A stretch of DNA of 64,000 nt from contig KN817589.1 of assembly GCA_000827495.1 (NCBI GenBank), forward strand, positions 78,776 to 142,775, in the 5' to 3' direction. A program made the position numbers and the translations under genes. Each line of letters opens with the position of its first letter. Position 1 is the stretch's first letter. Of the stretch, positions 1 to 64,000 are shown piece after piece. Source of the stretch: Hypholoma sublateritium FD-334 SS-4 (Eukaryota; Basidiomycota; Agaricomycetes; Agaricales; Strophariaceae). The notes under the pieces were generated by a model that did no database searches, had not been told where the DNA came from, and saw nothing but the letters and a program-made list of their open reading frames with translations.

Positions 1-2620
1 CGCCCTGGCTTCTGCTGATGCGCCCCAGTGTCTCCGGACTACTTCTGTAACCTCGACGCCAACCTCATGCGGCTCGACCACCTCCAGCGGCCCGAACTGA
101 ACAAAGGCACTATCGACTTTGTCGTGGACTCGGCGGAGGAGTATTGGGCGCGGAACCCGCCACCGCACATCGCCCAGCCGTATGCATCCGTCGAAGGGCC
201 GCCGAAAGGCCCCCGTGCGCCGGCGCCGATAGACTACGTGTTCGCGTTCGACGTATCCACCCAGGCGGTCGTTTCCGGATTTTTGAAAGCATCCTGCGAC
301 GCGTTGAAGGACATCCTGTTTGAATCCGACGCCGCTGTGTTCCCCCCAGCAAGCAGAATCGGCATCGCAACGTTCAACGATTCGCTGCACTACTACAGCT
401 TCGCCGTGCGTTTCCTTCTGTTAGGCGTGATGTGCGTCCGAACTGACCTGCGGGCGGGTATCGTCCCAGTCAGAGGTGACTCAGATGCTCGTTGTCGGGG
501 ATCTGGACGAGGTGTTCGTGCCCAGCCTGGACCTCCTCGTCAATCCCGCAGAGAAGCGGGCGCAGATCGAGAGGCTCTTGGATCAAATCCCCGACCAGTT
601 TGCCGAAAATGTTAACGTTGATTCGGCCCTGGGGTCGGCCATTCGTGGTGGCCTGGCAACTCTGGTGAATATCGAGATCTATATCTACTTGATTTTCACC
701 CATTCTGATGTTGTGAAAAGGCAGGTCGTGGCGGCCATCTTGTTTTCTTCCAATCATCACTACCAGCCATCGGCGCTGGCGCACTCCCGAATACCCCTCC
801 ATCCGAACACAGCATGTACGACACCGACAAAGAAAAGACGCTCCACGCCCCGCGCAATCCGACCTGGATATCGATAGGGGAAGAGTGCGCCGAGGAAGGC
901 GTCGCCGTGAGCATGTTCCTGGCGCCCGCCAAATACATGGACACCGGCACCGTGTGCGCCGTGCCTAACCAGACGGGCGGCGAGGTGTTCTGGCACCCGC
1001 GGTTCTCCCCGCCACGAGACGCGGGTGTAATCCGGGGACAGCTGCGCCGGCTCGTGTCGCGCATGCAGGGGTACAACTGCACCGCGCGAGTGCGGTGCTC
1101 GACTGGTACGTCCCCGCCCCGCCATCCCGCCCGTCTATAAATAAATCACCTAGCGCGCGCTGTTTGTTTCCCCCCCCAGGCCTGCAAGTCAAGCGCCATT
1201 ATGGGCTGTTCTTCAAGTCGGGCGCGCACGAGCTCGTGTTCGGGAACCTCTCGGCGGATGCGTCGTTCTCCGCTGAGCTCGAACACACGGGACGGTTGTC
1301 GCCGCGGGAGTACGCACACGTGCAGTGTGCGGTGCTGTACACGAGCGTTGAGGGGCAGCGGCGCGTACGCGTGGTGAATCTCGCGATGAACGTCGTGGAG
1401 CTTGCTGGGAACCTGTTCCAGTTTGCGGATCTGGAGACGGTCGTGTGCCATATGGCGAAGGAAGGTGAGACGCGCGCTGCTGTTGTATGTGTGTTGTTGC
1501 TGAGGGCTTTGCCGGGTAGCGATGTCCTCGATGACGTCGAGCAGGAGTCTGATCATCCGCGAAGAGCTGACTGAGAAATCGGCGAACTTGCTGTTGGGAT
1601 ATCGGACCCAATGTGCAGCCGCTACGCGGCCCAGCCAGGTACGCTTACCTGGCCGCTGATGTTCTGATATTCTCAATGAATTCGAACAGTTGATTATACC
1701 AGAAGCATTCCGCTCACTTCCGGCGTATACACTTGCCCTGCAGAAGACAAAGCCGTTGAAAGGTACCTTTATTCTCATCACATCAACTGTGTTAGTCTTA
1801 CGTGTCCTCCAGCCCGGCAGGTCTCGTCGGATGTGCGGAACTACCACATCCACCGTATACTGGGCATGAGCCCGCGGACACTCATGGGTTACCTCTACCC
1901 ACGGCTGCTTGCCGTGCACGACCTGGATGACCAGATAGCGCTACCGCAGATGGTACAGAACGAGGACGGGACGACCGCGGAGAAGATCCTGATGCCCGAG
2001 TGCATGCGTGACAGCTACTTCAACATGGAGGCCGGCGGGGTGTACCTGATTGGCAAGTGCTTTGCCTGCGGTCAACGTGGGATAGCTAAGCTGACGGTCA
2101 TATTATTGCGCAGACAACGAAGAGATGATGATCTTTTGGGTGGGCGCGAGCGCCTCCCCGCAGATCCTGCTCGACTTGTTCGGGGTGGACGACGTGCATG
2201 CGGTGGACGCGTACATGGTGAGTCTCACGCCTCTTTACACCCGAGCGAGCGATGCTCATTGGACGTCGCTTCGCACGCTCAGCACGCTCTCCCTACGCTG
2301 GAAACAACGCTGTCGCGCCAAGTCCGCAATATTCTCGCGCACCGCTTCGCCCAGCGCGGGCGGCCTGTGAAGATGTACATCGCACGGCAAAACCTCGATG
2401 GCGTGGAGGTCGAGTATAGCGATATGCTCGTCGAGGATATGAACAACGGCGCCATGTCGTACCTTGATTGTAAGGCCACATAAGTCGAATACGCGGATAG
2501 CTTCAGTATTAATATTTGCTTGAATTCCTAGATCTCGCGGTGTTGCATATGCAGATATCAAACGTCGTGCGTCTCCTATTTTGCGCCGATATTTGTGGTT
2601 CGATACTTATCTCTTTCTAG
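1..2620 (+). CDS. SEC24: Sec24-family COPII coat subunit, 3' part (SFB3/LST1-like)
   Basis: COPII inner-coat cargo adaptor acting at ER exit sites. The window opens inside an intron, so the N-terminus and zinc finger are missing. Ten exons close in frame: 29-405, 470-664, 721-1105, 1180-1464, 1520-1638, 1690-1762, 1813-2052, 2114-2217, 2283-2469, 2532-2620. The first exons give the trunk domain (RPELNKGTIDFVV, then YVFAFDVS), followed by the linker MLVVGDLDEVFVP, TDKEKTLHAP and a beta-sandwich/helical part (REELTEKSANLLLGYRTQ). The gelsolin-like end has EEMMIFWVGASASPQILLDL and terminates after YLAVLHMQI. The intron at 2053-2113 starts with GC, not GT. The wording of the trunk start resembles the SFB3/LST1 branch more than Sec24 itself; this subfamily call is inference from memory of the family. 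Confidence 0.92.
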
Positions 2621-3492
2621 CTGAAAAACGGGGGGTCGATAGGAGGAGGAACCAGTATTCGAGGGTCTCCTTGGTAGTTTTTTGGAATCTCCACGACAAC
2701 AGTTATTGCTATGTGCTCGATGGCCTCGTTGCCGATGCCCAGTGCCCCCTGTAGAAGAAGTACCCACAAATCTGTATATGGTAACATATCCCTTATCCGG
2801 AACGGACGAGATATTACGTGGCCCCGAATGGCGAGCCCCTGGGAACAGCTCGGTCTAATGGTTATCAACGCGATGATCCTTGCCCAAAGCTATATGGATT
2901 CTGTGTCACAGCGATCGGCGACAATTCTGTAGTACAAGGCAATGTATGCCAGCCGGTTGAACTTCAGCCAGAAGAGGATGTCCATCTTAAAAAATCTCGA
3001 ACATGAATCTGGGTCGACTATCTCTTTCGGGTCATATCAGTGGTTTGGTGTGACGAGCCAGCTGAATCTGAGATCTGAGCCATGATCAGTACCAGATACT
3101 CACTAATTTAGGTGTAAATTTCCAGCGAACAGTTCACTTGGTGGTCAAGGTATTGGGGAAGGTGCCCTACTATTCTGACAGCGGAAGGCATGTGACCGAT
3201 TACATCGAGCATTCAGATCCCCGAGTTTCAGCACCGAAAGTAAGGAAATCTAACTATAAGTACTTGCTTTAAAATGAGCTGGGAGAGTCACTGGAAACGA
3301 GTATGTCTGTTATCTTTTTAAGCTCATCGTCTCACGGCTCTCGAGTGCGTCGCTCAAGCGACGAAATTGAACTGAATGAAAGAGGATCCTACAAACATGT
3401 ACAAAAGGCTTACAATCAGTACATATATGTGCAATCGAAGGAATTTCATTGAAATTGCATCAGTACATCCGTCCAAAGTCTGTCTACCGTCA
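2621..3492. other. Intergenic, no gene seen
   Basis: Lies between the 3' ends of the Sec24 gene and the convergent CFAP20-domain gene. Only short open frames without splice-consistent extension or recognisable motifs. Presumably holds both 3' UTRs. Confidence 0.5.
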
Positions 3493-4585
3493 TCAATGAA
3501 GTGCGTACAGCTCAAACTCCCAAGGAACCTTCTGCCCGGGGTCCCCTTCACCGAACCATATCCGCCGTAGACGACAGTTCGCGTGCACGCGTACATACGA
3601 CACATGAGCATATGTTCCTGCCGGAAGGGAAGGCCCGGGAGGCTGCGGTGCATGCGCACCGGGGCCTTCGGGCTGCGATGCTCTGTAGTTCGGGTGTGCG
3701 GGCCCGTCCGCATCCCGAAAATGGGGTGATGTAAAATATGGCAAGATAGAGGGGAAATGGACGGTGATGGTGCTCCATGCGGTTAACAGGTGGGCTGTCT
3801 GCGCTGGGAACGAGAGGGGCAAGAGAAGGAGCGGTAGTGCGCCGGGGCTTGTTTTTAGACTGGGCTTTTTCTGCACAGAAGAACAGTCAGAATATCGCAC
3901 GACTACAGGATCAAAAGAGAGCAGTTAGCCAGACAGACGCGAGTGGAGGGAGCTTTGTGGCATCAGAATATTCTGACGATCATCGTCAAGAGATTGCAGA
4001 TGCATAGTTATGGGTTATTCCAGCGTTGAACACTTTGATGAGAGCGCGCTTGAATATGCGATTTCGTCCACGTATGAAATATCGAGAATCATGATCAATT
4101 ACCTGGAATGTAGAAAACCGTAGTATCCCCACTCTGCCTGCCTGATCCACAATGCCTACTTCGAACGACCATTCTCTGCTCAGGTTACGGACTTGGATAT
4201 GCATCCAGGGGTGCTTGATCCCCAGTACAGCGGATCTCTCAACAGATCCGGCGCTTGCAGTGATGGGTGGACAATGGATATATGTGGTTGGAAGAGTTGG
4301 AGATTGGATGTGTAGTACAGTTTGCTCTAGTTCGCGCCCTCGGATATGGATATGAGAGTTCTCGACGTCCTTCCTATCGAGTTCAGGCAGACGTAACAGT
4401 CCCATTGGAGACGCTGGAGGAGGGCTTGATAGATGGTCATGCAGAAAGTGAACAAATGAGTCTGCAGGCAGAGTTTTGTCAGTCGTGACAGTGAATAAGG
4501 CCAGTGGATCTGAGCCCGACGAGGAAAATAAAGAGATTATTGACGGCTGTATAGTTGTGGAAAGTAGCGCATTCGTATATTTCAT
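3493..4585 (-). CDS. CFAP20/DUF667-domain protein
   Basis: Two exons, 4103-4585 and 3493-3870, joined by a 232-nt intron in phase 0, giving 286 aa in frame. The beginning (MKYTNALLSTTIQPSIISLF) matches the start of the CFAP20 domain, followed by VLHIQSPTLPTTYI, LGIKHPWMHIQVRNL, WSFEVGIVDQAGRVGILRFS and, in exon 2, the late-domain strands SYVRVHANCRLRRIWFG and PWEFELYAL. In animals and algae CFAP20 is an axoneme inner-junction protein; non-flagellated fungi keep DUF667-domain proteins of unclear role, so I name only the domain. It carries inserts, for example a Pro-rich stretch in exon 2, which make it longer than the roughly 190-aa animal protein. Start chosen as the first Met, directly before the conserved segment. 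Confidence 0.85.
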
Positions 4586-7242
4586 GATTTAGCCAGAAGG
4601 AAGGGAGAATTTGGGGAGAATTGGAAACAAATTCAATAAATTCAAAGGAGTCCGCGATCTTTGTTTGGCAGAAACGTCCAGATCAAGCGACGGCAGGTAC
4701 GGCATTGGAATTTGGAAAGCCGCCTAAGCGCCGGGAGCGGCCCAACGGCACCAAGTACTTACGCCTACTGGTTGAAGCAAGCTGGGGGACAGTCTACTGA
4801 AACGTGATTAAATATCCCGAACGTGTATTTGTGACTCTCAGATGTCCAGGGTCCTCAGGTTACGAATCTGATTCTCCACGCAACTCCTTTCATCTCGGAC
4901 TCGCCGTCTCTTCTTCCCAGTGACATTACAGGCTCCTCGAGGCCTGAGGTTCGCAGTGCATTACATCTTCGGATAGGTCCACCTTATGGATTGCGATGAT
5001 TCAAACACCTTGTTTGACGTGATCCGCGCCGCTTTTAATAAATGAAACAACAGCGCTCTGATATTATGGCACCGCACAGTCATATTGTCGACAGAGCGCT
5101 GAGGCGTTGAGGGCCTGATATCGCAGAATGTAATAATATCGACAGGCGTAATACCAATCACCGCCGACGTCAGCAAGTTCGCACATCGTGCCACATATCA
5201 GGCTTTCTCGACGGTGATGCTTGCTTTATGAGACGTCAGGAAATGGCAGGCGACAGAGCGGTGGTGGATAACTCACAGAAATAGAGGCTGTCATAAAAGT
5301 AACAACTTCCTCCATGTGCATTGGCTTTTGACCCACAATGAGAGGATATGCCATCGACTACCCCAGCCCCTATAGCCAGAGTAAGCCATAATGGGATGAG
5401 CGCGGTCTTGAGGAAGTGAATACATCAAATACAAACTGACAGTGATCTTGGTCAAAGCAATAGCTAATCCGCTGGTCGTCGTGATTAAGTCGATTGTACT
5501 GCGTCACCCGGCAAGTATCATATTCCCAGATGATGTATTTGTGGGCGTCGATGGTGAAGCGGCCCGCATCCTTATAATAACTGTCGCCATCTCAGAGAAG
5601 CCATACACGAGGATGGAACAGATCGAACCTTGCGAGAGCCCTACAGTCTTGAGTTGGTTTAGTTTCGGTGTGCCTGAGCTCTAAAGTGAGAGAACGTACC
5701 TTCTACATCCGGTGGACCATCGATGCTGATGCGCAAGTTGTTTTGCTTCAGAACAGGTTATCAACAAGAGACATAACGAAGTTGGCTCACACGGGACTAT
5801 CGCAGTATGTCTCGCAGTTCGCTGTGCACAAATCAAAATCTTTCAAATGAATCTTCTGCGGTGTCGCGGCTGAGCCAGGGTAGGAGGTTAGTTCCCTGTG
5901 GCAGGTCCATCGACCGCAATCTTTTCCCATATAGACTGCAGTATGTTCAAGAGTCGCATGAGTCCCGTCCTTGCATAAGACCGCTGTCGGGGGGTAGGAG
6001 TGATCAGATTAGACAATTAGGTGGCATGACAGGTACAGATACACACCCCGGAGGTCCCTGGCTCCTCTGGAACTCATCATTAGTGCAAAAGATAAGCTGC
6101 ATAAGACCGTCTGAGCAAAGATAGGTCGAACAACGAGCATGCTGATTACGAAGGGATCGGGTTACGTCGGAGCACGACGATCAATGTGGTACGAGACAAG
6201 AGGGGTTAACACGTTAAAAGCCTGCACTGCAGCAGATGTATAATTACGACTGAGCTCCGAAGACTGAAATTTTAGTGCCTAATGACAGTCTGACGTCGGT
6301 GTATCGACATAGAAGCTCCAAGCGCCTAGGACAATGGATCGCTTACAGCTAGCCCCTATAACCGTCCCAAGTTCCTTTGGGGATACATTTGCCGTACAGG
6401 AAGCCTAGCGCTAAAATTCCCAAGTTTTCAGATAGAACGGAGATGCAATTGCGTGCCAGCAGTGAAAGATCTAGCAGGTGACGTCGAGGTGGACCGTCGA
6501 CGCCAAGAACACTCCCAAAATCGACATCACGAACAGGAAGCGGTCGCTCATCTCGGACGAGATATGACACCTAAGCGTGCGCAGATGTAAGAACTTGGAG
6601 AAGCGTCGGACGTGTGCAGCATGGGCCACCATGAAAGAATTCGGGCCCGTGTTTCGACAGGTTGGCATCGTCTGATGAATCACCCAGGGAACTGGAAATG
6701 GAGATATCGCAGGAAGGTAATAGGAGGTGTGCCTAACGGATAGCTTTACACAGATGATAGTCCCAGATGTCGGGGGTATGACTTTGGGACTCTCTAGCTG
6801 CTTCGTGGCCCCTGCCAGTCGATTCCGGCGAGTCCTGCGCCTCCCTTGAAGTGAATCAAAGTCAGTTGTGGTGAACTAATACCGCGAAGTACCCAGAGTT
6901 GACTAGAGGATAAATGGATTACGAGGGGCAACTGCCCCTTGTCTTGCAAGTTTGAGAGGGATCAAGGAGAAGAAAGCTTTGGAAAAACCGTCGGAACCCA
7001 ATCGGAACCTTCAGTAAAGTTGGAATGCAAACATGAATAATCGGCAATCACCGGCTTCGCTTGCCGCATACCCGGACCCAAACTCGCCCGCCGTCGATCC
7101 TTTTCGTTTTTTGAATCTAAAGAATTGAATGAGACAATAGCCTAAATTAAGTATTAATCAACGCAATTTCCGTGCAATGGAGCTCTAAGATCTTGGACTT
7201 ACCGAGCGCAGGCGCGACGCATGGCAATAATAAGATTGTACG
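4586..7242. other. Gene-poor region, no supported gene
   Basis: No open frame above about 80 residues and no motif I can name. A few hydrophobic stretches occur on the minus strand near 6480-6560 and 5550-5650 and could be remnants of a membrane-protein gene with small exons, but I could not link them in frame. Confidence 0.4.
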
Positions 7243-8002
7243 TACTATCACGCGCAACGGAATGCAAAAGTGATCCAGTAATGCAAAACGCAGTCTAAAG
7301 AGCGCAATTCTTGGTCGTTTTGCGAGATTTTTTGATATTCTGGTGCACCTAAACGTAGTGCATAATCCTTCCAAGTTTTATAAAGCCAATCGTCTTAGTT
7401 GTTCTACAACTGCTTCGTCTATTCCTAAAAATACACTTTTCAGGCCAATATTTTTGCTGCTTTGGTGTTTCCGCCATTTTAAAGCATGAAATCATGCTNA
7501 AATTTTTACCAGNCCTTGANCTACATAGTATCTACTGACCCAACAAATTTTAACTCCTCTTATACAGGCNNTTTATAAACAGGATGGTAGATGAGATGAT
7601 GTTATGCCTTTTGTCACAGATTGTCACACCCCAAGACAGCGAGACTAGCGTCACGATTAATGTCACGCACCTGTTTTCCACTTGCATTCCGAAAGCTGTG
7701 AGTCTATAAGTTGAGGTACCGATAAATGTGCAGTATGTTTACATACAGGAAATTTTTCAAACCATTACGTGCTTGTTAAGAGGCAGAAATTACAAAACAG
7801 TAAGGAATGTTAATAAAAAAGTGTATTTTTGGAAATAGACGAAGCAGTTGTAGAACAACTAAGACGATTCGCCTTATGAAACTCGGAGGGATTATGCACC
7901 ACGTTTAGGCGCACCAGAATATCAAAGAATCTCAAAAAGCGACCAAGAATTGCTTGTTTTGCATTACTAGATCACTTTTGCATTCCGTTGCGCGTGATAG
8001 TA
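7243..8002. repeat. Long inverted repeat, arms of about 185-200 bp
   Basis: The left arm (7243-7440) and right arm (about 7818-8002) are reverse complements at well over 80% identity by eye, separated by about 375 bp that contain several Ns. Differences are mainly transitions, several at CpG, plus one block of about 13 nt present only in the left arm. Both arms, read inward to outward, encode a shared peptide-like pattern (DYA-RLGAPEYQ-IS, then ITFAFRCA) broken by frameshifts and stops. This suggests two oppositely oriented fragments of one decayed coding element, probably a transposon. I do not recognise the superfamily and saw no terminal repeats or target-site duplication. Confidence 0.75.
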
Positions 8003-11000
8003 TCCAGTTAGGCTTATGTCGCGGACATTCAAAACGTACTCGGAACCGGACAAATGTAGTAATTGCATCAGGCTTGAGCTTGAGCGCTTGTGTAATTTTT
8101 CTCATTCACATGCAAGCATGTGCCATTCTTCTCTCAATCTCAAGATATAACGATCTATCCGAGTTCAGTGGCTTGAAGTTCAGATGAAAACTATCCGGCT
8201 CAGAACTTGGTTCAGAGAACGTACATGCGTAAATAAATGTACAAGTTTGTCTTGTTGACAGAATTCTATTTTCCGGCTTCGCTTTTGAGCCTGAATTCTA
8301 CGCATCGCAATGAAATGATCGCCGTCGCAAACACATTTGTAAGAATAACCACACGATCTGAAGGAACCTATGAATAAGTACATATCTGTGCATATCTAGC
8401 CGGCGTCTCTGCATGCTTCAGATTAAGCCCTTTAAAACAGTTCATGAGAGTATATGTAGGACATTTTCACAACATTTTCAATTACATACTAACGATCTCA
8501 TACCTAAGCCTGAAAGACGAATACTGTTGTACAAAATTAATGGAAATTGTTTGTCCTTGAATATTATTGTCTGGAAGTTTAAAATTTGATGGCAGACCAT
8601 CTGTAACATGTGAAGAAAGCCTATCCTCAGAACTCGCAACACGACCCTCCTGGAACGTGCATGGTCCACCATGGATCCAACCAATTTAGTGGTCATAGAC
8701 TTCACATCATATCTACGACACGTATTTCACAGCCGTATCACAGAAGATGGGATGTCAGTTCTTTCTGTTAGGCTCAACTCCACCAATCATCGTTGTCCTT
8801 CGAGTTTTCTAGATGGACTGCGGTGGGAGCCTTGAAACAAAAGGACGTCCACTAAAGCAGGGACTAGCGTCGATTCTTCGCGCCCTACAGGTCCAAGTGC
8901 AGAACACCCTGTCTACGTTGACCCCACAGATGCTTCGTCTTAATTATAAATCAGATTCATAAATTAGATGGGCTGTACTTATGTCACCTTTTACGAAGCT
9001 ATGAGGCTGTGGGGTGGGGTTACCCTATATCGAGACGCATAAATCAGACACAAAGAAGTTATTTATCTTTAAAGCTCAGTTACCCAAAGTTAAAGGTAAC
9101 CTCACGCAGGGGTACTGGCGAGACTATACTCTAACATTTCGCGTGGAGAGGGAAGAGCATTCAGGCATACTCGCCATGCTATTTGACTTCGACACGTTCG
9201 ACGTGCATGCGGCTCGGCCTATGGAAAATTCTTCGCCGACGACGGTCGTACTTGACAATCACGTACTCTGCTTCTTCTTCGTAAGTATGAGCTTATTTTG
9301 ACCTTCCACGTCCGCGCCTCTCTCGGGAGCACCCCGGCATCTGGTACCCCAGAACTGGGGAATAAAAATACGGCTATTTACGGCACACGCTCATTCTATG
9401 GACCTTTTGAGTCCCGTACGTTCCAAGGACTCTTAAAAATATCTGGACAATTACATACGCCTGCCCAGCTCTCCAGTCGAGCTGGCCTACGTGCTTAATT
9501 AATTCCCCGACTACCGCCTCTGCCGCCGGAGAGGCATTCTGCGACCATTCGAAGTTCATGTGAGCGACGCCAGTGCTTTTACATCCGTGCGCTTCTGGGC
9601 CACGGCAGCCACGCCGCAGACAACGATGATACCGGAGGGCGGGACTTATGAGTGGGCGTCAACGGGATGAAGGGTGGCGCCTGGCCGCAACAGTGGGCTT
9701 TGTCAGCTCCGCGTCAGTCGTCTCCAAAGACCGCGAAATATTCTAAGAAATTAATACTTTATAGTCGACCAATAACAAATTTGAACATGACACACGGAAG
9801 ACCGGCGAAATAAGCGATTGTCTGGACATACATTTGCGTCAATATTATGGATTGTTTTGGTTGCGATGCCTCATGGGGGGATGCGCGCTATCCAAGCGCC
9901 ATCATCCTGCAACGGAATGCCGTTATACGCCCAAGATCGAGTCTCCCCGACGAACAGGAACGCGTTCATAACGCGTCCTTCTGCTCGGGTTACCATTTTT
10001 TATTCAATCAATTCAATTGCCACAGATCAAACCAAAAAACCGTATATTGGCTAGAAGGCATAATGAATCGAGCCGCGCCTATGGGTATCTTTCCATATAT
10101 ATACACCACGCGCGGTAGTGTGGAAGACGCCGTTGTTGCCCTCTCCGGTCATCTGAAGCAATGGAAAGAGTTAGGGATATTGATCCTTCACAGCTAATTC
10201 ACGTCAGGTTTAGTGTGATCATCTTGAAGCGTGGCGCAAGTTCCATGATTAGCCTAGATTTCACACACTGTGCCTATTCGTAGAGCGGTTTTTGCTTTAT
10301 CAGTGCTATTAAAACATAACCCATTGTGCCGTGACTTTTATGACAAGGCTGGACCAAACATATCAGCATGTGGTCGGGGCGTGGACGTCAATTTTAAATC
10401 CAAAGTGTTCGAGGGCAATTAGCATTTTAACTTTGGCCGTCACTTGGTGTTCATAAATTGTGGCATAGAACAGCCTTGACTTCGAAAAGTTTACGTGAAA
10501 TATCATCGAGCATCGGCTATCATAATCCCTAGCTGTACTGACTCTGTCGATTGCCTGGGGAGTCAGCAGTGAATTTTATACCTCCTTATCAACCTTATCG
10601 ATATGTCCAAAAATAAGTGTACATGGTCTATCCCAATACAAATGTCTGTCGTGAGTCGGTACTTATCGATTTGCGGAAGTCTCGGCTTGCTACACATGTA
10701 CATGACAAAGGGAGCCGGCCTGCCGCGGCGACCATCGATTCAAAAATGCTACGCTTGGCATACTGGTATGCTACAACGACTCTGACAACCTCAGTCTGGT
10801 TGGTCAACGATTTCATTGATGCTTCTTTCCATGACATTCCTTATGCTTCATTGCACTTTTCATATACTTATCATGCTTACCCAGAGGCACTCGAATGGAA
10901 GATTAGACTTATGAAAGATATTCTCACCAATTTTATCTTGACTTTATCATGCTTATAATTAGCGAAGATACACTTTCGTACATACTTAAAAGCGACACTA

Positions 11001-12343
11001 CCCTCAAATCGGACGCCGCATGTCTGTGCTGGTGTATTCTTGCAATGCATAACGACTCTGGCAAGGATGGATCAAATCGTCGTTGCTAGTGGTATCCTTA
11101 GGGGAACAGAACCTGGAGCTTATGTCCGTCGTCTTCCGAGCAAGCGAACAAGTAAATTGGAGAAACCATACCGTCAGAAAGTAAAGCGGGACGCAGCAAA
11201 AGACGTTAGTCCCACATCAAAGTGCTGCATTACGCTCACAGTTGATGCACAGGTCGGGCGCTTCGCACTTGTACATGACAGGAGTACCTCCACTTTTCTA
11301 ATTGCGCGAAGGGTACATGGGCTGGGGGGTACAATATCCAGCCGGTGATCAGCGCCGAGAAGGCGCCGTTAATCCCAGCCTTCTTGCTTCAGTAGCTGAG
11401 GTGGCCGACGCCAGTGCGAATCTGATCAGGATTCTGCTGCACCTGAGCCGCCGAAGACGATCAAGCCCGACGCGAAAGGACCTGCATTTCTCGTATCTCC
11501 GGGCGTCGAAGTTTGATCACACCCACTGGAGTTGCAGGCCAAGATTTGATTTCATATAGACCACAAGCTTGCGAGCCTCGTGCCTCCTGAGTCGCGTTTT
11601 TAGAGAGGAACGGAGGGCCTTCTTGAAGTGATAACGGAGCTGTAAAAAATAGTGCTCTTGATCAAACGAGGCAAAAAAGCGCGTACAACATATTACTTGA
11701 CTCACGTCAATGTCGAAATAGTCGTTGAAATAGTAGTTCAACCGCCCCCTCCGTCCCAATCTGGCGGTACCACAAGATCGGGGATATGGAGATAGAATCC
11801 AGGGACACGGCAGAGCATGGAACAGTAAAATCGCAGCTTTTAGGGAATATTTGCGCCGACAAGCGAGAGTCGAAAAATCGCGTCGGGAGACCGTTGTGGA
11901 AGGATGCCGCGAGGTGCCGGAGATTTTCTGAGTCTGAAAAGTAGTCACATTGCGGCGGGCGTTGTGGATCCCTTTGAGAAGCAGGACATATAGGGAAGGT
12001 AGCTGTAGAACGAGGCCCCCGTGTGTACAGACGAGAATAAAATCGCAAAAAGCTGGCTCAGGACTTTGGTCCTTGATCTGTCCATGAAATAAAAAAAGGC
12101 ACACACGCATCGTAGATCTGGTAGAGACGATGATGATCCTCGGTGAGTCGGTTAGGGACCAACGCGTCCGCCTGCCTGCCATCGCAGCCCAGCCGTCGAT
12201 TTCCTGCAGTCGTTCGCCCGTCTGGTCGTTGCGACCCAACCCAATCTCAATGGCCTTCTCTTAAACCCATCCCCTCCATTCCCGCCCACCTGATATCCTT
12301 TCCTGATTCCCATTCTAGATTTTAACATCGACGCTTCCCATCC
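8003..12343. other. Gene-poor region, no supported gene
   Basis: Contains open frames up to 240 codons (minus strand 11517-12239), but none shows family motifs, compositional coding signal or consistent splicing. The last 200 nt before 12344 are pyrimidine-rich (CT runs) and look like the promoter and 5' UTR of the next gene. Confidence 0.4.
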
Positions 12344-14721
12344 ATGTCCCATTATGCAAACGCTCTCCTGGCCGAGCGCGTCTTTCCGACACCGATCTAC
12401 TACCAAAGGAACGCGACGGACCTCACACCGTCCACCAGCGCATCGTCGATGATCGCGGCGGACCCGCACCAGAGCCAAATCACTTGGTCACAACAGTACT
12501 ATGCGGAGCGTGCGTACATCGTCTCCACCGGCCTCTCTTCTTCACACCCCTTGCCGGGCCCTTCAGCATGGCAAAACGCTACCAATCCATCCGAATTGAA
12601 CTCAGCAGGGCTCGCCACAATCTCTAGCTTTCCACAGCCCACATCTTCCCAGCCAAGCACCAGAGGATATCAAGCGTCTCCAGATATACTGTCTACGCCA
12701 GCGCAATTGGCATGTCCACAGCACCCTATCGTACGCAACGCCGCAACAATTCCAGAGGCGCCAACATACCTTCCGCTATTTAACTTCGGGGAAAATCGCC
12801 ACCAATCGCCCTCACTAATATCCGAGTACACAGGCTGGGACAGTCCGAAATCCACCGGTGCCGAGCAGGAGACAGAGCAGGAAGTCTTTCCACATTCGTC
12901 CCCCATCAATCGTCGCAGGGAATGCCGGGATCAGTCCAGAGACCTTTCGTCGCGCCAACAATCACGACCGGCCTCATGCGATGCCACCTCTTCGGCCTCC
13001 CGAACCTCTGTCAAGGTGGAGGACCACGAAGATTGTTTCATCATGGAGCTTTCGGGGTCAGCGGATGTGTATGTCGCAGGAGGAAGTATGGGTGGGGGAT
13101 TACGACTCTCCAGACGAGGTGCATCTGCGGCCAATTTGAACAGCTTGTCCCTGAGCCAGTCACTTGCGCCGCCGACAGAGGTCCCGCTGCGCGCTACCCA
13201 AGCCAGCGAAGAAATGCGGGCGGGGATGGGCGTTTTCCGTCTTAATCCGTTCACCATGCATAGTCTGAGCGTCAACGCGGAAGACGGAGCGGGGATTAGC
13301 GACGACATCGAATGGGAAGCAACTCAACCGTCGTGGTGTGGAGGAGAACCGCATGCACTAGAGGAGGAGCCCTTGCTTTACGAGTTCCAGTTAGATCTCT
13401 ACGACTCGGAGGATGAAAGTCAGGTGCGGGGGTCAGAGGAGCGGGCAGAGTCATCAGAGCTGTCCCAGAGTCGGTCTAGCGTTGAGATGGCGTGGTCCGA
13501 GCACCACAATCGCCCTTCTACAGCTTCTACAGGTTCCCAGATCATAGGCCCCGATGACGAGAACCAGTTGCGCAGCTTTTCACCCAATTTCGACCTCCAC
13601 CCAGAAGACCTTAGTCACTCCTCATTCCCGTCGCTTGGCTCTCGTTACGCCCAGCATATCCAAGAACACCATGAAGACAATGACCAAGACAACGGAGATC
13701 TGGAGCACGATGAGCACAGCGAGCCGTTGGGAGAGGTGGACTATGCGAATCGCTCCGAAGTCGATTCAAGCAGCACGACGACGCGTTCGGTGCATACTCC
13801 GTTCAACGAAAGTCCACATCCGACGCATACTGCTTTTGAGCATCAGCATAACTCACCACCCCTGCAGCCTTCGGTCTGGGACGCCGTCAACGAACAATAC
13901 TATACTTCTGAAGAAAGTCGTTTTCCAACGGCGTCTTTGTCCATCGCTCAGAAGGCTGCTGTCGAGATGGGATCCGCCGGAATGAGAATGCCTAGACTGC
14001 ACGAGAGTGAGTGACTTCCTGTAAGCATGGTATTGGGTGACTGAATTAGCCTTTCGCAGCCACTTCACATCCATATATGCGCAGAAGTCTCCAATATCCG
14101 CGGTCGCATTCGCAGTCACAAACCCATTTGAGTCCACAGGGCGCACCTCAGCTGCAATCTCACGGATTTTCGATTGTAAACCAGACGACGCACCATCCCC
14201 TCCAGCAGTCCTATCCCGCGCAGACACAGCACCAACCATATCTTCGTCCGGCTAGTTTTTCGCCATTGCCTTACCAAAACGAACCGCAACCCAGTGCGGG
14301 GATACCGCCTATTTCGATAACGGGTGATCTTCAGCGAATGAACGCCAGCTTGCCACCGTCGTATATGCGCGTGATAAGGGGTCCTAGGAGCCAAGAATAC
14401 GAATATGAACAAGGCGGCGTCACCTACGGCCACCGCGGTAACGTGAGTCGGGACCAAGACGCAAGGGGATCATATGCGTCGACTTCAGAGGTACGTCAAA
14501 CGATTTCTCACCTTCGTTCTTTCCGACACCGGGCTCATCCTCATCCTCATCCTCGCGCTATCCTTGTGGTGTACTTGATACGCTAGCCCAGCGAACCCCC
14601 GCCCAACGCAATGATGCCACATTACATTCCAACCGTCGAAGGGTCGGTAATGGTGAATAGGAGGTGGTCATTACCCGAGACAGCGACGACCCACAGTCAC
14701 GGTGGGCAGTTCCTGAGCTAG
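12344..14721 (+). CDS. Hypothetical low-complexity (disordered) protein
   Basis: Three exons, 12344-14006, 14060-14490 and 14587-14721, with consensus donors (GTGAGT, GTACGT) and acceptors; the joined frame is 742 aa. The protein is rich in Ser, Gln, His, Pro and acidic residues throughout and has no recognisable fold, zinc finger or membrane helix. Acidic patches lie in the second half of exon 1 (for example LEEEPLLYEFQLDLYDSEDE). Exon 2 is Gln/His/Pro-rich. The start is the first Met after a CT-rich leader. Such composition is typical of fungal transcriptional or signalling scaffold proteins, but nothing here proves that role. Confidence is high for a gene, none for a function. Confidence 0.75.
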
Positions 14722-17589
14722 AAGGCGGGATTCTCCGAAACGACCCGAGGTGGACAGAGAGAAGTCCAGGGGATTGCCACAGGACTACGCGTCGGGAGGT
14801 GAGTTTTGTCGGCCATTGTTTTGATTTGTGATGGGCAATGTAATTGATCGTTCGATCAAACATAGCCAGAATCGTCCATGTACGGCGCGGCTATGTTTTC
14901 TTGGCGCCCATCCCTGGTGCCTCTAGGGAAAAATTGGGACAAACGCGCAACGAGCGCAACACATTTCTCTGCAGATAGAATCCGATGGCAGCCTAGATTA
15001 CTCTTAATACCTCCTTTGCCCAGTTATCTTGTTTTCGTTGTCACTTATGCTTTCTTATGGGACGTCTTACCTGCCTCAGAAGTGCCATTTCATGCAATTC
15101 TTTTGAGCATTTACGACTATACTGATTATAGATCGTACATCCATCCATCGTTTATATACATAGCACATATCCAAGCGTATCTCTCGACATAGTATCAGTA
15201 AATGTCTAATTCCGAATCTAATCTTTGGATGCCCTACGCGTGCTAAGGCTCCTTCAATAATGGGTCTGGAGGTGCCGTGTTATGGTTAATAGTTCGTTCT
15301 GTTCTATGAATAAAGGCACAGCACCATACTTTGCTCACGACGAATTACTTGCCTAATTATATCTCTGGCGTGATCGAAAGTTCATAGCCTCGCGCCTGCA
15401 ACGACCCTTTTCCCAACGATCTGAATCGACGGACCATTATAAGACTCCCACCATGGTTTAAGAGGGTAAATTATACAGTGCCTCATCAGAGATACTAACT
15501 TTAAAATATCTCTGGACTCAATTCAAACGACAATTTGCCGTGTACCGTTCATTCATCATATGCACCCCATTATGTATATGAAAAGAGGGTTATTGTCGAA
15601 GAATTGACTCGACTACTGTATAAGCCGACCTCGTAGATAGTATCCCCGTCAAATTATATCCAAATTTTGTTTCTATGAACTCCTTACTAGAGCCCTCATG
15701 TTCATTCATTCTAACGAATTTTGAGATTGCTCGTTGAGGTATACATCGTATGGTCATGTATGTTGGGGAGAACGTGGGCTGCATACAAGGGTACTTACAG
15801 ACCCACGAGCCACAGCGCGAGAGTCCAGAGTTCTGGAAATAGGTGCCATGAAGTTGGTCCATTCTATGTGTGAGATGGTTATGCTCCAGTTGCACCTGGT
15901 TCTCAACTGGATTTGCAGATGCTGCGATAACAGCAATGACAGACGTGATACATGAGCATCGTTGACACTATCATAACGATCTATTGGTTGCCCGTTCCAT
16001 GGCAGCGCTGAGATCCATTAGGGTGTAGGGGCGTTTGGTTTATGCTAATGGACGCCTGACCTATACGAATCTATTGAACGCGGCATATAGTACTAGCAGG
16101 ATCATTAGTAGTAGTTAATTTTATTGAGGGTGCTTAGGTCGCAGTAAGATATTTCTAGTTAAAGGGTATCTGAGCTCATCTCATATTTCAAATGTCCGAC
16201 AGGCATAATTATCTTCTCCAGACGGACCCTCGATTCTGCACGGTGTATATGTTTAAGTAGTTGTCAGTATGGCCTTCGTTCTCATGACGCTTTCTGTGAA
16301 ACGGATTCCGGGATTACGGAATAGAATTCTATACGGCATAGCATTAAAAACGTATATCAAGGAGACCTACTGTCATGGAGTCTCCGATTCACTGGTATGA
16401 CGTAGTAGAAATACGCGTTAGAACAACTACCTCGCCTATGATGCGTAATATCGCAGTACTTTTGCACATTCGAACGAGTCGCTTTTCTTTCCCATTAACA
16501 CATAGTGTTTCTGTAATCCTCTCAACACGAAAAGTTTCCTTGTCCTGTAATTATACATGCCAATAGACAATTGTGGATTTCTTCACCTTCTGCCTTTGGT
16601 CGAAATGATCATGCCTCAATGCCACGTTTTCCTCGGTCTGAAGCCCTTCGTTATGGTTCACCTCTGTTTCTGTTTCCGTTTCTATGGTCTTTCTCGGGTT
16701 GAAGTACTCGGGCAACTTTCCATGTCAATAGAAGCCTGTCCTTTGCTCAGGTACTCAATATTCGGTCACTAGCGTGGCAACAAGTGGGAAGTGGGAAAGA
16801 AAGTGGGATTATGTAAAAATGTAGAACCCAGGTAAAAATCAGTGAGTCCGTGGGTATTTCTCAAAGATGGTAGCCGAACTGTTCTACTTGCCGCTGTGGT
16901 TGACCAGTCAGCGCGTCCGACGGATCCGGGTGGAAGTAGGCGACGGAAACAAAATTCTAGCCACTAAAATGAACGAAGTTGAATAATCTACATATTCTGT
17001 ACCCCACTGATAAGTGGTGTCGAAGTCTTGCGTAAAATCAAGCCAGAGAATCAAGCACTTAGTGCAGTCTAAATCTGAATAAGTAGTGTCAGAAATTAGC
17101 ATGATCCATCTTCTCTGTTCCGCAGTTAATGACGAGTATCAGGAGCTATGTATACTTACTCGAATTTTCAATGGAGCACTGATGAATACAGTAATAAAAC
17201 AAGTTGTTTACAAGGTGATAAATTTGGAGGCCAATTGCGGACCGTACCTGGATCTTTCTAAACTTGACATGAAATTAATTCATTCGCAGATTGATAGCTA
17301 GCAGAGTCTCATTTTTTGGAACATATCGTGCGCGGAAATTCGATGTATTTTCGGTGGAAGGGATGGTCCACATAGATTATACTCAGAACGGTGGTCATGA
17401 AAAGATCACAAGAAACTTGATACTTGATGGGACTCAGCGACGGCATAACGGCAATTCACACCGTCTATCAAGCTTCCTGACCCATGTGGCAAGGTCCATT
17501 CAGTTCCAAAAATAAGTACCGTGCGTTATTGATACTTTATAAGATTGAGATGTGCGGCACTCAGCTGCGTTGGCCCATCTCCCGACACT
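14722..17589. other. Intergenic, no supported gene
   Basis: AT-rich relative to the flanking genes, with only short open frames. The first few hundred bases are probably the 3' UTR of the disordered-protein gene; the end holds the promoter of the permease. I see nothing else. Confidence 0.4.
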
Positions 17590-20321
17590 ATGAGCTCGAT
17601 CACGGAAACATCCTCTGAGAAGAAGGCAGAGGAACACGTCCACGTCCTCAACGTCGCAGACGTGGACGTCGCTGCCGGCTTGGACTCCGATGAGCCACTC
17701 AACCCCGAAGTTGCGACACGCTTGCGGTATATCCAGATCCTGTGTACTACGACCTTGCTTTTGACACCAGTGCGCTTCCTCCTCCAGTCGCAAAATTGAT
17801 ACGCATCTCATGCCTCTCATGTGCAGTGAGTGAGCAGATATAATGATGCATTCCAACGCTTAACGATCTCCTCTGGTAGTCATGTATCTGTACGTGTGTC
17901 TTAATGGATCGCTTTTGAGGTCATATTGGAAATCGCTCAAGCTCCGCCGATAATGGCACATAAGAATGACGTTTGCGGATAAAATTACTCTGGGACAAGC
18001 TGCGGTTTTGGGCATAATGTCAGTGATCGTCACTTCTTTATGCTACCAAAATCCAATTTTTTGCAGACCAGGCGCTCATCTCAACCAAAACGAATTCAAC
18101 TGGCTCGGAACGGTGTTCTATATTAGCTTTTTTGCTTTCCAGGTGAGCAGGGCAGCCACGTGGGTAGCTTCAAGGTTAGATGTTTTACGAATAAACATCC
18201 CCAGTATCCCCAAAACCTGGCAATTCAAAGATATCCGGTCGGAAAATGGATGAGGTATGTTTCGCTTCATTGTCTGCGTCTTCACCGGCACCCCTTAGAC
18301 TTCCGAAAATAGCATCAATATCTTTGTATGGGCCATCGCCTTACTAGCGCATGCTGCATGCAAGTCGTTTGGCGCGCTGTTAGCCGTGAGATTCATCATG
18401 GGGATATGCGAGGGTAGGTACCTTACATTTGATCCTAGACAGCTTTTGCCGTTGGGTGGTTGAATGCCTTTGGATGGCGAGTTCAACGTCTATTTTCTTC
18501 ATTGTCCCATATGCTTTCTCCACGGAATGCTAATAATATCATGATCAAAAATAGGTGCAATTACCCCGGGATTCCTCATCGTCACTGGAATGTTTTACAC
18601 CCGCGCGGAGCAGAACAAGCGCGTGGGGTACTGGTGTGAGTGATGACCGGTGTTTGCTCTCGGTGGAACCTTTCCGGCGTATCGACATATTTACTGACAC
18701 TCAAATGACAGTCTTAATGAATGGTTTTGCAGTAATCTTCCTCGGTTTTGCAAGCTTCGGACTTCTCCATGCAACTCATGACAAACTCATGCCATGGCAA
18801 TGGTAAGTAACGCTCGAACTTTGACAGGGATAAGTTCTTACGAGTCACTTCTCTCTCAAGGTTGATGCTCCTCACCGGACTCATGACGCTAATCATTGCT
18901 ATTCTCTTTTGGTATGAGTGCATTAAATTCGCATCTTATCTGTTGATGTTTCGTCGGTCCATAAGTTAACGTTACCTCGCTTTGTTTCCTCGTTTTAATA
19001 GGTTCTTTTTCCCGGATTCGCCGACCACCGCTTTCTTCCTATCTGCAGAGGAGCGTGGACAGGCAGTGCAGCGGATTAAGAGTAACCAAGCGGGCGTCGA
19101 GAATAAACACTGGAAGAAAGAGCAGTGAGTACTGCGTCGAAGCCGTAATTTGAGGAAATCAGGACTCTAAATCAACCTCAAAAACTCTCCAGATTTTTAG
19201 AGGCACTCCGCGACCCCAAGATATGGGTCATAGTAATATTCGCTTCGTTTGCGTACGTCACATACTCCTATGACCAAACAACTAGGGCTGATACATTTCA
19301 ATAGAAATATTGCGAACTCGGTGTGTGTTATCTTCTTGGGCATGCATTGCAGGCATTCTTTTCATACTAACGGATATCAGATAACAAACCAAAGGCAGCT
19401 CATCGTCAATCAGTTTGGCTTTGGTCCATTCGCAACAACGTTACTGGGCTGCGTGGATGGTGTAGCGGAGAGTACGATCTTCTATCCTGCGTATTTCATT
19501 CTTTGACTGACGGCGATTTATTTCAGTACTTATCGTATGGCTCGGAGTGACGCTGGCCGGTCAACGCGCAATCGGACGCGGTTATGCCTGCGTTTTGATG
19601 TTCACTCCCGGCCTTCTTGGTTCAATTCTGGTGAACACTCTGCAATCTAATAACAAAATAGGCCTTATATTCTCGTATTGGGTGTCTCGTACGTTTCCTA
19701 CGTTTTCTTCGCATTAATGGCTCTAATATCACTTTGTTTCACCAGTCTTCGTTTTTACGCCATTTGCAATCGTCCTTGGATGGATCCCTGCAATTATCGC
19801 CGGGCACACTAAACGTATGTGCTTTCAATTGGGTGTTTGTAAGATAGTAACTATATTATTCGGTGGGGTAGGCACGACGGCAAACGCCATGGTGATTTCC
19901 TCTTACGCAGTCGGCAACATTGCTGGTCCATTTATGTGGAAGAAACAATACCAACCACGGTATGTCCTCTCTTCTGCGTGTTGCGCGACACTCACCATTA
20001 TATTCTATTTGTGTTTTAGTAACCATATCCCATGGATAATCATCTCTGTTTGCACTGTCACATCCGCGTCCCTGATCCTCCTCCTGAGATATTTGCTAAG
20101 CGCCGAGAATAAGCGCCGAAATGCTGAACAGAGGGACGATACCTATGACGACGTCTACATCAAAGAGCAACTTCCAGACGGTACTATCGTTGATAAGCAT
20201 GTCGACAAGGTGCGCTTCAATCTGCTTTCCAGTATTCTATTTCACACAATTAAACCCAAATTAACAGGCCTTCCTCGATCTAACCGATATCCAAAACCGC
20301 GACTTCCGGTATGATCTGTGA
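17590..20321 (+). CDS. MFS transporter, allantoate permease (Dal5/ACS) type
   Basis: Plasma-membrane anion:cation symporter of the major facilitator superfamily. About 19 exons; resolved ones include 17590-17726, 17788-17825, 17880-17889 (10 nt), 17965-18018, 18067-18142, 18205-18254, 18313-18413, 18555-18634, 18712-18802, 18861-18911, 19002-19124, 19193-19252, 19305-19320 (16 nt) and 19381-19459, ending at 20321. Family marks in order: RRKIDTHLMPLMC before TM1, FADKITLGQAAVLGI, FNWLGTVFYISFFAFQ, YPVGKWM, VRFIMGICEGAITPGF, FYTRAEQ, FFPDSP-AFFL with a cytoplasmic loop, SSYAVGNIAGPFMW, and a charged C-terminal tail. These place it in the Dal5/ACS group. Substrate is unknown: allantoate, nicotinate, pantothenate or another organic anion are all possible. 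The 10-nt exon restores the TM1 sequence exactly. Confidence 0.92.
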
Positions 20322-23149
20322 GATCCTGGTGTCTGACGACCCGGATCTGTAATGCGAATATTTCTCCGAAATGAAGCCATAGCTTCCTCTACACTGTTCG
20401 CGGGATCATTTAAAAGCCAGCTCGGAGTCGGAGATACTCATAGCGTTGTCGTCGCTTTAGTGTTCGAGACATCACTGTCGACATGAATTTGAAATCTTGT
20501 AATATAATTATTTCGGAACGAAAGTCAACTTACGCGATCACTGTGTTAGGACAGGTTAGGACCGATTGGCACTCACTGACTCACTCAACCGACATTAGTT
20601 TGAGCTTCAAGTTATACTTGGCTAATGCGAAGATCTTGAATGGATACAAGGGCAGCAGAAGGTCTGCGATCAGTGCACGTTCGTTACAAGGTTGCACCGA
20701 GCTGCAGTCTGATCCCGGCGTGGACACTCGCGGAAACAAACCTGCAATCCCAGTCAACCATGATGCAAATAGGTATCTGGAACAGGACTGCGTATTTTTA
20801 TCGAAGTAATTAGTCCTCTTATACTTGTCCTATTTTTTCCGACACTGCGATCGAGTGGGCTCCACGCAAGTAGTACTTTGTCACTAAAAGAAGCATGCAC
20901 AGGTGGCGGCTTGTAGCTAATTCTGCCCATGGGCGTAAATGAGCAGTGCCCTCAATTAATATTAAGCCCAGCAGGCAGCACTAATTATTGTGCACTCACA
21001 CGTAAAGTTAGGGACATTGCGCTTGCATTACTAGCACCGATAGCGACCCATATATACTGTATAGATCAGGATGAGGAGAGAGGGTCGGATTACAGACACC
21101 ACTTAATCCCGCGAGCCTTCATCGAGAAACAAGTACCTGAGGCAGACAATCGTTACGCGGAGTAGCTGCCCGATATTCCGCACTTTCGGGCGACAGTCCA
21201 GCATAAACGGAGATGGCCAAGATAGCAAAAACAAACCACAGGGTGGGCCCCAACCAATCCACGCCTCCCCGGGGGCGAATGTCGCGATCGATGGGACGGA
21301 GAACTACAGCCTGCAGCGCGCGCGCACTGCATTGCACCATCGACGCATTCTCGAATGGGGGCGCCAAGAGAACAGATCACTATGATCAATTCAGTACAGC
21401 TGTAAGCTTCTGACCACGAATTCCAAGTCGACGGGAACAAGAGCTGCGTGTTGGCATCGTGCTATCTACCCAAGCAATTGGAGCGTAGCCTATGGGTCTA
21501 GTCGCCGTGACAGGTGCAACTTGATGAGATCTGGCAGTTATTGGGTCCATCCAGACTCCGTCGACAGACGACGAGCAGCGAGATAAACGAGATACAAGCT
21601 GATAGGACGAGTTATAATTGTCTTCATAGTAAAAGAACCGATGGGTCTAGAGTATTGCGTACTCCTGCGCTTTGAGATGTATTGATTGGCAGAATTTAGA
21701 GCTAGTAAATCATTGATTGCAACAGAAGAAAGCTGTTATTTTACTAGCAAGAGTTGCCGTCAGAGCTCGTCGAAGGACTTTATAAGTCAATAAGTTAAAC
21801 AGAGTCCAACTTATCTGTGTAGTTCCGCCGAATGACCGAAACATTCCGAGCGATAAGCCATTTCCAAAAATAATTCGGCGTTCCGCAGCGAAGTGCATCA
21901 GTCGCCAGAAGGTATCAAAGCTTTAGCAGGGAAAAGGTGTCCATTACTGACCTGTGTTCAGTGCGCGTTTAATGAATCAGAACTCGCCTTGTAGATTCTT
22001 GAGGCTAAAAGATGGTGCACTAGTCCAAAAAGAAACAGAGCCTGCAAGGTGCATTGGAAGTGTTCGGAGCCATATACGCCGGTTTTTTGCCGAGGACGAG
22101 ACGTTGAAGGGAGATTCAATCATGCCAAACCACAGAGATAGCGATGTCTACTTCTGATACCAGGGATGAGTACCCTATAGACAATACTTGTACCGGTAAT
22201 AGCGCATATCAGTGCCAGAGCGCGTATACATGTTTGTGATCGCCGTCGGTGTAAGTGTTCGGATGATTTTGCTGCCTCGCGCAAACCTTCGAATGAAGGG
22301 TAGAGAACGAAGTCCCGATGGCTGGGTGGATGAGTTCACATGGGCTTCATTATGATGGTCATGGGGGAGTTCAACGCGGGTGCAGTCTAAGATAGGTGGC
22401 ATTTCTTGCTATCTATGGGAATATTCCAATGCATGGCACCGGGGAAGCACTGCGGTGTTAAGTGAATTAAGTGAGGTCTAATACTGGAAAGGATGAGAGC
22501 ACTACCTATATACGTTTGGCATAAAATATCAATATGCTCTGTGCGCTGTGCCACGTGTCGCTCAGAAAATTGCATGAAGAATGTTAATGATAGCCAACAT
22601 TAGCAGGGGAAACGAACCGGTAAATATAGCCCAGGACGTTCGTTCGGTAGATTTTGCATGGATAGAAAAGGTTAGCTTGGACAATTGAAGACAGTTTGTG
22701 TCTAAATCCGCGCACTCGACACACAGCGGCGACAAAGGTGCGCAAGAAAAAATCTCACGCCCTGGCACGGTCGGTCCTAAGAAGGCGGATAATTAGGGAG
22801 CAGGCAGTTATATCAGACGATCCTGCTGAGAGTGTTACGGTGGGACGTGTCGCCAAAGTTGAAAGAATAGATTGTACGGGGGTTCACTCGGAGCCTTTGG
22901 TACGCCTAGGACTCTGAATTTGAGTTTGGGCTTGAGGACGTTTCTGGATCTGAACAAGCGGTCAAATTTTCGGAGAGGAGTCGGGGAGAAAGAGAGGAAC
23001 AAGGGTTTAAATTCTTCAGACACTTCAGGCACACGCGTGCCAGGTCATTTAATTTTGACGAATGTCTCCTTTTGGAAGGCAGGACTCCAGACACTTGGTG
23101 GGAGCAAGACAATCAGTATACTTAGCAGCACATTCTCCAACATAAACAT
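20322..23149. other. Intergenic, no supported gene
   Basis: Short open frames only. A hydrophobic stretch on the minus strand near 21200-21290 (GVDWLGPTLWFVFAILAIS) looks protein-like but could not be extended into a gene. Confidence 0.4.
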
Positions 23150-23244
23150 GTCACTTTGCCGGAGTGGTTAACGGGATCGCCTGCTACAAATAGTAGATTA
23201 GCGGTTGGTCTTTGACCGCGAGTGTTCGAATCGCTCAGGTGACG
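23150..23244 (+). tRNA. tRNA-Ser (anticodon GCU) with 13-nt intron
   Basis: The acceptor stem GTCACTT pairs with AGGTGAC (one G-U). The anticodon stem ATCGC/GCGGT encloses CTGCTA, giving anticodon GCT after removal of the intron at 23187-23199, which sits at the usual position one base 3' of the anticodon. A long variable arm (class II) follows, then T stem GAGTG/CGCTC around loop TTCGAAT, discriminator G, and a run of five T as Pol III terminator. Everything fits a type II serine tRNA reading AGC/AGU. Confidence 0.93.
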
Positions 23245-23438
23245 CTTTTTATTTGGAATTCGAGTGGCCCGGGGTCCTGAGCAGAAAACCCACGCGCAGG
23301 CCACGAGAGCATACTTGGCACATCCACGCGACCGGAGAACCCCACTCATCCAACTACTCACCCACCACCAGCGTTCCCAGCGATCTTACCCTCCTTTGCT
23401 CTCCTTTTTATCAGTCTCCGACTTCTGCGCTTAAGACA

Positions 23439-25693
23439 ATGTGTCCTAGTATTGGCCACAGCCTCGAGCCGCCCAACGGGGTCGGTTCTCATCCCGCTAT
23501 CCCTCGAGATTGGCGACGTCGCAGCGCAGATATCGGTGGTTTACATCTAGCCACAACCACCGCAGGCCAAGGGCAGGGATGGATGGGTGGAGACCACACA
23601 GTCATCGAGTGCGCTCAATTATTGCCTTATTTCCGCCCTTACTCCAGCTGAGCAACCCCTCGTCCCAGGACACTCTTCGCTGAGCTCTTGAGCGACATGT
23701 ATACCCACACCAATAGCTCGGTCAACGAGAACAGTATATCTGGGTGCGTTATAGCAGGCACCGTCGCCAGTGGTCTAACTGACCACTCCTCGCCGCAGAC
23801 CACCGCCCGAGCTGCCGAGCTCGGTTAGATCACGCCTCATCCACTCTCTCGATCGGTGGAATTTCGAGCCCCACAAGCTTCCTGATGAAGAACTGCTTGA
23901 ATGCACGCTGATACTGTTCGAGGCCCTCTTCCGAGTAGAAGGAATGCAAGAAGTCATACCGGTGTCCATGAGTAAGTAACTGTTTCCGTATTTCTCGCCA
24001 ACATCTCATCGACCTAATCCGTTTAGAACAAATTTCTGCGTTTATTCACCATCTGCGACGAATATATCGTTACGAAAATAGCTATCACAATTTTGAGCAT
24101 GCACTTGACGTACTACAGGCTACGCAGTCCTATCTTAAATCGGCTGGGATAGTTCCTTCTCCCAGGATCCTTTTGCAACCAAACACGACCTGGAAGTCCA
24201 AGAAACGCTTCGACAGCAGTCACACGATATCGTGTTTGGGCCCACGGGAGTTGTTCATCCTCTACGTAGCGGCCATCGGCCACGATGTGGGCCACCCAGG
24301 CTTTTCGAACATATTCATGGTACGCTATAAATTAGACTTTCTGCTGAGGATCGAAATTAACATCAACCGTTTGACACCATCAGAAAAATGCCAAAACTCC
24401 GTTATCGCTAGTCTTCGACAATACTTCTGCACTAGAAAACCTGCACTGTGTACTTCTCTTGCAAGTGATGAAGCATCATGGTCTCACCGTCCTATTAGAC
24501 GATCCTCAGCACGGGCAGCATCTTCGGAAACTGTTGCAAAAATCTGTTCTCGCCACGGATATGGGTGTTCACAAGGATTTCATGGAACGGATGCAGCGGA
24601 TCGTAGACGGCGAGTCAGGGCCCCTTTGCTACCGCCAAATCATCATTTGCCAGGCCATCCTCAAAAATGCGGATATCAGCAACCCGGTATGTTCATGTAT
24701 TCGATTCTGATCCTGTTGTCATTCTAACACAAGGTGTGCTATCAGACACGTCCTTTTTTGGTTTCCAAGCATTGGGCAAGTGCACTGATGCAAGAATGGA
24801 CAGCGCAAGCGCAACTAGAAGAGGAGTTACAGTTGCAGTCAACTGTCAAATCCTCCGATGACCCGATTAAAGAGGCCGAAGGGCAGATCTTCTTTATCTC
24901 TTACTTCGCAAAGCCGCTGCTCGAGCTGACCGAGAAGGCCGTGCCCGAGATGCGCACGTACACTACGCAGTGTAAACAGAACCTCAAGACCTGGCAAAAA
25001 AACAAAGCCGACCTTACGAAACAGCGCGAGAGCCTGCGTCAAGCCCCTTCTTCCGCGCCGTCATCCCCTCCGCCCCCACCCTCCGCCTCCCTCTCCATAT
25101 CCACCCTCCACTCCATTCCACCGACATCTCCCCGTCAGTCGGATCCCTACATCACCGCCTTTCCGCTCTCGCTACCACCCACCAGGAGCCTCCCGGAAAG
25201 CGTGTACGCTCCCTCCGCCTATTGGCGCTCGGAAAATGAGTCCATACCAGACTCGCCCACCGAATCCGAGTCCGTCTCCTCCGCTATGTTCTCCTCCGTC
25301 TCCGACGGCTCGAGCTCGAACAAATGCCTCTCCGTTATCGCAGGCTCCACCTCGGGCTCGACGAGCGGGCCGGCACCGCCCCCCGCTCCGGCGCCACATG
25401 CCGCGATCCGTGCGGCGAGCAAGGTTGGTAGCCTGCGCCAGCTGAAGGATGCGCGCGCGCGGAAGGTATCGCGCAACTCGTGGTGCCTCGCCACGACGCT
25501 GTTCCACCCGACGACGCCTGCGGACCCCCCGCCTTTCGTCCTCGGTGACGAGCCGGACACGGATACCCCGAAGAAAGGCGTGGCGCTTCCTCCGGCGTCG
25601 CCACCCGGCCTAGTGCACGCCACGCCACCATTGCAGCCGCTCGGAGGAAACTTCATGATCCCGCGCCCGCTGAATGTCTCCACACTGCCATGA
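23439..25693 (+). CDS. 3',5'-cyclic nucleotide phosphodiesterase (class I)
   Basis: Hydrolyses cAMP (or cGMP) in the cytosol and so limits PKA signalling. The first exons close in frame as 23439-23608, 23669-23743 and 23799 onward. The HD-type catalytic domain shows YHNFEHALDVLQ (first metal His pair), AIGHDVGHPGFSN (HD-x-GHPG signature), KNAKTPLSLVFDNTSALEN, LLQKSVLATDMGVHKDFM, and AILKNADISNPTRPF carrying the second metal Asp. After the catalytic domain comes TYTTQCKQNLKTWQKNKADL, then a Ser/Pro-rich tail of more than 200 residues with no fold visible. The N-terminal part (MCPSIGHSLEPPNGVG) is weakly conserved and the start is inferred from frame closure with exon 2. It resembles fungal high-affinity PDE (Pde2 type) and animal class I enzymes. 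Confidence 0.92.
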
Positions 25694-26741
25694 GGTAGCA
25701 CAGGATGACACGTCCGGTGCGGGGCTCGCTGTCCCGGGGAAGGGAGGCATGTGTTTCTTGGTGCGGGTAGCGCGATCCGTGGCTGCATAATGAAGTGGTG
25801 ATATGCCGTGGCCGTGGTGCTGATCAGGCCTCTGACGTCTGTCGGAGTAATTCCCTTGCCGTTTTCCACTGGGGTGGATGGGATGGACGCCTAGCGTGTT
25901 TAACCTGCGCGTCGACATGTGGCCATTTGTTCTTACTCATCCCGCCGCCAGCATTGCCCCGCCCCCTCATGATTGACACGCGCCCTCGCCCAGTCTCCCC
26001 CGCGCAAGTGCTGCATGATCACTTCTCTATTCCAGCTTCGGTATCACGTCCTGCCCAGGCCTGCGTCGTTCGTTCTCGCCCACAAAAATCGCGCATGTCT
26101 AGATTATGTCCGCAGCCCGCTACAACCGTCTGCCGTCTGCCTTCCCGTTCCTTTCCCTGCTCTTGGTTCCGCGGCGTATATCTGTACAACGTCCAAGCGG
26201 CCGCGCACCAAGTGCCATTGGGTGCCTAGTGTGCCGGACCACCCCCATCTCGCTGCATGTATCTCTCTGTCGAGAATGTTTCTCCCCTCGCATTACCCGT
26301 CCGTTGAGCAGCTACATTTGCCCGGCCGTTTTTTTTTCGCGTCTACTTATTACCCAGTTCCTGTCGTTCGTGTATAGTCGGTCCATTGTCGTCGCTCGCA
26401 GATTCTCGTCATCTTGTATCAGTGTTACTATCTCTGCTCCTCGATTCGAATGTATTCCTATTTTGATATTAGATATACCCGCGGAAGGCAAGCTCACGGA
26501 CAAGTAGCGTATTGCATAGCGTTGGGGATAATTAGAAGATTTGTAAACATGCTCAGCGAAGTGAATCTTAGCGCCCATATATAAATTGATCCACTGCGAA
26601 TCAGCCAAGCGCAATCTCAATCCTTCTGTGCGCAGTTCGACCATCAAAGAACATTTACGAGTATATTATATTGTGTAAGAGAGAGAAAGACAGATAAGAA
26701 ATTTATATGCTTGTGCCCACAAGCTTCCTGTTCCTGCCGCA
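25694..26741. other. Convergent intergenic region
   Basis: Separates the 3' ends of the phosphodiesterase gene (+) and the GPI-protein gene (-). CT-rich on the plus strand. Open frames of 130-140 codons overlap each other in all frames and show no motif, so I read it as 3' UTR sequence. Confidence 0.45.
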
Positions 26742-27568
26742 TCAGAGCACCGCTGCAGCAAACCCTGCGACGACAACGCCAAGTATTGCCGACACGCCAC
26801 CATTTGCCGCCGATGCGCTACCACTCGTTTTTTCCACTGCGTTCGCACCAAGAGCGGTGCCGCCGGAGGTGCTTGTTGCCAAGCTTGTGGAGGATGTGAC
26901 GGTGCCCGTCGCAGTAGTACCGAATAGACCGGTGGTGTTGCAGTATGGAAGGCTGTAAGGAGGAACGGTGTAGGAGACGGGGTACACAGTGGTCACCTCT
27001 CCCGACGCGGTAGTGTAGATGGTCGCGGTGACACTGGTAAGTACTGATGTAGCCGTGGTGGTGGCTGGTTGGCCGATAGAGCTGGAAGAAGCCAGAATGT
27101 TTCTAGCAATGCGGGTCGTGGTCGCCTGGGACGCGAAAGACGTCGAGGTCGTAGCGCCCGGGAAGCTTACGCTGGACGTAGTTTGGGTGACTGAAATTAT
27201 ATGGGTCACGGAGCTCGTGCTTGTTGCATTGTCGATGAAGGTGGATGATTGGTCCCAGTCGGTAGATGTGCTAGTTATGGGCACAGGAACTCCGGAGGCC
27301 GCGCTAACGTAGACTATGCAGCTTGGCTGAGGATCCGGGCTTCCGGTGGCGCTCACGGGCCCGAGGGTATAATTCAAAGTCTGCGTTACGGGAACCTGCA
27401 CCGAGGTACTATTAAATACGCTGATCGAAGATGAAATAGAGCTAGGGTCCAGAAAATAAAATTAGCGATGAAAGTATAGCAGGCTGAAAATAAATTGACT
27501 TACTTTGCGTTTGCGGCTCCGGACATTAGCACCGCTACAGCGACACTCAAGATCATGGAGGACTTCAT
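26742..27568 (-). CDS. GPI-anchored Ser/Thr-rich cell-surface protein
   Basis: Two exons, 27504-27568 and 26742-27441, joined in phase 2, 254 aa. The N-terminus MKSSMILSVAVAVLMSGAANA is a clear signal peptide ending in an A-x-A cleavage motif. The mature part is dominated by Ser, Thr, Ala and Val with N-glycosylation sites (NST, NYT, NAT, NTT), as in cell-wall mannoproteins. It ends with a short Gly/Ser/Asn spacer followed by a hydrophobic tail (SAILGVVVAGFAAAVL), the usual GPI attachment signal. No catalytic domain is visible. Likely role: wall or surface protein; exact function unknown. Confidence 0.88.
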
Positions 27569-29999
27569 TGGATAATAGAAAGAAAGGGTTAGGTTGGGCC
27601 GAGGTGTATTTATGAACGTGTATGGGGCGGATGTTGTGCATTCTTGTAAACTCGTCGCCGTTTTATATGTTTTCTTATCGGACGTGGTGCTAAGGTTGAT
27701 CCAACTCGATTTGTCTTTTTTTCCCGGTCGTGAGGGTGATGCATGGTAATACTCTACATTTAGGTCAGTCCTGACCGAAGGTTTGCGAATAATGCGTGTA
27801 ACCCTGTGCATACACGGGATTTGCTCGCCGTTCAATGTTTCAGGAACAAAATCCGCCTCGACGGCGGTACAGCCAGAATGCAAAAAGTCAGGAGGAAAAG
27901 GTCTGTCCAAAGAAACTGTAGGCCTAGTCATCCTTCCAAGAAATTCTAATTTTCCCGTCTAACCAGCTATGCTTTTGGATTTTCTGCCCTGCGTCTTGTC
28001 TGCGTCCAATGCTCTCGATAACGGTCGGGCGTAGATTGACCGTGAAATTATTTGATCCTTGAATCAGCGGCGAACAAGGATGTATTTGTCATTCCGAGTG
28101 AGCAGGTGGGTGTTTGATATGTACTTCCCGTTGACGAGAAGGCTTCAGAACAGCCGATTGGCACGTTGCCAAGAGCTTGGATGGCCTCTTAAGCCCGTCA
28201 ACGAAAGTGGCATATGTACCCCGGATATTACCAGACGTGATACAACGCACACATTCTGGTAGATTACCACACATTTCTGTGTACTGGAGTGGCTATAATT
28301 CCACAATTAACACGTCAAGATGGATATTGCATCCTGTTCGAGCCTTCTGGCGCGCCTCAAGGAGGGAATCACGTAGAATCTAAATTTAGACCTGTTTACC
28401 GTTGATTTGCCTTATGGATACCCTTCGTTGTACGGTGTTCCTGCTTTGCAATGATCAGGAGACGTTTTCTCAGTTGTAACCAAGGAAGATGAGAAAGGTT
28501 GTCAATTAACCATTCGTCTAGTATACAATAACTTGAATATTCCTTGTCATACACGATTTAAATAAGTCCTTGGTCGCTGCCAGTGTATCAGTGGAAGTGT
28601 CTCAAATGTAGCTTAGAAGTTGAGTGGATAAAATTCATCAAACTTTCCCTGCTTCAGTGCCTGCATTTTCTGAGAAGAGCTTCATGTCTGGTGAATTCCA
28701 TCTGCTCTACCCCAAATCAAATGAAAACTTGATGAAATCATTACTTGAAGGAATTTATGCGCTCCGTCGCGATCTATAATTTATCATGTTTTTCATAGTG
28801 TGGTTGTTTATGTACTTTATGTATGCTGCGCTATAGTCATGACAAGCAACAGGAGCTCAGAAATTTAGAACGTCAAGGGTGCCTGGGAAGAGCTTGAGCA
28901 AGCGTGTGATTTGTTTTGTCATCTTAGTCTAGACCGGGACGGCCTGTCTTTGGCCTTTCTGCGTGGCAACCTCGATGTTCAAAACACTTTCAAATTCTAC
29001 GATTCGACTTTACACTGTGTACAACTACTCAGAATAAGATAAAGGTCACATTGTACAGAGATATTTCTCCAAATGGGACCTAGCGCCGAGCGTCCCGCGA
29101 TATTTGGGGTAATGCGGTCCGTCCATTTCTGCTCTTTTGCTTCTAATTTGCTTCTACTGCACGAACCGGACGTCAGAACGTCGATGGTGTTCAGCAGTCG
29201 GCGCGCTTTGTCCCTCAGAGTGGCTTTTTATATGACAGATATATGCATTTATAGCATACTGATACTCCATACACCCACGGCCGTATGTTCCTTCGGCTTT
29301 TTAAAGGTCCTATCGTTCATTGAAGCCAATCTCCTCCCCAGATAAAACGTCAGCTGTGATGCTTGAAGGGTGCATATAAATACATACATGGGAAACGTGA
29401 GGTTAGCTGGTCTCATTAAAGTTGCCACCCCGCCATATCTACCGCGGTCGCTTACACAGTGCAGAGTTCTCAAATGCTTTCAGAAATCCAACCATGCGTG
29501 TCAACATTCTTCTTTCGGTCACAAGATTGCGCCCCCATGTGCAAGACATGCAACTCAGCTGTACGACACAATGTTCCAATGGGGGCTTCTGCTCTCAAAC
29601 TCGAGGGGTCTGCCAAACCATTAACCCCCTCTACAACGAACCTTTCGGATGACAACACATAGTTGCTCAGTGGATCTAATCGCAAGACCACATAACCTCG
29701 GAAAAGTGGAGCTCACTGCTTATGGCTCCATCCAATAACGTCCTGACACACTCCGAGGAACCAAGTGGTTCTGATGGCTTCTTCTCGGTACTGCTGGCCC
29801 GCGCGTCTTCGGAAGAGGCGACCTCTGCGCCGATTTACCATCCAGGGCTATTTTAGCGCATCAGTGGATGTCATTTTGATCGAAGCTTGCGCGCTCAAAA
29901 TAGCTTTGTTAGCGGGTGTCAATCCTCATAAAAGACGACCGGGATCAGCACAGAAATCAGCTTCCTGACCGTGTTTTCATTTGAAAGCGAGGCCCCGCC
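27569..29999. other. Intergenic, no supported gene
   Basis: Divergent promoters of the GPI-protein gene and the mannosidase gene lie at the two ends. In between are only short open frames. A small Cys-containing frame at 29422-29652 was considered and not kept. Confidence 0.4.
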
Positions 30000-32615
30000 A
30001 TGATCTCTGCTCAGCGCATAGCCCTGTCTCTCGCCCTCGCGGGCTCCGCTTTCGCTGCCAGCATCCAAGCTCCGAACATCGTGCTTCCGGCGTCCGCTGC
30101 TGCAAATCGTGCCGCCGTACTGGACATATTCACAGAGAGCTACGCCGCGTATACGTGAGTAACTCCTAGAGCTAGTGTGAAGCAATTCTCATTTTCATGC
30201 AGGAAATTTGCGTTCGGCCACGACGACCTCAACCCCTTGAGCGAAAGTGAATAGCCCAGAAGATGTTCAGTGTGGATCACGTATTGACATCTCTTGTTAG
30301 CCTTCGTCGATGACCGCAATGGCTGGGGTGGGTATTTCCGATAATATTGCAGGGGGGGATTGTTTTCTCATTGTCCGGTGAACGCAGGGGCGACTATCGT
30401 CGATGCAATGGATACGATGGTCTGTTCGGTTTTTTTATGTGCTTTTCGGCTGCTCATTCATTAATTGCAGCACATCATGGGTCTAGAAGTGAGTTAGTCC
30501 CTCCGACAGCGCTAACTCGGCTGAGCGCGCAAACGCCGTCCAGACGCTGTTCCTCCAGGCCGTCAACTTCTCCAGCACAATCGACTTCAGCAAATCGCAG
30601 ACGCCGGATACCGTCAGGTGCGCGGATCCCATATAGTCCTCCCAAAGTTGTGCCTTAGATTCCATTCATGCAGCGTGTTCGAGACGACCATTCGATACCT
30701 GGGCGGGCTTTTAAGCGCCTATGAGCAGAGCAACTTCCAATTCCCGATTCTCCTGCAGAAGGCGAAAGAAGTCGGAGATAAACTAGTTTTCGCGTGGGTT
30801 GGGGTACGTCAGCTTAGTCGCGATCCGAGGCGCGTATGGAAGGCCTATAATCTCGTACTGACGATCACTGAGCTTATAGAGCAATGATATACCATTCGGT
30901 GAAATCGTTTTCGCGACTAACACCCCACAAATTGCCACAGTGCGTGTCATGGCCATGGATCGCGCTCATATGTTGACATGTTGACCATCCCAAAATGAAT
31001 TAGTCCAACATTGCGGAAGCCGGGACAGTGCGTATTGTTTGTAATTTCTCACAGATTGCTTCTGACTCTCGATTTGCAGCTGACTCTCGAAATGGAGACT
31101 CTTACCAAGTACACTGGGAATCAAACCTACGCAAATTTTGCGCTTAAAGCCGTCGAACACATCGCGAACCTTGTGTGTTTTATTTTTGTCGCTTTCTCTC
31201 GTACACATAGATCTAATTCCATCTCCGTTCTAGCCTGCCCCTCTTCCTGGTGCATATTTTCTTCAATGAATGTGCAACACGTCAATACGCAGCTTCTGAT
31301 TCATGACATGCATTTCTAGGTCTGGCTGCTCAAGGAATCGACCCCACTAGCGGCGAGTTCGTTGGAGGTTACGTCGTGAGTGGCCTCTCGTTCAGTGGCG
31401 ATAAACGGAGAGCGCAGCTAAATCTATAAATACTAGACTTGGGGAGGAGGATCGGATAGTTACTTTGAATATCTCATCAAGCACGCAAGGCTCTCGAACA
31501 CAAATAACAATCTGTTCGCCGATACCTGGCATACCGCGGTCGACTCCTCAATCAAAGTGTTGAAGAGGGCGAGTGCAATCAGAATTATATGCTTCATCAA
31601 TTGCCTTCCCGCTGACCGTATTACCCTCAGACATCGACGGTTGGAAACCATGTGTACCTCGCCGACTTCGATGAAAACACCATTCTTCACATCGGCTCTC
31701 ACCTAGCTTGCTACAATGGCGGGAACTGGATTATGGGTGCGTCCCACTGGCCGGTGTGGATTCTTCGCTCCCCTGCTGACTTCGGCGCGTGGCCTCAGGC
31801 GGAAAGATGCTGAACAACCAAACCATCGTCGACATCGCGCTCGAACTCGTCGACGCGTGCTGGAACACCTACGCAGGCGACGCGTAAGTGCCGCTCCCGT
31901 GCGCACGCATCCCCCCGCTGACCCCCCGCAGCACGGGCATAGGCCCGGAGGCCTTCGCGTACATCTCGTCCGACGGGAACTTCACCGGCGGCGACCCGAT
32001 CACGCCCGAGCAGCTCGCGTTCTACAACAAGCACGGGTACTACATCACGTCGTCGGACTACATCCAGCGGCCGGAGGTGCTCGAGTCGAACTTCTACGCG
32101 TTCCGCGCGACGGGCGACACGAAGTACCTCGACCGCGCGGCGAGCGCGGTGCGCAGCTTCAACACGTTCCTGAAGACGCCCGGCGGGTTCGCGTGCCTGA
32201 ACGACGTGAACAACGTCACCGCGCCGCTGCTCGACGCGGGCGAGAGCTTCTGGTACGCGGAGGTGCTGAAGTACCTGTGCGTTGCTCCCCTCTTCTTCTG
32301 CGGGCGTGCTTTTCTGACGTGATTGTGCGCGTGTAGGTACCTTACGTTCGACGACCCGAACCACATCAGCCTCGACGACTGTGCGTACCGTGACATGTCC
32401 TTGCAGTAGCCGTGCTGACCCCCCCCNGTCCAGTCGTCTTCAACACAGAGGCGCACCCCTTCATCGCGCCGCCCGCGAAGGCCGTGTACGGCAGTCCGAA
32501 CAGCATCCTGACGCCGACCGGCTCCTTCCAGCTCAAGCAGGGGCCGCCGCTCCCCGCCATCAGCCCAAATGCGAAGCTCCCGACGCCCATCCCCGTGCCG
32601 CCGCTCCAGCTGTGA
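30000..32615 (+). CDS. Secreted class I alpha-1,2-mannosidase (GH47)
   Basis: Trims alpha-1,2-linked mannose from N-glycans, in the secretory pathway or outside the cell. At least a dozen short-intron exons. Starts with a signal peptide (MISAQRIALSLALAGSAFA). GH47 landmarks in order: YAAYTKFAFGHDDLNPLS, GWGATIVDAMDTM, FETTIRYLGGLLSAYE (with a conserved acidic residue), LEMETLTKYTGN, GGGSDSYFEYLIKHARL, HLACYNGGNW, YIQRPEVLESNFYAFRATGD, DAGESFWYAEVLKYLYLTF, and VFNTEAHPF near the end, whose Thr ligates the catalytic calcium in this family. There is no N-terminal membrane anchor beyond the signal peptide, so it resembles secreted fungal enzymes rather than ER Mns1. One N lies in the intron near 32427. 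Confidence 0.93.
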
Positions 32616-32699
32616 CCGGCCGTGAGGAGGCGCAGAAAATATATCTAAATAGTGTACATACATACTTACTGTCGTGCAATGCATACATGGCATTGCGGG

Positions 32700-33165
32700 C
32701 TTCTGCGGAGCCATCTTATTTATTTATCTGTTACTATCAGCTATGCGACAGCGCGCTGTGTGCCATGGACAGGATGAGTGTATACGCATTATTTACTACA
32801 CGTCGCGTTCGTGTGCATCATGATATGTTGGGGTGTCCGATTTGGCATAAACGTGCGCCCCTGGGCTTCGGTGGCCATCTTATTTATCGGATAACTATGA
32901 GACAGCGCGCTGGACAGGATGTGCATATATTCATTCCCAGTACACGTCGCGTTCGTGTGCATCATGATATGTGGGGGTGTCCGATCTGGCATAACATACG
33001 CCCCATTGCCGTGCCCCGACTTAGGCAATCTTCTTTATCTGATAGCTATGAGACAGCGCGCTATGCGCGGACAGGATGTGCGTATATGCATTCCTAGTAC
33101 ACGGCGCGTTCGCGGTGCATCATGATATACGGGGTGTCCGATCCAAAATCAACATACGCCCCATT
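32700..33165. repeat. Tandem repeat, three copies of about 150 bp
   Basis: Shared blocks recur at near-constant spacing: GACAGCGCGCT at 32747, 32901 and 33052, each followed by GACAGGATG, then a TACACGTCGCG/TACACGGCGCG block, CATCATGATAT and GGGGTGTCCGAT. The spacings are 154 and 151 bp. The array lies just past the 3' end of the mannosidase gene. Each copy carries small overlapping open frames that I read as artefacts of the repeat. The remaining DNA up to 33708 shows no gene. Confidence 0.85.
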
Positions 33166-33708
33166 GCAGAGCATCCATGGCTGTGTTATTCGCTCCGGCA
33201 CATGGTGCAGCGGGCTGGCACATGGCGTGCACAGCAAGCGTCCTTTCGCGGATCCGGGTCGTACTCGTATTGCATTTAAGTCAAAGGCACTGGTCTGTCG
33301 CCGTGCACGTCATGTTGGTTGCCGGTGGTTATATCAAACACTGCTGCATTGACAGTGCCTGGTTCCGTCAATCTTATCGGCTGTGGCACACCACATAAGC
33401 GCCCTCAGTACCTCGTTCAGCAGGTGGGCACCGCGATGGGGCCGTGCTGTACCCCGCAATGCTTACCTCCATCGTGCCAAAGTACATGTCGCATCTGATG
33501 GTGTTAGTTGCGTCAAATATCACAGGCATTGCACAGAAATTGGCTGAGAAACCATGCAATGTGCAATGTCATCACCGAGCTACGTCATGATCAGAAAACA
33601 AGAAAGATACTGGCCCACTCATCCACATCAGCGTGCACACCGCATCGCAATAAATAACCGACCATTACATTGATCATTTTTACAGGTGCACGGTACATCC
33701 CCTCCAGC

Positions 33709-34714
33709 TCACTTGCCCCCGAGGCGCGCGGCGGCGATGCTCGAGAGCGCCGACCGCCCGGCGAAGACGGTGGGCACGAGCAGGACCGCGCTGTATAGCA
33801 GCACGTCGCCGAGGCGCAGCGCGACCCAGTACCAGAACAGCAGCGCCTCGAACGCGCCGAGCGTGAGCACAAAAGGTAGTATGGAGGGCGAGAGCAGGCG
33901 CGCGGGCTTCGGCGCTGTTTGGGACCACTGTTATTATTATTATATTAGTATTAGTATTAGCGCGTTCGCACGTGGAACGAGGACGCACCAAGCCGAGGAG
34001 GACGACCCACGGCGCGAGGACCAGCCCTGCGGCCGCGGCGGAGACGAAGGTCGGCGGGAGGCGGTTCGCGGCGCGGAAGGTGTGCGCGATCTCAGGGCGC
34101 GGGTGGTACGTCGCCTCAAGCGGGTGCACGGGCGCGGGCTGCGAGCGCGGGAGGACGAGGTCGAAGAGCGCGACGGCGAGCGGGTCGTGCAGCGCCGAAC
34201 CGACGAGGAGCGTGACCTGCAGCGGGTCGCTGTCCGGCGTCGGCGGGAGCGAGAGGGGCGGCTTCGAGGGGTTCTGCGGCGCGTCATGGATAATTAGATA
34301 TATGCACGCCATGCAGGGGGTGGAGCGCACGCACCAGCTCGAATTTGGCCTTGCCGCCGGGGGAGACGCGCACGGGCTGGATGCCCTCCTCGTGCGTCTT
34401 GGGGTCGAAGAAGCGCAGGAACGTCTGGTGCGGCTGCACGCCGTTGCCCGCCTCGTCGACGATCTGGAACGTGAGCTTGAGGGTGTCTTTCTGCGCCAGC
34501 TCAACGGGCGTCGCAAATTTCTTGGTCAAGGATAGTCTGCGCAAAGTCGAGGAGGCGATTAGCGCTGCTCAGGAACCCAGTGCCAATGCACGTACGATTC
34601 GCCCTGGTACTGCGAGCCGGTGAAGTCTGTGACGGTGAATTTGGGCGACTGAAGGGTAAGAACGGAGGCCTGTGCTGCTGCAGCCAGCAGTAATACAGGA
34701 TAGAACGAGAACAT
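33709..34714 (-). CDS. SWP1: Oligosaccharyltransferase subunit SWP1/ribophorin II
   Basis: Non-catalytic subunit of the ER oligosaccharyltransferase complex. Four exons with three short introns. The N-terminus MFSFYPVLLLAAAAQASV is a signal peptide. The lumenal part reads LSLTKKFATPVELAQKDTLK, then PHQTFLRFFD, GIQPVRVSPGGKAKFEL, DPLQVTLLVGSALHDPLAVA and ATYHPRPEIAHTFR, all characteristic of ribophorin II. Three membrane segments follow (FVSAAAAGLVLAPWVVLLGL; LPFVLTLGAFEALLFWYW; VLLYSAVLLVPTVFAG) and the protein ends with a short tail ARLGGK. It is compact compared with the human protein, as expected for fungal Swp1. The last intron holds several copies of a CTAAT-type branch-point motif inside a trinucleotide repeat (33930-33962). 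Confidence 0.92.
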
Positions 34715-34968
34715 GGCGACGAGGGAGACGAGGAAAAGTAGTGAGCGCAGTCGACCGTGACGTGTTGGACACGATATCCCGTGTGAGCGTATTGCTGCCG
34801 GCGGTTGTTTGCCATCCCCAGCCAGCGCAAACTCCCATTCAGGCCGGACCGGGCTCGCCTGCTCACATCAATTGCGTCTCCGAGGCACAAAACTGAAAAA
34901 TACTGAACGAAATACCTTCCCTCGACGGTCAATGAAGGCGGAAAAGAGTTGGAACATGCAAAAGATCA

Positions 34969-35051
34969 AGTCCCGACGGTGGTTCGAACACCGGACCCTG
35001 CGATAGGTTGCATGACTGCAATCGCATGCTATACCACTTAGCTATCGAGAC
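34969..35051 (-). tRNA. tRNA-Cys (anticodon GCA) with 11-nt intron
   Basis: Read on the minus strand: acceptor GTCTCGA/TCGGGAC, anticodon stem TGCGA/TCGCA enclosing TTGCAG, an 11-nt intron after position 37, T arm around GTTCGAAC, discriminator T. U73 plus GCA are the identity elements of tRNA-Cys. It is the downstream member of a pair. Confidence 0.92.
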
Positions 35052-35286
35052 AATGACACCTGGCAGTCAGCTGGCTCTTTGGCCTTTGGCATCCTCGGAC
35101 TAGTCCCTAGCGTTCCGACAAAACGCGCTTGGCGAGTACCGGTAACCTCCTACACTTTCAGTCAAATATTCTTCTTACTTAGGCGCAGTAAAACTTTCAA
35201 ACTTATCAATCGCAACTGCAAGCGGCAAAGGAAGTTGGAACTTCGTCCGGATTCCGGAAGTGGTTGATCGAAATTAACAAAAACAA

Positions 35287-35373
35287 AGTCCCGACGGTGG
35301 TTCGAACACCGGACCCTGCGATGGGTGTTTGCTTGCACTGCAATCGCATGCTATACCACTTAGCTATCGAGAC
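35287..35373 (-). tRNA. tRNA-Cys (anticodon GCA) with 15-nt intron
   Basis: Identical to the tRNA-Cys at 34969-35051 over the mature sequence as far as I can compare by eye, but the intron is 15 nt and unrelated in sequence. It lies about 235 bp from its twin, same strand, and just upstream of the divergent RPN3 gene. Confidence 0.92.
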
Positions 35374-35479
35374 GATATTGAAGAGTAAATAATTACAAAT
35401 ACGGCCCTCCGGGCCACTGGACGCGACGCGTCACCTCCGCTAGATTCGATCGGACACCACCTCTCTCCCACAATCCACC

Positions 35480-37193
35480 ATGCCCGACGTTGAAATGAAA
35501 CCCTCTGAAGCCAAACCGGCAGAGGAGAAGAAGGCCACCACAGAAGAGAAACCTGCGCCTCCAGCGCCTATCTCACCAGTCGTTGAGATCAAGAACAACA
35601 TCGCGCTCATCGACCGGGCGGTGTCTACGCTTGAGCCCCGCTTCACCCACCGTGTTCTGCGCACATTGACTGCTCTGCGCAAGCGCCTGGACGACACGAT
35701 TCTGCGGAATGCTGTCGAGACCATCTATGCCCACGGTGCGATATGTCGCTGTTTTCGATGGCTCTTGCTCAATGTGCATTGCAGATAGCGCGGTGAAAGC
35801 CTCCCTCCTGGTCTGGCTCCCAGAGGCCGCCGTGGCAGATCAGTCGATGGACATTGATTCTTCTGCGAAAACGCCTTCAGAGGTTGTCCCTGAGGCCGAG
35901 ATGTATCTCCGCCTTCTCATCATTCACCATCTCCTCGCGTCTACATCAGAAGAGGTTCAAAGCAAGGCGCTACAGCTCGCCAACGAGACCGTCGAAAAGA
36001 TGCAGTCCCTGAATCGCCGTAGTATGGATGCCATCGCCGCCAAAATATGGTACGCAGTTGACCGCGCGTACGACTTGGCCGCAGAGATTTCCGATGCACG
36101 ACCGTGAGCTGCCCTTTACGGTTACCATACTCTAATAATAATACGGCTATGCAGACTCTTCCTTGCTGCCCAAAGAACAGCGGCGCTCCGAAACGACGAC
36201 GAGGCCCACGCCGCCCTCATCAACTGTCTGCTCCGAAGCTACATCGCCTACAACCTGTACGACCAGGCCGACAAGCTCGTCTCAAAGACCACGTTCCCTG
36301 CGTCGGCGAGCAACGCCCAGTTTGCGCGGTACCACTACTACCTCGGCCGCATCAGGGCCGTTCAGCTCAACTACAGCGAGGCGCACACCAACCTGCAGCA
36401 GGCCATCCGCCGCGCACCCGCTGCGAAGACCGCGCCGGGGTTCTACCAGTCGGTGCACAAGTACTTCGTAGTCGTCGAGCTCCTCATGGGCGACATCCCC
36501 GCCCGCTCGCTCTTCCGGCACGCGGTGCTGGAGAAGGCGCTGCACGCGTACTTCGAGACCGTCAAAGGTGTGTGTGTCCGCCCGATACACACGCCCCGCG
36601 TCCGCTGACCACACCCCACCCACAGCCGTGCGCACAGGCTCACTCACGCAGTTCCAGACGACGCTGAAGGCGCACGCGGCGCAGTTCGCGGACGACAGTA
36701 CGTACACGCTCATCCTGCGCCTGCGGCAGAACGTGATCAAGACGGGCATCCGGCGGCTGTCGCTCTCGTACGCGCGCATCTCGCTGCGCGACATCTGCGT
36801 GAAGCTTAACCTCGACTCGGAGGAAGACGCGGAGTACATCGTCGGCAAGGCGATCCGCGACGGCGTCATCGAGGGGCGCATCGTGCATGAGAAGGGCTGG
36901 ATGGAGTGCGGGTCGCAGAAGAGCGGCTATGGGCCCGAGGTCAGCGAGGTGTTCGGGCGCCGGATCGCGTTTTGCTTGGACCTGCATAATCAGAGTGTGA
37001 AGGTATGCGCAGTTTCTTTGATTTGGCGTGAATACGTTGTTAATGTGATATTTTGCAGGCGATGAGGTACCCGCTGAATGCGCATCGGAAAGAGCTCGCT
37101 GCCGCCGAGGGCGCTCGAGAAAGAGAGAAGGAGCTAGCCAAGGAGATCCAGGAGGGAGACCTAGACGAGGAGGATCTCGGCGGTGACTTCTGA
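35480..37193 (+). CDS. RPN3: 26S proteasome regulatory subunit RPN3 (PSMD3)
   Basis: Non-ATPase lid subunit of the 19S proteasome. Starts MPDVEMKPSEAKPAEEKK, an acidic/Lys-rich leader; then IKNNIALIDRAVSTLEPRFT, RVLRTLTALRKRL, a helical repeat region (RTAALRNDDEAHAALINCLL, YNLYDQADKLVSKTTFP, YYLGRIRAVQLNYSEAHTNL) and the PCI domain (LRLRQNVIKTGIRRLSLSYA, ISLRDICVKLNLDSEEDAEY, IRDGVIEGRI). It ends in a Lys/Glu coil and an acidic tail EGDLDEEDLGGDF. Short introns separate about five exons; the first runs from 35480 to about 35734. Length and order of parts match the family. Confidence 0.94.
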
Positions 37194-37398
37194 TTCCTTT
37201 GGGCCGACTTTTGCTTTCTGTAGTGTGAATAAATACTTTGTTTTCGCCCAGTAACACCGGGAACCCTGGAGTGCTGACCTAATCGATAATTTGCCTCCGG
37301 CGCTGCCCTTGCTTGCACTTCAACTACTACAACTCCAGCATTGGGACTTTTCTGCCTCACGTCTCTTTTTTTTTTCTTGAAATATTAATACTCAGACA

Positions 37399-38409
37399 AT
37401 GTCGTTCGTCGCGAGGCTTTGGAATACCATCCGGCGTCCGGTACGTGCCACGTTATTCCCCTACTGCCACACGCACGAACTCAAAGCTCATGCAGCCTTC
37501 CGTGACCTAGGTCCGCTACGTAGGGAGAGATCTAGAAGGTGCAGTGCACACCCTCCTCAGAACCAACGGCATCATGGACTCACCCACACACAGGGAACAA
37601 ATTCTTCGAAGCACGGGCACCGAATGGTTCGCATCATCTTCATCTGCGCCTGTGGAGTCGCTGCACACACACGCTGACTACCGGGTTAGATCCGAGCTAC
37701 ACGAAGCGAACAGTGCAGTACTTCGAGGAGGAGGAGGTCTGGCGGTACATCAGCGGGGGCAAGCGGCTGCCGAGTGCGTCGCATCTCTCCTGCGCCTACT
37801 TAGTGGGTCGCTGACGTCGTCTTGTTCTTGCACAGTCCAATGGTCCGCGTGGCTCACGCACACACGGAAAGAACCCCCGACGATCGAGGTGCGTTCCCTA
37901 TTCGTGTTCTGCTCCCATGGGCGAAGGCTCACCGGCCGCAGGAGCTCGAGGCCGACATCCGGCGCCAGCTGCGCCTCTCGGCAAACGTCGCGCGCATCGA
38001 GGCCCGCGACGCTGCGGAGGCCGCGCAGATGCTGCAAATGCGCCAGCAGGACGCGCGGCTCGCGCTGGCGGACGCGTCGGCGCAGGCGCGCGGCGTGCCC
38101 GCGCCCGGGCCTGCCCCGGCCGCGTCCCAAACGGAGGCTGCGGGCACGGAGGCGGAGGCGCCGGCCGCGAGGAACGTGCGTGATGCGGGGGGCGCGGTGG
38201 TGCGCCCGCCGAGCTTCTTGACGCCGTCGAAGCCGCGGAAGGCACGCGCGTCGCCGGCGCCGTTCGCGCTGCCTGCGCTTGAGGAGGCGGCGGCGAGCGA
38301 ACAACGCGGTCCGGCGGCGCGCCCCGCGGAGGGTGCGGCGCCGTCGCCGTGGATATCGAAGCCCGACGAAACGGAGAGTTGGACGCCGCGCGCCGTGAGG
38401 CGGGGTTGA
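37399..38409 (+). CDS. NDUFAF2: Mitochondrial complex I assembly factor NDUFAF2-like
   Basis: B17.2-like protein that assists assembly of NADH:ubiquinone oxidoreductase in mitochondria. Six exons close in frame (37399-37440, 37511-37538, 37594-37626, 37690-37773, 37836-37888, 37942-38409), 235 aa. The start MSFVARLWNTIRRPVRYVGR, then DLEGNKFFEARAP, TKRTVQYFEEEEVWRYISGG and IQWSAWLTHTRKEPPTIEEL are the family signature. The last exon adds an alanine-rich coiled region and a Pro/Ala tail to RAVRRG that animal homologues lack. It stands tail to tail with acidic gene A1, 223 bp away. Three decayed copies lie downstream, so this is the only one likely to work. Confidence 0.93.
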
Positions 38410-38632
38410 ATTGGCGTTGCGGGGATAATGCAGCAGCGTGCGAGGGAGAGAAGGGCAGTTGATAATTGGCGTATGTATTTACATTTTTGTCAGTTGATTA
38501 TATTCGATACGGCTGCTAATTCGAGAGATGTCCAAGTTCGAACGGGGATTACAGGTAAGATAGCAAAGGTGCAAGGGAAAGGAACGCATATTATGTTGAG
38601 GCGGCAGGGAGGATCGGCTTCTCAATGTTGCA

Positions 38633-39077
38633 TCAACATTGAGGAGGTGGGCGAGGCGGAGGTGGGCGAATGGGGCCAACGACAGGTCGGACCACTTGTG
38701 CACGGGGCATGGCGGGGCTGTGTGGAGGGAGCGAATCAGCATGAAAGAATTGCTAGACAGCATCGAGAGGACGCACAATACCGGAATGTCCTCATCGTCT
38801 TCCTCTTCGTCGCTTTCCTGCTCGTCGTCATCGTCATCGTCATCGTCATCATCGTCGTCATCGTCGTCGTCTTCGTCTTCTTCCTCTTCCTTGGCGACAG
38901 ATTTCTTATCCTCTTTCTTATCCTCTTTGGCCTCCGTGGAGGCGTCTGCCGCCGCCAAAGTCAGCTTCCATATTCCCGCCGCTATTTGGACGGGATCTCA
39001 CCCGCTGCTGTGAAGGTCGCCGCCGTGGCCTGTGATGTGTCTGCTATCTTCTCAGCGGTGGTGGTGGTGGCGCTCAT
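38633..39077 (-). CDS. Acidic small protein family, member A1
   Basis: Exons 39002-39077, 38777-38945 and 38633-38717; intron phases 1 and 2; 109 aa in frame. Exon 1 is Ser/Thr/Ala-rich (MSATTTTAEKIADTSQ). Exon 2 has a Lys/Glu lead-in, then about 16 consecutive Asp and further Asp/Glu. Exon 3 is proline- and arginine-rich: PAMPRAQVVRPVVGPIRPPP. No domain I know fits; extreme acidity followed by a basic tail suggests a disordered protein, perhaps nucleic-acid- or histone-associated, but that is a guess. A TATA box lies about 45 nt upstream of the start. Treat as founder-type member of the array described under findings. Confidence 0.8.
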
Positions 39078-39118
39078 GTTGGGTGTTCGGGTCTGAATTT
39101 CGCTCAGAGGGCACCAAC

Positions 39119-39127
39119 CTATATATA
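39119..39127 (-). promoter_or_regulatory. TATA box of acidic gene A1
   Basis: A TATATATA-type element about 45 nt upstream of the A1 start. Matching elements stand at the same distance before A2 (40988-40994) and A3 (43873-43880), and a weaker one before the A4 relic (near 46205), each next to a shared GTGCGCC/TTATCTTGATG-like context, so the promoter was duplicated with the gene. Confidence 0.7.
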
Positions 39128-39178
39128 CGGCGCACCCGTCCTATCTTGACGCGCGGGGTATAGAACTGGGCGGCAGGG

Positions 39179-39420
39179 TTAGAATGCGGTGCGCTGTGAT
39201 TGGGCGGTGCAGGTGCCGATAGACGCCCAGATCTTGCCGAACTTCCTCCGAGCAATGCCTAGGTGCGCCGGCGCGTGATGGCAACAGCGATACCGCAACG
39301 GCGTGCGTACATTCCTTGGGAAGGCGTTGTGCAGATCCCAGCGGCTCGACTCTGTACCGCCATGATTTATTGCAACTTCATTCATCAAGAACTTGTCAAA
39401 AATCCGCACTAGCACAGCTT
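39179..39420. repeat. Duplicated upstream block of the A-type acidic genes, copy 1
   Basis: About 240 bp containing GCTGTGATTGGGCG, GCCCAGA, a GCGCCGGCG-type stretch, GATCCCAG, CCGCCATGATTTATT and TTCATCAAGAA. Recognisable again at about 41037-41270, 43925-44150 and, more diverged, 46255-46450. Minus-strand reading gives a conserved-looking peptide (INHGG, SRWD) that is broken between copies, so I treat the block as upstream non-coding or decayed DNA carried along with each A gene. Confidence 0.65.
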
Positions 39421-39599
39421 CTGGGCAGATAAGAAGTGCTCCGTAATAGGTACACCATTTGAATATTTGTATGAATCGTGATCGCTAACAAGCTATATAA
39501 ATACACACAGCACAATTCAAGTGAGAGAAAGAATAATTCATGGAAGGCGTAGAACTCCTGACATAGTATTCGCCTCACACAAATGCCAGAGAGCCAGAG

Positions 39600-40265
39600 A
39601 GTACAAGTGAGCTCGTTGTTCCCTCACTATTTCAAGCACAAACTCAAAGTTTATTAACTTACCGTGGCCAGGTCGGCCAAGTGGGAGAGATTCTAAAAGT
39701 GCACCGCACCTTCCATCGGGCTCAGCCGCACGACGATCTCGCGCCCGACACACAAGGACCGCATTCTAATATGCACGAGCACCTGATGGTTCGCACAATC
39801 TTCATCTGCGTTTGCCCTGAAGTCACCAACGCGAGCTGAGGCGGCGGTAAATACAAGAGACACGAGTCCCATGGCTCGCGCTCGCACGAAAAGAGCCCCC
39901 GGCGATCAAAGTGCGCATCTCCACTTGCAATTTGTCACAGAGTTAACATTGCAGAGACTGCAGGCGATCGAGACTGGCACCCCGCGCCATCTGCGCATCA
40001 AGGCAAACGTCGCACGCATCAAGGCGCGTATCGTGGCTGAGGTCGCCCGGCTACGCAGGCGTCAGTAGGACGCGTGGCTCGCCCTGGCAGGCGCGTTGTC
40101 AGCTCGGCGCAGCCCTGCCTAGGCCGCATCCCAACTGGAGGCTGCGGGGGCGGAGGCACCGAAGAAGCTGCGTGATACGGGCGGGGTGGCTATACGGCCG
40201 CCAAACAACTTGTCGCCGTGGATATCGAAGCTGGACGCCGCTCGCCGTGAGACGGGGCTGAATAG
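39600..40265 (+). pseudogene. Decayed NDUFAF2 copy 1
   Basis: The first-intron region and the exon 2 equivalent align with the intact gene at 37399 (shared GTAC donor area, ACTCAAAG, GGGAGAGAT-CTA-AAG). The last-exon equivalent reads LRIKANVARIKAR, parallel to LRLSANVARIEAR, then hits an in-frame stop at 40066-40068 and further breaks. Exons 4 and 5 are not recognisable. A small open frame of 65 codons at 39871 covers only part of it. Confidence 0.8.
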
Positions 40266-40472
40266 GCTTTGCGCATCATAATTTGGGCAATCTAGGCGGA
40301 GAAATACAGGCTGCAGTCAATAATGGCGTATGTATTTATGTTTTTGTCAGTCGACACTCTTTGATACGGCTGCTGATGCGGGATATGTCCAAGTTCGAAC
40401 GGGGATCACATATGAGGTACAAAAGACCCAGGGGAAAGGAATGTATATTGTGTCAAGGCAAGACCCAACTCA

Positions 40473-40945
40473 TTAGTGGCCTCGACCTCGACCTCGCGAC
40501 GGCCTCGTACTGTTACCGGCAACAGGCGGGTGCATTGGGGCACGGGGCATGGCTGGGCTGTGTGGAGGGAGGGCATAAGCATGAAAACGTGCTAAACAGC
40601 GACGAGAAAACGTACAATTTGGGCTTGTTCTCGTCGTCCTCCCCTTCGCCCTCTTCGTCCTCATCCTCTTCGTCGGAGTCGGAGTCGGAGTCGGAGTCGT
40701 CTTCATTCTCGCCCTCGCCCTCGTCGACATCGTCTTCATCCTCTTCCTTGGTGGCAGGTTTCTCCTCTTCTTTAGCCTCTGTATTGGCGTCTACTGCTAC
40801 GAAATTCAGTTTACAAGCTACTTCCACCGCTATTGGACCCGATCTTACCAGCTGCAGTGGAGGCCGCCGCCGCCGTGGTCTGCAACGCAGCATCCGCCAT
40901 CTTCTCAGGCGCGCTGGGAGCGGGACTGGGAGTGGAAGCACTCAT
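40473..40945 (-). CDS. Acidic small protein family, member A2
   Basis: Exons 40849-40945, 40616-40793 and 40473-40557, phases 1 and 2, 119 aa in frame. Same plan as A1: Ser/Ala/Thr-rich start (MSASTPSPAPSAPEKMADAA), Lys/Glu lead-in ANTEAKEEEK, a long Asp/Glu/Ser stretch, then PAMPRAPMHPPVAGNSTRP and a short RGRGRGRG-like basic end. The acidic exon differs from A1 in using D-S-D-S and E-G-E-G alternation rather than poly-Asp. TATA box about 45 nt upstream. The NDUFAF2 relic lies beyond its 3' end, as in the A1 unit. Confidence 0.8.
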
Positions 40946-41464
40946 AGTGGATGTTTGGGTCTGGATCCCGGTCGGACGGTTCCCAGCTATATAAACAGCG
41001 CCCTTGTTTGTCTTGACGCTCGGGGTATTGAACTCGGCGGGGCGCTGTGATTGGGCGCTGGCGATAGACGCCCAGACTTTGCTGGACTGCCTACGAGCCA
41101 TACCTAGTGCGCGCCGGCGCGTGTTGGGGTCAGCATCGTCGCAATGGCGTCAGGGCCCCGAGAAGGTTCAAGGCGCCGTGTGGATCCCAGCGACTTGGTT
41201 GTGCACCGCCATGATTTATTGGAACAGTCTCGCGTTCATCAAGAAACGGTCAGAACCCATTCTGACAGAAGACAAAGTGCGCTATCAGAACATATGTATG
41301 GATCGTGGTCAGCAGCAGCTTCCTAGGTATATATACACGTCTCGATTTGGTCTCTATATCACAAGGCAGCCAGGCAAATCGGAACAATACATCGAAGGTG
41401 TGGCGCACGCTCAGTGTTTCCCTATCAAACTCAAAATTGCACACCGCCCACTAGGAACCGCATG
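40946..41464. repeat. A2 promoter and duplicated upstream block, copy 2
   Basis: Carries the A2 TATA box (40988-40994) and the second copy of the upstream block, again with the CCGCCATGATTTATT and TTCATCAAGAA landmarks. No independent gene seen. Confidence 0.6.
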
Positions 41465-41990
41465 ATGGTATCACGCACGACTCGGACCCACAGCGAACAA
41501 ATTTTACCAGGCACGAGCACCGGATGGTTCGCACACGCCTGCAGCGTAGCCACCAAAACGAGCTGAGGCAGCAGAATCGAGCTATACGAAGAACACGGTG
41601 CAGCGGTTCGACACCGCAAGGGACTGCCGCGTCTCTGTTCTCTGCAGGTTGCTGATATCGTCTTGTTCTTGAAATTTTCGCCCAATCTATTAGTCACTAA
41701 AGTATAGCTTGCATCAAGCTTGCATCGACGCGGAAAGAGCCATGTCACATTGGTCGCGGGGGCTGCACCTTGCTAGCAGGTGTCGGCGCAAGTGCACCGC
41801 GAGCCCGTCCCCGGGCATGCCCCGGCCGCGTCCTAAACGGAGGCTGCGAAGGCGGACGTGCCGAGAAACGTGCGCGGGGCGCGACAGACTGCAGTGCACC
41901 CATGCAGCTCGTTGCCTCCTCGCCACCGTAAACCTCGAAACCCGGTGAGACAGGGAGCAGGGCGCTGCACACTGTAAAGCGAGGATAAAT
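41465..41990 (+). pseudogene. Decayed NDUFAF2 copy 2
   Basis: Recognisable pieces: an exon 3 equivalent near 41500 (ACAAATTTTACCAGGCACG against ACAAATTCTTCGAAGCACG), an exon 4 trace with a damaged frame near 41580-41640, and the alanine/proline-rich end near 41780-41960. Heavily deleted; the following 3' block (42030-42130) is shared with the other units, but no acidic gene remains between it and the next copy. Confidence 0.7.
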
Positions 41991-42130
41991 GCGCTTTTCG
42001 CGTATTAATCTAACCGGATGCGAGGCGAAGTACTACGGTCAATAATGGCGTATGTATTTGCTTTTTTTCCAGTAAATGGTATTCGATACGGCTGCTAATG
42101 CGGAGGGGTGTTAAAGTTTAGATGGGGATC

Positions 42131-42479
42131 ACATCATGATCACATACCATTGAAAAGACGCAAAGGAAAAAATGCATGTTGTGCTGAAGCTTGGTTGAGG
42201 CTACACCTAGATGATCGACCCCGTGGATATAGCCTCAGCGGGGAGCCGGCGATGGGGCGCGCGACACGGCCGCGGGACTGGGCGAGACTTCAAACTATGA
42301 TGGCTTGATGAAGGCTTATTGAAAATAAAATTATTCTTCCTTACACTCATTCCTATCAAACCATTGTTTTATTTGAACTACAACCGTCGCAGCCAGTTAC
42401 GACGCTGCGCGCAATTTTATGGGTCCCTGCCTTGTCCGTAGCTTTCTCACAAACCCGAAATGGCCTACTTATGTACACG
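42131..42479. other. Spacer, no gene seen
   Basis: Breakpoint region between the truncated third unit and the fourth. Only short open frames; GC-rich near 42210-42280 and AT-rich near 42310-42360. Confidence 0.4.
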
Positions 42480-43285
42480 GCAAATGCCAGCCGAACTGGT
42501 GCCGGTGATCGCCGGATCCGACGTTGCCCCGTACGCGCTCCTTGCAATTGAACTACAACGCTGGCGGGGATTTCCTGGCTGTTCTCTTCCATTACATCCA
42601 CCAATAACCAATCAACGTCGCTCGTGACAAGATTTTGGAATGCTATTCGCAATCTTGTACGTGCCTCGCTGTTCCCCTATTTTCTCATGTACGTGCTCAG
42701 CCTTCCGTTGCCTAGTAGGGAGGGATCCAGAATGTGCAGCTTGTAATGTGGTCTAATGCGCGACAGGCAGGGAACAACTTCTATGAGGCGCAGGTACTGA
42801 ATTGTTCGCATAAACTTCATCTGCGTTTGGCCACACACACGAGTGACGAGTGGATGCGGCGCCAGATTTGAGCTATACGAAGCACACTGTGTGGTCCTTC
42901 GACACAGAGGAGGCCTGTCGGTACACCAACGGGAGCAAGCGGCTACCAAGTGCGTTGTGTTCTTGCTCTGTTCTCTGCTCCCGAATCGCCGGCATTATCT
43001 TGTCCTTGCCCTGTCCTGTTATTGCGCCGTCCAATGGTCCGCGTGGCACACACACACCTGCAAAGTGCCTCGACGATCACGGTGCGCACCCTGGTCATAT
43101 TATACTCGCAAGGCGAACGTTGAACGTTGATCGTCGACCGCCTATAGGAGCTCGACGCTGACATCCGGCGCCGGCTGCGCGTCTCAGCCACATGCGCCAG
43201 CAGGACGGTCTGCTCGCCCTGGCGGACGCGTCGACACAGGCGCGTCGCGAACCCCCGCGTGCGAGGCGGAGCACTGTAGACAATA
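42480..43285 (+). pseudogene. Decayed NDUFAF2 copy 3, start codon lost
   Basis: The best preserved relic. The first-exon equivalent reads TSLVTRFWNAIRNL, with ACG at 42615-42617 where the intact gene has ATG, followed by the same GTACGTGCC donor. Exon 4 is nearly whole (LSYTKHTVWSFDTEEACRY) and exon 5 gives VQWSAWHTHT. The last exon is shortened after ELDADIRRRLRVSA. Lost start plus truncation argue for a pseudogene. Confidence 0.85.
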
Positions 43286-43429
43286 ATAGTATGTTTTTGT
43301 TTTTGTCGGTCGACACTCTTCGGTACGGCTGATAATTTGGTGAGATTACCAGGTTCGGAAGGAGATCGCATATAAAATACAAAAGTCGTAAGGGAAATGG
43401 ATGCGTATTGTGTTGAGGCGATACCCAGC

Positions 43430-43830
43430 TCAACGGGGCCTGGTAGGGCCGACGACGGGTCGCTTGACAGGTGCACGAGGCATGGCGAGGCTGCGCGTAG
43501 GGCGTCAGCATAAAGGATGTGCGGGACAGCGACGAGAAAGCGCACAATTTGGGCATGTCGTCTTCTTCGTCTTCCTCATCTTCGTCTTCGTCGTCCTCGT
43601 CATCATCGTCGCCCTCTTCCTCCTCCTCTTCCTTGACGGCAGGCTTCTTATCCCCCTTTTCCTCCGTGGAGGTGTCCGCTGCCACGAAATCAGTGTCCAC
43701 ACTATTCCCGCAGCTAATCGGAGCGCATCTCACCGGCTTCCGTAGAGGCCACCGCTGTGGTGGTCTGCGACGCAGCGTCGGCCGTCCTCTCAGGAGCACT
43801 TTCTGTGGTACTGGCTGTGGTGGCGCTCAT
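43430..43830 (-). CDS. Acidic small protein family, member A3
   Basis: Exons 43734-43830, 43546-43678 and 43430-43490, phases 1 and 2, 96 aa in frame. Starts MSATTASTTESAPERTADAA, close to A1/A2; lead-in TSTEEKGDKKPAVKEE as in A1; then E and D runs; exon 3 is LAMPRAPVKRPVVGPTRPR and stops. TATA box at 43873-43880. Distance and orientation to the NDUFAF2 relic are as in the intact unit. Open frame and clean splice sites after duplication suggest it is still selected, although I cannot show expression. Confidence 0.8.
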
Positions 43831-44329
43831 GGTGGTCGTTGGGGTCTGGATCTTGGTCGAAAGGTGCCAAGCTATATATATGGCGCACCCATCTTATCTT
43901 GATGTGTAGGGCACGGAGCTCCAATTCGGTGCACTGTGATTGGGCGACGGCGCTAGATACCCCTCCCGGACCGCTCCCCGCGCGGCGATCCCCAGTGCAC
44001 GCCAGCATCGTCGCAACCGCGCCAATGTCCTAGGAAGGCGTTGTGCAGATCCCAGTGGCTCGGCTGTGCACCGCCATGATTTATTGGAATGTTCTCGCGT
44101 TCATCAAGAACTCATCGAGAACCCGCCCTGATACGACAAATAAGAAGTGCTCTATAATAAGTACGCTATCTGAACATATGATTCGGTGACTGGTCAACTA
44201 ACTGCCCGGATATAAATACACTCTAGAAATCACAATGCAGCCAGTGCAGTTGGAACAATGCAGAAGACATCGCCTCACATGACACCCAGGGAGAGTGCAA
44301 AGGCCCGGGAGGCTACGCGTGCCCAAGGT
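43831..44329. repeat. A3 promoter and duplicated upstream block, copy 3
   Basis: Contains the A3 TATA box, the third upstream block with its CATGATTTATTGGAA and TTCATCAAGAA landmarks, and then the transition to the B-type genes. No gene of its own seen. Confidence 0.6.
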
Positions 44330-45051
44330 CTACTTGGGACCCACCACTGGATGCACTGTTTTTGTGCCTGATCCTGATCCGCCATCTTTCTTCTTGTCGT
44401 CCGTCTTGTCATCCGTCTTGTCGTCCGTGGCATCGTCCTCTGTGCCATCCGTCACATCGTCCGTCTTGCCGCCTGTGTCTTTATTAGCGGCTTTCTTCTT
44501 TGGGCCGTTTTGGTTTCCGGAGACCCCTTTCACTATTTTTGCTCGCGGAAGGCCTCTGTCGAATGTATTTTTCGTCAGTGATAAATGTGAGTTTTGATAA
44601 ACCAAGCATCATACCCAGCCCACGTGGGGAGTTCGTCCGAGTCCGAGTCCGCGTACTCATCCTCCCCCTCGTCGTCCTCCCCCTCGTCGTCCTCCCCCTC
44701 GTCGTCCTCCCCCTCGTCGTCCTCCCCCTCGTCNCCTCCCCCTCGTCGTCCTCCCCCTCGTCGTCCTCCCCCTCGTCGTCCTCCCCCTCGTCGTCCTCCC
44801 CCTCGTCGTCCTCCCACTCGTCGTCCGAGTTTTCGTCCTCCGATCCCGAGGCATCTTGATCGCCATTCGCCACTGGCGCTGCGTGTATTGGCTGGCTCTG
44901 GGTCTGTGGCTCCGTAACTGGGCCTCCGTCTAATGGCAAGAGGTCAAATGTCAGTGAAATTGCTCTCTTCAACGCATAATGCTTGTGAGAAAATACCTGG
45001 GCTAGGATCGCTGTCGAATTCAGGGAAAGCGCCCTTCATTGTTGAACCCAT
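44330..45051 (-). CDS. Acidic small protein family, member B1 (with minisatellite)
   Basis: Exons 44997-45051, 44615-44929 and 44330-44555, phases 1 and 2. Starts MGSTMKGAFPEFDSDPSP; exon 2 carries a repeated E-D-D-E-G unit and ends in LPTWAG; exon 3 reads GLPRAKIVKGVSGNQNGPKK and continues as a Lys/Asp-rich tail with repeated D-D-K-T. The summed coding length is one base short of a multiple of three, and the repeat unit holding the N at 44734 is 14 instead of 15 bases, so I assume one base is missing in the assembly; the corrected length would be 198 aa. Confidence 0.75.
44660..44825. repeat. 15-bp coding minisatellite in B1
   Basis: About eleven units of GTCGTCCTCCCCCTC (plus strand), translated on the minus strand as repeated acidic pentapeptides. 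One unit contains N at 44734 and is one base short. Confidence 0.9.
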
Positions 45052-45889
45052 GCGGTATTGGCGAGCAGTCAGATATCAAGAATCAAAGAATCAAGATCAG
45101 CTGAGCGGCGTTGTTGAAGGCGTTATTCCTGTAGCGATATAACAGTGTAGTGAGAGGACGCAGGTCGGGGGAAGCTGAGTAGATCAATCAGGGCCTAATC
45201 GACTGTCTCTCTTTATACTTACCTACCTCATAGCCCTAGAAAATGCCGCGTAACGACGCCCACAAATAGGCGTCTACTCAGAGATAGATAGCTTGCCTGC
45301 TTGGCAACCGTATGCGCGGATTACTGACACAGCTCCAAACGCGGTTTGTGCACTGGAAATTGACGTTTCACGAGCACGTCGTCCCAACAATGATAGAACT
45401 TCAGGACTTGAAACTCGGTCAAAAGGTGTCTGTCTGGGTGTACTATTAGGCAATGCAAATATTACATTGATCGAGGTCCACGCAATGCACACCGTGCACC
45501 TTTATAGGTTTTATTGCTTATTTATTGCACACCATTGGTGCACACCTTTCCTTCTTTATCATCACTACAGCGATTAGTCAAGGCTAAGGGCTAATGCAAT
45601 TGGACCATGGAAATCAGACAAGGTGCAAGTCTACGGCTTTACATGACTCCGAATGCTCCGGCGATCTGCTGGTGGTGAGAGCTCTCAGACAGCTCTCAGC
45701 AAACTCCCAGAGCAACTTATCGCCGTATACGGTATAAAGAGAAGAGAAGGATTATAAATATAACTCGGAAGATAGGCAGAAGATAATAGGTAGTTTCGAC
45801 TTGCAGATTGGAAAGAATGAGAAAACAACCTAGATACGCCGCGGGACATGTTCTTCCTGGGCTGTCACTTTCCAGAATCCAGATCTGCC
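45052..45889. other. B1 upstream region and spacer repeat
   Basis: Minus-strand TATAAAG near 45211-45217. A spacer with GGTCCACGC, GTGCACACC-type motifs and GCACACCTTTC (about 45475-45560) is shared with 47568-47640 downstream of B2's promoter, so spacer DNA was duplicated together with the B genes. No gene seen. Confidence 0.55.
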
Positions 45890-46188
45890 GCCTCTTGATT
45901 CCCGACAAGTCTGGAGCAGGAGGTACTTTTCCGGCTATGCTCTCTTTCCGTGCCGGAGCATCAATCGTGAGAAAACGCACAATTCGATACGACTCGTCGT
46001 TGTCTTCAGTCTTCCCGAGTCGTCCTCGTCGTCCTGCTCGCCATCTTCTTCCTCTCTCTCCTTTTCCTTGGTGCCGGGCTTCCTACCTTGTGGTTAAGAC
46101 AATCAGGATCTACGCTACTCCCAATCCCATCCGTGATTTGCCATGCGGCGTGTGCCGGTTGTGTGCCGGCGGTGGTCGCGGCGCTCAT
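45890..46188 (-). pseudogene. Acidic family relic A4, splice donor lost
   Basis: Promoter and start are of A type (MSAATTAGTQPAHAAW at 46188), but where A1-A3 have the first-intron donor GTGAGA or GTAAGA this copy has GATGGG. Without splicing the frame runs into basic sequence and stops. The acidic exon is still readable in another frame (KPGTKEKEREEEDGEQDDED), followed by a degenerate third exon with APARKESIAGKVPPAP. So both recognisable halves remain but no longer share a frame from this start. Confidence 0.7.
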
Positions 46189-46636
46189 GGTGAGCCAAGT
46201 TACATAGATATACGGCTCGCTCATCTTATCTTCATGCGCAGGGAATTGAACTCCTCGGGGGGGGGGGACTGCAATTTGCAACGCGGCACGATGTGAATGG
46301 GCGACGGTGCTAGACGTCCAGACCTTGGAAAGAAGTCTCTGGGAGCCCTGCGGGGACCTCCACGGTGTTTCCCAAAGCGTGCTATTGCGCGGGAGGACAG
46401 CATCGTCGCAGTTGCGTTCGCACCTCAAGAAGCCCATTTTTATGGATCGTGGTCACTAACAACTTTTCAGATGCACGTCTAGAAATTACAGTGCAGCAAC
46501 AGAAAGCGAAACATAGGTTGCATTGAAGGTGTCGGATTCATGACCGAATCGCCTCATAGCCATAGTCGCAACACCGCATAGAGTACCTCCGTACATGGGC
46601 GACTGCAGCCACGGAGGGTTTACTTTGAACCTCTCA
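46189..46636. repeat. A4 promoter and duplicated upstream block, copy 4
   Basis: TATA-like element near 46205 with the TCTTATCTTCATG context, then the most diverged upstream block. A run of nine to ten G occurs near 46258-46267. No gene seen. Confidence 0.5.
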
Positions 46637-47136
46637 TCATTTGTCTGTCTTTGGTTTCTCGTCCTTTGCGCTTGGTCTGTCATTTTTTGCCTTTTCGTCC
46701 TTCTTGTCTCCTGACTTGCTTCCCTGCGTGGGCTTCTCTGACTTCTTGTTCGGACCGTGAATGTTTCCCCGGATTGGTTTCTCCGCGCGGGCGCGAGGCA
46801 TGCCTCTATCAAAGCCCTTCATCAGCGACGTTTAAAGCTGCCAGAGACCAAAGAACATACCCATGCCACTGAAGGCTGTCGTCCGATTCCGCTTCTTCTT
46901 CCTCTTCCTCTTCCTCTATATCGTCATCTGAGTCTTCATCTCCTGATCCTGAGTCAACTTCATTGTTGTTTTCCGTAGGTTCAGCGGGCTCGCCCGCCAG
47001 CGGCGCCACATCTGGGTCTGGTATTCGTCAAGGATCAATGGGCTATATCTCTCAATGCACTCAGTGTCCAGGAATATGTACCAGTGCTCGGATCGACGAT
47101 TTCTGTATGAGCACTCTTCGTCGTTATCGTGTTCAT
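46637..47136 (-). CDS. Acidic small protein family, member B2
   Basis: Exons 47082-47136, 46861-47011 and 46637-46805, phases 1 and 2, 124 aa in frame. Starts MNTITTKSAHTEIVDPST; exon 2 begins APLAGEPAEPTEN, holds GDEDSDDDIEEEEEEEE and ends LQWHG; exon 3 reads GMPRARAEKPIRGNIHGP and goes on as a Lys/Asp/Ser-rich tail to KTDK. A probable 5' UTR intron (donor CAAG|GTACGC near 47206, acceptor one base before the ATG) and a minus-strand TATAAAG near 47293 precede it. Confidence 0.8.
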
Positions 47137-47861
47137 ACTGAGTTAGCAGGCTATAGCAGGATCAGCTTTGCCATTTGAGTCCAACAGCGACAGTAGCGTA
47201 CCTTGATGAATACTGTAGTACGAGGGATGGGGTGGGGTGGGCAGCGGTCGGAGGGATTGTGGATGAATAAGTTGAGTTCTATCTCGTCGTCTCTTTATAG
47301 CATATTCACCTGCTGCATAGCCATGATAAATGCCGAGTGGTGACTCGCCCACAGATAGTAGGCGCTTGCCCCGTGGGAAGCCATTATTACACTTGCCTGT
47401 GAAGTTTTAGCTTTGAACGGGGTTGGTGCCCTTCAAACAATGAAATTTTACGAGCTTCTGACGCGACAGAGATACAGGATATCATAGATCTGTGGCTAAG
47501 TGTGTACCGGTAGCGTAATTTTCTGCTTACTTACAACGCGAATAATTGAATTGTACATTGCCCGAGGTCCACGCAGTGCACACAGTGCACACCTTTAGTA
47601 CACCTTTGTTATAATTGTTGCACACCTTTCGTTTTTGTATTTCCGCATTAGCGACGAGTCAGAGCGAAAAGCCCGCAAGGCAATTGGAATATTATGGTCA
47701 GTAATTTTCATTGCTTACCATTGCCAATATTAATGGGAGCCCTCAGCGCTCCAGCACCGATACTGAGCGGAAACTTACTACTTTATAATAAATATAACAT
47801 TAACTGACAATAATTCCCTTGTGGTCTATGTCAAATATAAAACCGTTCAAATGGCCGCAAT
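47137..47861. other. B2 upstream region and spacer
   Basis: Holds the proposed B2 leader and TATA element, then the second copy of the GCACACC-rich spacer (about 47568-47640). No gene seen. Confidence 0.5.
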
Positions 47862-48329
47862 TTATGTGATTATGCAACCGATGCTGTGACCTTTCACCGG
47901 TTTCTCTTTCTTGTTGTCCTTCTTGTCTCCCGACTTCGTGCCTTTTTTGTTTCCAGCAACACCAGACACCGGAAGTCCGCGTGGGATGCCTCTATCAAAT
48001 AAGCCCTCATCGGCAATGTGCAGGAATTGACAGAGTCCAAATAACATACCCTTGCCACACAAGGCTGTCTTCCTCCGCCAAATCTTTCCTTTCTTCCTCA
48101 TCCTCGCGATCGTCATCTGAGTCTTCGTCGCTTGAGTCAGAATCGCCTATATCCTCATGCTCCGTAGGGGTTGCTTTCTCGGGCTCACCCGCCATCGGCG
48201 CCGTGACTGGGACTGGCATCGGCCAAGCATCAGTGGACTGACTCTCAATGCGCTGAATGTTCAGGAACATGTACCGGTGTTCGGGTTGCCGAAAATTTCA
48301 GTGGAAGCGCCTTTCTTTGTTACGTCCAT
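47862..48329 (-). CDS. Acidic small protein family, member B3
   Basis: Exons 48275-48329, 48050-48212 and 47862-47991, phases 1 and 2, 115 aa in frame. Starts MDVTKKGASTEIFGNPNT; exon 2 begins PVTAPMAGEPEKATPTE, has SDSSDEDSDDDREDEEE and ends LVWQG; exon 3 is GIPRGLPVSGVAGNKKGT and a Lys/Asp tail. The closest relative in the array is B2. The leader still has the CAAG|GTACGC donor, but the matching acceptor just before ATG is altered, so its 5' UTR may be processed differently. Confidence 0.8.
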
Positions 48330-48947
48330 GTCGAGTTATGTTCCGCGGGCCATTAAAATTGACCAGATATCAGGACCAGCGTAGTAACGAGTCCAACAGC
48401 GAGCAGCGTACCTTGATGAGTACTGCAGCACAGGAGATGTGGTAGTGGCTCGACACAGGCTAGAGGCTGAGCGTTGTGTTGGTCCGTGGATAAGTAAGGT
48501 AAGCCCTATCTAACGTTCGCCTTATAACTTATTCAACTACTGGCATAGCCCTGGTAAATGCCAAATAACAACGATCACAACTTGAAAAGGGCGCCTGTAC
48601 CATATCTTATTTACTTGGTAACCATATCGTGTAAATCACACAGGTTTGAAGAAATCTTTACAGGTGGGTCGGCTCAGCGGAGATGGAGAAGGTCATCATA
48701 ATGTGATTAGGTGTGTTCTAGGCAAGTTGATGAGCAAGTGTATGTCTGGTTCTAGTGCCGCCGTGATCCATGATGTGAGTTCCGATCTGCTTGCGGGGAA
48801 CCTTAAGCTCTTGAAAAAATAGCATATTTGAGCATATAAATATAAGCTATGTACGCATAGAAACCCCGAAGAAAGTCAGATGCGGGAGTGCATTAAAATT
48901 CAGTGCGAATTGAAGCTGAAGTAAATATCATGCCAAAATAGTACTAG
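48330..48947. other. B3 upstream region, no gene seen
   Basis: Contains the B3 leader, a minus-strand TTATAAGG near 48516 and the start of the region beyond the B4 stop. Only short open frames. Confidence 0.45.
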
Positions 48948-49436
48948 CTAGGGACTAAAAATAAGCGACAGATTACTAAATATAGCTCGTGAGGGTGGGC
49001 TGGGCAACTTGAAGGAGGGATCAGCGTTGGACACTGGCAGAATCTTTCCTCGGGCACCATATCTGAGTAAGTATTAGGTGGATCAGAGTGGGTGTATCAT
49101 GATGGTTTTCGAACACGTACCCCTCCCATACAGGTGCAACATCATCGCCTTCCTCCTGGTTTCGGAATCCGGGGTCTGAATCACTGCCGCTGTCCGAGCT
49201 GTCGTCACCGGAGCCTACATCACCATCCGAGCCCTCATTGTCTGCTTCAATATTAATATGCAACGGTTCAAAATCCAATATTTTATAAAACATTTGGCTT
49301 TACCTGTGGCAGTATCTTTATCACCGCCGTCGGTAATAGGTACGATGGGTTGAACGAGTACTTCACTGGCTACGAGCTCTTGCTGTGCTAAAGCATCGTG
49401 GACGCTAGTAGTAGATTCCGAGGAAGGTGCAACCAT
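48948..49436 (-). CDS. Acidic small protein family, member B4
   Basis: Exons 49304-49436, 49121-49241 and 48948-49062, phases 1 and 2, 122 aa in frame. Exon 1 is longer than in B1-B3 (starts MVAPSSESTTSVHDALAQQE). Exon 2 is acidic but uses G-S-D and D-S-G-S-D patterns, ending PVWEG. Exon 3 reads YGARGKILPVSNADPSFKLP, so the PR core is weakened to G-A-R-G, and the end is unlike the Lys tails of B1-B3. A TATAAA-type element lies near 49468 (minus). Confidence 0.78.
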
Positions 49437-50629
49437 TGCAAGAGTGGTTGGTATAAGAGTAGGTTTATAATGGAATTCTGAGCCTTTTCGTTGTTTTATA
49501 CTACATGTAGCGGCTAGATACATGCACTAATTTACTTGTATTAGGAAATATCCTTCTCTATTAAATCTTGGAGGCTATGCTACAAGGTCATCATGTTCAA
49601 CTATTTCCTACCTCTTGATCGAAAATTAAGAGAAGTCAGAGAATCATCGTACCTTTGATGTATACCTTGACGCCATTGTAAATTTCGCAGTGTTCTACTA
49701 GAACAATGTTCAGGCTATTCGGTGGGCACCGTACCGATCAATGGTGGACTCATCATGATATGCGTAAATGCTGTAAAAATTATCACACTAACTTATATGC
49801 AAGTAAGTGGGATCGGTCGACCAGTACAAGAACAATACGGGAAAAACGATCATAGTACAGCTAATACTGTATCTTCTTCTGATGGGAATAATAGTTGGCA
49901 TTGATTGTACAGTACACTTCCAATTGAAGTGCACCAGTGTAGAACATTTCAAAAAATGAATAAGCTCTGTAATACGCGGTACGCACACAAGTACACATTC
50001 AAGTTAAGTAATCATTACTTTCTGCAGAACACTGTAGAAGAGCGCCTTTGCTTATGGCGTGGCGGGCCGGTCGAGGCCTAGACCTCCGGAGATCACCGGC
50101 GGAGCTAGAATCACGTAGGATAAGCGTCGTAGCCAGTGACAGGCCTCTTCCTCCGAGTCATCCTTGAGTCATCCACTTAGTTTTGCTGCTCGCACCCACC
50201 CGCCGCAGCTCCCTCTGAGCCATCTCCCAGTCCCGGATCGCATCCAACGCATGCAAAAATTGCACTGTAAATATCAAAGGCCTTGCCGCAAAAGCCGTGC
50301 ATCCTGTGCGCTAAATACAAGGAAAATATCGACATCACAGATTGATCAAAGATAGAGACGTGGAAGCGATGCACGCAATTGAAAAAAAGTAACATTAATA
50401 TGTCTCACAAACTTTAATTTATTGGAAAGTAAATGCTAAGAAAGGTGCGTTCAGAGTATGAGCAACCCGTTGAACAATGAAGACAAGAATCCAAAGAAGG
50501 GAATCATGACGGCCAAATTCAGAAGTTGGTAAAAGAAATTGGACTAAGAAAGAAGAAATAAATCTTACAATCTTAGCAATTGTAGATGGAACTTGTAAAA
50601 CCAAATCATCCACCCCATCAAATCCAGCC
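49437..50629. other. Spacer, no supported gene
   Basis: AT-rich with short open frames. A short stretch near 49650-49680 resembles the leader of B2/B3 (GTACCTTTGATG against GTACCTTGATG), so it may hold a decayed leader copy. Confidence 0.4.
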
Positions 50630-51132
50630 TCAGGATTTTCCAGTGGGGTTTTCAGGTGGTGTAATGGGTCTCGGTGGTGGTTTGACTTTGGGGCCAGCAA
50701 TGGTATGCTTTACTGGTGCTCGGGCGCCATACCTAGTAGGCGGCCGCGTGTATCAGTAAGGTGATATGTAACAGATTTCCGTAACACATACCCTCCCCAT
50801 GTAGGCGGTGCATCATCCTCAATCTCCGCATTGGTGTCGAAATCAGATTCGTCGTCTGAGCCTTCTGGGTTGTCCGAGTCCGAGTCTTCGGTCTCTTCAT
50901 TAGCATCAATATGTCTCGTTTTCGACGCGTCTTTGCATTCTAGAAAAATGTATGTTAGTTGTATGCGCATTGAATTCACTCAGAAGTCGTGGTTACCTGC
51001 GGTAGCATTCTCGGGCTTCTGAGTGCCACTGGGAGCAATGTTCTCGACGTTACCGGCTGTAGGTTGAGGCTCTTTCCGCGCTGAAGCCTGGATGGCGTTC
51101 GTAGTCGCTTCTGCGCCGGGTAAGGAAGTCAT
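50630..51132 (-). CDS. Acidic small protein family, member B5
   Basis: Exons 50997-51132, 50792-50939 and 50630-50732, phases 1 and 2, 128 aa in frame. Starts MTSLPGAEATTNAIQAS; exon 2 reads HIDANEETEDSDSDNPEG and ends PPTWGG; exon 3 is YGARAPVKHTIAGPKVKPPP and stops after ENPTGKS. The third exon links the B group to A1, which has VVGPIRPPPP at the same place. All splice sites are consensus. Confidence 0.8.
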
Positions 51133-51998
51133 GTGGGCTTTGTGTGCTCTGTGGATATTGTAAGAGAAAGGTTATGGAAATTCAAGACTGGGTTTGGCGG
51201 CCTTAAATAAAATTAGGAGAGCCGAGAAATATCCTTTGAGGCTATGGGTCTATGATATGCCAATATAACCTGATAGTATAACTATGCACAGCCCACTTGC
51301 ATAGTAGTATTGTGCTATGTAGATGGGCTATACTAGTATTATGGAGAGTAAATGAGCGCTACATAGGATACAACGTACATTCCGGCGCGCGTATCCAGTA
51401 CAAATTGGGTCTCAGCATTGTCTCAGCATGTATGTTCAATTAAATAGCCTGCTTTCAATTTCTAAATATCTCCTGCTAAGCGTAGTACTACTTACGATGA
51501 CTGGAATATTTGCCCACTGCACACAATACACAGTCATTACCAAAGAGGCCGTCAGATAATTTTCGCAAGCTATCTTCATGAACAAGTTATATTCCCATTG
51601 ACATTGAAAGGCAGTGTCGAAGTACTCCAGGGTTAGTATTAGTAGTACTAATCGATCATACAGTCAATTAGAGAAATTAACCAACTTGATGAACGCCGTA
51701 ATGTATGTAGTAGTAAACGGTAATGTAATCAAATTTGGTTATTCTTTGTTCATAGCTCTAACTCGAAAACTTCAAGCACTGAAACGGCTGTGAGGCTCAA
51801 GTGAGGCTTGTGCAAGGCAAGTGCCAGTGCAACGGCGGCGCCAAAATTAATACACGGCTCCGCACGGGCCGGACGAACTGGTGTTTGTGCGTGAGCCTGC
51901 GAGCAACATGCGCATATTGCGAGGTCAGCGGCGTTATTGGTGAGTACGAGGTTGTTCTTCCCTTATTTTCGCCTCTTGACGTTACGTTACTCCGCCAC
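51133..51998. other. Divergent intergenic region, no gene seen
   Basis: Between B5 (-) and the HPEG-segment protein (+). An open frame continues upstream from 51999 to 51801, but its residues lack the composition of the gene and are probably leader sequence. Confidence 0.45.
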
Positions 51999-54900
51999 AT
52001 GGGCTCAGCCCTTTCGCCACTCCGCGCACTGCTTATCGCACTTCGGAGGCTGGTGTCATGCATTGCCAATCCAAAGTTCATACGAGCTGCACTCACTGGG
52101 CTCGTCCGGCGTTTGGCGTTGTGGGCTGCTTTTCTTCGATCAAAACTATTCCACAAGAGACGGATTGACAAACCACCAGACAAGAGCATTGTTAGTTCGA
52201 ATGATGATTCCAAGACGGCAGTACGGGATGTACCAGCCTACACCATTGTACGGAGCGGGGAAATTGTATCTTTGAGCGGAACGGCACTTTCTCTTTATCC
52301 ATATTCATCCAACGGTATTCGCAACTCGCGCGCTCCAGCAAGGTCAGGACACCCTCAGACTCGTAATTCTTCTCGGAACCGGGAATCGGACACCAACTCC
52401 TTCGCAGGATCTACTTGGGAACTGGCACTCAACCCCATCGGCCCTCCGTCCAGACCTCATTCACGGCTCAGAACTCCTCGACGTCAATTCTCAACCTCAT
52501 TACCCGATATCAACGACTCAGTTCGGCATAGGACAGACAATGACAATTTGTCGTGGCTTCCTCATCGATCTCCCCCACCCGGCATTGGCATAGAATTGGC
52601 GTCTCCAACACTAGAAGGACATCCACCATGGAGTTCCAATGACTCTGAAGTGCACATTCAATTTCCGCTGGAGACTGGTAACCCGATTCCCTCAGAACAA
52701 CTAACATACTCCTCTCCATGCCATTCTCCTCCACCGGACATACAGGTCGAAGTAACTTCTCCAATCGAAGTTGAAGTCGCTTCTCCTGCAAACTTGAGCC
52801 AGACAAGCCTTGAAGTACCTAATGAAATAAGCGATAAAATGACCCCCAGACCCATTTCGCCTGCCGCTTCCGATTCTCAAGGAAGTCGTTCTGGAGTCGT
52901 TCTAGATGTCATACCTCTTGGCCCACCGTTGCTGCAAAATTCGGAAATCGAGGTACACATCATCAAGGCTATCTTGCCCGAAGATACTAGGCGCTATGCG
53001 CGACGCACCAAAATGCGAGTGTTTTAATATTACCGCTTCAAATGCATGGGTCCCTGACGCACACCTAGTGCGCATAGATGGTGTAGCTATCAACTTGAAC
53101 CAATGACAACGGTGTTCGATACGTAAATATCTTTTGCTCCTTATTTCCTTCCACTGTCTGATATCGGACGCAGGTCATCAACTCCCCCTGGTTGGCTCAG
53201 GCTTGTTCACCCTGAAGGAGCTCGTTATTTCTATCATGAAGACAAGGTCTGCCTGAAAAATCTTTCGCATGTCCGAAACTCACCCTCTACGTCACTTCTT
53301 CAGAACGTTTACACAGATTCTGATCTTACTGATTTCCGTGTCTACGAGCGACTCATGAACGACGTCTTCCGACTTGAACGCTTAATTTCCACCTTCGACA
53401 AGCCTCTCCCCAAAGGCGCATCGCTTATGATCGATGTTTCCTACGAAGACGACAACAAGGGTTCCCTTCAAACGGAATACTATTATGCGGATCATGATGA
53501 AAGAATCATTTTCTTTGTACACCCTTCCAATACAGATGATATGCCCTGTACGTTTGAGGTTAATGGACCAAAATCGTACCAACACCTGGGTATGTCGATG
53601 GTCCGTAGAAATATACTCGGAAATTTACGCGACCCTAGGATTTGTCATGCAGTCTCAGTATTGGTGAGCTCCATTAAAGAAGATACTTCGATGCAATAAA
53701 TAACGCCTTCTCAAGGATGTTCGTTTCCTTATATCCTCGCTGCCTTATGTTGACGGATGAACTGCTTTGCGAGCTTCGCGATATCGTCCTTTTTCTCATC
53801 GGAGGTGGGCAATGCCATATCATAGAAAATTTTATGATACAGTTTAAGCATGTTCTTCTGTTTGCAGACCACATGACATCGCCATATTCCACAGCCCCCT
53901 ACACGATGGCTGACTTGTTCCAAATTTTATCTTTGATAGACGGCATGGAAAGTAAGTTGTTGCTCGGTTCGTAGTAACGGGGCTCGATGACTTATGTTAA
54001 AATCAGAGAATGTCGGAAAGAGGACGGCTGGAACAATGAGTCTATTTGGTAAATAACTTTGTATTCGTCTAGCAATGTTCCAATACTCATCCGGTATTCG
54101 TCCAGCTCGCCACATGCACATATTCTGTGGGTCATCTCTACCACTGATCCTGGTATTGGCTGATAAATTTTTGGCATAGATCATTCAAAGTATCTTAACT
54201 GCTACGGAGAAACATTTTCGCGTATTGAACGACATTTCTCTATCTTCGGCGACCCTATCGACAAGCGCACTTGGCTTGTCAAGACGCTCTCCTTTGTCCT
54301 ATTTTCAGCTCCCGACGTTCATCTTCGCAATCTTCAAAAAATGTGGGTGGACGGCATGCTGCACAAATCTGTCTGGGAAGATTCGACAAAAAAGCTCAAC
54401 GAGGAGTGGCAAGAATTCATTTTCTTTGTAAGCTCTCTTAGTCTGGGTGCACGGATTTTACCGAGCCAATCTTCTTGGGATCACAGGCCACCGTTATGCT
54501 CACTTCGAACGTGGGATATCTTGCGATTCAAAGTGTCGATATCGACATGGGTGCGGCGAGATCTCCCGGGCAGATTGCTAGCTATCTTTCTGTTGTCGCC
54601 AACATTGGAAGTATCATCCTAGGCCTATTGTTAATGCGTCAAAATCGCACGAAAAGGACTGAAACAGCTGATGAAGTCGTAAGTTGATCTTTTGCCTTGA
54701 CAATCACTTTTTGTTGACCACGCCGTTCTTATCAGCAAAAATTCTTGACTCAAAAGAATCATCCCTTGCTAGGATTGGAAACTCTGGCCATTCTGTACAG
54801 CTTGCCTTACGCGCTGTTGATGTGGGGGTACGGATTTTCAGACCCTAAATCTCTGCCTGACCTTAATATATTGTTCTCTAACAGTGTTGTGTCCTTCCTC

Positions 54901-55206
54901 GTTGCATTCTGCTGCTTATTTTTCCAAAATTCCACCGCTGAATCTCGCGCCTGGGTTGGATCGCTATCCGTCGCGGTCGCGGTTCTCATCGTCTGGTGCA
55001 TTGTTACCTCCTGGGAATCGCAAGGCGAGGAAGATGCGCCCGATCGGCCCCTCGTACAAGTGGAATCACAGGTTGAAGACGACAACGAAGAAGATGATGA
55101 AAAGAGATCAAGACAGGGAATCAGGGAAATCCTGGATATCATCCGTCACATACCGGATCTCGTATACCGCCGTGGCTCGGTCGACTCTGAGAAGACAGCT
55201 GTGTAG
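51999..55206 (+). CDS. Multi-exon membrane protein with HPEG-YFY (WW-like) segment, copy 1
   Basis: I recognise a type common in Agaricomycetes but know no function for it. Exon 1 (from 51999, MGSALSPLRALLIALRRLV) gives a basic N-terminus and a long Ser/Pro-rich region. The next exon has PPGWLRLVHPEGARYFYHED, resembling half a WW domain. Further exons read FVMQSQYWMFVSLYPRC, LTDELLCELRDIVLFLI, YSTAPYTMADLFQILSLIDG, NCYGETFSRIERHFSIFGDP and KTLSFVLFSAPDVHLRNLQK. The C-terminal part has about four hydrophobic helices (for example LLGLETLAILYSLPYALLMW, AVAVLIVWCIV) and an acidic end to SEKTAV. Most junctions close in frame, but exon 1 to exon 2 does not, so one small exon is probably missed near 52970-53170. 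The start at 51999 is preferred over 51801 because conservation-like sequence begins there. Confidence 0.8.
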
Positions 55207-56170
55207 CGAACGACCCATCAACGCCCTTTCTCAACGAACTAATGCCGAAACGACACACCAGACACTGGAGCTCCTCGAATTGCATACCCCTCTTAGCCCC
55301 CATGTCCATACCTGTGAGAAACAATGTATCATATGTAGCTGTAATTGGCACGTACATGTATCATTTCGCGCTATATATTTTGTAATCTATGCCACGCACT
55401 TGGCGTGCTATGTACTTATTTTACCGTCTGCAGTGTGGGATGTGCATGGTCACATTAGTACGAGGCCGGCTCGAGGCGATGTGGTTATGTCGCGCACCAA
55501 AATTAAGATGTTGACCGTACCAAACTGATCGCAGTTTCTCAGTTACGCCGCAAGGTTCAGCATTGAGTACGCTGTGCCTATCGCTTGTCAACAAGCTTAA
55601 AAATTGTACTGGCTATATGTATTGGAGAACGTCACAGAGCATGGTTGACACCAAGGTTCATACTTGAGGTAATGGAAGAGATACAGCTACCGGGCAACTA
55701 CCAGGCCCGGGTATATACATATATCTTCGACCGCCTGAAAGCGCCTGAAGCATATCTGAGTAAGTATCCTATGCGGATCGCAGCACAGCCTTTGGTCCAC
55801 TGTGACTGCCTTGTGTATCTAAGAATGGTTTTGGCGCCAATGCACACCTTTACTTCCAACAATCTTCGCGAGAATACTAGGGATGTAGTGGCACTGGTAG
55901 AGCTACTGTACAGTATGTGTCGACCGCTATGAACGAAACAACTCACCCAACTTCCCTCTCCCGGGGTATATTTATTTCGGTTCTGAGGTACGTTCGGTAA
56001 ATTTCAAGTTCGGATCATGGAATACGGAGATGGCAAAAGTTGCATTTGCGAAGTAGACGCGATTGAATATTGCGCCGCAATGTAATTGCTCCGGGGACTA
56101 GACGGGTGGCGTGAACGGAGCACAAGTGCCTGGTATTTAAGGGTACTGGTATGGATAGATGCTCCTTAGT
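55207..56170. other. Intergenic, no supported gene
   Basis: 3' side of the preceding membrane-protein gene and of B6. Short open frames only, including a 115-codon one at 55585-55932 without motifs. Confidence 0.4.
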
Positions 56171-56735
56171 TTACGGAGAGGCTATTTGAGAGGGCTGCTT
56201 GGGCTTTGGTCTCGGAGGTTTCGGACCAGCGACAGGTTTAGTGATCCGGCCCCGAGGTGCACTGCAAAATATTGTTCAGAAATCCAACATAAAGATTGTG
56301 CGCAGGGGATAAGTGCACTGACTCAGTGTCAAAGCGCGGAAAGTCATCATCGGAATCGATGTTGCTGTCTGGCTTGTCATCGTCGCTGTTGTCATCGCCA
56401 TCCCTATCATCACCTTGACCGCTTGGCTCCCTTTGTAGTTCAAGCTGTACAGTATCTTTAGTGTCGCTGTCTGGAATCATATTGGCTGAGCTGGATCAAT
56501 GGAAAAGACGCGAAAGGTTTTTGCATACCAGTCGATGTATTGTCACATAGGTCCGTATTCTCTAATTCGGATACGGTAGATAACAGTGCAGGCGTTTGAG
56601 CACAATCTTTTGCAGACCCGACGCTCAGAACTGCTCCATCGAGCGCTAATGGTGATCGAGAGTAAGAAACAAGGACATCAATAACATTGTGGGGCGTACC
56701 CAGCTCGGATTCGTCCCGTTGTATGCCTTCAATAC
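56171..56735 (-). CDS. Acidic small protein family, member B6 (5' end unresolved)
   Basis: Exon 3 at 56171-56261, exon 2 at 56323-56470, and an open first exon starting at 56529 on its 3' side; phases are again 1 and 2. Exon 2 reads DDRDGDDNSDDDKPDSNID and exon 3 reads APRGRITKPVAGPKPPRPKP, matching B5 and A1. The first exon (ALDGAVLSVGSAKDCAQT, ELENTDLCDNTST) stays open upstream to about 56735 without a Met, so a further small 5' exon must exist or the gene is damaged. The exon 2 donor is GTCAGT. It lies between the two HPEG-segment genes, about 5 kb from the rest of the array. Confidence 0.65.
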
Positions 56736-57460
56736 CGCTAATCGTAGCTCATCTTAGATTGGTAAACGAAAGGATTAGCCATAGGGGTCTACTGACGACT
56801 CTAGGAGGGTATCTTCCGGCTGGACCGACATGCTGAATCGTAGGTTGTGTCTGGATTGCGGGAATGTCTATAAAAACGTGTATATTCCGATGGTAGGGGG
56901 GCCGGAGGTGCATAGGAGCGAGCCGCGGCGTCGATGGTGTCAATTGTTATGACGTGACCGGCAGTTGATATTCAAGTTGGTCCTTTGACCGTCTGCACTG
57001 TGCAGTCCAGACGCCTAGTTCTTGCGTAGCTCGCTGGCCACATAAGTAGTATTGAGTACAAGATTTCTCACTTTCTATAGTATCTGACGAGCCAGGGCGG
57101 TCCAGACATCAAATGACAGACTACAATTTACGAGAAACGATTGCCACGGCGGTGTGTGTGCAGCTTTGCAAGACAGGGCAATCGAGCTGCTGAAAGGTGA
57201 CCCACCCATTAGACGGCGGTGACTGATAATCATATGAGCCGCGTAGTCAGTTGCTGAGTCGGGCTGTGTTTTCATTCCATTGGCGATGTAGACACTGCCA
57301 GACAGTATATACTATATACTATAGGGGCTGTGTATTAGGTCTCAGGCGGTGTGCACGGCATTGACACGTGCGCGTGAGCGCTTGATATTATAAGTAGCCG
57401 TTTCAACAGTCATCTCAAATACCCAACATTTACCTCCACATCGATTCAGTCAGCCTAGAC
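56736..57460. other. Intergenic, promoter of the following gene
   Basis: A TATTATAAG element near 57387-57395 and a CA-rich leader precede the start at 57461. No gene seen otherwise. Confidence 0.45.
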
Positions 57461-59213
57461 ATGGAGTATTCCCTAGTACCATCTTCCAACTATCAACAGC
57501 CCAACGTCCATAATGCTGTAGGGCATCTGTCTCTGGGGTCTCTCCATGCAATTCTGCCCCAAGCGACTGGTCGCTACGATGTCCCCAAAAGGTATGGAAG
57601 TGCTGTTCAAAATTGTCCACAAACTCAGCTTTTGATTCTCAGGGTCCGACGCCAGAACATTACGGTTGAACCGGGGATGTTCGCGTCTTCTCGCGACGAC
57701 TCGTAAGTCACTGCTATTATCCCAACTTGTGGAAAGTTGAAATAAACCCTTTGTTGCAGACCCACATATTTACCACCAAGCTGGTCTTTCACTGTGCATC
57801 CTGAAGGAAAACCCTACTTTTACAGTGAGGGACAGGTATCGGTAGTTACTGAGTGCAATATCCACCAAACCGCAGTCGCCGAGAGCATAGCCGCATGGAC
57901 GGCACACGTTGGAAAACAAGCCACAGATCAAGAAATCAACCTGACGGATTCCATGGAAATATACCTCCAGCTCGAAGGCGATGATTGCAACTATTATATT
58001 GCGGACCATGCGACTCAGACAGTGTTCTGGCTCACTTCGGACGAGAGTGATGATCTGGGCCTCTCACCTGTCGTGTCGCGATCGCACATGAAACAGCAAC
58101 TCCAAGCGCAGTACTGGGCCCACGTTGAAAACTTCTGCAATCACAGGCGTATTGACCCAAGTGTTCTCGAGGAACTTATTCAGATTTTCTCGCATGGTCT
58201 TGCTGGTGAGTTTTCCTAAACTCAGTTGATGATTGCAGCCTGCTAAACAGTGGTATTTAGATAATCTCACGTCGTCTCTTTCAACATTTCCATATGATTC
58301 TGCTGCGACTGAGAAGTTTTTAAATCTCCTGACTGCATCGCGCACCAGGATACACGAGGGATACACGGTCGCCTTTGTTGCCCGCCTTTGGGGATTGATC
58401 AGTATGTTTCATTCCTTACCATCGGAAACTAGACGTTGACGTACTCTATTTTTGTAGTGTACAATCGATTCGAGACACACTATGGACAGGAGCAGGCCCG
58501 CCTCTCCCGGGATGCGGCCATTTTTGTCGAGGAAAATAACGAGGTTCAATGGACTAAAATACCTGCCTCCATTATAACTTTCAAAACATCGGAGACATTG
58601 AACTGCCGATTCAATTCTCTCTTCGTGGATCAATTTGTCTATGCCAATGACTGGTCTGCATTCATAAAATCGAGCATTGCTGACTGGCAACAAAGTACCA
58701 TTGCGTCCGCCGCCCTAATTATGTGCATACTATCTCTTCAATATCATATTCAAAGTTTCTAACGACCGTTTCTACAGGTTCCATATTTTCTGCTTTGTCC
58801 TTCCTGTCTCTCCTGCTCTTGCATATTTATCTGCCATGCTAGCGAGTCTGAGCATCCTTACATCTATGTTCCTCATTCATAGACACGAAAATCTTGTCAA
58901 CGCCACGGCCGCCAGCGCACAGGACTTCCTTCTGTCAGTGATATCCCCAAAATTTAAATTCCAGTCCATCGCTCTTGCCTTCTCCCTCCCCCGGGCATTC
59001 TTCCTCCAGGCCATGATCGTGTTCTTCTCGCAACTTATTGTCATCGTCCGCCAGTTTGTCACTTTCTTAGCTGCTGCATTCTTCGTTGCCATAATCTGCT
59101 GCATCTTCCTTGCCGTGCACATTGCCACCTCCAGCGAGGAACTGCGCCCCATTTACTCCTCTCTATTCAAACTCCTCTCCCCAAAGGAAAAGCCCACGGA
59201 ATCCGCTGTCTGA
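57461..59213 (+). CDS. Multi-exon membrane protein with HPEG-YFY (WW-like) segment, copy 2
   Basis: Same architecture as the protein at 51999-55206 but a shorter N-terminus (MEYSLVPSSNYQQPNVHN). The marker segment reads PPSWSFTVHPEGKPYFYSEG. Then NLTDSMEIYLQLEGDDCNYY, DHATQTVFWL, SHMKQQLQAQYWAHVENFC, PSVLEELIQIFSHGLA, FVARLWGLI, RFETHYGQEQARLSRDAAIF and DWQQSTIASAALIM. The last exon joins in frame (FHIFCFVLPVSPALAYLSAM) and carries several hydrophobic helices ending ELRPIYSSLFKLLSPKEK. Direct-repeat arrangement with the first copy suggests an old tandem duplication. Function unknown; membrane location inferred from the helices. Confidence 0.82.
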
Positions 59214-61122
59214 TTTCACGTATCTGGTTGTGCATAAAACTATTAATGCATATGCGCATACCTGTTGCTACCGTGCAACACACGAAATTCGACCACAAAG
59301 ATCTCCAGCACACGGGAGGCGCTACATAATGTCGCGTGTGGCTGTCGATTGTAATCTTTCACCAAGCTTTCAGTGTTTAACTCCCGCGCAATGCGAAAGT
59401 AGTTGTGCACACCTGTATCAAAATTGCCATAATCCAGTATGTAAATTTATCCTAGATACCCCTCCACTGTATTAGATACGTTTGAGATACGTTGATACCC
59501 ACTGCTTCTCCAAGAAAGATGCTTCTTGAGTTATACCTTGAAAGTGTGCTTTGTCTGTCCACTTCGTCCTCAATTCAAATGAACCTATTATAGACACGCG
59601 AACATGGACCCATAGGGCAAATAAGGACATTACCTAGTCCTGCACACCATCAAGCACACCTTCTGCCTTATTATGCAGCATCAAAATAGAACTCCAGTCT
59701 GGTAGAGTCGGTATTTATATCCTTAAGGTATTCTCCCGTCCCTTCACATCCGGGAAAATCAACGATTGATGCAAGTACTTGTCTTCCGTCTGTCAAAAAA
59801 TAAACACGCCGCAACCGTGGTACCGCCTTTTTAGTGGATCATTCTTGTCTCCGCCGCAGAAATCTGCATACGAAGCTGATTTCGCAGTTGGGCGCATCAA
59901 AGCAACATCAAAGATGCCCAGGCAGTCACATTTTTTCTTGATTTTTTCCGTGGCCTGTAGGGGTAAATTAGGGCGCCGTATATGCACACTGTACAGTCTG
60001 GGTAGATTATACTAATCATCGTAGGTGTCGCCATCACCGAGCTGTAAAATAAAGGCATCAAAATACTTAGTTGTATGTCAAAACTTCCGAAGCATTTTGC
60101 ACAGCCATACGCCGCTCGATACATGCCTTTCTTTATGCACCTCCTGTCAAAAATGCCACAAATTTTACACTTGGAATCGAAGCTCCGTGCGAGCTCCAAG
60201 TTCCATTTTAATTTTCAAAAGAGGAGCCTGCAGGAACTCCAGGACCACCGCTCTTGAAATTATTTATACTTACCTGCATAGCTCGGTCTTTCGGAATGTC
60301 CATTTCCGACGGCGAGGGGGTACACCTGCGCTACCGCAGCAAGGGCTCCATGAGCCCTGTATTCCACACATCCTATCATTGGATGTTTTCACACTCACTC
60401 CGCCTATGTAACGCTCAGATCTTCATCCGTCCTCTTAAAAATGGTGTGTTTTGCGCGCTCTTCGGCGACATCTTAAGTTACATAGTCGAAAGGAGAGAGG
60501 GGGCGGAATTATATGACGGAGCTCTCGACTTTTCTGGCTTTGGTATCATCGGTTTCTCCGACATTATACAAATTTGTTCTTGTTCCACAGATCAATGAAA
60601 CATACTATACGACCAGTTCCCAGTAGTTCAATCAATATTTAGGCGATTACTACCCTCCTGATCTCCTTTGACTTTTCCAGATTGAATAGACATATTCAAG
60701 GTAAATGGAGCAGCGCCCACCGAGTTTTGGGATAGATGCGTGTCTTTTGACGTACAGATGCCTACGAGAATATTGGGAAAGGAGATGTCCTGACTGGCAG
60801 GACGACTACAGCAATGGAGTTATCAAGTGCTTTCTACTTTCTTGTCTCTCACGGACAGCCTGAGTGGTAATCGAGATCTCGTACCTCTCGGCGGTGCTCA
60901 AGTACTCAGGTGTCTCTTCGAGTGGGCCGTGGTACCCATACTCAAGCACCATCCAGAGAATGGTTATACTATATTATACAACGATTCACTAATATGGTGC
61001 TGAGGTAATTCCCACTGCATACTCCGTACATGCCCCTCACTGTGAGGGCCTCCCCACATGTCCACATGATCAAAAATTGGCACCGATAAGAAATAAGTCA
61101 GACCCCATTGTGCGCCTATGCG
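59214..61122. other. Intergenic, no supported gene
   Basis: Convergent region between the second HPEG-segment gene and the nuclease gene. Open frames up to about 120 codons show no motif or splice-consistent continuation. Confidence 0.4.
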
Positions 61123-63005
61123 TCATAGTGCATACGGGTTATCATTAAATAGGTTTCCAGCCAATGCAGTACCGAAAGGGGTATCACTAGAGATGTCGTG
61201 CAGGTCGTACTTGCGCAGGAGCCGCTTGACTTCCTCCTCGTCCTTTGCAAGGGGCGCCATCAGTTCTGCTGTAGGCACGGCAGGCAGCGTCGCGAAGACC
61301 AGACGCGCGATCTGGACCTGTGCAAGATACGCGTCAGGCGAGATACGCAGACTGTACCGGGGATTTTCCTCGATGGCCGCGAGCACGCGCTCAATGGAGC
61401 CGTGTGTCTTGATGAAGTCGTAGGCACGCATCGGGCCGACGTTCTTGATCCGCTGTGAGAAGTCCGTACCGAGCAGCAGGACGAAGTCGACATAGGCGGC
61501 GCGCGTCAGGTCGAGCTCAGTGCGCACATCAGCTCCGGAGATAACGAGCAGTGGCTCCGCATAAGCTGTTATATTCCGGATCAGGGGGGCTTCGTAGACG
61601 AGGACGTCCTATTCGTAAAGTGTGGATGAGTAAGATGGGAGAAATAAAAACAATATATCCATACTGTATCTTCGCTGACAACATAGTCAGCGTGTCCTTC
61701 TAATACAATAGCGGAAGCAAGCGCCTCGGCTTCAATGGTACCCGTGGCCTCAATGCACGGAATTCCCATAGCCTTGAGAATTGCTTTAGAGTCCGCATAG
61801 GTCTTTGCGGTTGGTGCGTTGTTGCGCTTTTGAAAAGACGTCGCCATCGCGTGACTTTTATCCAGCAGCTCACTTACATCCTCGTTAGCGCTGGCCGGGA
61901 CTTCGAAGCGTGGCTGATCGATCGAAGAAGAAAGCTCCTCCCAGACCTTGCCTTCTTGAAGGGTCAGCTTGTATTGTTTCTTTGTCACAGTTTTCTCGAT
62001 TTCTTCTGGTTTTCCATCGAGGGATGCATCTAATTCTCGAAGGGCGGGTTTTGTGGACAATGTGATAAGTTTAGCAACGTCTGCTTGATAGCTCAGATGG
62101 AGAGACTTCAACAAGTTAGCCAATTCAGTTGCATTGTTTAGCAGAGGAGGAGTGGGAGATGGGATGTCCTGTGACGACAAAGGGTCAGGTAATATTGGCC
62201 GGTATCAAGATAATTATTTACTGGCTGTTCAACGACCCCTCGTTCTGGGAGTACAAGGTCCTGAAAAGGGTTAACAGGTCAAGGCGGGAGTTTACGCAAA
62301 AGGGGACTGCAATTACTGGTGCGGGAGGCTCGACATCGAGCGTTGTTTTCTCGATAATGACCTTGTCCAGAACGGCAGCTGAGCTATCACCTGCGTTGAA
62401 ATCAGTCTCCCTCAGGATCTTCACGACTTCTTGTCTTATGGGCTCATCGAGCTCGTCAAGCTTGTTCATACTGCTTTTGAGGTCGTGCAGCCTCTGGAAT
62501 CGTGCATCTTCTATGGATCCTCGAGTAAGGGTGAGCTCGCGAGCTGCACGTCGACGCTTAAGCTGTGCAGTCCACCATATTAGCGACGTATTGAAGCACC
62601 ATTCTCCCATGGCACAAGCATACCTCTTCTTTTTTGGCCGAGCTCCGCTCTGTGCCGTCGAAGACGCATATCGCACTGATGTTATTCTGCTTCAACTCAT
62701 GAGCAAGTCTATACCATCCCCATACGTGGTGGTTAGGATGTAAATCGGAGCCGAAGTGCAATCGTTGGGTGATAAGGGTTCCATCGCTGTAAAGAATCCT
62801 AGATTCAGCGACATAAAGAGTAGTGCGCGAAATGGACGTGCATACATGACGATTCGCTTGCCGTCCAGCGCCTTCAGTCTTTCAGGTATATGCTTAAGAA
62901 CATTCGGACTGAATGAAACAGTCAGTCCACGGTACCATAAGTTATTGCTGGTTGACTGCGTTACCAAATCTTTTGAAGGAAGGGAGTGAATCCAGCGACA
63001 CCCAT
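61123..63005 (-). CDS. Rad2/XPG-family structure-specific nuclease (PIN-like)
   Basis: Seven exons: 62965-63005, 62846-62908, 62624-62786, 62296-62562, 62222-62260, 61665-62168 and 61123-61608; all junctions close in frame, 520 aa. The N-terminus MGVAGFTPFLQK starts the XPG-N domain, with the catalytic Asp in KRIVIDGTLITQRLHF and AICVFDGTERSSAKKEE. The XPG-I domain is GIPCIEATGTIEAEALA followed by YVVSEDTDVLVYE, giving the Glu and Asp metal ligands. A helix-hairpin-helix follows (LGTDFSQRIKNVGPMRAYDF). A long helical insert between XPG-N and XPG-I is usual in this fungal group. No PCNA-binding motif is visible at the C-terminus, so it is not plain FEN1; likely a flap- or junction-cleaving relative in nucleus or mitochondria (inference). 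Confidence 0.93.
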
Positions 63006-64000
63006 AAGTTAAGTAGTCTCGTTCAGATGGTGACATTAAGCATAGGTAATAGATATCAGGAGATTGTACGACCTCTGCTAGGTGGATGACGCCGATTATG
63101 ATGAATAGCAAAGTCAGAAAGCAAGCTCAACCAGGGTCAGTGACCGCGCCCGAAGTCTTGACGCGACGATGGACTCACAACTGGTCACGGGGTTGTGCCA
63201 TGATAATACGGACCGGAAGTGCCGGGTCAAATTGCACAAGTGCACTCCTTGAACTACATAATTGCGACAAGGGGGTGCTGGGATTAGAATCCCGGACCGG
63301 ATGCTGGTAGGTAGGTCCAGCCGCCAGGCCCGAATTTTTTTTCTGACATACCTTTTTTTCACTGTTTTTTTGGTNGTTTTGTGTCTAAATTACATGCATA
63401 AAATGGATTATCAGTCTCTATATCACCTATTCCCTTTAATATATTTGAATAATTGGTGAACAATGCTCAGAAAAGTATATTTAATTTAATTTTTATATCA
63501 AAAAGAGGGAAGATGTCGCATCATGGATGATGGAGACAGGTGCATTGTGCAGGTGGTAATCTGTGTGCGGCTTTGGTGTACATGGCCAGCATCAGAGACA
63601 CTACACAGATAGCATGGCCGTGGTGCATGCAGCCAGCATCATGGACACACTACATGGCTGTGGTGGAAATGATTAGTGTCGCGGACACGGTATGCATGTC
63701 ACATGGTGCAGCCGTGGTGCGGCCAAGGTGCAGCACTGAGCATGCACCACATATCATTTGGGGACTGCTCAGTGCTGAATTAGAGGTACCTAGATGCAGT
63801 GGCAGCAGCAATAAACAAGCCAGATCAGTGCATGGGCGACTGAAGAGAGTCCGGAGAGGATGCTGCCTCCGACAGAACATGTAACTTTGATGACCCTATA
63901 TGGCAAATTCACGTGACATAAGGTAGGTAGGTTCCCGAAAATTTGCTGAAAATATTAAGCTAATCTCGCCGAGGCAAGTCAGTCGAAGTCGCTACCCGAG
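63006..64000. other. Terminal region, no supported gene
   Basis: Short open frames, a T-rich stretch with an N at 63375, imperfect direct repeats of about 57 bp between 63580 and 63720, and a hairpin with perfect 12-bp arms at 63731-63742 and 63766-63777. A GGGATTAGAATCCC palindrome near 63278 looks like part of a tRNA T arm but no tRNA folds around it. Confidence 0.45.

Follow-up and report, generated by a model that had tools for sequence, protein, structure and literature searches.

Acidic tracts are found in many unrelated proteins, and the annotation of small acidic disordered proteins is difficult, since their low complexity defeats homology search. Fungi have small acidic proteins such as the CHZ-type H2A.Z chaperones and Sem1/Dss1, and the proteins described here are like them in this respect. 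Histone binding by acidic proteins has been described for two systems. Prothymosin alpha is reported to bind the globular domain of histone H1.0 while remaining disordered (PMC11971343). The APLF acidic domain uses aromatic anchors, including W485 on H2B, together with an R-finger (PMC9328677).

We analyzed a window of 64,000 nucleotides from a contig of Hypholoma sublateritium, and all coordinates below are positions in this window. It contains a minus-strand array of genes predicted to encode short acidic proteins, for which an earlier note knew of no named family. This held in the resources that we compared. No Pfam model reaches its cut-off with any of seven full proteins or with four third exons; the Pfam matches of A1-A3 all fall short of the cut-off and seem to reflect acidity alone. 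The prothymosin/parathymosin family (PF03247) gives 13.7 bits with A3 (E 0.078) against a cut-off of 23.9, and is not listed at E<=1 for the other six scanned members. The Pfam domains of CHZ and of Sem1/Dss1 are not among the E<=1 matches of the seven members. Searched with the exon-3 profile only, the PDB sequences gave 0 matches at E<=10, and no homology to a solved histone chaperone was found. Rfam gave 0 matches at E<=1 over 36000-58000, and none of the literature titles among the matches listed is on this family.

Gene models of the array

Nine minus-strand loci (A1-A3 and B1-B6) and one relic (A4) were rebuilt from the sequence and have in common a core of three exons separated by introns in phases 1 and 2, as had been described before. 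Seven members are intact and have three exons each: A1 (38633-39077, 109 aa), A2 (40473-40945, 119 aa, with the tail GRGRGRGH), A3 (43430-43830, 96 aa), B2 (46637-47136, 124 aa), B3 (47862-48329, 115 aa), and the probable members B4 (48948-49436, 122 aa) and B5 (50630-51132, 128 aa). These lengths are exactly those given in the earlier note. The first intron is in phase 1 and the second in phase 2 in all seven, and the introns are 55-70 nt long. The B3 and B2 regions share 67.5% DNA identity across 600 columns (BLAST of the region against itself).

B1 (44330-45051, minus strand) has a frame broken in the acidic exon by an N at 44734, and its splice sites and third exon are readable. The N lies inside a 15-bp repeat, so the total length of B1 cannot be read. 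This repeat (44660-44826; 11.2 copies, 96% match) codes for DEGED units, and its length may perhaps vary from strain to strain.

The end of the array as first described (56735) falls within B6 (56171-56831, minus strand). For this gene we chose the fullest of four candidate models, a five-exon gene that starts at an ATG at 56831, has two extra introns upstream and encodes a predicted protein of 142 aa. The last three exons have the family plan, and the last two introns are in phase 1 and then phase 2, as in the other members. Protein lengths across the eight readable members range from 96 to 142 aa. A CTRAY branch-point motif is found in the last 45 nt of 11 of the 17 predicted introns, against a mean of 2.5 and a maximum of 8 in 2000 shuffles. 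We conclude from these gene models that the array encodes one predicted protein family with a fixed exon plan.

Upstream of A1-A3 there is a CCAAT at -109 to -126 and a TATA at -48 to -50. The B genes do not have CCAAT or TATA at those upstream places, and this A-only layout suggests that the copies may serve different conditions.

Other frames are interleaved with the array or lie near it. The plus-strand frames at 53127-53699 and 57746-58219 have in common a PPxW...HPEG..YFY stretch that, by reading, may be WW-like, and hydrophobic stretches occur in the frames neighboring them. No Pfam match above cut-off was obtained for five pieces at 51783-55206 and 57746-58219. On the minus strand at 61123-62204 there are pieces that resemble an XPG/5'-3' exonuclease-like nuclease, with two weak Pfam matches that are both below cut-off.

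Family membership and a conserved element

We asked how far the family stands above chance. A DNA pattern found A1-A3 and B6 in the window and nothing in 100 shuffles; it was written by hand from these same four members and scanned on the window that holds them. A strict splice-aware motif scan found four of the nine loci (B1, B2, B3, and B5), with 0 on the plus strand and 0 in 20 simulated windows, under a rule too strict to admit the remaining five. A profile built from all nine third exons matched these nine, its own training set, at E<=4.4e-6 in a six-frame translation of the contig (A1 at 1.7e-9), and the next match had E 0.29. The rest of the 213,313-base contig, which served as the wider control (the genome has 46.1 Mb in 281 contigs), holds no further member by this profile.

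When each member was held out in turn, the third exon alone placed five of the nine (A1, A3, B1, B2, and B6) above every unrelated piece. B3 fell below unrelated pieces (E 6.2, rank 16), and A2, B4, and B5 were absent from the best 16 rows. The third exon alone was thus dropped as a family marker because it fails for four held-out members, and the exon boundary was therefore added to the profile. This boundary profile extends the third exon by the split codon and by nine codons of exon 2. It was used to rank 3916 candidate splices taken from all of the 213-kb contig (phase-2 GTNN[G/T]...YAG introns of 50-75 nt with no early stops), after removal of the training members and of alternative splices to the members' acceptors. 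All nine held-out members (A1-A3 and B1-B6) rank 1, with E values from 2.9e-9 to 0.0068; the best remaining non-member candidates have E values from 0.007 to 0.33.

Boundary profiles built from fewer members recover less. When neither B4 nor B5 is among the training members, B5 drops to rank 3 (E 0.71) and B4 to rank 42 (E 20). A profile from the A set only places B6 second (E 0.11), behind an alternative A2 acceptor, and does not clearly recover the other B members. A profile from the B4/B5 set gives B1 first (E 0.18). By these rankings the A genes, B1-B3, and B6 are a sound predicted family; B4 and B5 are the weakest link and are graded as probable members because both drop in rank when left out together.

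Within its own genome, seven exon-3 queries matched only inside the array in a word-based, insensitive search. The same search missed known paralogs in the window (the B3 and B5 protein queries found 0 of them), and a B2-B3 DNA query matched only itself, without the B2-B3 cross-match seen by BLAST. The negatives are therefore weak, and argue against close copies elsewhere, not against distant ones.

All nine members have an aromatic residue four to five positions past the last D/E of the acidic tract, a phenylalanine in A1-A3 and B6 and a tryptophan in B1-B5. It is followed, after three (A) or four (B) residues, by [P/A]-R-[A/G] in every member and then by [V/I]-x-G in eight of nine, B4 being the exception. 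The arginine is invariant in the exon-3 alignment. The near-constant spacing of this aromatic-arginine element in nine of nine members points to a specific interaction, and among nine paralogs with a shared intron frame such a conserved element stands out from noise. The first description of the array did not include the shared aromatic residue, and the element common to the nine is sharper than was then described.

Around the element, the charge layout is also common to the seven intact members. The net charge of the acidic tract, taken over its best 30 residues, is -10 to -28, and that of the Pro- or Lys/Arg-rich tail is +3 to +8. The N-terminus is variable across members. The tail is Lys-rich in B2 and B3 and Pro-rich in others, a difference that may reflect different partners.

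Duplication, relics and selection

The array lies beside the proteasome gene RPN3, which has clear Pfam matches (TPR_PSMD3_N, E 3.7e-62; PCI domain, E 3.2e-18). Beyond its end and convergent to A1 is a plus-strand segment (37451-38603) that, together with an A gene, is the unit of tandem duplication. BLAST of the region against itself found four copies of it, beside A1, beside A2 (39614-40415), beside a relic at 42038-42289 (41485-42139) and beside A3 (42768-43420). The first copy contains a putative reading frame of 201 aa, open stretch X, at 37804-38409 on the plus strand, which has no Pfam match above cut-off; another frame is open for 236 aa. The later copies are shorter, and their longest plus-frame open stretches are 104, 84, and 109 codons beside A2, the relic and A3, respectively. 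RPN3 was considered as part of the duplicated unit and set aside, as its frame stops at 37193 and the repeat starts at 37451. Because the A genes recur together with the plus-strand DNA from 37451, we conclude from the repeat structure that they multiplied via tandem duplication of the segment plus its A gene and that it is mainly the A half that has survived. Intact copies kept their frames, splice sites and phases.

The 3' flanks of the A genes (38436-38603, 40316-40415, 42038-42139, and 43257-43420) are well conserved, even beside the mostly lost relic gene. An RNA gene was considered for this flank and rejected, with no Rfam match at E<=1.

The locus at 42038-42289 (minus strand) is not in the earlier list, and we read it as an A-gene relic because its flank (42038-42139) resembles the A2 3' flank, with 76% identity in the self-comparison by BLAST and in alignments. 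The adjoining degenerate exon 3 (42143-42289, minus strand) is the tenth match of the nine-exon profile over six frames of the whole contig, the one at E 0.29 noted above, and ranks among unrelated pieces in the held-out runs. We therefore count it as a predicted eleventh locus with a solid flank and a tentative exon 3. In the A4 relic (45975-46188, minus strand) the start codon can be recognized, as can a donor resembling donor 2 and a portion of the acidic exon, but not exon 3; 46003-46085 is 73% identical to A3.

The earlier note suggested diversifying selection, which the substitution rates do not bear out. We calculated dN/dS (NG86, protein-guided alignment) for five of the 21 pairs of intact members, in which synonymous sites are near saturation and the acidic tract is of low complexity, and obtained 0.27 for A1-A2, 0.25 for A1-A3, 0.16 for A2-A3, 0.40 for B2-B3, and 0.52 for B4-B5 (bootstrap upper limits 0.50, 0.48, 0.33, 0.66, and 0.84). 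Single exons in these pairs reach at most 0.66, and none is above 1. These values favor purifying selection, of differing strength, over diversification.

In A1-A3, pS is 0.59-0.65, well above the differences in the non-coding parts, where identity over ungapped columns is 0.73-0.79 in introns, 0.67-0.75 in promoters and 0.71-0.74 in 3' flanks. Saturation, effects of the alignment or a genuine constraint on regulation could each be the cause. An open frame by itself proves little, as a single frame of this kind would stay open with a chance of 0.02-0.13 under neutral change at d=0.335.

Proposed function and relation to known proteins

Our best reading is that the array proteins may be disordered binders of histones or other basic proteins, similar to prothymosin or APLF; we put its probability at about one in three. 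The proteins would be intrinsically disordered and intracellular. The acidic tract would grip a basic partner, most probably histones or some other basic protein of the nucleus or the ribosome, and the aromatic and arginine element would dock in a fixed pocket and so provide specificity. The basic tail could act as a nuclear signal, contact nucleic acids or serve as an intramolecular brake. To judge from the promoter layouts, A- and B-type copies would be expressed under different conditions. A more far-reaching version, which we regard as doubtful, is that these are basidiomycete-specific stand-alone disordered chaperones, with acidic tract, aromatic and arginine as a minimal clamp for histones or basic proteins, that expanded beside RPN3 to form subfamilies with different regulation.

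The main rival is a young lineage-restricted family under weak constraint, in which charged disordered proteins would have a general role (stress protection, hydration or crowding) and copy number would drift by tandem duplication and decay. We consider it almost as probable as the preferred reading. Two of the eleven loci are relics, the A coding DNA has diverged about as much as its introns and flanks, and the seven own-genome protein queries, in an insensitive search, found no member elsewhere, all of which fit such drift. It sits less well with dN/dS below 1 in all five pairs tested, and with an element whose near-constant spacing in nine of nine members points to a specific interaction. 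A tandem array with a variable first exon, and an exon-3 DNA identity of only 0.54 between A1 and A2, would also be expected of a recognition or arms-race family (allorecognition, or response to competitors or viruses) with diversifying copies. That explanation seems unlikely to us, given that dN/dS exceeds 1 in none of the five pairs and none of their single exons, and that no hydrophobic leader is visible by eye at the N-termini of the seven intact members.

Acidic residues near an aromatic resemble acidic activation domains, and this proximity in nine of nine members could indicate transcriptional co-factors. However, no DNA-binding domain reaches the Pfam cut-off in the seven proteins, and most members have only one aromatic in the element, so we hold a co-factor role to be improbable. 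The array could also be non-coding and represent an acidic repeat region whose copies are decaying, given the low-complexity repeats in A1-A3 and B1 and given A1-A3 introns and flanks that are no more diverged than the exons. The splice phases, the branch points, the recovery of all nine held-out members and the dN/dS values argue against this, and we consider it very improbable.

Under the preferred reading, as binders of basic proteins, the array members can be set beside described systems. The conserved element itself offers a motif that can be tested and a starting point for searches of fungal proteomes. Prothymosin alpha and parathymosin are like the array proteins in being short, very acidic and probably disordered. 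Prothymosin also has basic residues near its end, as the array proteins do. We know of no aromatic-arginine element in prothymosin, unlike in the array proteins. The APLF acidic domain combines an aromatic anchor and an arginine contact in an acidic region, like the array element (PMC9328677). An aromatic close to acidic residues, the APLF-type trait, is found in nine of nine members; this is a resemblance only, not homology. The array proteins differ from APLF in that they stand alone, are encoded with a fixed core of three exons and end in a basic tail.
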